Assembly (NCBI RefSeq): GCF_006788895.1
Contig: NZ_VFRA01000001.1
Coordinates: 2,294,001 to 2,358,000 of the forward strand
From: Rhodoglobus vestalii
Lineage (GTDB): Bacteria > Actinomycetota > Actinomycetes > Actinomycetales > Microbacteriaceae
Direction: 5' to 3'
Length of the DNA: 64,000 bases
Position 1 is the stretch's first letter. Each line of letters starts with the position of its first letter. Positions 1 to 64,000 of the stretch are shown here, piece after piece. The notes under the pieces were generated by a model, which saw only the letters and a list, made by a program, of their open reading frames with translations, made no database searches and was not told where the DNA came from. Made by a program: the position numbers and the translations under genes.

Positions 1-208
1 CTTCAAGCTCAACGTTTCCCGATGTTGGGGCATCAAGGAGCGCGAGAATGTGCATCAGGGTTGATTTGCCCGACCCGCTCTTGCCGATGATGGCGATGCT
101 TTCGCCCTCAAAGATGTCGAAACTCACCCCCTTGAGTGCATCGAATCGGTTCGGGCCTCGGCCGTAAGACTTGTGTACATCCGTGACTCGGATGATCGGG
201 GTATCCAT
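1..208 (-). CDS. ABC transporter ATP-binding protein, N-terminal part (runs off window start)
   Basis: The reverse strand from 208 reads an open frame starting MDTPIIRVTDVHKSYG, then a Walker A motif GKSGSGKST and LMHILALLD. This is the start of a LolD/MacB-type ATPase, which powers export by an FtsX-like permease or lipoprotein-release system at the inner face of the membrane. Only about 69 residues are in the window, so signature and Walker B motifs are not visible and the partner permease lies outside. The family call rests on Walker A and the LMHILALLD stretch typical of the LolD/MacB group. The substrate cannot be inferred. Confidence 0.85.
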   Translation of the reverse strand, partial: MDTPIIRVTDVHKSYGRGPNRFDALKGVSFDIFEGESIAIIGKSGSGKSTLMHILALLDAPTSGNVELE

Positions 209-308
209 ACCATCAAGTATCGCGCTCTGACGCGGCAACGGAATCAGCTCAGGGGAGACACCTGCCTACTGCGAGCGGTGTACGTTTCTGGCCGACCGGC
301 CGCTGCTG

Positions 309-731
309 CTACTCTCCACTTGCGCTGCGGTGTCGCACCGTCTCAAAATCACTACCGGATCGACCCTGCATTCGGCGGTGGATGGAGCCCGCCATCCGGG
401 TTGCTTGTCTTTTGGCTAGATCTGCCGTTTCGCCGATGAAATGTGAATCAATCGTTGCGATCCACAGCGCCAGCCAACGGTCAAAGTGATCGCGAGTGAG
501 AGGGTGACGCTTGTGAAGCGCATAGTGGATCTGGAGCGCGTTGCGATGGTAGAGATTCGCATTGAAGAGAACGGTTTCCCAAAAGTCGCACATGATCGGC
601 AAATGATGGTCGAGGTCCATCTTGGCGACCTGGGTGAAGATGGGCCCGATTAGTGGATCAGAAAATGCCTCCGTGTAGAACTCTCTCACGAGTGTCTCAA
701 TGTCATCCCTGTTGGCCAAATCATGGCGCAT
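309..731 (-). CDS. truncated haemoglobin, group III-like
   Basis: This 140-residue protein has the short 2-on-2 globin layout. A Tyr in REFYTEAF is the likely distal B10 residue, PLIGPIF sits at the start of the CD/E region, a His in ALHKRHPLT is the likely proximal haem ligand, and FDRWLALW gives the conserved G8 Trp. Group III truncated globins bind O2, NO or peroxide in the cytoplasm; the physiological substrate is not evident. The start at 731 is supported by a -10 box TAGGGT ending 6 nt upstream, so the mRNA is probably leaderless. It is transcribed alone, behind an unrelated small membrane gene on the same strand. Confidence 0.85.
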   Translation of the reverse strand: MRHDLANRDDIETLVREFYTEAFSDPLIGPIFTQVAKMDLDHHLPIMCDFWETVLFNANLYHRNALQIHYALHKRHPLTRDHFDRWLALWIATIDSHFIGETADLAKRQATRMAGSIHRRMQGRSGSDFETVRHRSASGE

Positions 732-737
732 GCTGAC

Positions 738-743
738 ACCCTA
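738..743 (-). promoter_or_regulatory. -10 box of the truncated haemoglobin gene (leaderless)
   Basis: TAGGGT on the reverse strand is followed by 6 nt and then the ATG at 731, placing transcription start at or next to the start codon. Confidence 0.6.
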
Positions 744-769
744 CCCAGATAAACAAGAAAGTAGTCCCG

Positions 770-1066
770 CTAAAGCTTCAGCTTGGCTTTACGTTTTTGC
801 TCTGCGGCCCGTTCGAGGCGCTCAACGCGCAGGAGATCGACGAGCAGTGCAGCAATAGGGATGACCGAGGCGATGCCCAGCCACTCTTGGGTGGCACCGG
901 TGGTGACGTAGATCACGTTTAATGCCACAGCCCAAACGACTCCGCCGATGAGCCACAGCAGTCGCCACCATGGTGTCGTGAGCTGGCGGATGCGGTTCTT
1001 TACCGCCGACGGCGGTGTGGATGGCGTCGCTGGTTCGGTTTCTGCCGCGGGCGTGGTTTCGTCCAT
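770..1066 (-). CDS. small membrane protein, unknown function
   Basis: The 98-residue product has a Pro/Thr/Glu-rich hydrophilic N-terminus (about 1-28), two predicted membrane spans (about residues 34-55 and 62-78) and a basic C-terminal tail ending KRKAKLKL, so both ends are probably cytoplasmic. I do not recognise a named family; similar two-span proteins are common in actinobacteria. The start at 1066 is supported by a TAGAGT -10 box ending 6 nt upstream, the leaderless pattern repeated through this window. It lies between the haemoglobin gene and amt, divergent from amt. Confidence 0.65.
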   Translation of the reverse strand: MDETTPAAETEPATPSTPPSAVKNRIRQLTTPWWRLLWLIGGVVWAVALNVIYVTTGATQEWLGIASVIPIAALLVDLLRVERLERAAEQKRKAKLKL

Positions 1067-1072
1067 GCGCCA

Positions 1073-1078
1073 ACTCTA
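1073..1078 (-). promoter_or_regulatory. -10 box of small membrane protein gene (leaderless)
   Basis: TAGAGT on the reverse strand ends 6 nt before the ATG at 1066. Confidence 0.55.
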
Positions 1079-1303
1079 CGGGCACCAGACAGGTGATTAA
1101 CCGCATACCTGTGGCTGCCCGAAACCTACTGGTAACACCCGTAGGGCACGTTTTACGCGCCCGAAACATAACTGTGCGCCTCACGAAACGCTGAGACGGG
1201 ATGCTGTGTCGTGCGGGTTGGTGGGAGTGGAATAATCCGGCACTCACTGAAATCCGCCACAGCACTAGGTGTGCACCAGGCGCACAAAGCGAAAGAGGTC
1301 GAG

Positions 1304-2521
1304 ATGGACACAGTGGTTTGGGTACTCATGAGCACCGCAATGGTTCTGCTTATGACCCCCGGTTTGGCGTTCTTTTACGGTGGACTCGTCAAAGAGAAGT
1401 CAGTGGTCAGCATGATGATGATGAGCTTCGGAGCGCTCGGCCTTGTTGCCGTTCTCTGGATCCTCATTGGCGCGAACATGAGCTCGATCGACGGTTCAGT
1501 CTGGTCATTCTCCGGCAACCCGTTCAGTAACTTCGGTCAGGAGGGCGTTGCAGGCTCCGACCTTTTGGTTGTTGCCTTCGGCGGAACCTTCGCGATCATC
1601 ACTACAGCACTAATCTCGGGTGCAATCGCAGATCGCGCTCGCTTCGGACCCTGGATGATCTTCACCGGCATCTGGGCAACGCTCGTATACTTTCCGGTCG
1701 CCGCCTGGGTCTGGGGCGGTGGATGGATCCAGAATCTTGGTGAGATCTTAGGTGGACTTCCCGAAGTGATTGACTACGCCGGTGGTACCGCAGTTCACAT
1801 TAACGCGGGTGCGGCTGCTCTCGGTCTCGCGCTGGTTCTTGGCAAGCGGGTTGGCTTCAACAAGAACATTACCCAGCCACACAACGTTCCGCTGGTTTTG
1901 ATCGGTGCAGCACTGCTCTGGTTCGGCTGGTTTGGTTTCAACGCTGGAGCCGCGAGCGACCCCGATGAGGCCGGCCTGATCGTGTTCAACACTCTCGCCG
2001 CACCTGCCGCAGCAATCCTCGGTTGGATCATCGTTGAGAAGCTTCGCACCGGAAAAGCCACTGCAGTGGGCGCCGTGTCGGGTGTTGTTGCTGGACTCGT
2101 TGCCATCACCCCAGCATGTGCAAACCTGACGCCAGGGTGGGCTCTGCTGCTCGGTCTGATCGCCGGTGCTGTGTGTGCTCTGGCAATCGAGCTCAAGTTC
2201 AACCTGGGCTTCGATGACTCGCTCGATGTTGTGGGCCTCCACCTCGTCGCTGGCATCATCGGTACGCTCTACCTCGGCTTCTTCGCGACCGGCACCGGCC
2301 TGTTCGTCGGTGGAGATGCGGGCCAGTTGGCAGTTCAGACGATCAGTGTTCTCGCGGTAGCAACCTTCTCTTTCGCGATGTCGTGGTTAATCGGAACCGC
2401 CATTCAGAAGACCATCGGATTCCGCGTTACTTCTGACGAAGAAATCGCCGGTATCGATCTCGCCGTCCACGGTGAGTCGGGCTATGCAATGCAGGCGCGG
2501 GGAACCGTACCGGCTGAGTAG
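1304..2521 (+). CDS. amt: ammonium transporter Amt
   Basis: This 405-residue polytopic protein of the Amt/Mep/Rh family conducts ammonium across the cytoplasmic membrane. It shows GLAFFYGG near the N-terminus, the FGGTFAIITTALISG region with gate residues, and the pore histidine pair in GGTAVHINAG and VVGLHLVAG. About 11 membrane spans are expected. The reading frame stays open back to 1211, but the start at 1304 is chosen because the family begins right before the first span and GAGG-like purines precede it. Neither glnK nor glnD follows; the gene ends in a strong terminator, so it is monocistronic here. Upstream GlnR/AmtR sites were not identified. Confidence 0.95.
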   Translation: MDTVVWVLMSTAMVLLMTPGLAFFYGGLVKEKSVVSMMMMSFGALGLVAVLWILIGANMSSIDGSVWSFSGNPFSNFGQEGVAGSDLLVVAFGGTFAIITTALISGAIADRARFGPWMIFTGIWATLVYFPVAAWVWGGGWIQNLGEILGGLPEVIDYAGGTAVHINAGAAALGLALVLGKRVGFNKNITQPHNVPLVLIGAALLWFGWFGFNAGAASDPDEAGLIVFNTLAAPAAAILGWIIVEKLRTGKATAVGAVSGVVAGLVAITPACANLTPGWALLLGLIAGAVCALAIELKFNLGFDDSLDVVGLHLVAGIIGTLYLGFFATGTGLFVGGDAGQLAVQTISVLAVATFSFAMSWLIGTAIQKTIGFRVTSDEEIAGIDLAVHGESGYAMQARGTVPAE

Positions 2522-2536
2522 AGCCCACAACCTCGG

Positions 2537-2574
2537 GAGGGGCACAACTGTTATCGCGGTTGTGTTCCTCTTTT
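2537..2574 (+). terminator. Rho-independent terminator of amt
   Basis: Arms 2537-2548 and 2559-2570 pair over 12 bp (two G-U pairs) around a 10-nt loop and are followed by TTTT at 2571-2574, 15 bp after the amt stop codon. Confidence 0.85.
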
Positions 2575-2623
2575 GGCGTGCGGCTACGGCGTTTCGCGCG
2601 AGTGTACGGAGTGTGGTGTGATG

Positions 2624-3265
2624 CTACGGCTGCAGCCGCATCCGCTCCCATTCACCTGACGCCGCGCGCATAAACCGCACCCGGTCGTGCAGGCGTGAGC
2701 TGCGGCCCTGCCAAAACTCAATTGTGTGTGGCTCAACAACGAAGCCGCCCCAGTCATCTGGGCGCGGCACGTCACGTCCGTCGAACTCGTGCTCAAGTTC
2801 AGTTACGCGCTGTTCGAGCAGAGCCCGGGATGCGATGGGCTGCGATTGTTCGCTGGCGTGCGCCGCGATCTGACTGCCTCGCGGTCGCGTGGCGAAGTAC
2901 TGGTCAGACAGGGCTGCGGCAACGGGCTGAGCGCTACCCCGCACGAGCACTTGCCGGTGGATTGAATACCAGGGGAACACCAGCGCCGCCGCGGGGTTCG
3001 CGATCAGCGCCCGACCTTTGATTGAGCTGTAGTTCGTGAAGAACTCGAATCCGGTCTCATCGATGGCGCGTAACAGTACGGTGCGGCTGCTGGGGGAGCC
3101 GTCGACATCCACTGTGGATAGCACCATTGCGTTGGGCTCGTAGACGGAAGCGTCGCTGGCGTTTGCCAGCCACAGCCGGAACTGTGCGATTGGATCATCG
3201 AGCACGTCAGAGTCGCCCAGCGGCAGTTGGCCGTAGTCGGTGTGTTGGCTCAGTGGGTCTGACAC
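2624..3265 (-). CDS. pdxH: pyridoxamine/pyridoxine 5'-phosphate oxidase
   Basis: The 213-residue product matches the length and motifs of PdxH, the FMN enzyme that oxidises pyridoxine or pyridoxamine 5'-phosphate to PLP in the cytoplasm. Visible are the FMN-binding SSRTVLLRAID, FFTNYSSIKG, the VLVRGSAQPV strand and the conserved C-terminal EFWQGRSSRLHDR substrate segment. The GTG start at 3265 has AGAGG 7-8 nt upstream. It is the only vitamin B6 gene in the window and stands between amt (convergent) and nhaA1 (same strand upstream, separated by a hairpin), so it is probably transcribed alone. Confidence 0.95.
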   Translation of the reverse strand: MSDPLSQHTDYGQLPLGDSDVLDDPIAQFRLWLANASDASVYEPNAMVLSTVDVDGSPSSRTVLLRAIDETGFEFFTNYSSIKGRALIANPAAALVFPWYSIHRQVLVRGSAQPVAAALSDQYFATRPRGSQIAAHASEQSQPIASRALLEQRVTELEHEFDGRDVPRPDDWGGFVVEPHTIEFWQGRSSRLHDRVRFMRAASGEWERMRLQP

Positions 3266-3276
3266 AGGGTGTCCTC

Positions 3277-3312
3277 TCGCGGGTTCGGTGGGTTTCGCGG
3301 GTTCGGCGGGGT
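3277..3312. repeat. 18-bp tandem direct repeat (two copies)
   Basis: Two copies of an 18-bp unit beginning TCGCGGGTTCGG lie at 3277-3294 and 3295-3312, between the pdxH start and the nhaA1 stop. The second copy runs into the terminator hairpin with a run of nine C. Confidence 0.6.
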
Positions 3313-3328
3313 TGCCCCCCCCCGAACC
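3300..3328 (-). terminator. GC-rich hairpin after nhaA1
   Basis: GGTTCGG at 3300-3306 pairs with CCGAACC at 3322-3328, and the inner GGGG and C-run extend the stem. It sits 5 bp past the nhaA1 stop codon (reverse strand). There is no T tract, so it is a terminator by position only. Confidence 0.5.
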
Positions 3329-3332
3329 ACTT

Positions 3333-4592
3333 CTAGTTTTCGTCGTCGATCAGTGCCGTGTCTTTATCGGGGATGCCGTCTTGGTTCATGTCCGCGTTGC
3401 GGGCCCGGCGTGAATCCCAGCGGAGGCTGATCGCCGCGAGGATCGCTGCGAGGGCGGTGCCGATGAGGATGCCGATCTTGGCCCCGGTGGTATGCACACT
3501 GTCGGGGAACGAGAGCTCTGAGATGAGGAGGGAGACGGTGAAGCCTATCCCGGTGAGGAAACCAATGGGCAAAAGGTCACGAATTCCGATTGCGTCAGCG
3601 AGACGGAACTTGGTCACCTTGGTGATCAGAGCGGTCGTGCCGAGCACGCCGATGATCTTTCCGAGTACCAAACCGACGACGATCGCTGGCACGACGGGCT
3701 GAACCAGAACAGCTCCGATGTTGTCGTCGCCGCCCAGCGAGACGCCTGCGGCGAGGAACGCAAAGATCGGCAGCGCGATGCCAGAGGAGGTGGGGCGAAC
3801 TGCATCGTCGAAGACGTGGGTGCGAACCTCTTTTTCTCCGTGAACGAGTTTGGCCGGAACCGTGAATCCGAGCATCACACCCGCGATAGTGGCGTGCACT
3901 CCCGAGTCATGCATGAAGGCCCAGGCGACCAGCGCTAGGGGAATCAGGAGCCACCAGTAGGGCTTGCGTGAGCGAACAACAACACCAAACAGGGCAATCG
4001 CGATGAGTGAGAAGAGAAGTGACATCAGATCAATGCTGTCGGTATTGAAAAGGGCGATGATGGTCGCAAGAAGGTCGTCGACGACGGCCATGGTGAGGAG
4101 GAAGGTGCGTAGTGCGCGTGGCAGTCCGCGGCCGAAGATCGCGAGGACTGCCAGAGCAAATGCGATGTCGGTTGCCACCGGAATTGCCCACCCGTGCAAT
4201 GCTGACGAGTCGCCAAGTGTGAGCACAATGATCACGAAGAGTAGCGCGGGGAAGAGCATCCCGCCGATCGCAGCGAAAACGGGAACGGCGGCTCCGCGTG
4301 GCTTGCGCAGGCTGCCGGCAACCAGTTCGTGCTTGAGTTCAACACCTACGACGAAGAAGAAGATCGCCAGTAGGCCGTCAGCAGCCCACGTGGCCAGCGG
4401 AAGATCGAGGTGCAGGGCCTCAGGGCCTACGACTGTTTCAGCGAGAGCTGCATAACCTTCACGCCAGGGCGAGTTTGCCCAGATGAGAGCGAGCACTGCG
4501 GCAAGCATGAGCAGGACGCCGCTGGTGGTCTCCATGACGACCCACCGGCGAAGTCGCTTACGGGAGCCCGGTTCCTTAGTGGATATTGTCAC
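3333..4592 (-). CDS. nhaA: Na+/H+ antiporter NhaA, copy 1
   Basis: This 419-residue NhaA exchanges internal Na+ (or Li+) for external H+ at the cytoplasmic membrane. TDIAFALAVLAIFG carries the TM4 Asp and AVVDDLLAT the paired Asp residues of the ion site. About 12 spans are predicted, followed by a short hydrophilic tail. The tail holds DMNQDGIPD (about residues 401-409), an EF-hand/thrombospondin-3-like Ca2+ loop unusual for NhaA. The start is a GTG at 4592 with only a weak GGAA upstream; a TAGAAT -10 at 4671-4676 gives a leader of about 70 nt. A paralogue (nhaA2) lies 730 bp away on the same strand with the HesB-like gene between them. Confidence 0.95.
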   Translation of the reverse strand: MTISTKEPGSRKRLRRWVVMETTSGVLLMLAAVLALIWANSPWREGYAALAETVVGPEALHLDLPLATWAADGLLAIFFFVVGVELKHELVAGSLRKPRGAAVPVFAAIGGMLFPALLFVIIVLTLGDSSALHGWAIPVATDIAFALAVLAIFGRGLPRALRTFLLTMAVVDDLLATIIALFNTDSIDLMSLLFSLIAIALFGVVVRSRKPYWWLLIPLALVAWAFMHDSGVHATIAGVMLGFTVPAKLVHGEKEVRTHVFDDAVRPTSSGIALPIFAFLAAGVSLGGDDNIGAVLVQPVVPAIVVGLVLGKIIGVLGTTALITKVTKFRLADAIGIRDLLPIGFLTGIGFTVSLLISELSFPDSVHTTGAKIGILIGTALAAILAAISLRWDSRRARNADMNQDGIPDKDTALIDDEN

Positions 4593-4670
4593 TGAATTCC
4601 AGACATTGAGTTTCGTCAGTGGGGGTCACCGACGCAATCGCCGACTAGACTTCCCGGCACTCCCCTCACA

Positions 4671-4676
4671 ATTCTA
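4671..4676 (-). promoter_or_regulatory. putative -10 box of nhaA1 promoter
   Basis: TAGAAT on the reverse strand. The sequence from about 4641 to 4679 (including GGGAAGTCT on the reverse strand) recurs in similar form at 19914-19953, which suggests the two nhaA genes shared promoter ancestry. Confidence 0.5.
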
Positions 4677-4831
4677 CCGTGTGGTAGTTGGGCAATGGCA
4701 CGAATACGCACCCTGACTGCTGGCTCCACTGCGCATGAGAGTTGTCTCACAATCCCCGCTAACGGTTGATGCGAGCCGCTGAGTACGGAATCGTGGGGTG
4801 TTCAATTCGCTGAACTTGGAAGGACGAACAT

Positions 4832-5113
4832 ATGCTCACCCTCACCGAAACAGCCACCACGGTCGTTAAGACGATTGTTGATCAAGATCCCAACACTGAA
4901 GCGTCGGGTCTCCGCATCAACGGAGAGCCTGGTGCCCCCAACCTCACCGTTGCCGTTGTTGCAGAGCCAGAGGCTGGCGACTCCGTAATTGAGGCCGAAG
5001 GCGCTCGCGTTTTTCTTGAAGAGAACGCAGCGATCGCCCTCAGCGACAAGACTCTCGATGCACAGGTCGGCGAGAATGGCGCAGTGAACTTCGCCGTACT
5101 CGACAAGACCTAG
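4832..5113 (+). CDS. HesB/IscA-fold small protein lacking cysteines
   Basis: The 93-residue product has the A-type Fe-S carrier fold pattern: TETATTVVKTIV helix, GLRINGE strand, then DSVIEAEGARVFLEENAA and a C-terminal GAVNFAVL strand. Canonical IscA/HesB proteins bind Fe-S through three Cys; this protein has none, so it cannot act as a classical A-type carrier. Short cysteine-free HesB-like proteins occur in actinobacteria with unknown role. An AAGGA purine stretch precedes the ATG. It lies between the two nhaA genes on the opposite strand and ends before a large inverted repeat. Confidence 0.75.
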   Translation: MLTLTETATTVVKTIVDQDPNTEASGLRINGEPGAPNLTVAVVAEPEAGDSVIEAEGARVFLEENAAIALSDKTLDAQVGENGAVNFAVLDKT

Positions 5114-5178
5114 TCAGGCATAACCCAATTGGTTAGACGGGCTCGTCGGCGCACGGTCGGCCGAGTTCTTTGACTAGT

Positions 5179-5230
5179 AGCGGGCGAGAGCGTCAGCATT
5201 TCGAGCATGAGCTGACGCTCTGCCTGCGCT
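5179..5230. terminator. long inverted repeat between convergent hesB-like gene and nhaA2
   Basis: A perfect 10-bp inverted pair GAGCGTCAGC (5188-5197) and GCTGACGCTC (5211-5220) is extended by further pairing (AGCG at 5179, CGCT at 5227). It probably terminates both convergent transcripts, though no T tract follows. A separate 12-bp palindrome GCGCTCGAGCGC is at 5283-5294. Confidence 0.55.
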
Positions 5231-5320
5231 ACCCGCGTGCGTGTACTCGCGCTAGCACCGCCCGCCCGCGATCACCCAGCGTGCGCTCGAGCGCATCTTC
5301 GGGCCACGAGGCTAGGGCGC

Positions 5321-6679
5321 TCAGTTCTTCGTTTGTTCGCGGTTTTGGTAGATGTCGGGCACTCCGTCGCCGTCCGCATCGACGGAGTCGCGTTCGCTGA
5401 TCTTGCGGTACTGTCGGTTTCTGGCGGTGAGCACTACCGCGGCGAGTGCTGCCGCGAGTACCGAAGCGGTAAGGACCGCGACTTTGGCGTGGTCATGTGC
5501 GGGGCTCTCTGGAACAAAGGAAAGCTCCGCAATGAGCAGCGACACGGTGAAGCCGATGCCGGCCAGGAGTCCAACCCCCGCAAGGTCAACCCATTTCAGG
5601 GAAGGATCGAGGCGCACATGCGCGATCCGGGTAACCAACCACGTTGCCGCTGTAATGCCGATCGGTTTGCCGAGCACTAGAGCGGCGATGATCGCGATCG
5701 TCAGCGGGTCGGTGAGCGCGCCGACGAACCCATCGATACCGCCGATTGCGACGCCGGCGGAGAAGAAAGCGAACACCGGTACGGCGAAGCCCGCAGAGAG
5801 CGGCCGGAAGCGGTGCTCAAACTGCTCAGCGAGACCCGGCCCGGCACTCGACCCGCGATCGCGGTGCAGAACTGGAACTGTGAAGGCGAGCAGCACACCG
5901 GCGATTGTCGCGTGAATGCCCGAGGCGTGCATAAACCCCCACGCGACCGCCCCGATCGGCAGCAGGATCAGCCAGGCCGCCCCGGGTTTAATCCCGAAGA
6001 AGCCTCGGTAACGCTGGGCGATGAGACCGTAGATGCCAATCGTCAGCAACGCGAAAGCAAGTGGCACAGGGTCGATGGCGTCCGTGTAGAACATCGCGAT
6101 GATGCCGATCGCGAGGAGGTCATCGACGACCGCGAGCGTAAGCAGAAAGATGCGCAGTGAGGAGGGCAGGTGTGAACCGATCAGCGCGAGCACGGCCACC
6201 GCGAACGCGATGTCGGTTGCGGTCGGGATCGCCCATCCGTTCCTCAACTCCGGGTTCTGCGAGACGATCGCCAGATAGATCAGCGCCGGAACAGCTAAAC
6301 CACCGACAGCGGCGGCGATGGGGACGATCGCAGTGCTGAAGCGGCGAAGATCACCGGCAACAAGCTCGCGCTTGAGTTCGAGGCCGACGAGGAAGAAGAC
6401 GATCGCCAGCAATCCATCCGCAGCCCACGCACCTAGGCTCAGGTTCAGATGCCACGGCTCGTAGCCGATTCGGAAGTCGCGCAACGCGAAGTAGGTTTCC
6501 GACCAGGGTGAGTTCGCCCATACCAACCCGACCGCGGCCATCGCGACAAGAAGTGCACCGCCAACGGTCTCCTTGCGCAGAACCGAGCCGATTCGAAGGG
6601 CCTCGGCGTAGCTCCCCGGGGCAGGAAACAGCCCTACTACTCTGCGGAGTCGTGGCGGTTTCGGCGCGGGCTGGGTCAT
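5321..6679 (-). CDS. nhaA: Na+/H+ antiporter NhaA, copy 2 (promoter displaced by IS)
   Basis: This 452-residue NhaA paralogue keeps [14 protein letters not shown] and AVVDDLLAI with the ion-site Asp residues, and has a longer cytoplasmic N-terminus (about 40 residues before the first span) than copy 1. Its C-terminus also carries a Ca2+-loop-like motif, DADGDGVPD (about residues 434-442), inside a hydrophilic tail. The ATG at 6679 has AGGAG at 6687-6691 with 7-nt spacing. The first base of that RBS lies in the CTAG that borders an IS5-type element, so everything upstream of the RBS is now IS sequence. Sequence like the nhaA1 promoter is found 13.2 kb away at 19914-19953, probably its original upstream region. 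Confidence 0.95.
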
Positions 6680-6689
6680 TGATGGGCTC

Positions 6690-7310
6690 CTAGGGCGTGT
6701 CTCCTAATGCCTTAGCCCAGATGATTATGGCCCGGAGGACAACCCCGCCGCGGTAGGTGAGGGCGAGTTTGTCGTAGCGGGTGGCGATGCCACGCCACTG
6801 CTTGAAGACCTCGAAACACCGCTCAATGACGTTGCGGCGTTTGTAGGACACCTTGTCAAAAGTGGGAGGGCGACCTCCGGCTTGGCCACGTCGTTTCCGA
6901 TTGGCGACTTGGTCCGATCGTTCCGGGATCACGGCATGAATGCCACGATCCCGGAGCATTTTCCGATTAGCTTTGGACGAATACGCTTTGTCACCCATCG
7001 CTCGATCCGGCGTCGTGCGAGGCCGACCCCCGCCGAGCCGAGGCACTCGCAGGCTCCCCAAGACTTCGGGGAACATCGGTGAGTCACCGCCCTGCCCCGG
7101 TCCCAGCAGAATCACCAACGGTCGAAGATTCGCGTCACACAACGCGTGAATCTTCGTCGTCAATCCGCCGCGTGACCGGCCAATTGCGTGGTCAGCAGGC
7201 TCAGTGAGCAGATTCGTGTAGTTCTGAAGTTCCCCCTGTGGTGCGCGGAAGATTGGTGCCGTGCTGGTGGGCGCGGTTGACCGTGGAGTCCACGGACACC
7301 TCCCAATCAA
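6690..7310 (-). CDS. IS5-type transposase, C-terminal frame (orfB)
   Basis: This frame holds most of the catalytic domain. It reads [15 protein letters not shown], then [22 protein letters not shown] (second catalytic Asp) and [14 protein letters not shown] (catalytic Glu). Codons upstream of about 7222 translate to non-family sequence, so the real protein is made by fusion with the upstream frame rather than from an independent start. The two frames differ by +1 (or -2). The stop codon TAG lies in the terminal CTAG. The product acts on the IS ends by cut-and-paste DDE chemistry. Confidence 0.8.
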
Positions 7311-7587
7311 TCAACCCAGCAGCGTCAGCCTGCGAAAGCAGCCGGGTCATAATGGCGTCCCACGTACCGTCGCCACTGAAACGCCGGTGACGTTTCCAGA
7401 CGGTCTGCCACGGACCAAAAGATTCCGGCAAATCCCGCCAGGGAATCCCCGCCCGATACCGATAAATGATGCCTTCCAGAATGCGGCGGTGGTCTTGGAA
7501 CGGACGACCCGGGCAATTCTTCGAGGACGGCATCAACGGCTCAAGGCGAGCCCACTCACTGTCAGACAACACGGCAGCACGAGACAT
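7201..7587 (-). CDS. IS5-type transposase, N-terminal frame (orfA)
   Basis: The 128-residue frame starts MSRAAVLSDSEWARLEPLMP, a typical DUF4096-like N-terminal domain of IS5-family transposases, continues PGRPFQDHRRILEGIIYRYR and GIPWRDLPE, and ends after the first catalytic Asp region [13 protein letters not shown]. It stops at 7201, while the continuation [13 protein letters not shown] is in the +1 frame. I see a GGGGG run near 7231-7236 but no classical -1 heptamer, so the break may be either programmed shifting or a true mutation. The complete inverted ends argue that the element may still be functional. Confidence 0.8.
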   Translation of the reverse strand: MSRAAVLSDSEWARLEPLMPSSKNCPGRPFQDHRRILEGIIYRYRAGIPWRDLPESFGPWQTVWKRHRRFSGDGTWDAIMTRLLSQADAAGLIDWEVSVDSTVNRAHQHGTNLPRTTGGTSELHESAH

Positions 7588-7653
7588 GGATTAAGTCTGT
7601 CAGACAGGCCCGGCAGCATTAGGAGACACGCCCTAGTTGTCTGACTGTAGAGG

Positions 7654-7685
7654 GACCGCCGAGGTATCCCGGATAATTGGCGGTC
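7654..7685 (-). terminator. possible hairpin at the end of the mrp operon
   Basis: GACCGCC (7654-7660) and GGCGGTC (7679-7685) form a 7-bp inverted repeat about 20 bp after the stop codon of the last operon gene. No T tract is seen. Confidence 0.4.
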
Positions 7686-7704
7686 AGGCGCGACTCGCTT
7701 GCAT

Positions 7705-8226
7705 TCAGAGCCCTGCGAAGGCTTTGGACCATCGTCGATGGTATTCGCGCTGGGAGATTTCGCCTCTCTCTACCTGCCGTTCAGCCTCCTGAAGTCGGTA
7801 GACGGTGGTGTGTAGTTGGTCGAAAGTGATTTCGTCGTCGAGGTTCGGGCTGATCAGGGACTTCCAGGCTGACGAGGTTGCGAGCCGGCTATTGATGGGT
7901 GCGGCTACCTGTACCAGCGCGATCCATGCCAGGAGGAGGAGGACGGCGGGGCCGATGCTGGCGGTGAGGAGGGAGACTTCGATCAGGGTGACGACGATCG
8001 AGGCTGTTCCGAGGGTGCTGACGGCTGAGATCGGCAGCCAGATGCGGGCGAGGTGGGCGCAGCGTCGGAGTTTCCGGGGGGTGTCGGGCGGATAGATGTG
8101 GACGTACAGGGATTGGTTTCCGTATCGTCCGGTGCTGGAGGAGGAGTAGCCCCATTGGTATCGTCCCTCGAGTGACCATCGGAGCCATCTGCGTAGGGTG
8201 GTCGAGTTCATAACCATGGGTGTCAT
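7705..8226 (-). CDS. membrane protein of unknown function at the end of the mrp operon
   Basis: The 173-residue product has two adjacent hydrophobic spans (about residues 64-84 and 88-109), an N-terminal soluble part with LYVHIYPPDTPRKLRR and a C-terminal amphipathic helix with QEAERQVERGEISQREY. I do not recognise a named family with confidence. Its ATG overlaps the mrpG stop codon by 4 nt (8223-8226), so it is translationally coupled to the Mrp antiporter genes and may be an accessory subunit or regulator. That role is inferred from position only. Confidence 0.7.
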   Translation of the reverse strand: MTPMVMNSTTLRRWLRWSLEGRYQWGYSSSSTGRYGNQSLYVHIYPPDTPRKLRRCAHLARIWLPISAVSTLGTASIVVTLIEVSLLTASIGPAVLLLLAWIALVQVAAPINSRLATSSAWKSLISPNLDDEITFDQLHTTVYRLQEAERQVERGEISQREYHRRWSKAFAGL

Positions 8227-8549
8227 TCCGGGGGTGCGAGGTCGTCGAAGCGGACGTGGCTGAGCTTGGTTCGGGTGAGGTAGGCGGATCGTGCGATGGC
8301 TATGCTGCCGATGGACGAGGTGGCCAGTTGCAGGATGATGATGAGCACCACTTTCACGGTGTCGGTGAGGCTGGGTTGTAGGAGGAGTGCGCCGACGATG
8401 ACGAATACGGTGCCGAGGCCGCCGGCCGTGCCGACGGCGGATATGCGGGTGTAAGCGTCGGGGAATCGCACGATGCCTAGTGCTGCGGTGGCGAAGATGA
8501 GTGCGCCTAGGACGATTACGATGTTGCCGATGAAACTTAGGGCGTTCAT
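8223..8549 (-). CDS. mrpG: Mrp Na+/H+ antiporter subunit G
   Basis: The 108-residue protein carries the PhaG/MnhG pattern: three spans, ALGIVRFPDAYTRISAVGTAGGLGTVFV, and a short C-terminal tail. MrpG is a small subunit of the multi-subunit Mrp complex, which exchanges monovalent cations for protons in the cytoplasmic membrane. It overlaps mrpF by 4 nt upstream and the unknown membrane gene by 4 nt downstream, showing tight coupling of all operon genes. Confidence 0.95.
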   Translation of the reverse strand: MNALSFIGNIVIVLGALIFATAALGIVRFPDAYTRISAVGTAGGLGTVFVIVGALLLQPSLTDTVKVVLIIILQLATSSIGSIAIARSAYLTRTKLSHVRFDDLAPPE

Positions 8550-8806
8550 CGTTTTCCTCTCGTGAGGATGCGGGCCAGTGAGAGGGCGCTGAGGAAGCCG
8601 ACGAGCGAAGCGATGAGGACGATGTCGAACGTCGCTGTGCTTTGGATGCGCACGCCGAAGAGGGCGAGGAGCCCGATCATTCCGAAGAGGAGCAGGTCAC
8701 CGCCGATTGCTCGGTCGGCTTCGGTGGGGCCGACGAGTATTCGGTAGGTTGCGGCGAAGCAGGCGATGACGATGATGCCGATTCCTATGTCGATTCCGAT
8801 CATCAT
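8546..8806 (-). CDS. mrpF: Mrp Na+/H+ antiporter subunit F
   Basis: The 86-residue protein has three spans and the MrpF signature GPTEADRAIGGDLL in the first cytoplasmic loop, followed by FDIVLIASLVGFLSALSLARIL. It is a structural subunit of the Mrp complex. Start and stop codons overlap those of mrpE and mrpG by 4 nt, as expected for the conserved order A-B-C-D-E-F-G. Confidence 0.95.
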   Translation of the reverse strand: MMIGIDIGIGIIVIACFAATYRILVGPTEADRAIGGDLLLFGMIGLLALFGVRIQSTATFDIVLIASLVGFLSALSLARILTRGKR

Positions 8807-9186
8807 TCGGTGATGCCCTTTCGTCGTAGTGCGTTCAGCAGTCGTGTTTCCATGTCGTCGAGTACGTCGCGGAGTTCGTCGGCGTGTACTTGGTACATGC
8901 CGTGCACGAACAGCACGCGCGTTCCTGGATCGGCCTCGTCGTTGTTCATCCCGTCGCTGATGGTGGTGCCGAGTGTGAGGGTGCCGGGGGTCAGCGTAAT
9001 CAGTGCCGCGAGGAGGGTGATTTCCGTGTCGGTGCTGCAGCGTGTGGGGAAGCGGGCGATGCCCGTGGTGGAGCGTTGTCCTGGTGTGAGGTTGTCGTGG
9101 ATGACTGCTCCGTTCGCGACGACGAGTTCTTTGGCGAACCAGGCGCAGAAGCTCAGGAGACGCCAGGGCCAGCTTGCCCAGGTCAT
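8803..9186 (-). CDS. mrpE: Mrp Na+/H+ antiporter subunit E
   Basis: This 127-residue MnhE-type protein is shorter than many MrpE proteins (about 160-170) because the N-terminal hydrophobic segments are reduced. It retains FAKELVVANG and the domain core ITLTPGTLTLGTTISDG, then VLFVHGMYQ and a coiled C-terminus. The ITLTPGT motif identifies the family. It overlaps mrpD (upstream) and mrpF (downstream) by 4 nt each. Confidence 0.9.
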   Translation of the reverse strand: MTWASWPWRLLSFCAWFAKELVVANGAVIHDNLTPGQRSTTGIARFPTRCSTDTEITLLAALITLTPGTLTLGTTISDGMNNDEADPGTRVLFVHGMYQVHADELRDVLDDMETRLLNALRRKGITE

Positions 9187-10718
9187 CGGCCGATCACCGC
9201 GTCCGTGTAGGCGCTCGTATCCAGCAGGCCTGCCGCTGCGGTGTCGGCCAACTGCAGGAGGACGTCTCCGCCGATGCCGAGCAGGATGGTGAGCGCGGCG
9301 AGGATGATGGCGGGGGCGGTGAGGGCAAGTCCGACTCGTGCCTGTAGTGGTGCTTGGACGGTGACGGTGCCGTCGGATGCAGGATGGTCCCGCGGCGACG
9401 CGTGCTCATGATCGTCGGGAAGGTGACCCCAGAAGACACCCGACCAGATCTTCAGCATAGACAGCAGTGTGACCAGGCTGACCGCGAGCATCGCGATAAC
9501 GACGACGATCTGGCCCGCGTCCACGGCCGCCAAGACCAGGGACAGTTTCGCGACGAACCCGGAGAAGGGGGGCAGGCCGGCCATCGAGAATGCGGCGATG
9601 AGGAATACCACCGCGATGAGTGGTTCACGGCGGCCCATCCCGCCGAGCCTGCTCAGCGCACCCGTGCCGTACCGGACCTCGATAGCGCCGGTGGAGAGGA
9701 AAAGCGCTGCTTTCACGATCATGTGGTGAATCAGATAGAAGATTCCCGCGGCCAATCCGGCGCCGGTAAAGAGGGCGATACCGATCAGGATGTAGCCGAT
9801 TTGGCTGACCATGTGGAATGCGAGGATGGATCGTGTCGTGGTCTCGCCGACGGCGGCGAAGACACCGACAATCATGGTGAGGGTGAAGACCGCGATGCCG
9901 ATGCCGAGGAATCTGTCGTCGCCCTCAAAGAGCTGCGCGTAGATGCGGTAGATGGCGTAGATGGCGACCTTGGTGTGCAGACCGGAGAACAGGGCGGTCA
10001 CGGCGGGCGATGCGGAGGGGTAGGTGCGTGCCAGCCAGCCGTGGACGGGTACGACCGCCGCCTTAATCGCGAGAGCGAACAGGCAGATACCGGCGGCGAG
10101 GGCGACCGCGTCAGATTCGTGTGCGGCACCGGCGAGCTCGGCGAGGTTCACCGTCCCGGCCGTTCCATAGATGAAGGCAACTCCGGCGAGGAAGACCGTG
10201 GAGGTAAGAAGGTTCACCGTCACGTAAAGGCGCGCCCCTGTGACCTGGCGCAGGCGTCCCTTGCCGGGGGCGGCAAGCACGAGAAGTGCGTAGGAGGGAA
10301 GAAGCATCACTTCAATAAAGACGAAAAGGTTGAAAAGATCGACCGTCAGCAGGGCACCGTTGACTCCGGCCAGAAGCACCAGGACGAGCGGTGAGAAGAA
10401 GCGGCCGTCCGCTGTTCCCGAGGTGATGGCAAACAGCGAGCACACCGCGGTGAGCAGTCCCGTCGCGGTGAGCATCAGCGCCGTGAACATGTCGGCTGCC
10501 AAGGGGATGGCGATGCCGAACGGCCAGGCGCCGACACCGTGCGCCACCACACCGGTGGTGTTGACGATGCCGATCAATGTGAGGCCGGCGACCATGGAGG
10601 CAGTCGACACGGTCAGGAGGAGTCCGGCCTGAAGTCGCGGGCGCCGGCCCACGGTCAAGAGCAGACCGGCGACCAGGATTGGGGCGGCGGCGAACATGGG
10701 AAGCAGCATCGCGGTCAT
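9183..10718 (-). CDS. mrpD: Mrp Na+/H+ antiporter subunit D
   Basis: This 511-residue NuoM/NuoN-like proton channel subunit has about 14 spans. NLFVFIEVMLLPSYALL carries the TM5 Glu needed for proton transfer in this superfamily, AAVVPVHGWLARTYPSASPAVTALFSGLHTKVA the conserved Lys/His-bearing loop, and IHHMIVKAALF the TM8-like Lys. It works together with MrpA as the ion-translocating core. Start overlaps the mrpC stop by 4 nt. Confidence 0.95.
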   Translation of the reverse strand: MTAMLLPMFAAAPILVAGLLLTVGRRPRLQAGLLLTVSTASMVAGLTLIGIVNTTGVVAHGVGAWPFGIAIPLAADMFTALMLTATGLLTAVCSLFAITSGTADGRFFSPLVLVLLAGVNGALLTVDLFNLFVFIEVMLLPSYALLVLAAPGKGRLRQVTGARLYVTVNLLTSTVFLAGVAFIYGTAGTVNLAELAGAAHESDAVALAAGICLFALAIKAAVVPVHGWLARTYPSASPAVTALFSGLHTKVAIYAIYRIYAQLFEGDDRFLGIGIAVFTLTMIVGVFAAVGETTTRSILAFHMVSQIGYILIGIALFTGAGLAAGIFYLIHHMIVKAALFLSTGAIEVRYGTGALSRLGGMGRREPLIAVVFLIAAFSMAGLPPFSGFVAKLSLVLAAVDAGQIVVVIAMLAVSLVTLLSMLKIWSGVFWGHLPDDHEHASPRDHPASDGTVTVQAPLQARVGLALTAPAIILAALTILLGIGGDVLLQLADTAAAGLLDTSAYTDAVIGR

Positions 10719-11125
10719 GCGAGACGCTCCTCGTCTGTGACGGTCCCGACCAGGCTCGTGCGTGGGAGGCCACCCACGTCAGAGTCACCGTTGTCGACAG
10801 TTTCGTCGTCAGTGGTGTCTTCGTCGACGGTGTCGTCGTCGTGCTTCCCGGTGATGGCGAGGCTGAGGAGGAAGATCGTGATGGAGAAAGCGATCACGAT
10901 CGCCGTGAGCACGAATGCTTGCGGGAGGGGGTCGGCGACACCGGAGGTGTCGTTGAAGGTGCCGAAGGGCGCGGTGCGGCCGGCGGATCCTCCGGACGCC
11001 ATCAGGATGAGGTTGACGGCGTGCCCGAGGAGGATGAAGCCGAGGATCACCCGGAGCAGTTCGCGGCGGAGTAGGAGGTAAACGGCGCCGCAAACAAGCA
11101 ACCCGGCAGAAATGGCCAAAGTCAT
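10715..11125 (-). CDS. mrpC: Mrp Na+/H+ antiporter subunit C with acidic tail
   Basis: The frame is open to 11560, but family alignment and the 4-nt overlap with mrpA (ATG at 11125) fix the start, giving 136 residues. It is NuoK-like: VYLLLRRELLRVILGFILLGHAVNLILMASGG (read in two parts) and DPLPQAFVLTAIVIAFSI with the conserved DPLPQALVLTAIVI-type motif. An added hydrophilic tail of about 45 residues is strongly acidic (repeated D/E/T between about 94 and 117); MrpC proteins usually end soon after the third span. The function of the tail is unknown. Confidence 0.93.
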   Translation of the reverse strand: MTLAISAGLLVCGAVYLLLRRELLRVILGFILLGHAVNLILMASGGSAGRTAPFGTFNDTSGVADPLPQAFVLTAIVIAFSITIFLLSLAITGKHDDDTVDEDTTDDETVDNGDSDVGGLPRTSLVGTVTDEERLA

Positions 11126-13908
11126 CGGAGGGTCCCTTCTTTCGTGCGGATGGGTGTCGTGGAGGTGGCGGGCCCGCTGGTGCGGGTTGTGCGGCTGCGG
11201 CGGTCCAGGCCGAGCAGGTTCAGGGAGGCCAGGACGACACCGATCACGGCGAGGTACACGCCCACATCGAAGAGCAGCGCGGTGGTGAGGTGCATGCCCA
11301 GTACATCGGCGTGCAAGGGGCGAAGGAAGGATCCGTCGACGAAGCCGAGCAGTCCGCTGAGGGTGGCCACGACGATGCCGGCGCCGATGAGCAGGATGTA
11401 GGGCCAGCGGATTCGCGCGGCATCGTCGGTGGGCGCGGCGAGGTAGACCAGAGCAAACCCTGCGCCGCCCACCAGCGCTGCGATGAAGCCACCGCCGGGA
11501 TCCTGATGACCGCGCAACAGCAGAAGCAGCGACAGGAGAATTGTCAGCGGTCCGGCCCATCGTGTCAGCGACTGGGCAAAGACCGAGTTGTGCCGGGCAT
11601 TCGCCAGTGGGGAGTCTTCGTCTATTGCTGTGTCGTCAACGGCCGGGGTGATGGTGCGTCGTGCCGAGAGGAGCGCGGCGACGGCGACGCCGGCGACGCC
11701 GAGAACGGTCAGCTCGCCCAGCGTGTCGAGCGCGCGGAAGTCGACCAGAATCGTGTTGACAATGTTGGCGCCTCCGGTTTCGTTTTCGGCGTTGCGGAGG
11801 TAGTAGTCGGCGGCAGTGGACAGTTCGCGGCGCCCGGTGAAGGCGATCACTCCCAAGGTCGTGGCCACGCCGGCCGCGATGGCGACCGTCAGGGACGATA
11901 TCCGTCGACGCACGCTGTCGCGGCGGAATCGTCGCGGCAGCCGGCGCAGAACCAGGACCAGAACGCAGATGGTGAGGATCTCCACGAGCAGCTGCGTCAG
12001 CGCCACATCGGCGGCACCGAGCCAGAAGAACCACAGCGTCATCGCAAACCCGATCACGCCCACGACGACGACGGCAGCCACCCGGGTGCGGGCCAAAACG
12101 GTCGCTGCCGTTCCGACGAGGATCAGGGACACCAGGACCCAGTCCAGCGGGTGGGTGGGATCACCCACGATCGGCGGCAGCTCTCCGAGGAAAATCACCC
12201 CCACCCCCGCGATCACCAGAAGCGACAGGACGGGAATTAGCAGGTGATGTCGGGGGGCGCTGGATGCGCTGAGCCGAGCCACTGACGCGCCGAAGCCGAT
12301 GATCGAGGCCCGTATGCTGTCGACGACGCTGAGTGCATGGAACGGGAAGCGCACACGCGACATGACCGGGTCGACTTTCGCGCGCAGGAGGACCAAAGCG
12401 GTACCGGTGCTCAGTACCAGGATGGAGATGAAGAGTGCCGGTGTCAGTCCGTGCCATAACTCCAGTTCGGGCGTGATCGCCGCTCCGAGCGCGTTCGAGC
12501 TGGCCGCGCCGACGAGCGGATCCAGAAGTGCCGGTACGAGGCCGAGCGTCAGCCCGGCCGCAGCCCACACGGCTGGTGCCGCCCAGAAGAGCGCCGGGGC
12601 TTCACCGACCAGCCGTCCGGCCCGGCCACCAGCGGCGCCGATGACGAACCGGCCGGCGTAGGCAAAGGTCAGCACAGCAGTCAGCGCCGCGACGCTCGTG
12701 ATCACCGGAGCCAGCCACTCGGGTCCAGGGGCTGACAGAAGCGCGACGAACATGCTCTCTTTACTCACGAAGCCCAGCAGCAGCGGTACGCCCGCCATCG
12801 ATAGTGCAGCGAGGGCCGCGATCGTGAGGGTCACGGGCATCCGCACGTTCAGCCGCGCGAGCTCCCTGATGTTTCGCGTGCCTGCCTGGTGATCGAGGAT
12901 CCCCACCACCATGAATAGGGCTGCTTTGAACAGGGCATGGGCCACGGTGTGCACGACAGCCGCGGTCAAGGCCTCCGGTGTGCCCACACCGATCAGCAGA
13001 ACCAGCAGGCCCAGCTGACTGATCGTGGAATACGCCAACAGCTCCTTTAGGTCGGTGCGTCGTAAGGCGGCGATACCACCGAGGAGCGCCGTGACGGCGC
13101 CGCTGTAAATCAGCAAGATCGACCAAAGTGCGTTGTCGTTCAAAACGGGCGAGAACAACAGCAGCAAGTAGATGCCCGCTTTGACCATGGCGGCCGCGTG
13201 CAGGTAAGCACTTACGGGGGTGATCGCCACCATCGAGTCGGGAAGCCAGGCGTGGAAGGGGAACTGCGCGGATTTTGTAAATGCAGCACCGACCAGCAGC
13301 ACCACAATCCAGGTCGTGACCGAAGAATTCTCCGTCCAGAACGACGCCTCCAGAATCTCACTGATACGGGTGGTGCCGGCTGCGACAGTCATCGCCGCTG
13401 CTGCTCCAAGCAGGCTCAAGCCACCTAACGCGGTAACCATGAGGGTACGGATCGCCGGCTCACGCGCATGCGCCCCGGAGCGGGCGATGAGGAAGAACGA
13501 GCAGAGCGTCGTCGCCTCCCACGCCACAAACAGTAAAACGACGTCGTCCGCCAGGACGAGCACAAGCATGGCCAACGCGAACACGCTCATCAAGACGTAG
13601 AAGCCGGTATGGGCGCCACGGCCCAGGTAGCGTGCCGAGTAAAACAGCACACCCGCACCAATTACGGTCACGAGCAGACCAAACAGCAAGCCCAGACCAT
13701 CCAGTCGCAGCGCGAAGCTGACACCGATGCTTGACATCCACGGCCACACCTCAGCCCTGGGGCCCGCTGCGGACGCCACAACGAGCAGACCACCGGCCGC
13801 TAAGAGCGGAAGCGCGAGAACAAAACCAATATTGCGGCCGAGAGTTCGGCCAAGCACCATAGCTGCCACGGTCGCAGCAGCGATGAGTGCGATGCACCCG
13901 ATGAGCAT
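11122..13908 (-). CDS. mrpA: Mrp Na+/H+ antiporter subunit A fused to B domain
   Basis: This 928-residue protein is the largest Mrp subunit. Residues 1 to about 500 form a NuoL-like channel (VAWEATTLCSFFLI, AQFPFHAWLPDSMVAITPVSAYLHAAAMVKAG), about 600-760 form the DUF4040/MbhE-like part, and about 790-928 hold the MrpB domain (RGHQDPGGGFIAALVGG). No separate mrpB follows, so this is a group-2-type operon with fused A-B. AAAGGTGG lies 4 nt before the ATG. The complex exports Na+ (possibly K+ or Ca2+) in exchange for protons and matters under salt and alkali stress. A long structured leader precedes the gene. Confidence 0.95.
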   Translation of the reverse strand: MLIGCIALIAAATVAAMVLGRTLGRNIGFVLALPLLAAGGLLVVASAAGPRAEVWPWMSSIGVSFALRLDGLGLLFGLLVTVIGAGVLFYSARYLGRGAHTGFYVLMSVFALAMLVLVLADDVVLLFVAWEATTLCSFFLIARSGAHAREPAIRTLMVTALGGLSLLGAAAAMTVAAGTTRISEILEASFWTENSSVTTWIVVLLVGAAFTKSAQFPFHAWLPDSMVAITPVSAYLHAAAMVKAGIYLLLLFSPVLNDNALWSILLIYSGAVTALLGGIAALRRTDLKELLAYSTISQLGLLVLLIGVGTPEALTAAVVHTVAHALFKAALFMVVGILDHQAGTRNIRELARLNVRMPVTLTIAALAALSMAGVPLLLGFVSKESMFVALLSAPGPEWLAPVITSVAALTAVLTFAYAGRFVIGAAGGRAGRLVGEAPALFWAAPAVWAAAGLTLGLVPALLDPLVGAASSNALGAAITPELELWHGLTPALFISILVLSTGTALVLLRAKVDPVMSRVRFPFHALSVVDSIRASIIGFGASVARLSASSAPRHHLLIPVLSLLVIAGVGVIFLGELPPIVGDPTHPLDWVLVSLILVGTAATVLARTRVAAVVVVGVIGFAMTLWFFWLGAADVALTQLLVEILTICVLVLVLRRLPRRFRRDSVRRRISSLTVAIAAGVATTLGVIAFTGRRELSTAADYYLRNAENETGGANIVNTILVDFRALDTLGELTVLGVAGVAVAALLSARRTITPAVDDTAIDEDSPLANARHNSVFAQSLTRWAGPLTILLSLLLLLRGHQDPGGGFIAALVGGAGFALVYLAAPTDDAARIRWPYILLIGAGIVVATLSGLLGFVDGSFLRPLHADVLGMHLTTALLFDVGVYLAVIGVVLASLNLLGLDRRSRTTRTSGPATSTTPIRTKEGTLR

Positions 13909-14153
13909 CAGTCCACCTTTGAGTCAATTCGACATAGAAGTACGTCGAACCGAGCAGGGCTGTGCTCACCGGCGCTAAGCGCCTGATGACCTCGGATCGA
14001 CGTTAAATGTCGATGACCGCGGGAGAGGAACCCGCAAGAATGGCACCCCAGCTGGAGAGGTAGCCGTTAGTTCCCGGGTGCGTCATAACCCAAGACGTCG
14101 GCAGAAAGCCGACGTTGGACGCACTGGAAGTTAGGAACATAACCCTTAGTCTA
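13909..14153 (-). promoter_or_regulatory. hairpin-rich 5' leader of the mrp operon, candidate riboswitch
   Basis: On the reverse strand a putative -10 TAGACT (14148-14153) gives a leader of about 230 nt before the mrpA ATG. It can form many stems: an 8-bp stem ACGTCGGC/GCCGACGT (14095-14102, 14108-14115) enclosed by TGCGTC/GACGCA (14079-14084, 14118-14123); GGCACC/GGTAGCC with one bulge (14042-14065); GCGGG/CCCGC (14019-14035); ATCGAC/GTCGAT (13996-14014); and GGCGC/GCGCC (13971-13983). This density suggests a cis-regulatory RNA. No ligand class can be assigned by eye; c-di-AMP, Na+ and Li+ riboswitches are known classes that control ion transporters. Confidence 0.5.
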
Positions 14154-14260
14154 CAGAAAATCCGTGCGTGACCCATTCCGCTCCTGCGACACAAGGCCAC
14201 CTGGTCGTCGATATGGAGCCAAAGAATGCTCGTCCACACGGTGCAGCGCATGCCTGTTAA

Positions 14261-14330
14261 CGCCGACTGAAAACAGGGCCAAAAACGCCGACTGAAAACA
14301 GGGCCAAAAACGCCGACTGAAAACAGGACC
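14261..14330 (+). repeat. three 25-bp-spaced terminal repeats at the IS21 left end
   Basis: A 20-bp unit CGCCGACTGAAAACAGGGCC occurs at 14261-14280, 14286-14305 and (one mismatch) 14311-14330, separated by AAAAA. Two inverse, less conserved copies lie at 16374-16393 and 16399-16418. These are the multiple transposase-binding sites typical of IS21 ends. Confidence 0.9.
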
Positions 14331-14347
14331 ACCCAGCAGTATGAAGG

Positions 14348-15583
14348 GTGATCAAATTGGACGATTGGGCGGAGATTCGCCACCTGCATTCGACAGAGAA
14401 AATCTCGAAGCGGGAGATAGCACGACGACTCAGCGTGTCTCGAGGAACGGTCGACCGGGCCTTGGCCCCGGACCGGGCCCCGACCTATCAGCGAGCAGGC
14501 AGCGGGTCGAGTTTCGACGAGTACGCGCATGCCGCACGGGCACTGTTGGCGGCCACGCCAACTATGCCAGCGGCAGCCATCGCGGAACGCGTCGGCTGGT
14601 CAGGATCGGAGTCGCTGTTCCGGTCGAAGATCGCTGAGATCCGGCCCGACTACCGGGTCCCGGACCCTGTTGACCGGCTCGTGCACCCGCCGGGCTTCCA
14701 GATGCAATGCGACCTCTGGTTCCCCCACGACGACATCCCCCTCGGCCACGACCAGGTTGACCGGCCACCCGTGCTCGTGATGACGTCAGCGGCGTCCGGA
14801 TTCATCCAAAGCCGCATGCTGCCGACACGGATGACATCAGATCTGCTCGGCGGCATGTGGTCTCTGCTCGAGGAAGCACAGGCCGTTCCCTCGCGGCTGC
14901 TCTGGGACAACGAGTCCGGGATCGGGCGCGGGAAACTAACCGAGGCCGCCGCCGCGTTCGCCGGTACGCTCGGGTGCGAGATCAAACTTTTGAAGCCCCG
15001 CGACCCGGAGCCCAAGGGCATGGTCGAACGCATGAACAGGTTCTTTCGGGGCAGGTTCATGCCCGGTCGCACATTCGCGTCTCCAACGGATTTCAACGCC
15101 CAGATGGCCGACTGGTTACCGATCGCGAACAGCCGGTTTTCCCGTGCCCGCCGAGGCCGCCCGATCGATCTGGTCACCACCGACAGGGCAGCGATGCGGG
15201 CACTGCCGCCAGTGGCTCCCGAGGTGCTGTTTCGCAACATCGTGCGCCTACCAAGGGATTACATGGTCCGTGCCTTCAGCAACGATTACTCCGTCGACCC
15301 GGCCCTGATCGGGCGTCTCGTCCACGTCACTGCGGGCTTGGACACGGTCAATATCCACCACGACGGGCTCCTCGTGAGCTCGCACCCGAGGCAGTGGGCG
15401 CGGCAGCTAAACATCATCGATCCCGCTCATGTTGCTCGGGCTGGTGAGCTGCGGAATCAGCACCGGAGCCAAGGCCGGAAGATGCCCGTGTTAACGGTCG
15501 TGGAGACCGCGTCGCTGGATCATTACGACACCCTTTTCGGCCTCACACCCGACGCAGCGGCCATCGTGGCGGTCGCCTCATGA
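14348..15583 (+). CDS. istA: IS21 transposase IstA
   Basis: The 411-residue protein has an N-terminal helix-turn-helix (SKREIARRLSVSRGTVDRAL, about residues 19-40) that binds the end repeats, followed by an integrase-type core with Asp in MQCDLWFP, Asp in LLWDNESG and Glu in PKGMVERMNRFF. It catalyses strand transfer of the element together with the ATPase IstB. It starts at a GTG and its stop codon overlaps the istB start by 4 nt. Length is somewhat below the 500-residue form of some IS21 members but usual for the short IstA group. Confidence 0.95.
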   Translation: MIKLDDWAEIRHLHSTEKISKREIARRLSVSRGTVDRALAPDRAPTYQRAGSGSSFDEYAHAARALLAATPTMPAAAIAERVGWSGSESLFRSKIAEIRPDYRVPDPVDRLVHPPGFQMQCDLWFPHDDIPLGHDQVDRPPVLVMTSAASGFIQSRMLPTRMTSDLLGGMWSLLEEAQAVPSRLLWDNESGIGRGKLTEAAAAFAGTLGCEIKLLKPRDPEPKGMVERMNRFFRGRFMPGRTFASPTDFNAQMADWLPIANSRFSRARRGRPIDLVTTDRAAMRALPPVAPEVLFRNIVRLPRDYMVRAFSNDYSVDPALIGRLVHVTAGLDTVNIHHDGLLVSSHPRQWARQLNIIDPAHVARAGELRNQHRSQGRKMPVLTVVETASLDHYDTLFGLTPDAAAIVAVAS

Positions 15584-16356
15584 GCGGCGTAGTGGTTGGT
15601 GGGTCGGAGACCGCCTCGCAGATCGAGTACTACTCCCGGGCGCTCCGGGCGCCGCGGATCAGCGACGCGTTCCGGCGCCTCGGCGACCAGGCCCGCGACG
15701 CGGGCTGGTCCCACGAGGAATACCTCGCCGCGGTCCTCTCGCGGGAGGTCTCGGAGCGGGAAGCGTCGGGGTCAGCGCTGCGGATCAAGGCTGCACGGTT
15801 CCCAGGATTCAAGACGTTGGAGGACTTCAATTTCGACCATCAGCCGTCCGCCGACCGGAACCTGATCGCGCATTTGGGTTCCGGGGTTTTCCTCACCGAG
15901 GGCAAGAACGTGGTCCTGTTGGGGCCGCCAGGGACGGGGAAAACGCACCTCGCGATCAGTCTGGGCGTCAAGGCCGCACAGGCCGGACACCGGGTCCTAT
16001 TTGATACCGCAGTCGGTTGGGTCAACCGCCTCCAAGAAGCTCACTCCCGCGGGAAACTCGACGCAGAGCTCAAGCGACTGCGTCGCTACAGCGCACTGAT
16101 CGTTGACGAAGTGGGGTATATCCCGTTCGATCAGGACGCTGCGAATCTGTTCTTTCAACTCGTCTCAAGCCGGTATGAACAGGCGTCGCTGATCTTGACG
16201 AGCAATCTGACTTTTAGCCGGTGGGGTGATGTTTTCGGTGGCCCGACAGTGGCATCAGCGATGATCGATCGGATTGTTCATCATGCCGATGTCATCAGTC
16301 TCAAGGGTGCCAGTTATCGGATGAAGAACCACCAGCTGCCGTCAACTACGGCATAG
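15580..16356 (+). CDS. istB: IS21 helper ATPase IstB
   Basis: The 258-residue AAA+ protein is DnaC-like. Walker A is GPPGTGKTHLA (about residue 110) and Walker B is ALIVDEVGYIPFD, followed by the sensor-I-like LILTSNLTFS. IstB assembles on DNA and activates IstA at the target site. Its ATG overlaps the istA stop by 4 nt. It ends 18 bp before the right-end repeats. Confidence 0.95.
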   Translation: MSGVVVGGSETASQIEYYSRALRAPRISDAFRRLGDQARDAGWSHEEYLAAVLSREVSEREASGSALRIKAARFPGFKTLEDFNFDHQPSADRNLIAHLGSGVFLTEGKNVVLLGPPGTGKTHLAISLGVKAAQAGHRVLFDTAVGWVNRLQEAHSRGKLDAELKRLRRYSALIVDEVGYIPFDQDAANLFFQLVSSRYEQASLILTSNLTFSRWGDVFGGPTVASAMIDRIVHHADVISLKGASYRMKNHQLPSTTA

Positions 16357-16429
16357 TAGAAACACACAACCGTGGCCCTGTTTTCAGTTGGCGAAAGTGG
16401 CCCTATTTTCGGTTGGCGTTAACAATGCC

Positions 16430-16914
16430 AGAGCGAGCAGTCCTTGGCAGAATTCGACAAGTACCTATGCGAGACAAGAAGCGGCCGTTTGGTGGCATTT
16501 AGGCGGGGTGCAGGAGGCGCTGCAACTACACCGCCCTTTAGCCAGACGGTGAACGAACGCTCTTCGAGCCGACTCACCGTTGCGCGCGGTACCGAGCTTC
16601 GTGCCCGTTAGCCGAACCCCCTACGGGACGGTCACCTGTCTCGCAGTCGCTCATCGTGGGCAGTGGAACAGGACGCAATGCTGTGCGTCACCGCGTCATT
16701 ACTACTTCGACCAGAGACTCTGACGCGGGCCGCCTGGAAGCAGCCAGCGGCCAGCGATCACCCCGAAACTTCGGGACGATCGTTCACGTCCTTTGGCCTG
16801 GTGCGCTCGTGACCGTATTCTGCTCGGCGCTGCAAACGATCGAGCCTTAGACCGGGCACCGTCCGAAAGGCGCCAGCGAGCACGCGAAAGATTGCTCCGC
16901 TGTGAGTGATGGTG
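16430..16914. other. 485-bp stretch between IS21 and IS3 without a recognisable gene
   Basis: This was the natural continuation of the sequence upstream of mrpA before IS21 inserted at ATGCC. I see no frame with family resemblance, no strong hairpin and no tRNA. It may be remains of DNA acquired with the mrp operon or the far edge of a lost neighbouring gene truncated by the adjacent IS3 element. Confidence 0.4.
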
Positions 16915-16946
16915 GGGACTGCTGAAGCTTTGGTTGACTCGGTTCC

Positions 16947-17836
16947 TTAGGCCGCCAGTGTGACGGTCTTTTTCATTATGGTCTCGTATTCGATCGGTGT
17001 CAGCCTCCCAAGTCGGCGTTGTCTCCTTCGCCGGTGGTAGGTGCCCTCGATCCAGTTGATGATCTCGAGTCGGAGCTCGTCGCGGGTGACCCACGAGCGT
17101 TGATTCAGGACATTTTTTTGCAGCAACGCGAAGAAGGATTCCATGGCTGCATTGTCACCGCATGCCGCGACTTTCCCCATCGAGCCCAGCAGCCCGTTCT
17201 GGGCGAGTGCGCGCACGAATTTCCGTGACCGAAATTGGCTTGGGATCCTCGGTCGGAGTGAACAATCACTGCCGTGGGGTGCTCCCGGTGGGTGACGGCC
17301 ATGGTGAGCGCGTCAACGGCCAGCCGAGCTTTCATCCTCGTATCGATGGAATAGCCAACGATGCGATTCGAGAACACATCTTTGATTGCGCAAAGATAAA
17401 GCTTTCCCTGACTCGTTTTGTGTTCCGTGATGTCGGTGAGCCACAGCTGATTTGGCCTCGACGCGGTGAAGACCCGCTGCACCCGATCGTCGTGCACGGG
17501 TGGGCCTGGTTTCCGGTTGCGGCCCTTCTTCTTCGCGAACACGCTCCATAGTCGCTGCTGGGAACAGAGCCGCCAGACGCGGCGTTCGCTGGCGGTGAAG
17601 CCCAATTCGGCGAGTTCGTCAGCGATGAACCGATACCCGAACGTCGGGTCATCGGCGTGCGCATCGAACGCGGCGTTAATAAGATGAGCATCGTCCCAGT
17701 CCCGGGCGGAGACGGGGTTCTTGACCCATTTATAGAACGCTTGCGGGGAGAAGCCCAGCACCCGGCAGGCCACCGTGATGGGAACCCGTATCGGGGCATC
17801 CAGCGCGGCAAGGTCACGGACCAGCGGGAACATCAT
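16947..17836 (-). pseudogene. IS3 element A transposase orfB, frameshifted
   Basis: The integrase domain is split over two frames. The first (17836 down to about 17240) reads through WLTDITEHKT (first Asp) and IVHSDRGSQ (second Asp), then becomes nonsense and stops at 17105. The second (from about 17235 down to 16947) continues with VRALAQNGLLGSMG, NAAMESFFALLQ (catalytic Glu) and the C-terminal RRRQRRLG. The junction contains CCAAGCCAA (reverse strand, about 17235-17243), a near-tandem duplication that looks like a 5-bp insertion. The element is therefore probably inactive. Confidence 0.85.
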
Positions 17837-18132
17837 TTTGGGAGCTGCGCCTGAGACAGATACGCCACAGCGCGCCGCATCACCTCGGCTTCCTGCTCGA
17901 GCAGGCGGATACGTTTGAGCGCCTCCCGCAACGCCACCACATCACCAGCAGCTCCGGCTCCGGTCGATGGTCCGACGAGGCCACGCTCCTGCAACTCGGC
18001 CGCGCGCATCCACGTCGACAACGCAGACTTCGACACACCGAAGTCCTTCGCGATCTGCCGCTGCGTTGCCGCGCCCTGCTTCGCAACCGCGACGACATCG
18101 CGCTTGAACTCATCCGTGTAATTCTTCGGCAT
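17833..18132 (-). CDS. IS3 element A orfA (helix-turn-helix protein)
   Basis: From ATG 18132 this gives 99 residues: MPKNYTDEFKRDVVAVA, a helix-turn-helix with RQIAKDFGVSKSALSTW, and a C-terminal leucine-zipper-like helix (LREALKRIRLLEQEAEVM). The end of the frame contains the -1 slippery heptamer CCCAAAA (reverse strand, 17836-17842) right before the stop, where the orfB start ATG also overlaps. OrfA alone binds the ends; the OrfAB fusion is the transposase. Confidence 0.9.
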   Translation of the reverse strand: MPKNYTDEFKRDVVAVAKQGAATQRQIAKDFGVSKSALSTWMRAAELQERGLVGPSTGAGAAGDVVALREALKRIRLLEQEAEVMRRAVAYLSQAQLPK

Positions 18133-18241
18133 GATTACCATCCTCCCGCATCGCAAAACGATGCAGTCCAAGTGACCTGCCCCACAGTTTGGTTACCTTG
18201 TAACTTTTGGATTTTTGGGCCTTGCTGGAAGGCTGTGAAGC

Positions 18242-18538
18242 ATGCCAAGACCGTATCCTGCCGAGTTCCGCGCCCGCGCTGTCGCGTTGATGCGTGCCGG
18301 GAAACCAATCGCGACGACCGCTGCTGCGCTGGGTGTGAGCCAGTCGTGCCTGCATAACTGGATCCGACAAGATCAAGTAGATCGTGGTGATCTGCCTGGT
18401 GTCACGACGTCGGAGAGCGCCGAGCTGAGACGAGCGCGCAAACGCATCCGTCAGCTGGAGTTGGAGGTCGAGATTTTGACGAAAGCATCGCATTTCTTGG
18501 CGGAGGATGAGCCTCACCCAAAAGGGTTCACCCGGTGA
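18242..18538 (+). CDS. IS3 element B orfA
   Basis: The 98-residue protein starts MPRPYPAEFRARAVALMRAG and has the helix-turn-helix TTAAALGVSQSCLHNWIRQ followed by a coiled helix (ELRRARKRIRQLELEVEIL). The slippery heptamer CCCAAAA lies in the correct phase at 18517-18523, 15 bp before its stop codon, allowing -1 frameshifting into orfB. It differs clearly from orfA of element A, so the two are different IS3 elements rather than copies of one. Confidence 0.93.
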   Translation: MPRPYPAEFRARAVALMRAGKPIATTAAALGVSQSCLHNWIRQDQVDRGDLPGVTTSESAELRRARKRIRQLELEVEILTKASHFLAEDEPHPKGFTR

Positions 18539-19395
18539 TCGACAGGTTGGTCGACGCCGGGCTACCTCCGAAGGTGTGCTGTCGTGTCCTCGGGGTCAGC
18601 AGCCCCGGCTACTACCGTTACCGGAACCGGCCGCTCTCACCCACGCAGATGCGCCGGAAGTGGCTCACCGGCCTGATCCGTGAAGTCCACGTTGCCTCCC
18701 GTGGAACCTACGGCTCCCGTCGCGTTCACGCTGAACTCACCCTGGGGATGGGAGTCAAGGTTAGTGAGCGACTGGTCGCGGTGTTGATGAGTTTGGCCGG
18801 AATCTACGGACTCCCGGGCCCGGCGCGCGTGAAACGACTGCATGGGATTGTCACGGCCGATGACCTGGTGAATCGCAAGTTCCACCGCCTGTCGCCCAAC
18901 GAGCTGTGGGTCACGGACATCACGGAACATCCCACGCGAGAGGGGAAGGTTTTCTGCTGTTGCGTGCTGGACTCGTTCAGCCGAAGGATCGTCGGCTGGT
19001 CAATCGATACTGTCCAAGATGCCAACCTGGTGGTGAACGCCCTGGATATGGCGATCAAGAATCGCAGGCCAGAGCCTGGCAGTGTTGTTCACGCCGATCA
19101 CGGCACCCAGTTCACCTCTTGGGCCTTCACCAACAAGATTCGCTCGTCCGGCATGATGCCATCCTTCGGTTCTGTCGGGGATGGACTCGACAACGCGATG
19201 ATGGAATCCTTCTGGTCGTCGATGCAGATTGAGATGCTCAACCGGAAGAAATGGAAAACCCGGCTCGAGCTCGCGAACGCAATGTTCGACTACATCGAGA
19301 TCTTCTACAACCGACAGCGACGCCACTCCGGCCTCGGCTATCGAACCCCAATCGAGTACGATCTAACATACGAAAACCAATCAATCTCCGCCTGA
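18535..19395 (+). CDS. IS3 element B transposase orfB
   Basis: The 286-residue protein starts at a GTG overlapping the orfA stop by 4 nt. It has the HTH_21 segment SRGTYGSRRVHAEL and an rve integrase core: Asp in LWVTDITEHPT, Asp in VVHADHGTQFTSW and Glu in NAMMESFWSSMQ, then the C-terminal FYNRQRRHSGLGYRTPIEY. All catalytic residues are present. It is normally produced as an OrfAB fusion by -1 frameshift. Confidence 0.93.
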   Translation: MIDRLVDAGLPPKVCCRVLGVSSPGYYRYRNRPLSPTQMRRKWLTGLIREVHVASRGTYGSRRVHAELTLGMGVKVSERLVAVLMSLAGIYGLPGPARVKRLHGIVTADDLVNRKFHRLSPNELWVTDITEHPTREGKVFCCCVLDSFSRRIVGWSIDTVQDANLVVNALDMAIKNRRPEPGSVVHADHGTQFTSWAFTNKIRSSGMMPSFGSVGDGLDNAMMESFWSSMQIEMLNRKKWKTRLELANAMFDYIEIFYNRQRRHSGLGYRTPIEYDLTYENQSISA

Positions 19396-19465
19396 AACTC
19401 CACACCTCAACAGGTAACTGAAACATGGGGCAGGTCAAAGAATCAACCAAACCTTCAGCAGTCCC

Positions 19466-19894
19466 TTGGTGATTCTGCTGGGACCGGGGCAGGGCGGTGA
19501 CTCACCGATGTTCCCCGAAGTCTTGGGGAGCCTGCGAGTGCCTCGGCTCGGCGGGGGTCGGCCTCGCACGACGCCGGATCGAGCGATGGGTGACAAAGCG
19601 TATTCGTCCAAAGCTAATCGGAAAATGCTCCGGGATCGTGGCATTCATGCCGTGATCCCGGAACGATCGAACCAGGTCGCCAATCGGAAACGACGTGGCC
19701 AAGCCGGAGGTCGCCCTCCCACTTTTGACAAGGTGTCCTACAAACGCCGCAACGTCATTGAGCGGTGTTTCGAGGTCTTCAAGCAGTGGCGTGGCATCGC
19801 CACCCGCTACGACAAACTCGCCCTCACCTACCGCGGCGGGGTTGTCCTCCGGGCCATAATCATCTGGGCTAAGGCATTAGGAGACACGCCCTAG
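19466..19894 (+). pseudogene. truncated inverted IS5 copy (3' part of transposase and right end)
   Basis: From 19466 (TTGGTGATT) the sequence is almost identical to the IS5 element at 6690-7124 in opposite orientation, with one visible residue change (SDQ to SNQ). It retains the last 142 codons, including the second Asp ([10 protein letters not shown]), the catalytic Glu ([10 protein letters not shown]) and the complete terminal repeat at 19874-19893, ending in CTAG (19891-19894). The N-terminal two-fifths and left end are lost where IS3 element A abuts. Confidence 0.92.
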
Positions 19895-19953
19895 ATCGGT
19901 CGAGGGAAAGAATGTCGACCAGACTTCCCAACTCACCACAATTAACTCTACCG
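19895..19953 (-). promoter_or_regulatory. probable displaced promoter region of nhaA2
   Basis: On the reverse strand a TAGAGT box (19945-19950) and the block containing GGGAAGTCTGGTCG resemble the nhaA1 promoter region (TAGAAT at 4671-4676, GGGAAGTCTAGTCG). Removing everything between the two CTAG sites (6690-6693 and 19891-19894) would place this region about 35 bp upstream of the nhaA2 start, with a single CTAG inside TAGGAG. The rest of the stretch to 20174 shows no gene. Confidence 0.55.
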
Positions 19954-20174
19954 CCCATCGCTGGATGCCGACGCAGGCAGCGAAGCCTCCGGAGGCCGCC
20001 GTGAGCGCACCGATAGTCTGGCGTGATGCATACGACGATGGCCGCCGGTGGGAGCCGGAAACCAACCCCACGGTATTCACTCGTTGCTGAGGACGTCCTG
20101 AGGGAGTCCTCGACGTCAACAAGTGGCCTGAGTCAGGTGCCGGTGGCGCAGCGCCTGCAGGAGTCCTGCCGTGG

Positions 20175-23100
20175 GTGGTCCGGTCGCCGCAAGAACGCTG
20201 TGGTGCTCGTGTGAGCGGTGGTGACCGACCGGCGTACGACGCGGTCATCTTTGACATGGATGGCGTCGTCACCGACACCGCATCGCTTCATGCCAAGGCT
20301 TGGCGAGTCGTGTTCGACGACACACTTGCGCAGTTCCCAGAGACCGAGACGCGTCCTTTCGACCCCGACGTTGATTATCGCCGGTATGTCGACGGTCGCC
20401 CCCGCGAAGACGGTGTGCGCAGTTTCTTGCTCTCCCGCGGCATCACCCTTCCGGAGGAGAGTTCGGATGGCGGGACGACGGTGGCGTCGGTATCGGAGCA
20501 GAAGCAGGCCGCCTTCGACGCGCTACTCGACCGGGAGGGCGTCGCCGCTTTTCCTGACGCGGTGGCGTTGCTGGAGCGCCTACTCGTCGGGGCTGTTCCG
20601 GTCGCGCTGGTCACGTCAAGCCGCAACGCCGAACGCATCCTTGACGCGGCTGGGCTGGACTCATACTTCTCAGTGAGGGTCGATGGCATAACCGCAATTG
20701 AAGCGGGCCTGCTGGGCAAGCCCGATCCGGCGATGTTTCTTGAGGCGGCCCGGCTTTTGGGGGCATCTCCTCAGCGCACCGTTGTTCTCGAGGATGCCGA
20801 AGCGGGCGTCAAAGCTGCTGTCCGCGGCGGGTTCGGTCTGGTAGTCGGGGTGGCACGAACCGGGCACGGGGACCAGCTGCGTGCCGCCGGGGCGGATGTC
20901 GTCGTCCGCACGCTCGACGGGTTCGACCCCATGTGGGCACCGCGGCGGCGCCCACATGAGTCGGAGCATCGCGATCAGGGGAACGACCAGTGGGTGCTGC
21001 GCTACGACTCCTTCGACGCCGCAACCGAGGGGCAACGGGAAACGCTCTGCACGGTGGGCAACGGCTACTGGGCCACTCGTGGGGCCTCGCCTGAGGCAAC
21101 CGCCGACGAGGTCCACTATCCCGGGACGTATCTCGCCGGCATCTACAACCGCGTGCGCACCCCGCTCGCTGATGGCGTGGTCGAGGATGAGCATCTCGTG
21201 AACGCTCCCAACTGGCTACCGCTCTCGTTCCGCATCGATGGCGCTGATTGGTTCCACCCGTCGAATACTGAGGTCGTGGACTTCAGCCAAGAACTTGACC
21301 TGAAGGTGGGCATCCTCACTCGGGTTCTCCGGATTCGTGACACGGGGGGCCGCAGCACGCTCGTCACATCACGCCGCTTCATTTCGCAGGCAGATCACCA
21401 CGTCGCTTGTCTGAAGACGACGTTCGTGTCCGAGAACTGGTCGGGCACGGTCACGGTGCGTTCGGCGATTAACGGTGCGGTGGCGAACCGGAATGTCGAC
21501 GAGTACACCCTGCTGGCGGATACGCACCTCGTCCCCGTGGCGGTTTCGGCGATCGACGACGAGACGACCCTGCTCGAATGCGTGACCTCGCAATCACGCG
21601 TGCACATTGCGATGGCCGCACGTACGCGGGTATTCGCAGCGCATGATCTGGTGTCCAGTACCCGCGACCTGATGGCGCAGCAAGGATATGTGGCGCAGGA
21701 GTTCGATCTGGAGGTGCACCAGGGACGCCCGGTCACGGTCGAGAAGGTGGCCGTGGTCAGCAGTTCTCGAGATCGCGCCATCGCGTCACCTTCGTATGCC
21801 GTGACCAGTTGGATTCGCAGACTTCCCGACATTTCCGTGCTGGAGGAGGCTCATGAACGCGCATGGCGGGGCCTGTGGCGCGATTTTGCGGTTGAGATCG
21901 ACGGTCCAGCACGCCAGTCGCTCGCGCTCAACCTGAATACATTTCATGTGCTGCAAACTGTGGCGGCGGCCAACGCCGATCTCGACGCTGGCGTTCCGGC
22001 GCGGGGACTGCACGGCGAGGGCTATCGCGGACATGTTTTCTGGGACGAGATCTTCGTCTACCCCATGCTGACGATGCGTCGCCCCGACCTCAGCCGGGCG
22101 CTCCTCGGCTACCGTTATCGTAGACTGCCGGAAGCCAAGGCAGCCGCGCGCGAGGCCGGACACGACGGGGCGATGTTCCCGTGGCAGAGCGGCGTCGACG
22201 GTCGCGAAGAGACGCCCGTTCAACTCTACAATAAGCGCAGCGAGCGCTGGATCCCCGACAACTCCCGCTACCAGCGGCACGTCGGGCTCGCCGTCGCTTA
22301 CGGCGTGTGGGAGTACTTCGAGACGACCGCCGACGAAGCTTACCTGTTGGACCAGGGCATCGAGCTGCTCGTCGAGGTCTCTCGCTTCTTCGCCAGCCTC
22401 GCGCGTTTCGACGGCGATTCCGATCGCTATGACATCGACGGCGTGATGGGCCCGGATGAGTTTCATGACGCAAACCCTGGTGCCGACCGGCCGGGCCTGC
22501 GGAACAACGCGTATACGAACGTGATGACTGCGTGGGTGCTGAAGCGCACCATCGATGGGCTGGGTCGTGTACGTGGACGCGCCAGCCATTCGGTTTGGGA
22601 ACGCATCCATGTCACCCCTGATGAGCTCGAAAACTGGGCGCACATCAGCCGACGGTTGCGTGTTCCGTTCCATAAAGATGGGGTGATCAGCCAGTTTGAG
22701 GGCTACGAGCAGCTCCCCGAGTTTGACTGGGCAGGGTATCGAGCCAAGTACGGGCGCATCGGGCGGATGGATCTCATCCTCCACTCGGAAGGTGACAGCA
22801 CCAACAACTACCGGTTGTCGAAACAGGCCGACGTTCTTATGCTGTTATACCTCTTCTCTGCCGAAGAGTTGCGCGAACTCCTGGCGGACATGGGCTATGG
22901 CTTGTCGCCTGAGACGGTCCTCAGCACAGTGGAGTTCTACGGCGCGAGATCGACGCACGGGTCGACGCTCAGCAACGTCGTGCACTCGTGGGTGGAGGCG
23001 AGGCGGGACAGGTCGCGCTCATGGGAGTTTCTCACTCAGGCACTCGACAGTGATCTCGCAGACATTCAGGGCGGCACCACGAGAGAGGGAATACACCTTG

Positions 23101-23378
23101 GTGCCCTCGCCGGGTCGGTCGACCTAGTTGTCCGCTGTTACACCGGTCTGGAGTTTCGCGGTGACGCGCTGTGGTTCAATCCCGTGCTTCCGCCGGAATT
23201 GCCCCGCGTGCACTTCACGCTTGTATACCGAGACCAGCCCATCCGGGTCGAAGTGACCGCGGAGCACCTGCGGCTCGCTCTCGAGCCTTGCGAGGCGGCC
23301 CCCATCACAGTAAGGACCCCCCAAGACATAGTGGTGCTCGCAGCTGGTGACACACACGAGTTCCGGCTTCTGCCGTAG
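20175..23378 (+). CDS. HAD beta-phosphoglucomutase-like / GH65 disaccharide phosphorylase fusion
   Basis: This protein of about 1060 residues has two enzymes in one chain. Residues about 18-245 are a HAD phosphatase/beta-phosphoglucomutase: FDMDGVVTDTASLHAKAW, VTSSRN and GKPDPAMF with VLEDAEAGVKAA. Residues about 265-1060 are glycoside hydrolase family 65: WVLRYDSFDAATEG, TVGNGYWATRG, the barrel GYRGHVFWDEIFVYP and the acid residue in VMGPDEFHD. GH65 enzymes split maltose, trehalose or kojibiose with phosphate to glucose plus beta-glucose-1-phosphate, which the HAD part could convert to glucose-6-phosphate. The exact disaccharide is uncertain. AGGAG at 20158-20162 favours GTG 20175; GTG 20211 is the alternative. 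Confidence 0.9.
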   Translation: MVRSPQERCGARVSGGDRPAYDAVIFDMDGVVTDTASLHAKAWRVVFDDTLAQFPETETRPFDPDVDYRRYVDGRPREDGVRSFLLSRGITLPEESSDGGTTVASVSEQKQAAFDALLDREGVAAFPDAVALLERLLVGAVPVALVTSSRNAERILDAAGLDSYFSVRVDGITAIEAGLLGKPDPAMFLEAARLLGASPQRTVVLEDAEAGVKAAVRGGFGLVVGVARTGHGDQLRAAGADVVVRTLDGFDPMWAPRRRPHESEHRDQGNDQWVLRYDSFDAATEGQRETLCTVGNGYWATRGASPEATADEVHYPGTYLAGIYNRVRTPLADGVVEDEHLVNAPNWLPLSFRIDGADWFHPSNTEVVDFSQELDLKVGILTRVLRIRDTGGRSTLVTSRRFISQADHHVACLKTTFVSENWSGTVTVRSAINGAVANRNVDEYTLLADTHLVPVAVSAIDDETTLLECVTSQSRVHIAMAARTRVFAAHDLVSSTRDLMAQQGYVAQEFDLEVHQGRPVTVEKVAVVSSSRDRAIASPSYAVTSWIRRLPDISVLEEAHERAWRGLWRDFAVEIDGPARQSLALNLNTFHVLQTVAAANADLDAGVPARGLHGEGYRGHVFWDEIFVYPMLTMRRPDLSRALLGYRYRRLPEAKAAAREAGHDGAMFPWQSGVDGREETPVQLYNKRSERWIPDNSRYQRHVGLAVAYGVWEYFETTADEAYLLDQGIELLVEVSRFFASLARFDGDSDRYDIDGVMGPDEFHDANPGADRPGLRNNAYTNVMTAWVLKRTIDGLGRVRGRASHSVWERIHVTPDELENWAHISRRLRVPFHKDGVISQFEGYEQLPEFDWAGYRAKYGRIGRMDLILHSEGDSTNNYRLSKQADVLMLLYLFSAEELRELLADMGYGLSPETVLSTVEFYGARSTHGSTLSNVVHSWVEARRDRSRSWEFLTQALDSDLADIQGGTTREGIHLGALAGSVDLVVRCYTGLEFRGDALWFNPVLPPELPRVHFTLVYRDQPIRVEVTAEHLRLALEPCEAAPITVRTPQDIVVLAAGDTHEFRLLP

Positions 23379-23459
23379 CGGGCGGGAACTGGGGGTGTTG
23401 CCGGCGACTGAGTCTCGCGAAACTCGCGGTTGTTGCACCATTTATTGCTGTTAGACGCT

Positions 23460-23465
23460 TAAGGT
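23460..23465 (+). promoter_or_regulatory. -10 box of the helicase-like gene (leaderless)
   Basis: TAAGGT ends 6 nt before the GTG at 23472 and fixes that start codon. Confidence 0.55.
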
Positions 23466-23471
23466 GGCGGT

Positions 23472-26400
23472 GTGTGGCGTGCAGATAAAGTTTCAGATGA
23501 CTTCTCGGTCGACCCAGGTTCGGTTGACGAGAATGTCGACGACGCCGAAAACGAGCACTCACATCCCCACATTCAGGTAACAGCGCCTCATACGCTGAGT
23601 TTTGGTGAGCCGAACATCATGGCCGGAAATGTTGCAGAGCCCACGTGGACGCTCTGGCGTTCGCAATTGTCAGAGCTGGGTGGCCAGTCGCCGCTCGTAC
23701 ACTTCGTCGATTCGCCCCGCACGCGCGTTGAGCTGTCTACGACGCATCCGGGCGGTTTGGCCCAGTTCATCACCGGTAAGCGCACACTGCTGTCGAGTTT
23801 GATCCGTGACGATGTTGCTTTGCGCTCGGCCAAGGTCGCGGCCGGTGCTGTTGCAGCGAAGGGTCTTGAACTCTCGACGGCTCGCGGAATTGATTCCGTG
23901 CACTTGGGCATTGGCATTGCCCGCTGGAACCACGACCACGTTGAGTACTGTGCCCCAGTGTTGCTGCGGCCCCTCGCCATCCGCCGGCACGGTCGTGACT
24001 TTGAGTTGAAGTTGCGGAGCACCGCCTACCTCAACCCAGAATTTGCTCGTGCGCTGGATGAGCAGTTCCATTTGCGCCTCGACGCTGAATCATTCGTCGC
24101 TCTCACGGATGCCGATGGCACCTTCAAACCGAATCCGGTAATCGACCGTTTGCGCGGCCTCACCTCGCACCTCACCGATTTCGCGGTCAGCCCCCGACTA
24201 GTGGTGTCATCATTTGCTGATGTTGCGCCGGGCCTTGCCGACGATGCCGCTGAGTTGCAGCATCCGATTCTCGATGCACTGGCCGGCAACACCTCCGCGG
24301 CGTGGACCATCACGGAGGGTTACGCGCCGGTTCCTGCCCTGTCGGCTGATGAACGCTCACCGCAGACTGACCGTTTGCTGCTCGACGCCGACGCTGAGCA
24401 AGAGAACGTGATCGCTCAGATCGAAGCGGGCAACTCGCTGGTGGTTCGCACCCTTCCCGGCACGGGCGGAACGCAAACAATCGTCAACGCTGTCGGTGCA
24501 CTCGTTGCGCAAAACAAGCGCGTGCTGGTCGTAACCCCCCGTCGCGCCTCGCTCCACTCAATCGCTGACCGCTTCGATGACATTGGGCTACCGGGTCTCG
24601 CCGTGGCACCGCGCACGCTGCGTCGCGACATCATCCGTTCCATCTCGCGCAGCGAAAAGGCCTCACAACCTCAGATTGAAGACGTGGATGATGCGCTGCT
24701 GCGCCTGCGCAAAATCATGCTCGACTATCGCGGGTCAATGTCTATAACGGATGGCGTTCTTGGAGTCTCCGTTCTCGACTGCGTCTCAGAGCTGAGCCGA
24801 CTGGCGCTTCTTCCCCACCCGCCGTCAACCACCGCACGCCTGTCACGAGAAGCGGTAGAGAAACTGGCGAACGATCGCAGCTCCGCCACCGACGTGATCA
24901 TCGCCGCAGCAAAGCTCGGCGAATTCAAATATGGCCCCGGCGACTCGCCCTGGTATGGCGCCCAGTTCGCCAATGGTGACGAGGCACTCAAGGCACACGA
25001 CGTTGCCAAGCGCGTGAATCTTCAGCTTTCTGACCTGCTCGGCGTCGCCAACCGGCTGGTATCAAACACCCGCATGCGACCGTTCCAGAGCATCGAAGAG
25101 CTGGGGGTCTACCTGCGACTGCTGGTTGATCTGCGAGAGACACTCGACCGCTTCGTGCCTACCGTTTTCGACCGTGCGATCACTGAACTCATTGCCGCGA
25201 CAGCACCGCGTCGTGATTTCCCCGAGATGACGAGCGCTAACCGTCGCCGCCTCAAGAAGCTTGCGCTCGAATATGTGCGCCCCGGCGTTCGCGTCACCGA
25301 CATGCACACTGCGCTCATTCGCATCCAGAAGCAACGCGTTCTGTGGCACCGGTTTGTCGCCGAAGGGGCAAGCCCCGCTGTGCCTGTTGGCATCGGCGAA
25401 GTGCAACGTTCCTACCAGCAGGTGTCCGAAGATCTTGCAGCCCTCGATATTCCGCTCGGCATTGCCGATTCGCATGTCGCGCTGACGAGTCTGCCGATCC
25501 CGTTCCTGATCGATAAAATTTCAGCGCTCGCCGCCGAATCCGACGTACTCAACAATCTGCAAGAGCGCACCGCCCTGATGGGCAGTATGCGTGACCTCAA
25601 ACTCAATCCTCTGATTGAGGATCTGGCCAAGCGGCACGTGCCCGAAGATCAGGTTGCCGCCGAGCTCGAACTGTCGTGGTGGAAATCGGCGCTTGACTCC
25701 ATGCTCGAGATGGATCGTGCACTGCTCAACGCCAACACCTCGGTGGTGGATCGCCTCGAAGCAGATTTCCGCCTTGTTGACGAAGCACACGCATCGGCGA
25801 ATGCGAAACAATTGTCGTGGCAAATCGCCGAGAACTGGAAGGTTGGGCTTGTTGACTGGCCCGACGAAGCGAGTGCGCTCAAGCGTGCCCTCTCCAAGGA
25901 TCGGCTCACCTCCTTCGATGTTCAAACGTCGGCACCCCACCTCTCGCGCACCATTGCGCCCGTCTGGCTTGCCTCGCCCTATGAGATCGACTCTGTTGTC
26001 GACACGATGCCGTTCGATACGGTGTTTCTCGTTGACGCCGGAGCGATGACGGTGGCTGAAGCGGCGGGAGCGATCCGCCGCTCGAAGCAGGTTGTTGCTA
26101 TTGGTGACCCCGTAATCCAGTCGCCTACTCCGTTTGAGATTGCGGTTCGCGATGCTACCGCCGATGCCCCACCACCCATCGACAATGAGGTGCGTGAAGC
26201 TCTGGTCGAAGATTCGGCCTTCGCTCGACTGAGTGGGCTGCTCCCGACGCTCACGCTGACTCGAAGCTACCGTCCGGGGGGCGAAGAACTCGCTGAACTG
26301 GTGAATCGTCGCTTCTACGGCGGGCAAATCGAGTCGCTGCCCTGGGCCGGAAGTTTTCTCGGCCACGGCAGCCTCGCGGTGAGCTATGTTGCCGATGGTG

Positions 26401-27269
26401 TCGGGATGCCCGACCCCGACTCGGGAGCGGTAGAGAGCCCCGACGCCGAAGTCTCTCGTGTCGTTGAACTCGTTGTCGATCATGCCACTAAGCGCCCACA
26501 AGAGTCGCTGATGGTGATTACGGCGAGCCCGTTGCACTCGGTGCGTGTGATGCAGTCGGTCCTGGATGCTGTCAGCCGTCGTCGCCCCGAACTCCTCGAT
26601 GTCATCATCGGCGATCGTGCCGAACCGTTTACGGTCACCACGATCGATCAGGCTGTGGCCCAAAGCCGCGACCGGGTCATTTTCTCGATCGGATATGGCC
26701 GCACACCCCACGGTCGCGTGCTCTCTGACTTCGGTTCACTCGGCGAGCCCGGGGGAGAGCGCCTTCTCGCGGTCGCGATGACGCGTGCTCGCCGTTCGCT
26801 TGAGATCGTGACCTCGTTCCGGTCTGAAGATCTCGACGACGGTCGCATGAAGCACGGTGCCGTTGCCCTCGCTGAGGTACTCGACGAAGTCGATGCTCGT
26901 TATTCTGAGGCGCCGGTGCCCGACGATAGTGACCCGATGCTGGTTGATCTTGCACGTCGTCTCGAGCGGCGCGGGTTGCGTGTCGCCCTCGGTCACCGCG
27001 CCAAGCTGGGATTGGTTGCTTCGCTAGGCGGTCGCTGCGGAACGATTGAAACCGATGCGATGGTGCACGGCGCGAGCCTGCGCGAATCGTTGCGTTTGCG
27101 GCCCGAGTTGTTGCGTCGACTGGGCTGGCATTATCTGCGGGTGCATGCCTTTGAGCTGTTCGGCGACCCCGATCAGGTGGCGGACAAGCTGGCGCGGATG
27201 CTCGGAGCTGAGCCTGCTCCCACCACTGAGCCCGTCTCGATCATCCCCGCCACACGTCCCGAGCAGTAA
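23472..27269 (+). CDS. SF1 helicase-like protein with degenerate ATP-binding motifs and nuclease-like C-terminus
   Basis: This 1265-residue protein resembles the large Upf1-like/DUF4011 group of superfamily 1. A Q-motif-like DADAEQENVIAQI precedes the Walker A position, which reads LPGTGGTQT (about residue 328) instead of PGTGKST-type, so the catalytic Lys is missing. The Walker B position reads FLVDAGAM (about 850) with Ala for the usual Glu. Later motifs are kept: AIGDPVIQ (III), LTRSYRPGG (IV) and AVAMTRARRS (VI, about 1100). The C-terminal 100 residues (GTIETDAMVHG, LLRRLGWHYLRVHAFELFGDP) resemble the Vsr/MTES_1575-type nuclease domain of such helicases. It is probably not a classical ATP-driven helicase. 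Confidence 0.75.
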   Translation: MWRADKVSDDFSVDPGSVDENVDDAENEHSHPHIQVTAPHTLSFGEPNIMAGNVAEPTWTLWRSQLSELGGQSPLVHFVDSPRTRVELSTTHPGGLAQFITGKRTLLSSLIRDDVALRSAKVAAGAVAAKGLELSTARGIDSVHLGIGIARWNHDHVEYCAPVLLRPLAIRRHGRDFELKLRSTAYLNPEFARALDEQFHLRLDAESFVALTDADGTFKPNPVIDRLRGLTSHLTDFAVSPRLVVSSFADVAPGLADDAAELQHPILDALAGNTSAAWTITEGYAPVPALSADERSPQTDRLLLDADAEQENVIAQIEAGNSLVVRTLPGTGGTQTIVNAVGALVAQNKRVLVVTPRRASLHSIADRFDDIGLPGLAVAPRTLRRDIIRSISRSEKASQPQIEDVDDALLRLRKIMLDYRGSMSITDGVLGVSVLDCVSELSRLALLPHPPSTTARLSREAVEKLANDRSSATDVIIAAAKLGEFKYGPGDSPWYGAQFANGDEALKAHDVAKRVNLQLSDLLGVANRLVSNTRMRPFQSIEELGVYLRLLVDLRETLDRFVPTVFDRAITELIAATAPRRDFPEMTSANRRRLKKLALEYVRPGVRVTDMHTALIRIQKQRVLWHRFVAEGASPAVPVGIGEVQRSYQQVSEDLAALDIPLGIADSHVALTSLPIPFLIDKISALAAESDVLNNLQERTALMGSMRDLKLNPLIEDLAKRHVPEDQVAAELELSWWKSALDSMLEMDRALLNANTSVVDRLEADFRLVDEAHASANAKQLSWQIAENWKVGLVDWPDEASALKRALSKDRLTSFDVQTSAPHLSRTIAPVWLASPYEIDSVVDTMPFDTVFLVDAGAMTVAEAAGAIRRSKQVVAIGDPVIQSPTPFEIAVRDATADAPPPIDNEVREALVEDSAFARLSGLLPTLTLTRSYRPGGEELAELVNRRFYGGQIESLPWAGSFLGHGSLAVSYVADGVGMPDPDSGAVESPDAEVSRVVELVVDHATKRPQESLMVITASPLHSVRVMQSVLDAVSRRRPELLDVIIGDRAEPFTVTTIDQAVAQSRDRVIFSIGYGRTPHGRVLSDFGSLGEPGGERLLAVAMTRARRSLEIVTSFRSEDLDDGRMKHGAVALAEVLDEVDARYSEAPVPDDSDPMLVDLARRLERRGLRVALGHRAKLGLVASLGGRCGTIETDAMVHGASLRESLRLRPELLRRLGWHYLRVHAFELFGDPDQVADKLARMLGAEPAPTTEPVSIIPATRPEQ

Positions 27270-27272
27270 CAC

Positions 27273-27515
27273 GTGGGCGGCACCGACAACTCCCGTTCGA
27301 GCGAGCAGCACGACGAGAACCCCGACGATGAGAACCCCGGCGATGAGCACGACGAGAGGGACGACGCGCAACCTGCGAAGGGTAAGAAGCGCCGCCGCGT
27401 TACGACAGCACCGCCTGAGGGGTCAGATCCTCATCCTCGCGCTGAACCCTTGCGGCATCCCGCCAATGAGAACGACGAGCGGCTCAAGGGCGACAAACCA
27501 CCGCACTGGGGTTAG
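27273..27515 (+). CDS. small disordered charged protein
   Basis: The 80-residue product is hydrophilic throughout: an acidic N-terminal part (QHDENPDDENPGDEHDERDD), a basic KGKKRRRVTTAPPEGSDP patch and a C-terminal NENDERLKGDKPPHWG. I recognise no fold. It starts with GTG 4 bp after the helicase-like gene, so it is co-transcribed with it. The conserved-looking ending PPHWG and its location suggest a real gene rather than noise. Its last bases overlap the relic of mscL on the other strand. Confidence 0.6.
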   Translation: MGGTDNSRSSEQHDENPDDENPGDEHDERDDAQPAKGKKRRRVTTAPPEGSDPHPRAEPLRHPANENDERLKGDKPPHWG

Positions 27516-27610
27516 GTTTTTTGGGCGAGCAGGTCTCTGGTCTGAAGGAGCAACTCGGCCTCGGTGGGCCCGGCTTCGGACTCGACCACCCGGGGTGAGG
27601 GTTTAGTCAA
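27512..27610 (-). pseudogene. C-terminal relic of mscL (large-conductance mechanosensitive channel)
   Basis: On the reverse strand, in the same frame as fmdB but after its stop codon, about 27 codons read VVESEAGPTEAELLL and QTRDLLAQKT before a TAA at 27512-27514. PTEAELL-x-RDLLAQ is the cytoplasmic C-terminal helix of MscL. The transmembrane part is missing. In M. tuberculosis galU, the cyclo-ligase, the FmdB-like gene and mscL lie in the same neighbourhood, which supports a deleted mscL here. A chance resemblance is possible because the segment is short. Confidence 0.6.
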
Positions 27611-27985
27611 CTATGACGGTTTTGTGGCAGAGGGAGAGGCAGAGGAAGTCGACGAGGTCGACGAAGAAGATGAGCCTGACGAGCTTGAGCCTGACGAGCT
27701 TGAGCCTGATGATCCAGCGCCTGATGATGTGCTCTTCGATGAGTCACCAGAGGAAGAGCCTGACGACGAGCCGGACCCGCTTGAGCCGGAGTCGCTTGAA
27801 CTCTTGGTAGCCCGCGAGTCGTTGCGATAGAAGCCTGAGCCGTTGAAGGTGACACCGATTGCGGAAAACATTTTGCGAAGTTTGCCCTGGCAGGCGGGGC
27901 AGACGGTCAATGAGTCATCAGTGAATGACTGCTGAATGTCGAAAGCGTTGGAGCATTCGGTGCAGCGGTAAGAGTAGGTAGGCAC
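27611..27985 (-). CDS. FmdB-family zinc-ribbon protein with Ser-rich tail
   Basis: The 124-residue product starts with the FmdB zinc ribbon: MPTYSYRCTECSNAF (CxxC) and LTVCPACQGKLRKMFSAIGVTFNGSGFY (second CxxC), about residues 1-53. The remaining 70 residues are almost only Ser, Gly, Thr and Asp, encoded by short tandem repeats (15-bp unit around 27672-27715). M. tuberculosis Rv0991c, a redox-responsive chaperone-like protein, has the same head. It starts at a GTG with AAGGA 5 nt upstream and lies 7 bp after the cyclo-ligase gene, so they form an operon. Confidence 0.85.
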   Translation of the reverse strand: MPTYSYRCTECSNAFDIQQSFTDDSLTVCPACQGKLRKMFSAIGVTFNGSGFYRNDSRATKSSSDSGSSGSGSSSGSSSGDSSKSTSSGAGSSGSSSSGSSSSGSSSSSTSSTSSASPSATKPS

Positions 27986-27992
27986 TAGATCC

Positions 27993-28583
27993 TTAGTTGT
28001 GCTCGGTGATGGTCACAATTCCCGTGGGGGTGACTATTCCATTGACTGGTTGGTCATGAACTTCGGTGGGAACGACATCCACGTATTCGTTGTCAAAAAT
28101 TACGGCGTAGACGGGTGGTTTCGCTTCCATCGAACCCAGTGTTTTATCGAAATATCCGCGCCCCCAGCCCATGCGCATTCCGCTGCGATCCACGGATGCC
28201 GCGGGCACAATAATCAGGTCGACATCGTTGATAGCGATCGGGCCAAGAACCTCACTGGTGGGTGCTGGCATACCGATTAGGTCGCTGTTTTCTTCTTCGC
28301 CGTCATAGGGTGCCCAGTCGAGCAGGCCGTCGGCGCGCGAAATGGGCAGTAGCACGGTGATGTTGTGTTCTGAGGCCCAGTGGAGGAATCCACGGGTTTG
28401 GGGTTCGTCTGTTGTGGAGAGGTAGGCCGCCACTGAGGTTGAGCCGGTTCGTGTGGCAAGTTCGATGAGGTTTGCGGTGATCCCCACTTCAGAATCGTTC
28501 CGTTCTTTGGCGGTGCAGATGCGGCGGCGTTCGCGTAATTCGGCCCGGAGTGCACGTTTGTCGTGACTGACGTCGTCGGTCAT
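27993..28583 (-). CDS. 5-formyltetrahydrofolate cyclo-ligase
   Basis: The 196-residue protein converts 5-formyl-THF to 5,10-methenyl-THF with ATP in folate one-carbon metabolism. It shows the N-terminal KRALRAELRERRR, SVAAYLSTTDEPQTRGFLHWA, and the ATP-site signature GMRMGWGRGYFDKTL with VIFDNEYVDVVPTEVHD near the end. Length is typical (about 190-200). The start has a TAGAAT -10 box ending 6 nt upstream, so the message is leaderless, divergent from galU. Confidence 0.93.
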   Translation of the reverse strand: MTDDVSHDKRALRAELRERRRICTAKERNDSEVGITANLIELATRTGSTSVAAYLSTTDEPQTRGFLHWASEHNITVLLPISRADGLLDWAPYDGEEENSDLIGMPAPTSEVLGPIAINDVDLIIVPAASVDRSGMRMGWGRGYFDKTLGSMEAKPPVYAVIFDNEYVDVVPTEVHDQPVNGIVTPTGIVTITEHN

Positions 28584-28589
28584 GTTCTC

Positions 28590-28595
28590 ATTCTA
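28590..28595 (-). promoter_or_regulatory. -10 box of cyclo-ligase gene (leaderless)
   Basis: TAGAAT on the reverse strand ends 6 nt before ATG 28583. Confidence 0.65.
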
Positions 28596-28609
28596 CGAGG
28601 CTCGCCCAC

Positions 28610-28615
28610 TACCCT
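28610..28615 (+). promoter_or_regulatory. -10 box of galU (leaderless)
   Basis: TACCCT ends 6 nt before ATG 28622. The divergent promoters of cyclo-ligase and galU share a 38-bp gap. Confidence 0.65.
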
Positions 28616-28621
28616 GTACCT

Positions 28622-29512
28622 ATGGCATCGAAGATTACTAAAGCGGTCATTCCCGCTGCAGGTCTGGGCACCCGATTTTTGCCGGCAACAAAGGCTATGC
28701 CGAAAGAGATGTTGCCGGTGGTCGATAAGCCTGCAATTCAGTATGTCGTGGAGGAGGCCGTTGCTGCGGGTCTCACCGATGTGCTGATGGTGACGGGCCG
28801 CAACAAGAATGCGCTCGAGAATCACTTCGATCGGATGACCGAACTTGAGGCAACTCTTGAACTGAAGGGTGACACTGATCGTCTCTCCAAGGTTGAGTTC
28901 TCTAACGACCTCGCCGACATGCACTATGTGCGCCAGGGTGACCCGCGGGGTCTTGGCCATGCGGTGTTGCGGGCCCGCATGCATGTGGGCGATCAGCCAT
29001 TCGCGGTGCTGCTTGGTGACGATCTCATTGATGCCCGGGATGTGTTGCTTTCGCGCATGCTTGAGGAGCAGGCGGCGCGCAATGCGACTGTCATTGCCCT
29101 GATGGAGGTCGATCCAGCTCAGAGTCACATGTATGGAATCGCTACGGTTGAGGCCACTGTGGACGATGATGTGGTGCGCATTACGGGTCTGGTTGAGAAG
29201 CCCGCCCAGGGCACTGCACCATCCAATCTGGCCATTATTGGCCGTTACGTTTTGCGTCCCGAAATTTTCGGCATTCTTGAACGCACCGATCCTGGTAAGG
29301 GTGGCGAAATCCAGTTGACGGATGCCCTGCTCGAGATGGCCGAAAAAAATGTTGCCGGTGGTGTCTATGGGGTTGTGTTCCGTGGTCGCCGCTATGACAC
29401 TGGTGACCGTCTCGACTACATTAAGGCGATTGTGCAGCTTGCTGTTGATCGTGAAGATTTGGGCCCCGACCTGCGCCCCTGGCTCAAGCAGTTCAGTTCA
29501 ACGCTGGAGTAG
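28622..29512 (+). CDS. galU: UTP-glucose-1-phosphate uridylyltransferase
   Basis: The 296-residue enzyme makes UDP-glucose from UTP and glucose-1-phosphate. The nucleotide-binding segment PAAGLGTRFLPATKAMPKEM, the sugar-site VDKPAIQYVVEEA, LLGDDLID and GLVEKPAQG are all present. UDP-glucose feeds cell-wall glycopolymers and the UDP-sugar dehydrogenase at 48 kb. It is leaderless and followed 3 bp later by a GNAT gene, so they share a transcript. Confidence 0.95.
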   Translation: MASKITKAVIPAAGLGTRFLPATKAMPKEMLPVVDKPAIQYVVEEAVAAGLTDVLMVTGRNKNALENHFDRMTELEATLELKGDTDRLSKVEFSNDLADMHYVRQGDPRGLGHAVLRARMHVGDQPFAVLLGDDLIDARDVLLSRMLEEQAARNATVIALMEVDPAQSHMYGIATVEATVDDDVVRITGLVEKPAQGTAPSNLAIIGRYVLRPEIFGILERTDPGKGGEIQLTDALLEMAEKNVAGGVYGVVFRGRRYDTGDRLDYIKAIVQLAVDREDLGPDLRPWLKQFSSTLE

Positions 29513-29515
29513 CGG

Positions 29516-30175
29516 ATGGCGTATGGCATTCCGACGCTCCGCGACGGAAACATCAGCATTCGCCCGATCCGGGTTCGAGATGCGCGCGTATTGGAGAACG
29601 AGCTGCGCGATAACAGGCGGTGGCTGCGCCAGTGGGAGGCCACGAGCCCCGTCGGGCCTTTCAGCTTTGACGTGAAGTCGAGCATCCGCGGGCTCCTTCA
29701 GCAGTCTCGAGCTGGCTCGGGGCTGCCCTTCGTGATTGAGCACGAGGATGAAGTTGCGGGGCAACTCAATGTGTCATCGATCACCTACGGTTCCCTTGCT
29801 TCGGCAACGATCGGTTACTGGGTGTCGGAGCGTTTCGCCGGCAGGGGGATAACGCCTACCGCGGTGGCTCTCGCTACCGACCACTGTTTCTTTCAGCTCG
29901 GATTGCACCGCATGGAAATCTGCATTCGACCCGAAAATGCGCCCAGTTTGCGCGTGGTGGAGAAGCTCGGCTTTCGTTATGAGGGCTTGAGGCGTCGTTT
30001 TATCCATATCGATAGCGACTGGCGTGACCACTTCTGTTTTGCGCTCACTGTGGAAGAAGTTCCGCAGGGGGTCCTGCGCCGCTGGCAGGCGGGTGCCGCC
30101 CCTGAAGGCGATGCTCTGGTTCCGACTGCGGATCGCACCTTGGCGGCTACTCCGCTGATCCCTCCGCGCCGCTAG
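29516..30175 (+). CDS. GNAT acetyltransferase, RimJ-like
   Basis: The 219-residue protein has the RimJ/RimL GNAT fold: ISIRPIRVRDARVLENEL at the N-terminus, GQLNVSSITYGSLASATIGYWVSERFAGRGITPTAVALATD (read in parts) with the acetyl-CoA loop RFAGRG, and GLHRMEICIRPENAPSLRVVEKLGFRYEG. It probably acetylates an N-terminus or ribosomal protein. In M. tuberculosis a rimJ gene sits near galU, with a moeA-like gene between; here that gene is absent. It starts 3 bp after galU. Confidence 0.88.
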   Translation: MAYGIPTLRDGNISIRPIRVRDARVLENELRDNRRWLRQWEATSPVGPFSFDVKSSIRGLLQQSRAGSGLPFVIEHEDEVAGQLNVSSITYGSLASATIGYWVSERFAGRGITPTAVALATDHCFFQLGLHRMEICIRPENAPSLRVVEKLGFRYEGLRRRFIHIDSDWRDHFCFALTVEEVPQGVLRRWQAGAAPEGDALVPTADRTLAATPLIPPRR

Positions 30176-30294
30176 CGGAATCCGCGCCCGCCAGCAGTCC
30201 CGTCCCGCCAGCAGCCCTACCCGCTGGAGGACAATTCTCAGGAACTTTCGTGTCCACTCCCGCGTGCCGACGGTCTGTGTTGCGTGGATGCTCG

Positions 30295-30300
30295 TACCGT
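30295..30300 (+). promoter_or_regulatory. -10 box of membrane protein gene (leaderless)
   Basis: TACCGT ends 6 nt before ATG 30307, which decides that start over the more distant in-frame start at 30250. Confidence 0.6.
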
Positions 30301-30306
30301 GTAGGC

Positions 30307-31281
30307 ATGGAATTGACCAGCATCGGCGGCGGCGTGATGATCGCGCTCGCGGCGGGGTTGTGGTTGGTGTACTTGGTTCCTAACTGGTTGAAGAAACGCG
30401 AATATCTCGCGACCGAGCGAAATGCGGTTCGCCTGCAGCAGACGATTCGTGTGCTCGCGCAGACTTCAGAGCTTCCCGATGAGGTGCGCGCAGAGACGGT
30501 GGCGCGCAGAGCGGCTGAGCTTGCAAAAGCTCGTGCGCTGCAAGGGCCGGTCGCTGTGGGGCGAGCGGTAACCCCACCCACTCGGCAACAGATGCTCGCG
30601 CTGTCGGCGCGACGCCTTCGCCGAACGCGCGCATTCACCGCGCTTGTGCTCCTGGCGAGCATCGTTGTTGTCGGTGTGCAGCTTTCGCTCATTGTCACGG
30701 CCGGTGCCGCCCTCGTTTCGGGCACCTGGCTTGTGCTCGCCACCGCTGCTATCGCCGGAATCAGCGCAAGCGCGATGCTCTCTCGCCTCGCTGAACGTTC
30801 ACGTGCTCGACGCGAAGACATCGCTCTGACCGCGCAAACGGCTGCGCCGCGTCGCCGAATTGTGCTTTCATCTGAAGCACTCGTTGAGGAGCCGACCGCG
30901 CAGGTCAGCTGGACTCCGGTGCCCGTGCCCAAACCCATGTACCTGACGCGCAGCAACGCACCGGCAGCAGCGGTGGCCGCCGCACGTCGCGCTGCCGAGA
31001 TCGACAGTGAGCTGCGTGCCGCCGCAGAATCGGCCGAACAGGCCCTTCGTGCGAACACCGCTGCAATGGCCGCGGCAACCCGCGAAACGGAACGCGCGCG
31101 CGAAGCTGGGCGTGTGCCAACGGCACCGGTATCGGCGCCCGCTGCGGCATCGATCCCCAACCGTTTTGCTGGCATGGGCATAGTCAATATCGAGGGCGGT
31201 GCACCAGACTTGGATGCCGCGCTCGCTCGTCGCCGTCGCGCTAGCTGTAGTTCCCCGGGACGTTGTGATCGCGCGAGTTAG
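30307..31281 (+). CDS. membrane protein, C-terminus altered by IS481; possible GlpR counterpart
   Basis: From ATG 30307 the product has one N-terminal span (MIALAAGLWLVYLVPNWL), a cytoplasmic helix rich in Arg/Ala, two central spans (about residues 107-152) and a long Ala/Arg-rich coiled tail. By position (after galU and rimJ) it corresponds to M. tuberculosis Rv0996 and to corynebacterial GlpR, a divisome membrane protein; this is a synteny inference. The IS481 insertion lies directly before the native TAA, so the native ending RRRRAS is extended by 11 IS-encoded residues (CSSPGRCDRAS). The protein is probably still functional. Confidence 0.7.
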   Translation: MELTSIGGGVMIALAAGLWLVYLVPNWLKKREYLATERNAVRLQQTIRVLAQTSELPDEVRAETVARRAAELAKARALQGPVAVGRAVTPPTRQQMLALSARRLRRTRAFTALVLLASIVVVGVQLSLIVTAGAALVSGTWLVLATAAIAGISASAMLSRLAERSRARREDIALTAQTAAPRRRIVLSSEALVEEPTAQVSWTPVPVPKPMYLTRSNAPAAAVAAARRAAEIDSELRAAAESAEQALRANTAAMAAATRETERAREAGRVPTAPVSAPAAASIPNRFAGMGIVNIEGGAPDLDAALARRRRASCSSPGRCDRAS

Positions 31282-32298
31282 CGAAGACCTCCGGCAGGAT
31301 GTGGGTACCACCCTCACATCCCCAACCGAAGGTCTTCATGACTCACGCTAACGCCCCGTTCGCCCCGGAGGGGCGGCTTCGTCTTGCTCGTCTGATCGTG
31401 GAAGGCGGCTGGTCCGCTCGTCGTGCCGCAGAACGATTCCAATGTTCACCATCAACAGCATCGAAATGGGCTGCACGTTTTCGCGCTTGTCAACCCCTGA
31501 CTGACCGCTCCTCACGACCGAATCGTTCACCGGCGCGCACCTCGCGCCGCCTTGAGCGACGCATCATCGCGTTGCGATTCACCCGTCGGTGGGGACCACA
31601 TCGGATCAGTTACCACCTGCACCTCAATCGCTCCACAGTCGAGCGGGTACTAGCCCGCTATCGGATGCCAAAACTCGCCTGGCTCGACCAAAGCACGGGA
31701 CTCCTCGTCCGACGATCAAAACCCGTGCGCTATGAGAAAGCGATACCGGGCGAGCTGGTGCACGTTGATATCAAGAAACAAGGACGTATCCCTAACGGGG
31801 GCGGCCACCGAAAGTTAGGCCGCACCATCGGCAACCACAACAACCAGAAAGGCGGCCGCGGATACTCGTTCCTGCATCACGCCGTCGACGACCACTCCCG
31901 ACTGGCATATTCAGAGATCCTCGACGATGAGAAGAAGGAAACCGCGTCCGGGTTCTGGCGCCGCGCGAACCAGTTCTTCGTCGATGCCGGCATCACCGTG
32001 ACCGCCGTGATGACCGACAACGGTTCCTGCTACCGGTCAGCCGCCTTCACCACAGCCCTCGGCCCCGCAATCAACCACAAATTCACCCGCCCCTACCGCC
32101 CGCAAACCAACGGGAAAGTCGAACGCTTCAACCGCACCCTCGCCGAGGAATGGGCCTACGCCCACACCTACCTCAGCGACGAAGCACGCGCGGCAACCTA
32201 CCCAGCCTGGCTCCACAGCTACAATCACCACAGACCCCACACCGGCATCGGCGGCCAAACACCATCAGACCGCGTCCACAACCTCACAGGGAACTACA
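31246..32298 (+). mobile_element. IS481-family insertion sequence, intact
   Basis: The 1053-bp element has inverted ends beginning TGTAGTTCCC (31246-31255 and 32289-32298; about 19 of 22 bp match). A 6-bp duplication GCTAGC flanks it (31240-31245 and 32299-32304). The target was the last two codons plus border of the preceding gene. The transposase is undamaged. Confidence 0.93.
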
Positions 32299-32303
32299 GC
32301 TAG
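31338..32303 (+). CDS. IS481-family transposase
   Basis: From ATG 31338 the protein has 321 residues: an N-terminal helix-turn-helix (SARRAAERFQCSPSTASKWAARF), then the integrase core with Asp in LVHVDIKKQG, Asp in AVMTDNGSCY and Glu in NGKVERFNRTL, and the C-terminal YNHHRPHTGIGGQTP. Its stop codon TAG is supplied by the duplicated target (GCTAGC), so the element itself lacks a stop for its transposase; other insertion sites would give other C-termini. Confidence 0.93.
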   Translation: MTHANAPFAPEGRLRLARLIVEGGWSARRAAERFQCSPSTASKWAARFRACQPLTDRSSRPNRSPARTSRRLERRIIALRFTRRWGPHRISYHLHLNRSTVERVLARYRMPKLAWLDQSTGLLVRRSKPVRYEKAIPGELVHVDIKKQGRIPNGGGHRKLGRTIGNHNNQKGGRGYSFLHHAVDDHSRLAYSEILDDEKKETASGFWRRANQFFVDAGITVTAVMTDNGSCYRSAAFTTALGPAINHKFTRPYRPQTNGKVERFNRTLAEEWAYAHTYLSDEARAATYPAWLHSYNHHRPHTGIGGQTPSDRVHNLTGNYS

Positions 32304-32392
32304 CTAACGCAACCACCCAGAGAGTCAGCAGACACCCTCTCCTAGAGGTCGAGCGCGGATGTTTGCGCAAGCTTTCGAGATCGCACGGCGAT

Positions 32393-32432
32393 GAGGCGTG
32401 CGGGTTGGTGGTGAGTCCAAGCCGCACGCCTC
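32393..32432. terminator. bidirectional hairpin terminator
   Basis: Perfect 11-bp arms GAGGCGTGCGG (32393-32403) and CCGCACGCCTC (32422-32432) lie between the IS481-truncated gene and the convergent actP (stop at 32442). No T tract is present. Confidence 0.65.
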
Positions 32433-32441
32433 GCCGTCGTT

Positions 32442-34073
32442 CTAGTGCTCTGTTGCGGTCTCCGCACCGTGCCCGGTCAGCGAGCGCACATCCATCTCGG
32501 CTGCGAGTTCAGGATCCTCCTGCCGCTGAGAGGTGACCGTTCCCAGCCAGCCGAGTGCGAACCCGAGCGGAATGGAGACAATGCCGGGGTTCTTCAGGGG
32601 GAAAATCGCGAAGTTGACATCCGCGCCCAACATCGACGTTGGCGTGCCGCTCATCACTGGCGAGAAGACGATGAGCAGAACCGCTGCAGCCAGACCGCCG
32701 ACCATGCTCCACACGGCACCTCGGGTGTTGAACCGCTTCCAGTACAGGGAGTAGAGAATCGTGGGTAGGTTCGCGCTTGCCGCAACGGCGAATGCGAGTG
32801 CCACAAGGAAGGCGATGTTTTGGCCTTGAACACCGATGCCTCCCAGTACTGCAAGCACACCGATCACCACGACGGTGCGTCGAGCGATCTTGACCTCAGC
32901 GTCGGGGTCTCCCTTGCCCTTCTTGATCACGTTCGAGTAAATGTCGTGAGCGAAGGATGCCGCCGCTGTGATCGTGAGCCCGGCAACGACCGCGAGGATC
33001 GTAGCGAAAGCGATCGCCGAGACGAAGCCCAAGAGCAATGGACCTCCGAGCTCAAGTGCCAGCAAAGGAGCCGCAGAGTTCACGCCGCCCGGTGCATTTT
33101 GGATGGTGTCGGAACCCACAAGGGCTGCAGCACCGTAGCCGAGCACGAGCGTGAGCAGGTAGAAGCCACCGATGAGCCAGATCGCCCACACCACTGAACG
33201 TCGTGCCTCTTTTGCCGTTGGCACCGTATAGAAGCGCATCAAGACGTGAGGCAAACCAGCGGTACCGAGCACGAGTGCAATCGATAGTGAGATGAAGTCG
33301 AGCGGATTGGAACCATATTGGAGCCCGGGTGCAAGGATCGCCACAGCAGGTGTAGCCACGGAATTGTCCACGGCACTCTGCAGCACACGTGAGAGATCGA
33401 ATCCATTGAGAATGAGCACCCAGATGGTCATTGCGATCGCGGCCCCCACCAGCAGGAACGCTTTCACAATCTGCACCCAGGTGGTGCCCTTCATGCCGCC
33501 GATCAGCACATACAGGATCATGAGACCGCCGACGACCGCAACCACAACTGATTGACCGAGCTTGTCGTTGATACCGAGGAGCAGCGAGACCAGGCCACCG
33601 GCTCCGGCCATCTGCGCAAGCAGATAGAAGAAGCAGACTGCGAGCGTTGTTGCCGCGGCCGCCATCCTGACCGGGCGTTGCTTCAGACGGAATGACAAAA
33701 CATCCGCCATCGTGAACTTGCCGGTGTTGCGCATCAACTCTGCAACCAAAAGCAGGGCGACGAGCCAGGCGACGAGGAAGCCGATGGAGTACAAGAATCC
33801 GTCGTACCCGTTGATCGCAATTGCTCCAACGATCCCGAGGAAGGATGCTGCCGACAGGTAGTCACCGGTGATCGCGAACCCGTTTTGTGGGCCCGTGAAC
33901 GAGCGACCTCCGGCATAGTAATCCGCGGCCGTCGCGTTGTTGCGGCTGGCACGGATCACGATGAACAGCGTGATGGCCACAAATGCGAGAAAGATCGAAA
34001 TGTTGAGAACCGGATTGCTCTGGGACTCCGCGTCTGCGGCGGCGGCAAGTGTGCTCAGGCTGAGGGCGATCAT
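32442..34073 (-). CDS. actP: cation/acetate symporter ActP
   Basis: The 543-residue protein belongs to the sodium/solute symporter family, acetate type, with about 13 spans. It has AADYYAGGRSFTGPQNGFAITGDYLSAASFLGI (read in parts), GTAGLPHVLMRFYTVPTAKEARRSV and GKFTMADVLSFRLKQRPVR. It imports acetate (and related short acids) with Na+. Its ATG overlaps the DUF485 gene by 4 nt, and both follow the acyl-CoA synthetase gene, forming an acetate-use operon divergent from ramA. Confidence 0.93.
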   Translation of the reverse strand: MIALSLSTLAAAADAESQSNPVLNISIFLAFVAITLFIVIRASRNNATAADYYAGGRSFTGPQNGFAITGDYLSAASFLGIVGAIAINGYDGFLYSIGFLVAWLVALLLVAELMRNTGKFTMADVLSFRLKQRPVRMAAAATTLAVCFFYLLAQMAGAGGLVSLLLGINDKLGQSVVVAVVGGLMILYVLIGGMKGTTWVQIVKAFLLVGAAIAMTIWVLILNGFDLSRVLQSAVDNSVATPAVAILAPGLQYGSNPLDFISLSIALVLGTAGLPHVLMRFYTVPTAKEARRSVVWAIWLIGGFYLLTLVLGYGAAALVGSDTIQNAPGGVNSAAPLLALELGGPLLLGFVSAIAFATILAVVAGLTITAAASFAHDIYSNVIKKGKGDPDAEVKIARRTVVVIGVLAVLGGIGVQGQNIAFLVALAFAVAASANLPTILYSLYWKRFNTRGAVWSMVGGLAAAVLLIVFSPVMSGTPTSMLGADVNFAIFPLKNPGIVSIPLGFALGWLGTVTSQRQEDPELAAEMDVRSLTGHGAETATEH

Positions 34074-34462
34074 GCGACGGACTCCTTCGATTCAAGATCT
34101 GTTCTGATCTGGGCGGCAAGAGGATCCAGTTTGCGGTTGGCAAACGAGACATAGGTCATCGTGATCACGAAAGTACTCACGAACTGGCCAAAGCCGAGCA
34201 GTAGCCCGATATTGATAACACCGAAGACGGGGGTTGCCATGAAGTCATGCGCATAGGCGGCCAGAATCACGTAGCCGAAATACCAGAGCAGAAAGACAAT
34301 CGTGAGCGGGAATACAAACGAGCGGTGTCGCCGTTTGAGTTCCACAAAAGCAGGGTCTTTCTCTTCTTCGCGGTAGTCGAGCCCGGCAGGCGCCCGTGGC
34401 GCGCTTTCAGGATCGGCGGGTGGGGCGGTTGTATCCCTGTTGGGGGAGCTTTCATCAGACAT
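34070..34462 (-). CDS. DUF485 membrane protein (YjcH-like)
   Basis: The 130-residue protein has a charged N-terminus, the DUF485 motif ELKRRHRSFVFPLTIVFLLWYFGYV and a second span FVSTFVITMTYVSFANRK. DUF485 proteins almost always precede actP, as here (4-nt overlap), and are thought to assist the symporter. RBS AGGAGG lies upstream on the reverse strand near 34470. Confidence 0.92.
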   Translation of the reverse strand: MSDESSPNRDTTAPPADPESAPRAPAGLDYREEEKDPAFVELKRRHRSFVFPLTIVFLLWYFGYVILAAYAHDFMATPVFGVINIGLLLGFGQFVSTFVITMTYVSFANRKLDPLAAQIRTDLESKESVA

Positions 34463-34512
34463 CTGGGGCCTCCTTGCCTCAAAAATTGATAGATGGGGTG
34501 GATCGTTTGAAA

Positions 34513-36519
34513 CTAGCGAACGGGGGTGCGGCCTGCAGCGACAAAGAGGGGATCAAGTACCGTGATGTCTTCAATCGTCGGAGGAATACGCACTTCCTCG
34601 CCGTCAAAGATTTGGCGAATGGTTTTACGAAGGATCTTTCCGGAACGCGTCTTTGGCAACCTCTCGACAACCATCACGTCGCGGAACGCGGCCACTGGGC
34701 CAATGACCTCGCGTACAAGCGCCACAAGCTCTATGGCGAGATCGCTTTCTGACCGTGTGTGACCGTGTTTCATGGTGATGAAGCCGGCCGCGCGTTGGCC
34801 CTTTAGCTCGTCGTGCAGACCGAGAACGGCGCACTCGGCGACGTCAGGATGTTGGGAGAGAACTTCCTCAAGTGATCCTGTTGAGAGGCGGTGCCCGGCC
34901 ACGTTGATGACATCGTCGGTGCGCCCCATCACGAAGAGGTAGCCGTCGTCGTCGAAATAGCCGGCATCACCCGTTGCGTAGTATCCGGGGAACTCGGCGA
35001 GATATGAGCTCACGAATCGTTCGGTGCTGCCCCACAGGCCGATAAGGGTGCCCGGAGGAAGCGGCAACTGAATTGCGATGTTTCCCTCGGTGCCTGGCTG
35101 AGTAACGTCATTGCCCTCGCGGTCGAGAATGCGGGGAAGGAAGCCGGGCATCGGCACGCCGGTCGATCCCGCTTTCGAGGGCAGTTGCTGCACACCACGA
35201 GGGTTCGCGCAGATCGGCCATCCGGTCTCTGTCTGCCACCAGTGATCGATGATGGGAACGTGGATGCCATTGTTGGCCCAGTGCCACGTCTCAGTGTCGA
35301 GTCGCTCGCCAGCGAGGTACACGGCCTTCAAGCTGGAGGTGTCGTATTTGCCGAGTTCTTCGAGCGTGGGATCTTCTCGGCGGATAGCGCGCAGCGCCGT
35401 CGGTGCGGTGTAGAGCACGTCGACCTTGTAATCCTCAATGAGCCGCCAGAACGTGCCAGCATCGGGCGTGCCGACGGGCTTACCTTCGTACAAAACTGTC
35501 GCCGCGCCCGCAATTAACGGACCATATACGATGAAGGAATGGCCAACGACCCAGCCAACATCCGAAGCGGTAAAGATGGTGTCTTGGTTGTCGATTCCGT
35601 AGATATGACTCATGGCCCATTCAAGAGCCACGGCGTAGCCGCCGGTGTCCCGAACCACCCCTTTGGGGCTCCCCGTGGTGCCTGATGTGTAGAGAATGTA
35701 GAGCGGATCTTGGGCGCGCATCTCAACAGCATCGGCGGGCAGTGCGGCAGACTCGAGCTGCTCCCAATCACGCCACGTCACGTCGACCGAGCCTCCGGCT
35801 GTGGCGCCATTAGCGTATTCGGTTATGTCGCCGTCGAGTTGAGGCCGGTCTTTGACCACAACATTTCGAACGCTTCCGGTACTCAGAGCGATCGCTTGGT
35901 GCAGGATTGGGAGGTACTCCACTGCACGGGATGGCTCGAGACCACCGGTTGCGGTGACGATCACTGAGGGCGTGGCGTCGTTGATCCGCACCGCTAATTC
36001 GCTTGCGGCAAAGCCGCCGAACACGACAGAGTGAATGGCCCCGATTCGAGCGCATGCGAGCATGGCCACAACCGCTTCGGGGATCATGGGCAGGTAGATC
36101 AAGACGCGGTCTCCCACACCAACGCCCAGTTCGTGTAGGCCTCCGGCAAAATTGCGGACGCGTTCGAGGAGCTGTGCGTAGCTCAATACACTCTGTTCTC
36201 CAGTCATCGCTGAATCGGAGATGAGCGCTGGTTGGTCTCCTCGTCCGGCGGCCACATGGCGGTCGAGCGTGTTGACGCTCATGTTGAGCGTTCCGTCGGC
36301 GAACCAAGAGCCCCGATCGGTCCCGGGTTCGGTTGCTTGCACCGGAGTGGCACACGTTGGTGGGGTGAACCAGTCGATGCGTTCTGCTTGGTGCAACCAG
36401 AATTCGTCGGGAGCGGAGGTCGCGTGGGCCTGAATCTCGGCGAAGGATCCGCTCTGGTGGGGCGCGCGAGGTATAGGTTCCCGTGGAGGCGTTCGCGCTG
36501 GCGAATGGGCATCTGACAT
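34513..36519 (-). CDS. acetyl/propionyl-CoA synthetase, PrpE-like
   Basis: This 668-residue AMP-forming acyl-CoA synthetase activates acetate or propionate to the CoA ester. It has ILYTSGTTGSPKGVVRDTGGYAVAL (P-loop, read in parts), DHWWQTETGWP, YFATGD-like YYATGDAGYFDDDGY and the catalytic Lys in PKTRSGKILRK. The VRDTGGYAVAL stretch is typical of PrpE-type rather than Acs-type enzymes, but substrate cannot be settled by eye. ATG 36519 is chosen over TTG 36522 because AGGAG lies 7 nt upstream. It is the first gene of the operon with DUF485 and actP. Confidence 0.9.
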   Translation of the reverse strand: MSDAHSPARTPPREPIPRAPHQSGSFAEIQAHATSAPDEFWLHQAERIDWFTPPTCATPVQATEPGTDRGSWFADGTLNMSVNTLDRHVAAGRGDQPALISDSAMTGEQSVLSYAQLLERVRNFAGGLHELGVGVGDRVLIYLPMIPEAVVAMLACARIGAIHSVVFGGFAASELAVRINDATPSVIVTATGGLEPSRAVEYLPILHQAIALSTGSVRNVVVKDRPQLDGDITEYANGATAGGSVDVTWRDWEQLESAALPADAVEMRAQDPLYILYTSGTTGSPKGVVRDTGGYAVALEWAMSHIYGIDNQDTIFTASDVGWVVGHSFIVYGPLIAGAATVLYEGKPVGTPDAGTFWRLIEDYKVDVLYTAPTALRAIRREDPTLEELGKYDTSSLKAVYLAGERLDTETWHWANNGIHVPIIDHWWQTETGWPICANPRGVQQLPSKAGSTGVPMPGFLPRILDREGNDVTQPGTEGNIAIQLPLPPGTLIGLWGSTERFVSSYLAEFPGYYATGDAGYFDDDGYLFVMGRTDDVINVAGHRLSTGSLEEVLSQHPDVAECAVLGLHDELKGQRAAGFITMKHGHTRSESDLAIELVALVREVIGPVAAFRDVMVVERLPKTRSGKILRKTIRQIFDGEEVRIPPTIEDITVLDPLFVAAGRTPVR

Positions 36520-36559
36520 CAATTTCTCCTTTGAAATGCTTGATGTGGAATTTCACTTG

Positions 36560-36621
36560 TGGGGTGAAAATCCCGTGCTAATCTCAGGCTACGTAGGGGC
36601 TTAAGGCACGTAATACCCCCG
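36560..36621. promoter_or_regulatory. putative RamA-type binding motifs in the acs-ramA intergenic region
   Basis: TGGGGT (36560-36565), AGGGGC (36595-36600) and ACCCCCG (36615-36621) match the G4-6/C4-5 stretches described for C. glutamicum RamA. They lie between the divergent acyl-CoA synthetase and RamA-like genes. Confidence 0.5.
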
Positions 36622-36638
36622 AAAGTTGGGAATCCGCA

Positions 36639-37496
36639 ATGACGCAGACAGCTGAACCGAGTGACGTCGATCTGATCCAGAAAGCCACTCAAGAGGTCGC
36701 AGCAAGCACGGGATTTAGCTTGTCGTTTGGGGGCCTCATTTCAGGAACCGAGCTGACCATCAATGCGTTTAGCGGCGCTCGAACCGGCCGACTTGATGGG
36801 TTACAAGTGCGAAAAGAGCGAGGCCTCGGCGGGCTTGCAATGGCTCAGAAAAGCCCGCGTTTTACTCGCGACTACGAGCACTCTCCGCAAATCACGCACG
36901 ATTATGATGCCCCCGTTCTCGGTGAAGGAGTGGTGTCACTTCTCGCCATTCCGATTGTTGCCTCGGGAACGCTGCGGGGGTTAATCTATGCGGGTTCGCA
37001 CTCACTTCTCATGCCAGACACTGTCGCCGCCCGCCCTGCCGTCGCAATCGCAGACGCACTGGGCAGAGAGCTTGCTATCCGCGATGAGGTGACACGTCGG
37101 TTGGTGGCCTTACAGTCGCACCAGGGCGGAAGGTTGTCTCCCACAGCTGAGGAGCACCTGCGGGAACAATTTGCGCAGATCCGCCAGCTCGCCGCCGACG
37201 TCTCTGACCGCGACGTCCGGCTGAAGCTTCGAAGCATTGGGCGGAGCCTTGCCGACGTTTTAGGAGATGAGTCAAATGATACTCAGCTGAACGCGGCGGC
37301 CGTTCTGCTATCTCCGCGAGAGATAGACGTGCTCTCGTACGTCGCGCTCGGCTACACCAACGCGCGTACGGCGGCGCTGCTCTACCTCACCGAGCAAACC
37401 GTCAAGGGCTATCTCAGTAGCGCAATGAAAAAACTCGACGCATCTTCGCGCTATGCAGCGGTAGCAATCGCGCGAAAACAGGGGCACCTGCCCTAG
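36639..37496 (+). CDS. ramA: LuxR-type regulator with GAF domain, RamA-like
   Basis: The 285-residue protein has an N-terminal GAF-like sensor domain (about residues 15-150, with GEGVVSLLAIPIVASGTLRGLIYAG), a linker helix and a C-terminal LuxR helix-turn-helix (LSPREIDVLSYVALGYTNARTAALLYLTEQTVKGYLSSAMKKLD, read in parts). C. glutamicum RamA, the LuxR-type activator of acetate genes, has the same size and layout (282 residues). The position divergent from an acetate operon supports this assignment. It probably controls both directions. Confidence 0.85.
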   Translation: MTQTAEPSDVDLIQKATQEVAASTGFSLSFGGLISGTELTINAFSGARTGRLDGLQVRKERGLGGLAMAQKSPRFTRDYEHSPQITHDYDAPVLGEGVVSLLAIPIVASGTLRGLIYAGSHSLLMPDTVAARPAVAIADALGRELAIRDEVTRRLVALQSHQGGRLSPTAEEHLREQFAQIRQLAADVSDRDVRLKLRSIGRSLADVLGDESNDTQLNAAAVLLSPREIDVLSYVALGYTNARTAALLYLTEQTVKGYLSSAMKKLDASSRYAAVAIARKQGHLP

Positions 37497-37573
37497 CGAA
37501 AGTGGGATGCGGCGGGCGACATTGGCACGTTCTGATCGGCGATCGGCGAATGATATCGTTGTCACTGCAGCAC

Positions 37574-37646
37574 GGGCCCTTGGCGCAGTTGGTAGCGCGC
37601 CTCGTTCGCATCGAGGAGGTCAGGAGTTCAAATCTCCTAGGGTCCA
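37574..37646 (+). tRNA. tRNA-Ala (anticodon CGC)
   Basis: A 73-nt cloverleaf is visible: acceptor GGGCCCT/AGGGTCC with the G3-U70 pair that identifies tRNA-Ala, D arm GCGC-AGTTGGTA-GCGC, anticodon stem CCTCG/CGAGG with loop TTCGCAT (anticodon CGC) and T arm GGAG-TTCAAAT-CTCC. Discriminator base is A; CCA is not encoded. Confidence 0.97.
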
Positions 37647-37650
37647 CTCC

Positions 37651-37734
37651 GTAGCCGTAGCCGTAGCCGTAGCCGTAGCCGTAGCCGTAGCCGTAGCCGT
37701 AGCCGTAGCCGTAGCCGTAGCCGTAGCCGTAGCT
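37651..37734. repeat. GTAGCC hexanucleotide array (13 perfect copies plus one imperfect)
   Basis: The unit GTAGCC repeats 13 times without change (37651-37728), then GTAGCT. The array begins 4 bp after tRNA-Ala and ends inside the stop codon of the carboxylase gene. It replaces any visible terminator between these convergent genes. Confidence 0.98.
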
Positions 37735-39484
37735 AGTCGGCGATGTTCATGAGCAGATGGCCTGACGCCACCGTCAAGCCGACTCGCGCGTTCACTGACG
37801 CCACAACGCCGTCTTTGTGGGCCACCAGCGGTTGCTCCATCTTCATCGCCTCGAGCACAAGGATGAGGTCTCCTTTGATGACCTTGTCGCCCTCGGCAAC
37901 AGCAACCTTCACGACCGTCGCCTGCATCGGGGCCTTCACTGAGTCACCGGTGATGGTGTTCACGGCGGAGGCCGCGCGACGCTTGGGGGCGGCGGTGAGG
38001 ATAGCCCCGGTTGTGGCGCTGGGGGTCAGCTTTGAAGGCAGGTTCACTTCGACGCGCTTACCCGCAACCTCCACTACAACGTTGTGTCGCGGGGCAGGGG
38101 CCGGATCGGCGAGCGAACCCGTCCACGGCTCGATGTCGTTGTCGAATTCGGTCTCGATCCAGCGGGTGTAAATCGTGAATGGGTTACTCGTAAATGCAGG
38201 ATCGCGAACGATCTTGCGGTGGAACGGCAGCACAGTGGGAAGGCCGGCAACCTCAAACTCGTCGAGTGCACGGCGTGAACGCTCAAGGGCATCCTCACGG
38301 CTAGAGCCAGTGACGATGAGCTTCGCCAGAAGCGAGTCGAATGCGCCGCTGATCTCATCGCCGGTAGTGACACCGCTGTCGACACGCACGCCGGGGCCGC
38401 CGGGCATGCGCAACACGTGCACCGGGCCGGGGGAGGGCATGAAATTGAGTCCGGCATCCTCACCATTGATGCGGAACTCAAAAGAGTGACCGCGGGGGGC
38501 GGGGTCGTCGTAATCGAGAACACCACCCTCGGCGATGCGGAACTGTTCACGAACCAGGTCGATACCGGTGACCTCTTCAGAGACGGGGTGTTCAACCTGC
38601 AGGCGCGTGTTTACCTCAAGGAACGAAACTGTGCCGTCTTTGGCAACCAAGAACTCGCAGGTTCCGGCACCGAGGTAGCCGACTTCGCGCAGGATTGCCT
38701 TAGAAGACTCATACAGGGCCTTGTTCTGCTCATCGCTGAGGAACGGCGCCGGTGCCTCCTCAACAAGCTTCTGGTGGCGACGCTGCAGCGAACAGTCGCG
38801 GGTAGAAATCACAACAACGTTGCCGTGCGCATCCGCAAGACACTGCGTTTCGACGTGACGGGGCTGATCGAGGTACTTCTCGACGAAGCACTCACCGCGA
38901 CCGAATGCGGCAACAGCCTCGCGCGTTGCAGAATCAAATAGTTCGGGGATCTCTTCACGCGTACGCGCAACCTTGAGACCGCGCCCGCCACCACCGAATG
39001 CCGCTTTGATGGCAACGGGGAGACCGTGCAGGTCAACAAAGTCGAGCACCTCCGCGGCGCCACTCACCGGGTTCAGGGTTCCAGGAGCCAGTGGCGCACC
39101 CACCTTTTCTGCAATGTGGCGGGCAGAAACCTTATCGCCGAGCTTCTCGATCGCCTCGGGAGATGGACCGATCCAGATGATGCCCGCGTCAATAACAGCG
39201 CGAGCGAATTCTGCGTTCTCCGCTAAGAAGCCATATCCCGGGTGGATCGCATCAGCACCCGAACGGCGAGCAATCGACAGGATCTTGTCGATGACGAGGT
39301 AGGTTTCGGCGCTGGTTGTACCGTCGAGGGCGTACGCCTCATCGGCAAGCTTGACGTGCCGGGCATCCCGATCCTGGTCTGCATACACCGCGACCGAGGC
39401 AATGCCGCTGTCTTTAGCGGCGCGGATAACGCGAACGGCGATCTCTCCGCGGTTGGCGATGAGCACCTTCGTAATTCGAGCCAT
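37733..39484 (-). CDS. acyl-CoA carboxylase alpha subunit (biotin carboxylase plus BCCP)
   Basis: The 583-residue protein joins biotin carboxylase (residues 1 to about 450; ATP-grasp [29 protein letters not shown]) to a C-terminal biotinyl domain with EAMKMEQPL (biotinyl Lys about residue 550). It carboxylates biotin with bicarbonate and ATP and serves the beta subunit at 45-47 kb in making malonyl- or methylmalonyl-CoA. It matches AccA3-type actinobacterial subunits in size and layout. TAGGCT ends 8 nt before the ATG, so the leader is at most a few nt. Confidence 0.95.
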
Positions 39485-39562
39485 AGTTACCTAGCCTAAG
39501 GGGGTAAGGGCCGAAGCCTTGAGATATCGCATACAAAAATAGGCGCCAAGCACTGTGGATGC

Positions 39563-40207
39563 CTACAGTCCGGGGTGCTCGATATTCCAGAGATCAGTCC
39601 ACTCGGCATCGAATTCGCGCAGCAGTTGACGCAGTAAAGAGACCGAGAGCCCCACAACGGCGTGTGGATCACCCTCAATACGTGTGATGAAGGCCGCACC
39701 CAAGCTATCAATTGTGAAAGCACCAGCGACCTTCAGAGGTTCACCCGTTGCGACATAGGCATCGATCTCGGCATCGCTGATGTTGGAAGCAAAGGTGACA
39801 CTCGCGCTCGACACTGCCCCGGTCGCCCCACGGACTTCACCGCCGCGGTGATCGATAAGCCAATGACCCGAATGCAACACCCCAGTGCGGCCCCGCTGTG
39901 CGGCCCAGCGCTGGGTAGCAATTTCTGGCTCATGAGGTTTTCCAAACAATTGGCCATCCAATTCGAAAGCAGAATCGCCCCCAAGAATGAACCCATCGAT
40001 GGGATGCCCGTTGATGCGCGAATCGGTCACGGCTTCGGCCTTAGCGCGGGCCAATAACTCAACAAGGGCGGGGCCGTTGAGGGGCCCAGGAGCTGCCGCC
40101 GCCACCGCTTCTTCATCGACACCCGACACCAGAAGGATCGGCTCAACACCGGCCGCACGCAGGGTCGCAAGCCGTGCGGGAGAGGTGGAGGCAAGATAAA
40201 GGCGCAC
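39563..40207 (-). CDS. maf: Maf-family nucleotide pyrophosphatase
   Basis: The 214-residue protein begins RLYLASTSPARLATLRAAG, the Maf signature (S-x-S-x-x-R), and has LGGDSAFELDGQLFGKP and SLGAAFITRIEGDPHAVVGLSVSLL. Maf proteins hydrolyse non-canonical or m5U/UTP-type nucleotides. In actinobacteria maf commonly neighbours the acyl-CoA carboxylase genes, as here. It starts at a GTG; a TAGGAT -10 lies 4 nt upstream, overlapping the divergent promoter. Confidence 0.93.
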   Translation of the reverse strand: MRLYLASTSPARLATLRAAGVEPILLVSGVDEEAVAAAAPGPLNGPALVELLARAKAEAVTDSRINGHPIDGFILGGDSAFELDGQLFGKPHEPEIATQRWAAQRGRTGVLHSGHWLIDHRGGEVRGATGAVSSASVTFASNISDAEIDAYVATGEPLKVAGAFTIDSLGAAFITRIEGDPHAVVGLSVSLLRQLLREFDAEWTDLWNIEHPGL

Positions 40208-40211
40208 AAGG

Positions 40212-40221
40212 ATCCTATGCT
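40212..40221. promoter_or_regulatory. overlapping divergent -10 boxes (maf and RNA methyltransferase)
   Basis: TATGCT (+, 40216-40221) ends 6 nt before ATG 40228. TAGGAT (-, 40212-40217) lies 4 nt before GTG 40207. The two boxes overlap by 2 bp in a 20-bp gap, so the two promoters probably exclude each other. Confidence 0.5.
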
Positions 40222-40227
40222 CAAGGG

Positions 40228-41460
40228 ATGGGTGAATGGCTAGGCCAAATGATCGAAGTAGACGTTACCAACATTGCGCACGGGGGTGTCAGTGTTGCGC
40301 GTCACGATGGTCGTGTCGTTTTTGTTTCTGACGCAATCCCCGGTGAGCGCGTGCTCGTGCGCATTACCGACGACAAGAAGAAATCGTTCTGGCGCGCAGA
40401 AACGGTGAAAGTGGTCACCGCCAGTAAGCACCGCAAAGACCACGTGTGGTCGGCGGCGAGCATCGACCGCGATCCGGACAACCGGGCCGGTGGTGCCGAA
40501 TTCGGTCACATTGAGCTCAGTCACCAGCGCACTCTCAAAGCCCAGATCTTGCGCGAATCGCTCGAGCGCATGGCGAAAGTCACCCACGCTCCGGTCGTCG
40601 AAGTTGTTCCCGGTGATGACGAACGGAATGGACTCGGATGGCGCACCCGGGTCAGCCTCCACGTCAACGACGCAGGAAACCTGGGCCCATTCGCGGCCCG
40701 CTCACACCGAGTGATCTCGGTTCGCGACCTGCCACTGGCAACCCCCGAGCTTTCGGCGGCGGCCCCCCTCGACCAAAACTTTGCGGGGTTCGAACGCGTT
40801 GACGTTCTCAATCCCAGCTCAGGCGGCGTGCGGCTGATTATGGGTAAACAAAAGCCGCAGGTCATCACCGAGTTGGTGGGGGAGCGCGAATTCTCGCTAC
40901 TCGACTCCGGGTTCTGGCAAGTGCACCACGGCGCCGCCGAAGTGCTGACCGCGGCCGTGCAAGACGCGATCGATCCAGAATTGTTTGACCCCGCGGCATC
41001 CAATCTGGATCTTTATGGTGGCGTTGGTCTATTCGCCGCAGCTGTGGGCGACAAGTTTGGTCCGGCAACCAAAATTACGACGGTTGAAGCAGAGTCTTCG
41101 GCTACTGATCACGCCGCCCAGAACCTCTCGGAATGGTTGGGTGCCCGCGCGGAGACGGGCCGCGTTGATCGGTGGCTTCGTCAATTGGTGACCGGTGCGA
41201 GCGCAACGGAACGTGCTCGACTTGAACGCGCCACCGTTGTGCTTGACCCTCCCCGTTCTGGTGCCGGCCGCGAAGTGGTCGAATTGCTGGCATCGGCCGC
41301 ACCGGCTCACGTGGTTTATGTGGCCTGTGACCCGGTGGCATTCGCCCGCGATGTGGCATTCTTCGCCGAAAAGGGATACACCCTCCGCGCAGTGCGGGCA
41401 TTCGATCTGTTCCCGCACACGCATCACGTTGAAGCAGTGGGAACGTTTACTCGAGATTGA
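40228..41460 (+). CDS. class I SAM-dependent RNA methyltransferase, TrmA/RumA-like with TRAM domain
   Basis: The 410-residue protein starts with a TRAM domain (IEVDVTNIAHGGVSVARHDGRVVFVSDAIPGE, read in parts, about residues 8-65), then a methyltransferase core with DLYGGVGLFAAA, LDPPRSGAGREV and the catalytic Cys in VYVACDPVAFARD, ending FDLFPHTHHVEAV. Enzymes of this group methylate U54 of tRNA or U747/U1939 of 23S rRNA. The CxxxCxxC iron-sulphur cluster motif of RumA is not evident. The leaderless promoter fixes ATG 40228. Confidence 0.92.
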   Translation: MGEWLGQMIEVDVTNIAHGGVSVARHDGRVVFVSDAIPGERVLVRITDDKKKSFWRAETVKVVTASKHRKDHVWSAASIDRDPDNRAGGAEFGHIELSHQRTLKAQILRESLERMAKVTHAPVVEVVPGDDERNGLGWRTRVSLHVNDAGNLGPFAARSHRVISVRDLPLATPELSAAAPLDQNFAGFERVDVLNPSSGGVRLIMGKQKPQVITELVGEREFSLLDSGFWQVHHGAAEVLTAAVQDAIDPELFDPAASNLDLYGGVGLFAAAVGDKFGPATKITTVEAESSATDHAAQNLSEWLGARAETGRVDRWLRQLVTGASATERARLERATVVLDPPRSGAGREVVELLASAAPAHVVYVACDPVAFARDVAFFAEKGYTLRAVRAFDLFPHTHHVEAVGTFTRD

Positions 41461-41541
41461 CTACGCGTGTTGGCCGTGAGGTGAGCGTGAGTGGGAACCA
41501 ACGTGACTACGATGGGGGACAGAAACTCAGGAGGACGCCAC

Positions 41542-42252
41542 ATGGCCGAGACAGAACCATCCGGGACGGCTTTAACCAGTGGGAGCGCGCAGAGCAAAGT
41601 CACTGTTGCTGTCGTTGATGACCACGAATCGGTTCGGCTTGGGCTCAAAGCCGCCTTTATCGATGAGGGCTACGATTTTGTGATGGCCGCGGCGACCGTT
41701 AAGGAACTCGTTGAAGGGCTTAACGGGCGCGAAGTAGATGTCGTTGTGCTCGACCTTTCGCTCGGTGATGGCTCCACCGTCACTGACAACGTCAAAAACG
41801 TTCAGGCCACCGGATCAGCGGTGCTCGTGCACAGTATTGCCGATCGTGTCGCAAGCGTTCGCGAGGCTCTCGCGGCCGGGGCAGCAGGGGTCATCCCCAA
41901 GTCATCCGCCACCAAAACGGTGCTCGCGGCTGCGGCGACCGTTGCGCGCGGCGAGGTGCTCAATAACCTTGAATGGGCGACCGCGATCGATGCTGATCGC
42001 GATTTCGCAAAGGCACAATTGGGGCGTCGCGAACGCGAAATTCTTCACCTTTATGCCTCCGGCTTGCCGCTCAAGCTTGCGGCACAGCAGCTAGGAATTG
42101 GTTACTCGACTGCGCGCGAATATCTTGACCGCATCCGCGTAAAGTATGTCGAGGTTGGCCGGCCAGCGCCGACGAAGGTGGACCTCTTGCGTCGTGCCGT
42201 CGAAGACGGAATCTTGCCGGGACTCGACTCGGAAGGCGTTGATGGTCGCTAG
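41542..42252 (+). CDS. two-component response regulator, LuxR/NarL type
   Basis: From ATG 41542 (AGGAGG 7 nt upstream) the 236-residue protein has a receiver domain with VAVVDDHESVRLG, phosphoacceptor Asp in VVVLDLSLGDG and Lys in GVIPKSSATKT, then a LuxR helix-turn-helix (LGRREREILHLYASGLPLKLAAQQLGIGYSTAREYLDRIRVKY, read in parts). The recognition region differs from typical NarL. It is the first gene of a three-gene operon with the kinase and an unknown membrane protein. Confidence 0.92.
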   Translation: MAETEPSGTALTSGSAQSKVTVAVVDDHESVRLGLKAAFIDEGYDFVMAAATVKELVEGLNGREVDVVVLDLSLGDGSTVTDNVKNVQATGSAVLVHSIADRVASVREALAAGAAGVIPKSSATKTVLAAAATVARGEVLNNLEWATAIDADRDFAKAQLGRREREILHLYASGLPLKLAAQQLGIGYSTAREYLDRIRVKYVEVGRPAPTKVDLLRRAVEDGILPGLDSEGVDGR

Positions 42253-43513
42253 GCTCGAGGTGGCGCGCCAAGCGCCGGCGGTGAAGCAGCCGCGAAACCC
42301 GATCAGCCGCAAACAGGTTGAACGGGTCATTTCGCGTTCGGTCGCGGTGATTGGCGTTGTCTTTGGCGTTCAAACCATCCCGTGGCTCTTGTCGCAACTG
42401 GATGAAGCGCAGCCCTGGTGGTTGATTGTCACGGTGCCGTCGCTCTTCGGCCTATTGATCGTCGTGGTTGTTGCGTCATTCGCGAATCGTTGGGTGCGCG
42501 AAGCCCATGGCACTTTCGCGGTGATCTATTTTTTGGCGCTCGTCAGTTGGCCCTTCACGGTGCTTCCTGGAGTGGAAGTCTTCAACGGAATTCACTGGCT
42601 CGATTACCTCATCACCGTCGGCACTGCAATGGCGACGATCGCTTTTAGGCCGGTTCTCGCGGGTATTTATCTTTTTGCCGCCCCGATTGTGTACGGCATC
42701 GTGCGAAGTCTTCCCGAGGGCGGAGGGGCAACGGTGGAATTGGCTATTTTGGAATCTTTCTACGCCCTCATCTTGGGCAGCGCAATCATGATCATCGTGA
42801 CAATGCTGCGCCAAGCCGCCTCCACCGTCGATAACGCTCAAGCGACCGCGCTGGGACGGTATGGCAACGCAGTGCGGCAGCACGCGACAGAAGTGGAGCG
42901 CGTTCAGGTTGATTCGATCCTTCACGACAGCGTGCTCACGACCCTGATCTCTGCCGCGCGTTCCTACACCCCCGAGGCGGAACGCCTGAGCGCTGTCATG
43001 GCTGGAAACGCGATTGGTCATCTGAAGGAAGCAGCATCGACGTCTCCGGATGACCGTTCCACCGTGCAGGCCACGGAACTCGCCGGGCGGGTGGTGACCT
43101 CCGCGGAGATGCTTGACTCGAACTTCACTTGTTCGGTGCGCAGCGTCGGTGCACGGTCGTTTCCAGCGATCGCGGCGGAGGCTGTCCACTCAGCTGCCGT
43201 GCAAGCGATGGTGAACAGTCTTCAACACGCCGGTGGGTCAGATGTCGAGCGCCACGTGACCGTTCGCGGGCTGGAAGGAAACGGCATCGAGGTTCAGGTC
43301 ATCGACACGGGTCGAGGATTCGATTTGGACCGCATCCCTGACGAGCGTTTTGGGGTGCGGGTCTCGATCGTGGAGCGCGTTGCCAACGCCGGTGGCCGCA
43401 CCATGATCAGGTCTGCGCCGGGAACGGGCACCCTCGTGTGCATTCAGTGGCCCCTGGGTGATGAGAAGTACGGAGCACCAAGCGACGATGACGGCGACGG
43501 GCGCACCTCGTGA
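42242..43513 (+). CDS. sensor histidine kinase, DesK/NarX-like
   Basis: The kinase start at ATG 42242 overlaps the regulator by 11 nt, giving 423 residues. The N-terminal half has about five or six spans (VAVIGVVFGVQTIPWLL, LLIVVVVASFAN, FAVIYFLALVSWPF and others), then an HisKA_3-like H-box VDSILHDSVLTTLISAARS and an HATPase domain with AAVQAMVNSLQHAGG (N box), VIDTGRGFDLD and GTGTLVCIQW. No periplasmic sensor domain is seen, so the membrane part may be the sensor. Stimulus unknown. Confidence 0.9.
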   Translation: MVARLEVARQAPAVKQPRNPISRKQVERVISRSVAVIGVVFGVQTIPWLLSQLDEAQPWWLIVTVPSLFGLLIVVVVASFANRWVREAHGTFAVIYFLALVSWPFTVLPGVEVFNGIHWLDYLITVGTAMATIAFRPVLAGIYLFAAPIVYGIVRSLPEGGGATVELAILESFYALILGSAIMIIVTMLRQAASTVDNAQATALGRYGNAVRQHATEVERVQVDSILHDSVLTTLISAARSYTPEAERLSAVMAGNAIGHLKEAASTSPDDRSTVQATELAGRVVTSAEMLDSNFTCSVRSVGARSFPAIAAEAVHSAAVQAMVNSLQHAGGSDVERHVTVRGLEGNGIEVQVIDTGRGFDLDRIPDERFGVRVSIVERVANAGGRTMIRSAPGTGTLVCIQWPLGDEKYGAPSDDDGDGRTS

Positions 43514-44574
43514 AGATCGGAGTACCCCGTTACCTGATAGTCGGTCTGGCGGCCCTCTTCTCCGCCTACCACGTGGTTTTGGCAAACTATACGATTGAGG
43601 TGGCCGCCCGCCCGATCCCCATTTATATCGCAACATCGCTCTACCTTATTGCGACGATCATTAGCCTCTTGCCGTGGGGTCCCCTGCGGATGCCCGTCTG
43701 GATGGCAACTTTCAATTTTGCCACCGTCGTGGCAATTACTCTCCTCGTTGCCAACGAACTCGATTTTGGTCGTGAGGGTGGAACGGGGTATGCCACGTGG
43801 TACGTCGCAGCCAGTGGCACACTGCTCACGATTACCTCCACGCGAGGACGCCACACGTTTGCGTGGCTGGGGATCGGATTTCTTGTCGCCCACACGTTCA
43901 GCCTCGGGCCAGTGGGCCCCGCCGGTCTCTTCAGCCTCGGCATCGTCGGCAGTGCGTCGTGGGTTGCGGTCTCGCACGTTCTGAGTAGCGGCCTCGCCAA
44001 GGCGACTAAGGATGCACGGCGCTTCGTTCTTGCCGAGCAGGAAGCCACCGACTGGCAAGCGGCTCAGGACGCTCATGTGCATGAGCGACAGTTCCGACTC
44101 GAACAGACCGGCGCGATGGCGTTGACAATGCTTCAGCGCATCCAGGCAACAAGCGGCGACCTTTCGGAGGAGGAACGCCGGGAGTGTCTCCACCTTGAGG
44201 GCGCGATTCGTGACGAAATCCGTGGTCGCAAGCTGCTCAACGATGCCGTGCGTGATCAGGTCATGAATGCGCGACGGCGTGGGGCAACCGTGACGCTTCT
44301 CGACGAGGGAGGAATCGACGATCTGTCTGATGCTGATCTCGACAGAGTGCTCACGAGGCTCGCGCTCGCAATCGAATCCACCAGTGCTGACAAGATAATT
44401 GCTCGCACCGTGCCCGAGGGCTCGGATGTAGCTATCACCGTGGTTGGTCTTCACAGCGCTGGTGACGGTGAGTCGACCGCCCTCGGGCAAGACTCGCTTG
44501 AGGATGACGTGGTGGATATCTGGCTGGAGATCCCGCGCGTCAGCACCCTGCAGTCCAGCCTCGAGCGGGAGTAA
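43510..44574 (+). CDS. membrane protein coupled to the two-component system
   Basis: The 354-residue protein begins with a GTG overlapping the kinase stop by 4 nt. It has about six spans in residues 1-170 (LIVGLAALFSAYHVVLA, PIYIATSLYLIATIISLLPWG and others), then an extended cytoplasmic part with coiled segments (EQEATDWQAAQDAHVHERQFRLEQTG, read in parts). I do not recognise a family. The layout, membrane half plus a helical and mixed C-terminal domain, resembles a degenerate kinase lacking an H-box. It may modulate the kinase. The gene end is part of a 21-bp repeat. Confidence 0.7.
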   Translation: MKIGVPRYLIVGLAALFSAYHVVLANYTIEVAARPIPIYIATSLYLIATIISLLPWGPLRMPVWMATFNFATVVAITLLVANELDFGREGGTGYATWYVAASGTLLTITSTRGRHTFAWLGIGFLVAHTFSLGPVGPAGLFSLGIVGSASWVAVSHVLSSGLAKATKDARRFVLAEQEATDWQAAQDAHVHERQFRLEQTGAMALTMLQRIQATSGDLSEEERRECLHLEGAIRDEIRGRKLLNDAVRDQVMNARRRGATVTLLDEGGIDDLSDADLDRVLTRLALAIESTSADKIIARTVPEGSDVAITVVGLHSAGDGESTALGQDSLEDDVVDIWLEIPRVSTLQSSLERE

Positions 44575-44622
44575 TGCCAGCCTCGAGTGGGTTAATGGCA
44601 GCCTCGAGTGGGTTAATGGCAG
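44559..44622 (+). repeat. three copies of a 21/22-bp direct repeat at a gene 3' end
   Basis: The unit CAGCCTCGAGTGGGTTAATGG occurs twice perfectly (starting 44578 and 44599, spaced 21 bp), and a diverged first copy forms the last codons and stop of the preceding gene. Confidence 0.85.
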
Positions 44623-44672
44623 AAGAACCGGAGTGGCTATCAGAAGCACTTCTCCGGCCCTTCGCTAGAACC

Positions 44673-44753
44673 CGGGTCAGGACGATAACCCGAATACCGT
44701 CCTGACCCGCCCCCAAAGAATTGGCCCGCTTACCCTAGTTGGCCAATCTTTGG
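44673..44753. terminator. two consecutive strong hairpins
   Basis: CGGGTCAGGACG (44673-44684) and CGTCCTGACCCG (44698-44709) form a perfect 12-bp stem. CCAAAGAATTGGCC (44713-44726) and GGCCAATCTTTGG (44741-44753) form a 13-bp stem with one bulge. They separate the two-component operon from the convergent carboxylase epsilon gene. The following AT-richer stretch to 44960 has no convincing gene. Confidence 0.6.
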
Positions 44754-44960
44754 CGGTGTAACTCCTGTGGAGAGACACCTAGCACTTAACATTCTGCACC
44801 AAGAATTGGGACTGCAAAGTCGGTTCTTTGGGGGACTCTCGGGGGACAATAATCAGCTAATAGTGCGGAAAACACTGAATTTGCTGGGAATTGAACGGAT
44901 TCCAGAGTATTCAAATGGGGTACGGTCTCGCAGTCGGCGGAGTCTCGAGCGAAACAAACC

Positions 44961-45197
44961 TTAGTGCCGTGCGCTCGCGTTCCACTCACCGGGGCCGGGA
45001 GATAGTGGCGCGCGAATGGGCCGCTGGGTGCGTGCCCACGTCGACTCCGGCGCCAGTTCGCCCGCCCCGGCTAGCTCTCCAGACTCGGCAAGCGCTGTAC
45101 GCACGACTGCGGTCGCTGCCGCGGCTTCCTCCGGCGTAACGTTCGTCGAGACGATTCGGATGTCGGGAAGACTTTCGCCGGTATCGGGGTCGATCAC
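44961..45197 (-). CDS. acyl-CoA carboxylase epsilon subunit
   Basis: The 78-residue protein carries the AccE pattern: [27 protein letters not shown] (read in parts), then a Trp/Arg region ([11 protein letters not shown]). The epsilon subunit binds between alpha and beta subunits of actinobacterial acyl-CoA carboxylases. Its start overlaps the beta subunit stop by 4 nt, which supports assignment in spite of low complexity. Confidence 0.85.
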
Positions 45198-46792
45198 AGG
45201 GGGATATTTCCGTGCTTCTTGGGCGGCACACTCGCTCTTTTGGTGCGGAGCGCACGCAGCGCCTTGACGACCTGCACGCGAGTCGCCGCAGGTTCTATGA
45301 CCCCGTCGAGCTCGCCACGTTCAGCGGCCAGGAATGGGCTAGCGACGTTGTAGGTGTATTCGTTGGCGAGGCGGGTGCGCACTGCTGCGACATCCTCACC
45401 CGCAGCTTCTGCAGCCTTGATCTCGCCGCGGTACAGAATGTTGACAGCGCCCTGGCCCCCCATCACTGCGATCTCAGCGGTTGGCCACGCATAGTTGAGG
45501 TCTGCCCCCAACTGCTTAGAGCCCATCACGATGTACGCGCCGCCATAGGCCTTGCGGGTGATGACGGTCACCAATGGCACTGTCGCTTCGGCATAGGCAT
45601 AAAGGAGTTTGGCGCCGCGGCGAATAACACCGGTCCACTCTTGGTCGGTGCCGGGGAGGTAGCCGGGAACATCCACAAGCGTCAGAATTGGGATGCTAAA
45701 CGCGTCACAGAACCGCACAAACCGCGCCGCTTTCTCACCGGCCTCGATATTGAGGGTTCCGGCCATTGCCTGCGGCTGGTTGGCGATGATGCCCACTGAG
45801 CGGCCCTCAACGCGACCAAAACCGACAACGATGTTGGGGGCGAACAGTGGCTGCGTCTCCAAGAAATCACCGTTGTCGACGATGTGCTCGATGATCGTCT
45901 TTACGTCGTAGGGCTGATTGGGGCTGTCGGGGATGATCGTGTTGAGTTTGCGATCCTCGTCCGTGATTTCCAACTCGACTTCGCTCTCGTAGAGTGGCGG
46001 ATCCGAGAGGTTATTGTCGGGCAGAAACCCGACCAGCGTGCGGGCGTAGTCGAGGGCATCCGCTTCGTCGCTGGCAAGGTAGTGCGCGACACCGGAAACC
46101 TTGTTGTGGGTGAGCGCGCCCCCCAGCTCCTCCATGCCAACATCTTCACCCGTGACGGTTTTGATGACGTCGGGGCCGGTCACAAACATCTGGCTGGTTT
46201 TGTCGACCATGATGACGAAGTCGGTTAGCGCGGGGGAGTAGACGGCTCCACCGGCGGCCGGACCCATAATGATTGAGATCTGAGGGATAACGCCAGAAGC
46301 CTGGGTGTTGCGACGGAAGATTTCGCCGTACTTGCCGAGAGCCACAACGCCCTCCTGAATGCGAGCCCCGCCGGAGTCAAGCATTCCGATGATCGGAACA
46401 CCCGTCTTCATCGCGTGGTCCATGACCTTGATGATCTTCTCGCCGGCGACCTCGCCGAGTGAGCCACCAAAGATGGTGAAGTCTTGGGCGTAGACCGCAA
46501 CTTGGCGACCGTGGATCGTGCCAACACCGGTGACGACGGCATCACCATAGGGGCGCTTTTTCTCCATGCCAAAGGCGTGGGTGCGGTGGCGAACAAACTC
46601 ATCCAGTTCAACGAACGATCCGTGATCGAGCAACTGTTCGATGCGCTCTCGGGCGGTCATTTTGCCCTTAGCGTGCTGCTTCTCGATTGCCGCATCACCG
46701 CTGGCGGTCACGGCTTCGTGATAGCGGTTCTTGAGATCGGCAATCCGGCCGGCGGTCGTGAACATGTCTGGAGTCGTATTGTCTTCGGTCAC
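45194..46792 (-). CDS. acyl-CoA carboxylase beta subunit (carboxyltransferase)
   Basis: The 532-residue carboxyltransferase transfers CO2 from biotin to acetyl- or propionyl-CoA. It shows [47 protein letters not shown] and [14 protein letters not shown] with [19 protein letters not shown]. Size and motifs fit AccB/PccB-type proteins; the precise acyl substrate is not deducible by eye. It starts at a GTG with a TAAAGT -10 box ending 6 nt upstream (leaderless) and is divergent from birA. Confidence 0.95.
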
Positions 46793-46798
46793 TGTGTC

Positions 46799-46804
46799 AC
46801 TTTA
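46799..46804 (-). promoter_or_regulatory. -10 box of carboxylase beta gene (leaderless)
   Basis: TAAAGT on the reverse strand ends 6 nt before GTG 46792. Confidence 0.6.
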
Positions 46805-46894
46805 CCCACCCATCGCCCGCTTGTGTGGTTGGCGGAACCCACAAGTTTGTGGTCGGTTTCATTGAGGAAACACTAGAGACGGGGCCCCGCCCTC

Positions 46895-46900
46895 TACGCT
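46895..46900 (+). promoter_or_regulatory. -10 box of birA (leaderless)
   Basis: TACGCT ends 6 nt before ATG 46907 and favours it over the in-frame GTG at 46904. Confidence 0.6.
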
Positions 46901-46906
46901 GAAGTG

Positions 46907-47683
46907 ATGCACCTGCCACTGAGTTCCGCTGTCGTGCCGCTGCTTGATTACGTCGATGCGGTTGGCTCGACCAATCATGAGCTGCTGGCGCGGGCGGCCA
47001 GAGGCGACGCGCAGCACCTGTCTGCGCTGGTGACCACGAATCAGACAGCCGGTCGCGGCCGACTGGGCCGAGAGTGGATCGCACCCCCCGGAAAAACGCT
47101 CGCCGTCTCGGTGTTGCTGGCGCCGACGCAGGCATCCATCGAATCGTTGTCGTGGATGCCGCTCATCGGTGGCCTGGCAATGGCGCGGGCCGTGCGCGGC
47201 TTGGTGAACGATCGCACAGTCACCCTTAAGTGGCCCAATGATGTTCAGATCGAGGGGATGAAGGTGTCAGGGCTGCTCTCCGAACTGGTGGCGGATGGTT
47301 CGGGGGTGGTTGTTGGTGCGGGGCTGAACCTCACTATCGAGCGCGATGAGCTGCCAACATCCGTTTCGACGTCCCTGCTGTTGGAAGATGCAGAACCGGG
47401 CGTCGATCTCGCGCTGAGCAGTTATTTGAGAGAACTGAGGAGCCTGTTCGAGCAGTATTGTGAGGGCGAGTTCGACGCTGTGCACAGTGGAATAGCGGAT
47501 GCCGTACGCACCGAATGTGGAACGATCGGTCGTCGTGTGAGAGTTGAGCTTCCCGGGGGTGCCCGTATCTTTGGTACCGCCGAAACTGTCGATGATCATG
47601 GCCAGCTGGTCGTGAAGGATGACGCGAACGGCAGCCTCCAGCACGTCGCGGCCGGGGACGTCACCCACCTGCGGTATGAATGA
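46907..47683 (+). CDS. birA: biotin-[acetyl-CoA carboxylase] ligase
   Basis: The 258-residue enzyme attaches biotin to the BCCP Lys of the carboxylase alpha subunit. It has VGSTNHELLARAA, QTAGRGRLGREWIAPPGKTLAVSVLL (GRGRxGR biotin loop) and LKWPNDVQIEGMKVSGLLSEL, then the C-terminal SH3-like domain. There is no N-terminal helix-turn-helix, so it is not a biotin repressor. It is divergent from the beta subunit gene, a usual arrangement. Confidence 0.95.
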   Translation: MHLPLSSAVVPLLDYVDAVGSTNHELLARAARGDAQHLSALVTTNQTAGRGRLGREWIAPPGKTLAVSVLLAPTQASIESLSWMPLIGGLAMARAVRGLVNDRTVTLKWPNDVQIEGMKVSGLLSELVADGSGVVVGAGLNLTIERDELPTSVSTSLLLEDAEPGVDLALSSYLRELRSLFEQYCEGEFDAVHSGIADAVRTECGTIGRRVRVELPGGARIFGTAETVDDHGQLVVKDDANGSLQHVAAGDVTHLRYE

Positions 47684-47686
47684 GTC

Positions 47687-48229
47687 ATGCGAAATGAGAC
47701 GGTGAGCGTTCAACGCGAGGCGATAGTCGCGCGCGTTCGTTCGCACGCCCGCGCGCTGATTTTTCCCGGCATCGTGCTGCTTGCCGCGGCCGGAGCTCTC
47801 GGCTATTTCTTTGGCAGCTTTCCCGAAGACTGGCAGAACCTTGCCGTTCTTACGGCGGGTATTCTGCTGATCGTCGTGGCGTGGTTTTTGCCGTTCTTTG
47901 GGTGGCTCGCCAGAAACTACACCATCACCACACGTCGAATTGTGCTCTCGAGCGGGGTCTTCGTTCGTGTCAGACAGGAACTGTTGCATAGCCGCGGCTA
48001 TGACGTCACGGTGCGTCAAAACTGGGTGCAGCGCATGTTCGGCAGCGGTGATCTTGTCGTTAACGCTGGCCATGATTATCCGGTCGTTCTGCGCGACATT
48101 CCCTCGGTCACGATCACTCAGGCAGCGTTGCACGACCTCATGGAAAATAATCAGAATGTGGTTTCGATGAGGAGGCAACGCGACGAATCGCGGGCCTCAG
48201 ACGAGACCACCGCGTGGGGCATCGGATAG
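47687..48229 (+). CDS. bacterial PH-domain membrane protein
   Basis: The 180-residue protein has two spans (about residues 22-45 and 51-72) followed by a bPH_2 domain: RNYTITTRRIVLSSGVFVRVRQELLHSRGYDVTVRQNWVQRMFGSGDLVV (read in parts), typical for the YdbS/DUF304 group. Function is unknown; a role in membrane or envelope organisation is likely. It starts 3 bp after birA and ends just before the UDP-sugar dehydrogenase. Confidence 0.85.
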   Translation: MRNETVSVQREAIVARVRSHARALIFPGIVLLAAAGALGYFFGSFPEDWQNLAVLTAGILLIVVAWFLPFFGWLARNYTITTRRIVLSSGVFVRVRQELLHSRGYDVTVRQNWVQRMFGSGDLVVNAGHDYPVVLRDIPSVTITQAALHDLMENNQNVVSMRRQRDESRASDETTAWGIG

Positions 48230-48232
48230 GGT
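48227..48232 (+). promoter_or_regulatory. -10 box of the UDP-sugar dehydrogenase gene
   Basis: TAGGGT ends 7 nt before GTG 48240 and favours it over GTG 48231; it overlaps the end of the PH-domain gene. Confidence 0.5.
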
Positions 48233-48239
48233 GCCGAGC

Positions 48240-49541
48240 GTGAAGATTTCCGTTGTTGGATGCGGCTACCTCGGTGCTGTTCATGCCTCCTCTCTTGCAA
48301 AACTTGGCCACGACGTTGTCGGCGTCGACATTGATCAGGCGAAAGTGGACCTGCTGGCATCTGCCCAAGCGCCGTTTTATGAGCCTGGGCTGCCCGAACT
48401 TCTGGGTGAAACGCTTGCCACGGGTGCGCTCGCATTCACGACCGACCTGAGCCGTGTTCGCGGTGCAGTTGTTCATTTCATCGCGGTGGGCACCCCCCAG
48501 CAGGAGAACTCAAACGCAGTAGATTTGCGTGCGGTGGAGTCGGCTTTTGATGCCATCATCCCGCACCTCACCGCGGGAGATGTCGTGGTGGGAAAGTCCA
48601 CGGTTCCTGTGGGAACGGCCCAGCGACTTGCCGCACGTATTGAGGCTGTCGGTGCGCATGTGGTGTGGAATCCCGAGTTTTTGCGGGAAGGCTATGCGGT
48701 GAAAGACACCATCAGCCCTGATCGTCTGGTGTATGGGGTGCGCCCGGGTGATGACCATGCTGTTGCGGTACTTGATGAGGTTTATGCCTCCGTTCTCGCC
48801 CAGGACATTCCCCGGGTGGTCACCGATTTCGCAACCGCTGAGCTCGTCAAGGTCGCCGCGAATGCGTTCTTGGCCACCAAGATTTCGTTCATTAATGCAA
48901 TGGCTGAGGTGGCGGAGGTCACCGGTGCTGATGTGACTCAGCTCGCGGATGCCATCGGTTACGATCAGCGCATTGGCCGCAAGTTTTTGAATGCCGGTCT
49001 CGGTTTCGGCGGTGGCTGTCTGCCCAAAGATATCCGTGGATTCATGGCGCGCGCCTCGGAGCTTGGCGCGGGAGACGCGCTGAACTTCTTAGGTGAGGTC
49101 GATGCGATCAACCTGCGTCGCCGCGAGCGCATGGTTGACCTGTGTCGCGAAGTGCTCGGCGGAACCATTGAGGGTGCGCGGATTGCGGTGTTGGGGCTCG
49201 CATTCAAGCCAGACTCTGACGATGTGAGAGATTCGCCCGCACTTGACGTTGCGGCGCGCCTCGCCGAATTAGGCGGGCGGGTTCGAGCTACCGATCCGCA
49301 GGCTATTGAAACGTCGCGACGGGTGCGCCCCGGACTCGACTACGTTGCCACCGCCAAAGAAGCGGCTCGCGATGCCGATGTTGTGCTGGTGCTCACCGAG
49401 TGGCGAGAGTATCGGGATATTGACCCCGACGAGTTTGGTTCAGTCGTTGCGGTGCGTGCGATCCTCGACGGGAGAAACTGTTTGGATCCGGTGCAGTGGC
49501 GTGAGGCCGGCTGGACCTATCGCGCGCTCGGTCGCCCCTAG
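48240..49541 (+). CDS. UDP-glucose/GDP-mannose 6-dehydrogenase family protein
   Basis: The 433-residue NAD-dependent enzyme oxidises a nucleotide sugar to the uronic acid. It has a Rossmann start ISVVGCGYLGAVHASSLAKLGH, VGKSTVPVGTA, EFLREGYAVKD and the catalytic Cys in GFGGGCLPKDIRGF, then LGLAFKPDSDDVRDSPALD. UDP-glucose is the most likely substrate, giving UDP-glucuronate. Its last 102 bp overlap the convergent gtrA gene. Confidence 0.93.
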   Translation: MKISVVGCGYLGAVHASSLAKLGHDVVGVDIDQAKVDLLASAQAPFYEPGLPELLGETLATGALAFTTDLSRVRGAVVHFIAVGTPQQENSNAVDLRAVESAFDAIIPHLTAGDVVVGKSTVPVGTAQRLAARIEAVGAHVVWNPEFLREGYAVKDTISPDRLVYGVRPGDDHAVAVLDEVYASVLAQDIPRVVTDFATAELVKVAANAFLATKISFINAMAEVAEVTGADVTQLADAIGYDQRIGRKFLNAGLGFGGGCLPKDIRGFMARASELGAGDALNFLGEVDAINLRRRERMVDLCREVLGGTIEGARIAVLGLAFKPDSDDVRDSPALDVAARLAELGGRVRATDPQAIETSRRVRPGLDYVATAKEAARDADVVLVLTEWREYRDIDPDEFGSVVAVRAILDGRNCLDPVQWREAGWTYRALGRP

Positions 49542-50003
49542 AACGGCATCCGCCGCCGCATTTTCGGCTGCAAGCACTCCCCGGCTGGGGCTAAAAACCC
49601 ACCAGCGGTAGAGGGCGAAACGGAACAGGGCGCCGAGTGCGAGACCCACAACGTTGGTGGCGATGTTGTCGGCGAGCAGCGAGGTGAAACCGAGCACATA
49701 GTGAGACACCCACAGGCACAGCACGCCAATTGCCATCCCCGCGATGCTCACAAGTGCGAACTCAACTCCCTCTCGGGTGGCGCCGGTACGGCCTGCGGTG
49801 GCAAAAGTCCAGCGACGATTGCCGATCCAGTTGGCACCAATGGCCAGCGTGGTGGAGATCACTTTGGCAAGAATCGGGCCTTCATGAACAACGTCGGGTG
49901 AGAGAATTGTGAGCCGCAATAGGTTGAATACGGCAATGTCGATCACAAGCCCGCCGAGGCCCACTACGCCGAAACGTAAGAATTGGCCGAGCAGCTTTCG
50001 CAT
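49440..50003 (-). CDS. GtrA-family membrane protein
   Basis: From ATG 50003 (GGAG 5 nt upstream) the 187-residue protein has the four-span GtrA domain: LGQFLRFGVVGLGGLVIDIAVFNLLR, NWIGNRRWTFA and FALYRWWVF. GtrA proteins are thought to move lipid-linked sugars across the membrane for wall or O-antigen glycosylation. Its C-terminal 40 residues are soluble and overlap the convergent dehydrogenase gene by 102 bp; a stop could be expected earlier in relatives. Confidence 0.9.
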   Translation of the reverse strand: MRKLLGQFLRFGVVGLGGLVIDIAVFNLLRLTILSPDVVHEGPILAKVISTTLAIGANWIGNRRWTFATAGRTGATREGVEFALVSIAGMAIGVLCLWVSHYVLGFTSLLADNIATNVVGLALGALFRFALYRWWVFSPSRGVLAAENAAADAVLGATERAIGPAGLTPLHRIQTVSPVEDRTHRND

Positions 50004-50105
50004 GTGATCTCCGCAGTAGACAAGAATGGGCAGGGCGGTTGGAAGTCTAACCCGCAAAGTTCGGCCCGAAGCTGGGCATCATCTTCGACAGTGCAGGAGT
50101 CACTA

Positions 50106-51224
50106 GTGCCACCGATCGTGGGCGTAATTGGCGGGGGCCAGCTGGCCAGAATGATGATCCCGCGCGCAATCGAACTCGGGATCGAGCTTCGCGTGCTCGC
50201 CGAGAGCGACGGTATGTCAGCCCAGCTGGCTGCCACAGCGGTGGGTGACTACCGGGATGCCGACACTGTGTTGGCGTTCGCTCGCGACGTTGATGTGATC
50301 ACCTTCGACCACGAGCACGTGCCTCAGGATGTGCTGGCTCAACTCATCGAGGCTGGGGTCTCCGTGCATCCCGGGCCCGCGCCGTTGGCAATTGCGCAAG
50401 ACAAGATTGTGATGCGCCAGGAGCTGAGCCGACTTGGGCTGCCGGTTCCGATCTGGGCGAGTGTGACAACACCTGCTGAGCTTGACACGTTTTTGATGGA
50501 CAACGGTGGCCGGGTGATCGTTAAAACTCCTCGCGGTGGTTATGACGGCAAGGGTGTCCGATTGGTGTCATCCTCACGCGACGTGGCTGACTGGTTCGAG
50601 GCGGGTGACCCGCTCTTAGCCGAAGAGCTTGTCTCCTTCACGCGTGAACTTGCGCAATTGGCTGCCCGTAGCCCGAGTGGCGAAATTTCCCTGTGGCCGC
50701 TCGTGGAATCGATTCAACAGGATGGTGTGTGTGCCGAAGTGGTCGCGCCCGCACCCGCTCTCACCGCCGGACGGTCGGATGCCGCAGCCGAGATAGCGCG
50801 AAGTGTCGCCGAAAAATTTGGGGTAACGGGCGTGCTCGCCGTCGAGCTCTTCGAAACTTCCGACGGGCGCCTGCTCATCAACGAACTCGCGATGCGCCCC
50901 CACAACAGCGGACACTGGACAATGGATGGCGCCGTCACCAGCCAATTCGAACAGCACCTCCGTGCTGTGCTTGATCTGCCCCTCGGTGCGACCGCTGCGC
51001 GCTCGCCGTGGACGGTCATGATCAATGTTCTCGGGGGGCCGACATCCGGAACCATTGCCGACCGCTACCCGATCGCGTTCGCCAACCAACCTACCGCCAA
51101 ATTTCACGAATATGGCAAAGCGCCGCGTCCCGGACGCAAGGTCGGCCACGTCACTGTCAGCGGTGACGATCTCGACGACGTGGTGTACCGCGCGCGTGCC
51201 GCAGCCGCAATTCTGAAGGATTGA
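50106..51224 (+). CDS. purK: N5-carboxyaminoimidazole ribonucleotide synthase
   Basis: The frame is open from 49983, but AGGAG at 50095-50099 with 6-nt spacing and the family start [16 protein letters not shown] fix GTG 50106, giving 372 residues. It is an ATP-grasp enzyme of purine synthesis: [52 protein letters not shown] (read in parts). It carboxylates AIR with ATP and bicarbonate, followed by PurE 8 bp downstream. Confidence 0.95.
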
Positions 51225-51232
51225 CACCTACC

Positions 51233-51736
51233 ATGGGTTCCGTGACTCAACCGCAAGTAGCCGTAGTGATGGGATCAGACTCTGACTGGAATGTCATGGT
51301 CGAGGCATCCGCGGCCCTCAAAGATTTCGGGATCGCCCACGAGGTCACCGTGGTGTCTGCGCACCGCAGTGCGGAGAAGATGATCGCGTTCGGCAAGGAG
51401 GCTGCGGGCCGCGGCATCCGAGTCATCATCGCTGGTGCCGGTGGGGCAGCTCATCTTCCCGGGATGCTGGCATCGGTCACCACGCTTCCCGTGATCGGAG
51501 TTCCCGTTCCGCTGTCACGCCTCGACGGCCTGGATTCGCTGCTGTCGATTGTGCAGATGCCCGCCGGAATTCCGGTGGCGACGGTGTCGATTGGTGGCGC
51601 GCGCAATGCAGGAATTTTGGCCGCCCGAATTCTCGGATGGGCCGACGCCGAACTTACTCAGAAACTTGCCGACTACGCCGCGCAGCTCGAAGCGCTCGTT
51701 GAGGACAAAAACGCCGCACTGAATGCGAGCCTGTGA
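51233..51736 (+). CDS. purE: 5-(carboxyamino)imidazole ribonucleotide mutase
   Basis: The 167-residue protein rearranges N5-CAIR to CAIR in purine synthesis. It has [25 protein letters not shown] and [16 protein letters not shown], all PurE hallmarks. ATG 51233 is used; the frame is open to 51221. The gene overlaps the next (LCP) gene start by 4 nt, so purine genes and the wall ligase share a transcript. Confidence 0.95.
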
Positions 51737-53091
51737 GCGCTGCAAGTTCTCTCCGTCAGCCGGCCGATCGGTCACCGCAGACGATGACCAAACGCGCCTG
51801 GTGGCTGCTGGGCCTCAACGTGCTCATTCCCGGCTCGGCGCAACTTCTTGCCGGAAACCGCAAGCTCGGCCGTTTCGGTGTTGTGGCAAGTTTTGTGTTC
51901 ATCCTGATCGTCGTCGTCCTTATCGTGCTGAGTTTTGCGGCACCAATGGTTCTCCTGACCGTTGGCAGCAGCACGCTCGGGCTGTGGGCGATTGCGCTCA
52001 TTTTGGCGTTCTACGCCGTGGTATGGCTCGTGCTCACAGTGAATGCTTGGCAGCTTGCCAACCTCGGGCGTGCGACCCCGGCCGGTCGTACCGTAGTCGC
52101 AGCATTCAGCGCGGTTGTTCTCGTCGTCGTTGCCGGCACTGCGGGCTACGGCGCTTACGTCGCGACGACCGCAAACTCGTTCCTCAGCGATGTCTTCATT
52201 TCCGCTCCCACTAAAGAACCCATCAACGGCCGCTACAACATCCTGCTCCTCGGCGGGGATGCCGGAGCCGACCGCGATGGTCTCCGCCCCGACAGCATCA
52301 CTGTCGCCAGTATTGACGCAGAAACGGGGGAGGCGGTGCTCATTGGCCTACCGCGCAACCTGGAGCTCGCCCCCTTCGTAGCCGGGTCGCCCCTCGCCGA
52401 CAAGTATCCTGAAGGCTACGGTGCCTACGGTTGTGACGTCGACGTGTGCCTCCTCAACTCGATTTACACCGAGGCAGAACTCGTTACCCCCGAGCTGTAT
52501 CCTGACGCTGCTGATAGTGGCAGCTCTCCGGGAATCGAAGCGATGCGGGACGCTGTTGAGGGAATAACCGGCCTCGGCATCCAGTATTACGCCCTCATCG
52601 AGATGCAGGGATTCTCGGACCTGGTTGACTCCCTCGGTGGTGTCACGATTAATGTGGAAGAGGCGGTGCCGATTCATGCGGATGCCGAATTTACGATTGT
52701 TGCCGAATGGATCCAGCCGGGCGTGCAGGTCATGGATGGCTACCATGCGCTGTGGTATGCCCGCTCACGACACGACACCACCGACTACGATCGCATGGAG
52801 CGTCAACGCAAACTTCAACAGGCCGTTATCGAGCAGTTCACCCCGTCGAACGTGCTCACCAAGGTTCAGGCCATCGCTGCCGCCGGCTCGAAAGTTGTCA
52901 CGACCGACATTCCACAGGGGAGCCTGCCGTACTTCGTGAATCTCGCGTCGAAGACTCGGGCACTGCCCATTGGTTCGCTCGAACTCATTCCGGCAAACGA
53001 TGTCGTGCCCGAAGACCCAGACTTTGAGTACGTGCGAGAGCTGGTTGCTGCCGCGTTAGTTCCGACCGTTGTCGACGACGGTGCCGAATAG
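51733..53091 (+). CDS. LytR-CpsA-Psr (LCP) family wall glycopolymer ligase
   Basis: The 452-residue protein starts at GTG overlapping purE. It has several N-terminal spans (about residues 20-150), then an extracellular LCP domain: [24 protein letters not shown] (read in parts), [13 protein letters not shown], the insert with cysteines [11 protein letters not shown] and the conserved [25 protein letters not shown] (read in parts) with catalytic Arg residues. LCP enzymes attach wall polysaccharide from its lipid carrier to peptidoglycan. Multiple spans rather than one are typical in this actinobacterial subgroup. Confidence 0.92.
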
Positions 53092-53092
53092 C

Positions 53093-53124
53093 CTGCACCG
53101 CCGAGTTGTCAGGGTGCGGTGCAG
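53093..53124. terminator. hairpin between convergent LCP and glycosyltransferase genes
   Basis: Perfect 9-bp arms CTGCACCGC (53093-53101) and GCGGTGCAG (53116-53124) lie between the two gene ends; ATGTTT follows. Confidence 0.6.
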
Positions 53125-53138
53125 ATGTTTGGGCGCGA

Positions 53139-54269
53139 CTAAAGGTCAGCGTGTAGCTGCCACACCTTCTCGGCCGACATGCGCCAGTTGAAGGCGCGAG
53201 CACGGTCCTGTCCGGAATAGAGCAGCCGCTCGGCGAATTCGGCGTCATTCAGTACGCGAGAAATTCCGTCGGCAAGTGCTTCGCTGTATCCCTCGGCGGG
53301 CTCGCGCTCCACGACAACCCCGGCATCGACCGCGAGCTCGAGCAGTGCGGGTGCGTCGGAGTGCACAACGGGGGTTCCAAACGAGAGGGCCTCAAGCACC
53401 GGCATCCCGAAACCAACATCAAGGTTGGGGTAAACGAACGCGGCAGCGCGGTCGAAGGCCACCGAAAGATCCTCGTCGCTGAGGGTTCCCAGGCAGCGAA
53501 CACGTTCGGGGGTTAGGCCTTCCGCCGCGACGAACGCGGCAACGGTATCGTCCTCGGGTTCTGGCCCAACCAGCAGCAGCGTCACATCGTCGTCAAGTTC
53601 GCGAAGAGCACGGATGAGGTGGTCAATCGCGCGATGTGTCTCTAGCCCGCCAATTGCGAGCAGGAATCGCTGGGGCAACTCAAGTTCCGAGGCGCGTTCA
53701 TCGACGTTATCGGGAACGCGCAGGCTTGTGCTGGCGGCGCCGCTGATCACCCGCACACGCTCACCAAAGTTGGCGACATCGTCGAGCTGTTCAGCGACGG
53801 TGTGGCTCGGCACAACGATTGCGTCCGCAAATTTTTCCGCGCGGTTGAGCATGGCACGGCTCCACGCTGCCTGCCGGTTGCCGAGCGATTCCGGCCGCGT
53901 CCACGCGACAGTGTCGTGCACGGTGACCACGATCTGATCCCCGCGGTTGAGTCGATCGTGGCGGCGAAGCGGGGCAAGCAGGCTGGGGGCGTGCAGCATC
54001 CCGCTGCCGGGAACCTTGGTGAACCCGTGGTGCCACGATGCGCGCAGTTCTCGACGGCTGAGAGCACTCTTGTGAAGTGCGGCCAGATCGGGGAGCCGTT
54101 CGTGAATGAGAGCGTACTCGGCCTCGGCAGATGCCGATACGAAGCCTTCCACAAAGCAGTTGCGTGGTGCGCTCGCAATGAGGCCCCGGGTTAGCTCTTC
54201 TGAGTACCGGGCGACGCTGCCGCGAGTCGGTGAGAGCATCTCATCGATGATGACGCGCAGTGTGGTCAT
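53139..54269 (-). CDS. glycosyltransferase family 4 (GT-B)
   Basis: The 376-residue protein has a GT-B fold: an N-terminal acceptor domain (EMLSPTRGSVARYSEELTRGL), AIVVPSHTVAEQLDDV, RFLLAIGGLETHRAIDHLIRAL and the donor-site FVYPNLDVGFGMPVLEALSFGTPVVHSD with E-x7-E. It probably adds a sugar to a wall polymer intermediate. It overlaps rmlD by 4 nt, so it is the last gene of the rmlB-rmlD operon; rhamnose is a plausible donor sugar by context only. Confidence 0.9.
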   Translation of the reverse strand: MTTLRVIIDEMLSPTRGSVARYSEELTRGLIASAPRNCFVEGFVSASAEAEYALIHERLPDLAALHKSALSRRELRASWHHGFTKVPGSGMLHAPSLLAPLRRHDRLNRGDQIVVTVHDTVAWTRPESLGNRQAAWSRAMLNRAEKFADAIVVPSHTVAEQLDDVANFGERVRVISGAASTSLRVPDNVDERASELELPQRFLLAIGGLETHRAIDHLIRALRELDDDVTLLLVGPEPEDDTVAAFVAAEGLTPERVRCLGTLSDEDLSVAFDRAAAFVYPNLDVGFGMPVLEALSFGTPVVHSDAPALLELAVDAGVVVEREPAEGYSEALADGISRVLNDAEFAERLLYSGQDRARAFNWRMSAEKVWQLHADL

Positions 54270-55116
54270 GCTGCAGTCAATGCTCCTGAATCAAAGGCGG
54301 CGTGCAGCGCCTGCTTCCAGTCCCGCATGGGTTCGATTCCCGCATCAAGCCACGCTTGATGACCAAGCACCGAGAAATTTGGTCGTGGTGCAGGCCGCTG
54401 AAAAGCTGAGCTGTCGGTCGGTTTGACCCTATCAGGGTCGAGCCCGGCGCAAACAAAAACTGCTTGGGCTAGATCGAACCAGGTTGCACGCCCCGAGTTG
54501 GTGCCGTGAAAGATGCCGGACGGGATTGCTGAGTCGACGAGCGCGACGAGTTGCGCCGCAAGGTCGCCCGTCCAGGTGGGTTGTCCACGCTGGTCGTTGA
54601 CGACTTCGAGAGTTTCGCGGTCCGCAGCGAGTTTCAGCATGGTGCGGGGAAAGCTTGACCCGTGCTGGCCATACAACCAGGCGGTGCGCACAATTGTGGT
54701 TCGGCCCGGGTTGTGCTCAAGTGCGAGCAACTCGCCGGCAGCCTTCGTGCGGCCATAGGCCGACACTGGATGCCGGGCAGCGTCTTCCGCGTACGGTTCT
54801 GTGGCCGTTCCGTCAAATACATAATCTGTCGACAGCTGCACGAGGCGCGACCCGTGCCGTGCCGCAGCCAGCGCAAGGTTGTGGGGGCCAACCGCGTTGA
54901 CAAGGTGGGCGTTCTCTTCGTCGGTTTCTGCGTCATCCACTCGCGTGTAGGCGGAGGTGTTGATGATGACGTCATAGCCGCTGAGAACGTCGAGTGCAGC
55001 TTCGCGATTGGTGATGTCGAGTTCGGTGCGCGTCAGTGCGGTGGCATCGCGGTTGCTGAGCGCCTGCATGAGGTCGGTGCCGAGCATTCCGCCGGCCCCG
55101 ACAACGGCAATTCGGG

Positions 55117-55120
<4 letters not shown>
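54266..55120 (-). CDS. rmlD: dTDP-4-dehydrorhamnose reductase
   Basis: The start GTG 55120 overlaps the rmlB stop, giving 284 residues. It is a short-chain reductase: IAVVGAGGMLGTDLMQAL, VINTSAYTRVDDAETDEENAHLVN (read in parts), STDYVFDG and catalytic YGRTKAAGE (Tyr-x3-Lys). It makes dTDP-L-rhamnose from the 4-keto intermediate with NADPH. The chain extends in frame to 55153 but overlap and family start support 55120. Confidence 0.95.
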
Positions 55121-56096
<976 letters not shown>

Positions 56097-56100
<4 letters not shown>

Positions 56101-57104
56101 GAGGGGTTCCTGTCGTTGGTGGGCGCTGCGGCGGAAGTTGGTGCGCTGCTGGCGGGAAACTCCGAGGCGAGTGTGCGCTTGAGAGCCTCGTTCAAGCTGT
56201 AAGTGGCGGTGTAGCCGGAGTCGCGAAGACGGTCAGTGTTCACCGTAGTGTCGGCAGCAAACTTGCGGATGCGAACGGCACTGATCGGAAACGTCCGTCG
56301 GGTGATTTTAGCTGCAGCATCAAAAATGTGGCCCGCGACTATCCCCAACCCCAGAGGTAGACGCAGGTTGCTCGCCGCGTGCACATTCATTTCGTCTCGC
56401 AGAATCGAGATGAGATCTTTCGTTGAGAGGTCGGGCTTGTCGGCGAAGTTGCGGATCTCGATTCCGACGGGGGCATCAAGTCGGCTCGCAATGTAGCCAA
56501 CAATGTTGCCCACATACGCCATCGACTTCTTATTATCGCCCTTGCCGACCATGATGAAACGACCAGAAGAAACCTGCTTGGCCAAGTTGTACACATTGCC
56601 GCGATTGCCCTCGCCGAACACGACTGAGGGACGAACGATGGCTAGCGAGCGTGCCACATCCGCGTTCGCCCACTCACTGAAAACACCTTCGGCGGCGAGC
56701 TTCGAGCGGCCATATTCGTTAAAGGGTTCGGGCACCGAGTCTTCGGCGGCGTTGTTCTTGTCGAGTCCGTAGAGAGCAACTGTGCTCGTGAACACGATGC
56801 GCTGGATACCGTTAGCTTCGGCTGCAGCGACGATGGCGTGGGCACCCCCAACGTTGACCTCGGTGTAGAGGCTGAGGGGAGAAACATCGTCGCGGTGTTC
56901 GGCCGCGAGGTTGATGATGGCGTCGTGGCCGACGCTTGCGGCAGTGAGCTCGTCAGCGGAGCGCACATCCCCCCTCACGGTCTGATCCGGAAAGCGCGGC
57001 GAAAGCTGGCGGTCAAAGTTGGTGAATTGGTGACCCTGCTCGTGGAGGGTTTCGAGCAGTCGAGTGCCGATAAAGCCACTGCCGCCGACGACGAGAATCT
57101 TCAT
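56097..57104 (-). CDS. NAD-dependent sugar epimerase/dehydratase
   Basis: From ATG 57104 the protein has 335 residues. It has KILVVGGSGFIGTRLLETL, INLAAEHRDDVSP, FTSTVALYGLDKN and catalytic YGRSKLAAEGVFSEW, then VRPSVVFGEGNRGNVY and the C-terminal substrate part. It belongs to the extended SDR family that interconverts nucleotide sugars; the substrate is not evident. It is the first gene of the epimerase-rmlB-rmlD-glycosyltransferase operon. Upstream in-frame residues are encoded by an 18-bp repeat array and are not family sequence. Confidence 0.9.
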
Positions 57105-57113
57105 AGAGTTGCC

Positions 57114-57167
57114 TTGTCCGTTCACGACAGATTGTCCATTCACCACAGGTTGTTCATTCACCACATA
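57114..57167. repeat. 18-bp tandem repeat, three diverged copies
   Basis: Units 57114-57131, 57132-57149 and 57150-57167 (core TTGTCCATTCACCACAGG) follow each other directly. The stop codon of the glycosyltransferase (57158-57160) lies in the third unit; the array separates that gene from the epimerase start. Confidence 0.85.
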
Positions 57168-58102
57168 CCAGCGCCAATCAGTAGCGCAATTATCCACTGA
57201 TCTCTTGGGCGTCGCCTGAGTTGTGATGCGCGACGAGCAAGAGCAAATCGGGCACGCAGGTTTCGCTGATCGACGAGGTCTTGCATCCGGAGCAGCTCCG
57301 GTCGATGTTCCTCGTCGGCAACACTGAGGGCGATTCGGGTCAGCAGTCGTGCTTGACCCCGATGCCACTGTTCGCGAACCAGCGACAGTCGTGAAATCGC
57401 GGAACGAGCACCAACATTGGCGCCCATAACGTTGGCGTCATGCTGGCGGTACTCGACGGTAGGTACACCGTCGATGTGCCACCTCCAGCCGTGTGCCCGC
57501 GCCAACACATACAGTAGCCAGTCGTGGTACTGCGGTGGCGTGGTGGTGGTGGTGGTGGGGGAGTTGAGGTAGTCGCGAGCCAGCGCAATGAGTCGATTCG
57601 ACATCAGGAAGGTGGAGCCGGGTCCAGGGCTCTCCAGTAGGTAATCGAAGCGGCGCTGTGGGAAGTCCTTTTTCACGAGGCTCTGCTCGCCGTCGGGAGT
57701 GAACGACGTCACATTTGAGGAGACACCGTCAACCTCGAGCGCGGCACTCAATCGCACATGAGACGCAAGTTTGGTGGGAACCCAAATGTCATCCTGATCA
57801 CAAAACGCATAGAACTCGTGGTCAGCCGGTGCAAGCTGCACCAGTCGGTAAAAGTTTGCTGCAGCACTGCCGGATGCACCGTCGCTGGGGATGATGGTCA
57901 GCCGGGGTTCGGTCGCGGCCTGTTCGGCAAGCCACTCGGCGGTGCCATCTGTCGAGGCATCATCGCGCGCGAACACCTCAACTTCAACACCGGACTGCGC
58001 GAGTACACTATCGAGCTGTTCGGGAAGCCAGCGGCGGCCGTTATGGGTCGCGAGCAGCACTGCGATGCGGGGGAGCACCCCGGAGGTGGAATCGGCTGGC
58101 AT
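57158..58102 (-). CDS. glycosyltransferase family 2, copy a
   Basis: The 314-residue GT-A enzyme begins RIAVLLATHNGRRWLPEQLDSVLAQ and has EVFARDDASTDGTAEWL, FYAFCDQDDIWVPTKL (DxD-like) and, later, QYHDWLLYVLARAHG with PTVEYRQHDANVMGAN. This is the rhamnosyltransferase-like GT2 subgroup. It is divergent from a similar GT2 at 58169 (shared motifs CDQDD/SDQDD and YRQH), so the two are probably paralogues. Confidence 0.9.
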   Translation of the reverse strand: MPADSTSGVLPRIAVLLATHNGRRWLPEQLDSVLAQSGVEVEVFARDDASTDGTAEWLAEQAATEPRLTIIPSDGASGSAAANFYRLVQLAPADHEFYAFCDQDDIWVPTKLASHVRLSAALEVDGVSSNVTSFTPDGEQSLVKKDFPQRRFDYLLESPGPGSTFLMSNRLIALARDYLNSPTTTTTTPPQYHDWLLYVLARAHGWRWHIDGVPTVEYRQHDANVMGANVGARSAISRLSLVREQWHRGQARLLTRIALSVADEEHRPELLRMQDLVDQRNLRARFALARRASQLRRRPRDQWIIALLIGAGMW

Positions 58103-58156
58103 AACTCAACAATGATAGTTGGCTTGGCGTTGCGCAATGCCGCACCCTCGCCGCCG

Positions 58157-58162
58157 TAGGCT
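58157..58162 (+). promoter_or_regulatory. -10 box of glycosyltransferase copy b (leaderless)
   Basis: TAGGCT ends 6 nt before ATG 58169. Confidence 0.55.
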
Positions 58163-58168
58163 GGGGCA

Positions 58169-59161
58169 ATGAACGCGCCTGAGTCGACCCCCAGCATCTC
58201 GGTCGCCCTGTGCACGCACAATGGCGCCACCTTTATTGACGAACAACTCGTCAGCATTCTTGAGCAGGTGCCAGCGCCGCAGCAGCTTGTGGTGTCGGAT
58301 GATGCCTCCAGCGATGACACGATCGCCCGCGTTCGGGAGGTCGTGGCCCGCTATCCCGCGGTTGAACTCACGATTCTCGAAAACATTCCGCCACTGGGTG
58401 TGACCAAGAACTTTGAGCAAGCGATTCGGGCGTGCACTGGTGACCTCATTGCGTTGAGCGATCAGGATGATGTGTGGCATGCGGGGAGGCTTGCGCTGTT
58501 CGCGTCAGAGTTTGCTGCGCGGCCAGAGGTTTCGCTCATCCACAGTGATGCGCGGCTCGTCGACGCGCACGGGCGGCCGCTGGGTCACACGCTTGCTGAG
58601 GCACTCGGTGTGAGTGCGGCGGAGGTTGCGAGCATCCACGCCGGTGATGCTTTTTCGGTGTTGTTGCGACGCAATCTGGTTACCGGTGCCTGCACTGTGT
58701 TTCGCCGGTCGCTCGTGGAGTATGCGGCCCCGTTTCCCGCAGGCTGGGTGCACGACGAATGGTTGGGGCTGATTGCGGCCGCGGTTGCCTCGACCGATTT
58801 CATTGATCACCCCACGATTGACTACCGCCAGCACGGCGCTAACCAAATCGGGGCCACCAAGTTGAGTGTTGCGGGCAAATTTCGCCGCATGGTCGAACCG
58901 CGGCGGGCCCGCAATGCTCGACTTGAAGCCAACATGAGCGTGCTTCTCGACCGACTCCAGCGGCTCGGTTCCCGAGTGAGCGACGAGAAAGTGCAGCGCG
59001 CACTCGCAAAGCTCGATCATGAACTCATGCGCAGTTCGCTGCCTGAGGGGCGTCTTCGCCGCATTCCCGCTGTATCGCGCGCGTGTCTGGCGGGCAACTA
59101 TCGGCGGTATAGCCGTGGCCCGCTCGACGCTGTGCGCGATGTGGTGCAGCCCGTCGACTGA
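58169..59161 (+). CDS. glycosyltransferase family 2, copy b
   Basis: The 330-residue GT2 has SISVALCTHNGATFIDEQLVSIL, LVVSDDASSDDTIARV, LIALSDQDDVWHAGRL and GWVHDEWLGLIAAAV with IDYRQHGANQIGATKL. It resembles rhamnosyltransferases of rmlABCD clusters. It starts the plus-strand part of the cluster, with rmlC 31 bp further on. Confidence 0.9.
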   Translation: MNAPESTPSISVALCTHNGATFIDEQLVSILEQVPAPQQLVVSDDASSDDTIARVREVVARYPAVELTILENIPPLGVTKNFEQAIRACTGDLIALSDQDDVWHAGRLALFASEFAARPEVSLIHSDARLVDAHGRPLGHTLAEALGVSAAEVASIHAGDAFSVLLRRNLVTGACTVFRRSLVEYAAPFPAGWVHDEWLGLIAAAVASTDFIDHPTIDYRQHGANQIGATKLSVAGKFRRMVEPRRARNARLEANMSVLLDRLQRLGSRVSDEKVQRALAKLDHELMRSSLPEGRLRRIPAVSRACLAGNYRRYSRGPLDAVRDVVQPVD

Positions 59162-59179
59162 CTTCCACGGCTCGCCGGG

Positions 59180-59185
59180 TAGGAT
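59180..59185 (+). promoter_or_regulatory. -10 box of rmlC
   Basis: TAGGAT ends 7 nt before GTG 59193, supporting that start for rmlC. Confidence 0.5.
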
Positions 59186-59192
59186 TCCGGGT

Positions 59193-59804
59193 GTGCAGAT
59201 ACGTGAACTCTCGGTGCCTGATTCCTACGAAATCACCCCCAAACAATTCGCTGATGATCGAGGCGTTTTCTTGGAGTGGTACCGCTTCGACAAGCTCGAA
59301 GAGGTTATCGGCCACCCGCTTGACCTTCGGCAGGCCAACACGTCGGTCTCGCAGCGCGGCGTTGTGCGGGGCATCCATTATGCGGATGTTCCTCCCGGGC
59401 AGGGCAAATATGTGACTGTTACGCACGGTGCGGGCATCGACTTCGTGGTCGACATCCGTGCGGGTTCGCCGACGTTTGGTCAGTGGGACTCGGTCATCCT
59501 TGACACCGTTGATCGTCGTGCCGTGTATGTTGCTGAGGGTCTCGGTCATGCGTTCATTGCGCTCACAGACGATGCCACCCTCACCTATCTGGTGAGCGAC
59601 GTCTATAAGCCTGGCGCTGAGCACGACATCAACGTGCTCGACCCGGAAATCGGTCTCGAATTTCCGCCGGAACTTGGCAACCTTGTGCTTTCACCTAAAG
59701 ACAAAATTGCGCCCACTCTTGCCGAGCGTCTCGCCGATGGCTCGCTGCCGTCGTACGCTGCGGTCACGGAGTATTACGAGGCGAACCGAAAGGAACGCAA
59801 CTGA
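59193..59804 (+). CDS. rmlC: dTDP-4-dehydrorhamnose 3,5-epimerase
   Basis: From GTG 59193 the 203-residue cupin protein has [45 protein letters not shown] (read in parts) with the catalytic His in RGIHY, and [12 protein letters not shown]. It epimerises the 4-keto intermediate at C3 and C5. The long open frame upstream (to 59019) is shadow sequence within the glycosyltransferase gene. It ends 1 nt into the rmlA start. Confidence 0.95.
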
Positions 59805-60673
59805 TGCGCGGAATCATTTTGGCTGGCGGCAGCGGAACGCGCCTCTGGCCCATCACCAAGGGCATCTCCAAGCAGCTCATGCCCATCTACGACAAGCCGA
59901 TGATCTATTACCCCCTGTCTACTCTGATGAGTGCGGGCATCCGCGAAATTTTGATCATTACGACACCGGATGACCAACCGCAGTTTCAGCGCCTGCTGGG
60001 CGATGGCAGCGAGTTGGGCATCGAGCTGAGCTATGCCGTGCAGCCCTCACCGGATGGTCTCGCCCAGGCGTTCATCATCGGTGAGGAGTTCATTGGCGAC
60101 GAGAAGGTCGCTCTCGTGCTCGGTGACAACATCTTCCACGGTGTTGGGCTGGGCTCTAACCTGCGCAAGCACAACGACGTTGACGGTGCGCTGATCTTTG
60201 CGTACCACGTGCGCAATCCGCGAGCCTATGGTGTTGTTGAGTTCGATGAAAACTTCATCGCCCAGTCGATTGAAGAGAAGCCCGTCGAGCCGAAGAGCAA
60301 CTATGCGGTGCCGGGGCTTTACTTCTACGACAACTCGGTTATCGAGATTGCTCAGTCGATCACGCCAAGCGCTCGCGGTGAACTCGAAATTTCGACCGTC
60401 AACGAGCACTACCTCGACGGCGGCAACCTGCAGGTGGATGTGCTCGATCGGGGAACCGCCTGGCTTGATACCGGAACGTTCGAATCGATGGTTCAGGCCA
60501 CCGAATTCGTGCGCGTAATCGAAGACCGTCAGGGCTACAAAATTGGCTGCATTGAAGAGATTGCGTGGCGTGCCGGCTGGATTTCGGATGACCAGCTTGC
60601 GGCCCTCGCAGCGCCCCTCGTCAAGAGTGGTTACGGCGAATACCTTGAAGGACTGTTGGCGGCGACACTGTGA
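59804..60673 (+). CDS. rmlA: glucose-1-phosphate thymidylyltransferase
   Basis: The 289-residue enzyme makes dTDP-glucose. The nucleotide loop [31 protein letters not shown] (read in parts), [31 protein letters not shown] and [10 protein letters not shown] are all conserved. Its ATG shares one base with the rmlC stop, and its stop overlaps the next gene by 4 nt, so rmlC, rmlA and the glycosyltransferase are co-translated. Confidence 0.97.
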
Positions 60674-62025
60674 CACGGGTACTGATCATCACGGGTGATC
60701 CGATTGGGTCGCGGATGGCGGGCCCCGCGATCCGATCCTGGAATATGGCTCTTGCGCTCGCTGAGGCGGGCAACGAGGTCACGCTGATGACCACCACGAA
60801 GCTGCAGAAGGTGGATGCTCCCTTTGAGCTCACACTGGTTACGCCGGGGGAGAATGACGCGTTTGGGAAGCTCGAACGGTGGTGTGACGTAGTCGTATTC
60901 CAGGGTCACGCAATGCGCCAGTTCGGGGTGTTGCGTACGACCGACAAGATCACCATCGTTGATATTTACGACCCCATGCACCTCGAGATGCTGGAACAGG
61001 GTCGGGAGCTTGCGCGCGCCACTTGGGAGCTGCGCGTGACAACGGCAACTTCGGTGCTTAATGAACAGCTCGCCCTCGGTGACTTCTTCCTGTGTGCGTC
61101 GGAACGCCAAAGACTCTTTTACTTTGGTCAGCTTGCCGCTCTGGGGCGGCTCAGCCCCGCAACCTACGAGAACGACCCGCACCTTGAGGGCCTGCTGAGT
61201 GTGGTGCCATTTGGGCTTGAGGGCACCCCGCCTGTGCACACCCGCGACACTCTCAAGGGTGTGCTGCCCGGGATCAACGTCGGCGACAAGGTGATGATCT
61301 GGGGTGGCGGCGTTTACAGCTGGTTTGACCCCAAAACCCTGATCCGTGCTGTCGCGAAATTGGCAGAGACGCGCGAAACGGCCAAACTCTACTTTTTGGG
61401 CACCCGGCATCCGGGTGTCGACCAGATGGGCATTGTGCGCGAATCGCACGATCTGGCGAGCGAACTGGGTGCCCTCAACACGTCGGTGTTCTTCAACGAG
61501 GAGTGGGTTGATTACGCTGACCGCCAGAACTATCTGACCGAGGCGGATGCTGGGGTCAGCACCCACATGTCGCATATTGAGACCACGTTCTCGTTCCGCA
61601 CCCGCATTCTCGACTATCTCTGGGCGGGACTGCCCATGGTGGTTACCGAGGGTGACAGCTTCGCTGACCTCATCGAAACTGAAGGGCTCGGCCTTACGGT
61701 GCCCGCTCAGGATGTGGATGCTCTCGCCGCGGCCCTGGACCGCGTTCTCTACGACGAGGCGTTCATTGCCGAGTGCAAGCGCAACGTCGCTCGCGTGCGG
61801 GAGGATTTCTACTGGCAGCGCACTCTTGCACCGCTGGTGAACTTTGTTGCTCACCCGCAGCACGCCGCTGATCATGACGCAACTCGTCGCCGTGTGGTCG
61901 CGCTCGGAGGCAAGGTGCGCAAACCGTATGGTGTGCGCCACGATTTGCGCATGGCGTGGCACCACCTTCGGCACACCGGGGTGAAAGCGACACTAGACAA
62001 AGCGTTCGCGCGATTGCGCCGTTAG
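60670..62025 (+). CDS. GT-B glycosyltransferase (GT4-like)
   Basis: The 451-residue protein starts [38 protein letters not shown] (read in parts), the typical glycine-rich acceptor-domain start of GT-B enzymes, and has [32 protein letters not shown] and [20 protein letters not shown] in the donor domain. Its C-terminal 40 residues are basic and may face the membrane. It ends the rmlC-rmlA operon; acceptor unknown. Confidence 0.88.
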
Positions 62026-62060
62026 GGCGTGCTCACAGCACTCTTTAGGTTTATTCGCGC

Positions 62061-62066
62061 TAGCTT
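62061..62066 (+). promoter_or_regulatory. -10 box of the DUF2142 gene copy 1 (leaderless)
   Basis: TAGCTT ends 6 nt before ATG 62073. Confidence 0.55.
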
Positions 62067-62072
62067 TGATCA

Positions 62073-63611
62073 ATGTTGACTGGCGTGCGCTTGATGTTGT
62101 CACGCCCAGGCCGTCGAATCGGACTGCTCGTGGCGCCCTTTCTGGTGTTCGCTGCCCTTGCCGCGTGGGCGCTCTCGTCACCCGTCGGTTCAAGCCCGGA
62201 CGACGATTTTCACCTCACTAGCATCTGGTGCGCAACGGGCGATTCGGAGTACTGCGCCCCCAGCGGAGACCCCGGCACTCGGTTGGTCCCTCCCGCAGTA
62301 GCTGATCCGGCGTGCTTCGCCTACGACGCTGAGAAAAGTGCTGGGTGCCAGAGCCGGTTCGATTTTACCGCGGGTGCTACGGAAGAGACCGAACGCGGTA
62401 ACTTTGCTGGCGGTTACCCCGTTGTCTATTACGGCACCATGAGTGTGTTTGTCGGGGAGGATGTTCACGCTTCCGTTCTGGTGATGCGCCTGGTCAACAT
62501 CGCATTATTTGTTGGGTTGGGCGTGGCGCTCTATCTCCTGCTGCCGGTGAACCGGCGTCAGATTTTGGTGTGGCAGTGGGCCCTTACGACCGTGCCTCTC
62601 GGGCTCTTCGTGCTCTCATCGAACAACCCGAGCGCTTGGGCCGTGATGGGAGTTGGCTACGGCTGGCTTGCGCTACTCGGGTTCTACGAGGCGCGCGGGC
62701 GAAGGCGAGTCCCGCTTGGCGCGGTGTTTTTGCTTACAGCAGTTATAGCATCTGGGTCTCGCAGCGACGCCACGATCTATTTCGTAATTGCGGTACTCGC
62801 CGCTGCGATTCTTGCCTTCCGCAACACTCGCCGCTTCTGGCTCTCCTCATTGCTGCCAGTAGCGAGCATCATTATTTGCGCCCTGCTATTCCGCGCTTCC
62901 CGGTCTGCCGATGCCGTGACCGGTGGTGTCGAGCCAGGTCTAGGGTTGGGCGTCATTATTCCTCGAATCGCTTACAACCTGACCGAGGTGCCATCAATCT
63001 GGACGGGAATCTTCGGCCAGTCGTGGGGCCTGGGCTGGCTAGATACGTCAATGCCAGCTCTGGTGTGGTTCAGTGCACTGGCATCGCTAATTGGCGCCGG
63101 CTTCTTTGCCGCGCGTGCAGCATCCGCGCGCAAGTCCGTAGTTCTTGCACTGGGCATAACTGCTCTTGCAGCAATCCCGGTATTGCTCCTTGTGATGGCA
63201 GGCAAAGACGTGGGAGAGGACTTCCAACCGCGCTACCTGTTGCCACTTATCGTGGTATTCATCGGGGCGGTATTCTTCACCGCGCAGCGACAGGCGATCA
63301 ACTTTAATCGTGCGCAAGTTTGGCTGATTGTTGCAGCTCTTGCGGGAGCAAACCTCATTGCGCTGCATCTGAGCATCCGGCGATATGTCACGGGTATCGA
63401 CGCACTCGCGCCAAGCCTTGATGCGGGCCGTGAATGGTGGTGGGCGATCATCCTCACTCCCGATCTCACGTGGGCAATCGGCGCGGTGGCTTTTACAGGG
63501 GCATTAGCGATACTTTTGCCGGTTCATGATCGTACGATTTCCGCTCCGGATCGACGGGTTGCTGCTCTAGGCCACTCTGCACCACGTTCTGATGCCGACA
63601 CCACCGTCTGA
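62073..63611 (+). CDS. DUF2142-type polytopic membrane protein, copy 1
   Basis: The 512-residue protein has about 11 spans and a first periplasmic loop with SSPVGSSPDDDFHLTSIWC (read in parts) and several Cys (about residues 45-95). The SSPDDDFH motif and arrangement fit DUF2142 proteins, often found in wall or exopolysaccharide clusters and suspected to be GT-C-type sugar transferases. No DxD beyond DDDFH is evident. A second copy follows directly. Confidence 0.8.
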   Translation: MLTGVRLMLSRPGRRIGLLVAPFLVFAALAAWALSSPVGSSPDDDFHLTSIWCATGDSEYCAPSGDPGTRLVPPAVADPACFAYDAEKSAGCQSRFDFTAGATEETERGNFAGGYPVVYYGTMSVFVGEDVHASVLVMRLVNIALFVGLGVALYLLLPVNRRQILVWQWALTTVPLGLFVLSSNNPSAWAVMGVGYGWLALLGFYEARGRRRVPLGAVFLLTAVIASGSRSDATIYFVIAVLAAAILAFRNTRRFWLSSLLPVASIIICALLFRASRSADAVTGGVEPGLGLGVIIPRIAYNLTEVPSIWTGIFGQSWGLGWLDTSMPALVWFSALASLIGAGFFAARAASARKSVVLALGITALAAIPVLLLVMAGKDVGEDFQPRYLLPLIVVFIGAVFFTAQRQAINFNRAQVWLIVAALAGANLIALHLSIRRYVTGIDALAPSLDAGREWWWAIILTPDLTWAIGAVAFTGALAILLPVHDRTISAPDRRVAALGHSAPRSDADTTV

Positions 63612-63613
63612 TG

Positions 63614-63658
63614 TAGCCTGTACTAATGCGATCCGGCACTGTGAAGCTTCCCCGATGA
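63614..63658 (+). promoter_or_regulatory. -10 box and leaderless 10-codon upstream ORF for DUF2142 copy 2
   Basis: TAGCCT (63614-63619) ends 6 nt before ATG 63626. From there a 10-residue frame (MRSGTVKLPR) ends in TGA 63656-63658, overlapping ATG 63655 of the next gene as ATGA. This suggests translational coupling from a leaderless minigene. Confidence 0.5.
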
Positions 63659-64000
63659 GAGCGGGTCGACGCAAAGCTTCTCACTTTCGGCTGATTCTCT
63701 TAGCGCCGGTTCTGGCACTTGTCGCTTTATCTGCGTGGGCGTTTGCGTCGCCGATGGGCGCCTCTCCTGACGATGACTATCACCTCGTGAGTATTTGGTG
63801 CTCCACCGGCAATGAAGCCTTCTGTCAGCCAGGGCGCACAGACAATACGAGAATGGTCCCAAATGCAGTGCTGGAGTCTCAGTGCTACGCGTTTCGGCCA
63901 ATTACGAGCGCCTCGTGCCAGAACGCTCTCGATTTCGAGAGCAGTGAGTTGGTCGAGACGGATCGCGGAAACTTCGTTGGAGCATATCCGCCCGTGTACT
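63655..64000 (+). CDS. DUF2142-type membrane protein, copy 2 (runs off window end)
   Basis: The frame from ATG 63655 is open to the window end. It reads LAPVLALVALSAWAFASPMGASPDDDYHLVSIWC (read in parts), STGNEAFCQPGRTDNTRMVPN and TDRGNFVGAYPPVY, closely parallel to copy 1 (SSPDDDFHLTSIWC, TERGNFAGGYPVVYY). The two are tandem paralogues. About 115 residues are visible: one span and the first extracellular loop. RBS is weak, consistent with coupling to the minigene upstream. Confidence 0.85.
   Translation, partial: MRAGRRKASHFRLILLAPVLALVALSAWAFASPMGASPDDDYHLVSIWCSTGNEAFCQPGRTDNTRMVPNAVLESQCYAFRPITSASCQNALDFESSELVETDRGNFVGAYPPVY

Follow-up and report, generated by a model that had tools for sequence, protein, structure and literature searches.

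In Rhodoglobus vestalii, the antiporter gene nhaA2 begins at the very edge of a 13.2-kb island that is bounded by two IS5 copies and holds an mrp operon. Which sequence stood in front of nhaA2 before the island arrived, and what did that sequence do? We addressed this in the window, i.e., the whole stretch of 64,000 nucleotides that was analysed (Table 1). In the explanation that accounts best for the locus, and that we consider highly probable, insertion of an IS5-bounded mrp segment severed nhaA2 from its leader, and this leader is most probably a cation- or pH-responsive control RNA of Na+/H+ transporters, as judged from sequence comparison.

Table 1 Features of the nhaA–mrp locus (positions in the window)
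Feature	Position	Strand	Basis or remark
nhaA1, genus-type NhaA Na+/H+ antiporter	3333..4592	-	Pfam Na_H_antiport_1, E 3.2e-117
Intact nhaA1 leader element	4621..4663	-	model R1, 44.1 bits, E 7.9e-8; pattern match
nhaA2, NhaA antiporter, 452 aa, no internal stop, leader gone	5321..6679	-	Pfam, E 1.1e-124
Shine-Dalgarno AGGAG of nhaA2, overlaps CTAG	6687..6691	-	aligns with GGAG of L174
Complete IS5-family element, CTAG at both ends	6690..7636	-	DUF4096 + DDE_Tnp_1 (Pfam); 4 full genome copies
tnp ORFs of complete IS5 element	7201-7587 and 6690-7310	-
DUF6611 gene, last of mrp operon	7705..8226	-	Pfam; also after mrpG in L243, L244
mrpG	8223..8549	-	Pfam
mrpF	8546..8806	-	Pfam
mrpE	8803..9186	-	Pfam
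mrpD	9183..10718	-	Pfam
mrpC ORF	10715..11560	-	Oxidored_q2 at ORF residues 149-246
mrpA, with MbhD, MbhE, MnhB domains	11122..13908	-	Pfam
IS21-type element (istA, istB)	14255..16424	+	5-bp ATGCC target duplication 14250-14254 / 16425-16429
IS3-type element, split by second IS3-type	16915..19465	-	sole full-length genome match
Inner IS3-type element	18173..19437	+	AAG target duplication
Inverted IS5 remnant, outer end only	19466..19894	+	2 substitutions vs left copy
Orphan nhaA2 leader element	19895..19937	-	model R1, 45 bits, E 5e-8
Orphan leader core, 24 nt, complement CGACC downstream	19914-19937	-
-10-like TAGAGT of severed nhaA2 promoter	19945..19950	-	sequence
HAD-GH65 fusion gene, right flank	20175..23378	+	Pfam

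The initial annotation had described the nhaA2 ATG as preceded by an AGGAG that overlaps CTAG, which is what the sequence holds, and had proposed that joining the outer flanks of the island through one CTAG would restore a natural sequence. The best orthologue of nhaA2 belongs to another genus (L174, 80% at the amino acid level; 398 family genomes searched, own genome excluded), and in it leader, Shine-Dalgarno sequence and ATG are contiguous. The L174 leader aligned through the join with a score of 67 (shuffles 10.4, sd 4.4); aligned with the inner flank (7637 onwards), it scored 8 (shuffles 8.1). The distance from leader to start is 33 nt in the joined site, compared with 32 nt in L174 and a natural median of 35 nt (IQR 33-43, 83 loci with a start called). 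Among 177 leaders, the nearest neighbour of the orphan is again that of L174. This comparison supports reading positions 19895-19953 as the putative severed 5' leader and promoter of nhaA2 itself. Rather than a promoter alone, the block is for the most part a conserved leader element, located where transcription is predicted to start. A related genome in which the whole site is contiguous had also been sought: the part comprising leader, Shine-Dalgarno sequence and ATG was found in L174, and the exact empty site including the GH65 gene was found in none of the 40 related genomes searched. Besides the own genome, 5 of the 40 gave a match, in each case confined to the GH65 gene (query 291-505). 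L245, which spans 19 kb around the best nhaA2 orthologue, had no GH65 match. A plasmid search with nhaA2 returned 92 records, all at 60-80%, and promoter and terminator scans gave results within about 1 sd of shuffles.

Model R1 of the leader matched significantly at two places in the window, 19895-19937 and 4621-4663. Its training set includes the former and excludes the latter, though the leader of a genus relative is included. Genome-wide, the next match had an E value of 2.3 (150 of 2960 first-look candidates scored). The second site precedes nhaA1, whose protein is 84% identical at the amino acid level to a Salinibacterium protein. The initial annotation had noted that 19914-19953 resembles the nhaA1 promoter. 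This likeness exists, but is weak alone: the local score is 28 against a shuffle maximum of 26, and the region near 21046-21160 also scores 28. Hence, we rejected it as sufficient evidence; the leader family, with model R1 sites at both places, makes the resemblance solid.

As had been annotated, the island lies between inverted IS5 copies, whose arms (6690-7121 and 19463-19894) share 432 nt at 99% identity. The element is 947 bp long, with three further full copies elsewhere in the genome, and has the terminal inverted repeats and the IS4/5-type DDE transposase of the IS5 family. It probably belongs to the IS427-like group of IS5, with which it shares DUF4096 and DDE_Tnp_1 in two overlapping frames, inverted ends and terminal CTAG, and from which it differs in nothing notable. 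CTAG is present at each outer border, as annotated, and had been taken as a sign of composite insertion. However, each of the four full copies carries it at either end, and the partial copy has it on its outer side; it is therefore a property of the element and no evidence for a composite, and we rejected this argument. The claim that the insertion split nhaA2 from its promoter is carried by the identity of the leader and the contiguity in L174, not by CTAG. The same IS is found at both ends of the unit, as in a composite transposon, and MrpA of the island type occurs once in the genome, i.e., the unit has no second site there.

Pfam assignments place the whole mrp operon between the IS5 copies, in the order DUF6611, G, F, E, D, C and A, in agreement with the initial annotation. 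The true start of mrpC is probably near 11125. For mrpA, the best match within the genus reached 42% at the amino acid level and the best family-level match 73%; a search of 26 other genomes of the genus gave no close mrp relative. By sequence, the operon is likely foreign to the genus. In its two close relatives, L243 and L244, mrpG is likewise followed by DUF6611. A plasmid search with 6690-14254 gave 261 records, none covering 80%; among the 30 listed, 29 match IS only and one matches mrp at 64.6%, and a further 15 of the 261, outside those 30, have their best place at 80-95%. The outer IS3-type element, which has no second full-length copy in the genome, is flanked at both ends by TGGTG, either a target duplication or chance.

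From this arrangement we infer the following history. Ancestral nhaA2 would have been read leftward, its promoter lying immediately to the right of 19937, and promoter, short leader, AGGAG Shine-Dalgarno sequence and ATG would have been continuous across one CTAG. An IS5-bounded segment with a genus-foreign Mrp antiporter operon would then have entered that CTAG, leaving nhaA2 with its Shine-Dalgarno sequence and moving promoter and leader 13.2 kb off, behind an IS5 copy. Later, the IS21-type and the two IS3-type elements would have entered the stretch from mrpA to the right IS5, and the latter would have lost half of its length. Presently, nhaA2 would rely on read-through from mrp and IS5, which lie with it on the minus strand, and would be free of leader control.

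One-step composite transposition would be only the simplest history, and it is not told apart from stepwise IS5 events. In the latter, which we regard as possible but less than probable, a lone IS5 would have entered the CTAG between leader and Shine-Dalgarno sequence, and mrp would have followed through a second IS5 event or recombination. The location of all four full IS5 copies in CTAG, the one private substitution in each boundary copy and the fact that the right copy lacks its inner portion, which makes the original inner junction there unreadable, are all consistent with such a course. It requires more events, however, and both outer flanks have kept their original relative orientation. 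Furthermore, recombination of a circle into a single IS copy yields direct copies, whereas those observed are inverted. The common minus strand of mrp, DUF6611, IS5 tnp and nhaA2 might also suggest an ancestral mrp-DUF6611-nhaA2 operon split by a single IS5, with the block at 19895 derived from another, lost nhaA. We rejected this as very unlikely: no nhaA follows DUF6611 within the readable 1.1 kb of L243 or 4.3 kb of L244, the inner flank resembles the orthologue leader at chance level only, and the leader most similar to the orphan is that of the best nhaA2 orthologue. Under the preferred IS5-bounded insertion, the island is a commonplace case of DNA gained through IS activity, but one that cuts the gene from its control element base-exactly and hence offers a natural test of the role of the element.

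The actinobacterial leader follows the consensus GGNGN-GYC-GGGAAGNCUGGUC-GRC. Its 3-bp stem encloses a 13-nt loop that hardly varies, a complement lies downstream, and the element begins at the predicted transcript start. Of 105 loci of nhaA homologues, which had been fetched by protein similarity, each with 200 nt upstream, 79 carried the core with 0-1 substitution no farther than about 300 nt upstream; in these 79, one position of the loop at most is changed, and the other 26 loci had no leader above chance. The reversed control gave no match at up to 2 substitutions. The strict core was present in 88/120 nhaA loci. Besides NhaA genes, the leader stands before Mrp-type, CPA1, P-type ATPase and H+-PPase genes; none was found in viral contigs. 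The stem is kept in all 79 leaders found by protein and fully paired in 146 of the 150 class sites listed. In alignment A1, pair 7-23 is CG in 63, UA in 12 and AU in one sequence, with 13 double changes that 0/500 shuffles reached, these controls leaving sequence relatedness in place. The alignment comprises 76 sequences picked from 135 for having the downstream complement, so only enrichment tests on the full set count for this pairing: CGACC follows the leader in 71/158 cases (12.6 expected) and GTCGACC in 25/158 (0.6 expected). As the search pattern fixed the loop GGUC, covariation of a second helix is unreadable there. The complement may form either a 7-bp hairpin GGUCGRC/GUCGACC, which showed no gain over shuffles, or a pseudoknot with the 3-bp stem. 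A closing helix of the 5' GGNG with the Shine-Dalgarno region, suggested by single-sequence folds, was rejected (complement in 65/158, 60.0 for shuffled partners). Of four leaders folded, L174 was clearly better than its shuffles (z -5.7), the other three at z -0.5 to -1.4.

A conserved leader with a covarying stem, the general mark of a riboswitch, is thus at hand. The leader may be an undescribed, actinobacteria-wide riboswitch that begins at +1 and senses Na+, Li+ or pH, although we place this somewhat below an even chance. Such a riboswitch would control NhaA, Mrp, CPA1, P-type ATPase and H+-PPase genes; a natural IS5 knock-out would have orphaned it here, freeing nhaA2 and leaving the leader pointing toward the newly arrived mrp operon. 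RNA mechanism and ligand are what we infer. It is rather unlikely, but deserves consideration, that the motif is instead a DNA operator at the transcription start for a putative regulator. The distance to a -10-like hexamer is nearly constant (TAnnnT begins 17-20 nt ahead of the stem 108 times over 135 leaders), and covarying 3-nt arms are equally expected of a DNA palindrome; the loop between the arms is non-palindromic, however, and the enriched downstream complement would be superfluous for a DNA site. A short conserved peptide starting with the GUG of GGUG is scarcely credible. GGTG opens 106 of 158 non-redundant leaders, but 52 have GGAG, GGCG or GGGG (GGAGTG does give a GUG two bases later), and the changes in loop and stem lead to different amino acids in the reading frames, with the stem arms covarying. 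Hence, the peptide was rejected. At its short length, the favoured control RNA lends itself to direct in-line probing; should it sense Na+, Li+ or pH, it would show how antiporters are set across much of a phylum. In the literature searched (outside subscription papers, preprints and supplements), neither a description of the leader nor its sequence as a literal string was found.

Tn10/Tn5-type elements are IS-bounded composite transposons with inverted ends. Like them, the island has inverted copies of one IS around a cargo operon, both outer ends and one copy with apparently whole transposase ORFs; unlike them, this putative unit has lost half of the right IS5 and carries an antiporter operon. 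As for the leader, the Rfam families Li+-I, Li+-II and Na+-I had no match in the window at gathering score, nor at E values of 5 or less in the six leader loci scanned; the L174 and L049 leaders gave unrelated families far below thresholds (best E 0.079, 21.2 of 100 bits). In the stretches scanned, the leader thus came near the threshold of no Rfam family. The Li+-I and Li+-II riboswitches (nhaA-I and nhaA-II motifs) are, according to the main text of PMC9646797, structured leaders that commonly precede nhaA, as our leader does; unlike them, it has no Rfam match to either in the stretches tested. A search of that main text for the word actinobacteria gave no hit. The Na+-I (DUF1646) and Na+-II riboswitches likewise appear in PMC9337991 as leaders of Na+ transport genes, and neither is among the Rfam matches of our leader. 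The DUF1646 motif is termed relatively rare there, with 308 representatives (PMC9337991), compared with an actinobacterial leader pattern present in 250/374 class genomes.

The 2.84-Mb genome is a single contig, on which the window corresponds to G000:C1:2294001-2358000. As the initial annotation had proposed, two inverted IS5-family copies bound a segment with the mrp operon (see table). The CTAG borders it described are also present, but they lose their value as evidence for a composite insertion: each of the genome's four complete IS copies is bordered by CTAG on either side, and the partial copy has it at its outer end, so two independent insertions would look the same.

Features of the island and its flanks (window coordinates)
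Feature	Position	Strand	Remarks
nhaA1	3333-4592	-	NhaA Na+/H+ antiporter
nhaA1 leader	4621-4663	-	
nhaA2	5321-6679	-	NhaA Na+/H+ antiporter, 452 aa; start 10 nt left of complete IS; AGGAG overlaps CTAG
IS5-family element, complete	6690-7636		947 bp; DUF4096 + DDE_Tnp_1
DUF6611-mrpG-F-E-D-C-A	between IS5 copies	-	
ORF between mrpA and IS21 start	14003-14530		175 aa; extends into IS21; no Pfam match
IS21-type element	inside island		ATGCC duplication
Stretch between IS21 and IS3-type elements	16430-16914		about 485 bp; formerly contiguous with 14131-14254, before IS21 entry
Two IS3-type elements, nested	inside island		inner one with AAG duplication; TGGTG at both ends of outer one (16910-16914, 19467-19471), only the right side being IS5 sequence
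IS5 piece, inverted	right end 19894		432 nt; 99% like complete copy
Orphan leader	19895-19937	-	

One-step composite transposition is the simplest history and a plausible mechanism. An IS5-bounded segment would have entered a CTAG, the IS21-type and IS3-type elements would have arrived later, and the right IS5 would have been cut back from its inner side. A stepwise route to the island instead of one composite jump is a less probable alternative. The left IS5 copy and the right remnant carry one private substitution each relative to three identical copies elsewhere in the genome. The unit may still be mobile because both outer IS ends and one transposase ORF set remain.

The claim that nhaA2 was cut off from its own upstream element is well supported, and the decisive evidence is comparative, not the alignment of nhaA1 with the orphan block. 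The likeness of the orphan to the nhaA1 leader exists (score 28) but is borderline, given that shuffles go up to 26 and that 28 is also attained elsewhere in the window. nhaA1 is a genus-type antiporter whose closest named relatives come from Salinibacterium (84%) and, at 82%, from a Rhodoglobus MAG, so the host is probably close to these Microbacteriaceae. The best nhaA2 orthologue among 398 family genomes (80% aa, locus L174) belongs to another genus, and the nine other genus genomes of this sample reach 56% at most. L174 has an uninterrupted run of leader, SD and ATG. This natural sequence aligned with the nhaA2 start, one CTAG and the outer flank at a score of 67 (shuffles 10.4, sd 4.4, maximum 25), and the junction was crossed gap-free (TCGACCGATCCCGGAG against TCGACCGATCTAGGAG). 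With the inner flank (at 7637) in place of the outer one, the score was 8 (shuffles 8.1), and it was 6 for the present IS sequence upstream of nhaA2. Leader-to-start spacing is 33 nt at the joined site and 32 in L174. The orphan's closest match among 177 distinct leaders is that of L174, at 61 overall (runner-up 57, own nhaA1 leader 26); in the variable part alone, L174 comes second to L073 (19 vs 21). It is thus well supported by sequence comparison that the orphan block is nhaA2's own leader. The GH65 and mrp genes of the window had no match in the 19 kb around the orthologue (L245, G395:C1:765000-784000), so the neighbourhood is not shared. nhaA2 and its leader may themselves have travelled.

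The mrp cargo differs from the genus-type operon. Island MrpA matches genus genomes at no more than 42% aa (any match in 17/27), and in 16/27, own genome included, the genus-type mrp gives a long match at 37-42%. The own copy of this type, a second mrp operon (L246, G000:C1:1340296-1343190), is about 40% identical in aa to island MrpA. Matches at E 1e-200 or better were found in eight of 396 family genomes, own included (best 73%). In the two closest relatives, L243 and L244, mrpG is followed by DUF6611, and nhaA was not found beyond it within the 1.1 and 4.3 kb of stretches read. DNA similarity to L243 spans 8275-14130 with one break, hence the operon brought along about 220 bp of the sequence preceding mrpA. 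A leader-model scan of the window gave no element at the island's mrpA. The element precedes mrpA in four of seven family relatives (L205, L206, L208, L209), is weak in L207 (E 0.45) and is absent from L203 and L204 at E 1.

Of all the findings, the leader itself holds the greatest interest. It comprises GGNG, a 3-bp stem, a 13-nt loop (the core) and a downstream complement. The pattern GGGAAGTCTNGTCG has two sites in the own genome (nhaA1 leader and orphan) and is present in 17/27 genus genomes. Among the 19 genus sites listed, 13 have an nhaA match immediately downstream; the G041 site is followed by the same sequence, the orphan accounts for one, CBS-type genes (by eye) lie behind two (L137, L139), and both GGNG and nhaA are lacking at two (L130, L141). 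Pattern-selected sets are invariant by construction; conservation is measured freely only by the 105 loci that were retrieved solely through nhaA protein similarity and extend 200 nt or more upstream. In 79 of these, the loop was unchanged (64) or carried a single substitution (15), all 79 with GGNG before the stem and three stem pairs kept. The other 26 had no match above the chance level; in the reversed control, none with up to two substitutions occurred. The strict core lies at most 400 nt upstream of the match in 88/120 homologue loci, at a median of 35 nt from the start (IQR 33-43, range 12-76; start called in 83). At L093:11018, a core copy lies inside the matched nhaA region, with complementary CGC/GCG arms and no GGNG. 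With arms free except the last base, 250/374 genomes matched in the class scan (backward control, one match each in five genomes); a stricter pattern matched 77/296 in the phylum scan (one control match).

Among 135 non-redundant sites chosen by core, G occupies positions -5 (135), -4 (134) and -2 (134) before the stem. A TAnnnT hexamer starts 17-20 nt before the stem 108 times over these sites, 64 of them at 18 nt; because this distance is near-constant, transcripts should begin at about GGNG. The arms covary: pair 7-23 is CG 63, UA 12 and AU 1, with 13 double changes vs 1.9 in shuffles (reached by 0/500), although shuffling leaves relatedness in. All three pairs are kept in 155/155 core sites of the collected loci, arms free, a count that includes L124-L142 and L210-L239, for which the search patterns had already set some of the arm bases. 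Among the 150 class-scan matches listed, 146 are fully paired (one mismatch 3, N 1), with stems GTC/GAC 3, TCC/GGA 2, and GCT/AGC, the own GTT/GAC and GCC/GGT once each, the remaining fully paired ones being GCC/GGC. In their downstream part, 71/158 leaders carry CGACC, complementary to GGUCG (12.6 in shuffles), and 25/158 carry GTCGACC (0.6), a candidate for either a hairpin competing with the stem or a pseudoknot.

The widespread element was found at L210-L239, L247-L276 and both window leaders. Counted as ORFs, the phylum-scan set (30 loci, 37/53 candidate ORFs scanned) gave NhaA 19, Mrp/NDH-type 3, CPA1 exchanger 3, P-type cation ATPase 2, and H+-PPase, CBS and alpha/beta hydrolase one each. 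The class-scan set (24/30 loci, 45/52 ORFs; five repeats of the phylum-scan set and the own orphan excluded) gave NhaA 18, CPA1 3, MazG 2, and citrate-type transporter, ABC and CBS one each. Together, 54 loci hold 37 NhaA ORFs. Judged by eye from sequence signatures, putative TrkH-like and ABC ATPase genes lie behind the leader as well. What these genes share is a role in Na+ and H+ traffic, and on this ground we propose that the leader may be a Na+, Li+ or pH sensor.

No Rfam 15 family recognised the leader, either at gathering score in the window or, with the cut-off relaxed to E 5, in six leader loci. The L174 and L049 leaders alone, at E up to 10, gave five hits to unrelated families far below thresholds (best E 0.079, 21.2 of 100 bits), which we take as chance. 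The literal leader sequence was not found in the literature searched. In the parts consulted, the papers on the Li+ riboswitch (PMC9646797), the Na+ riboswitch (PMC9337991) and motif discovery (PMC8632094, PMC11109978) describe motifs that differ from this leader.
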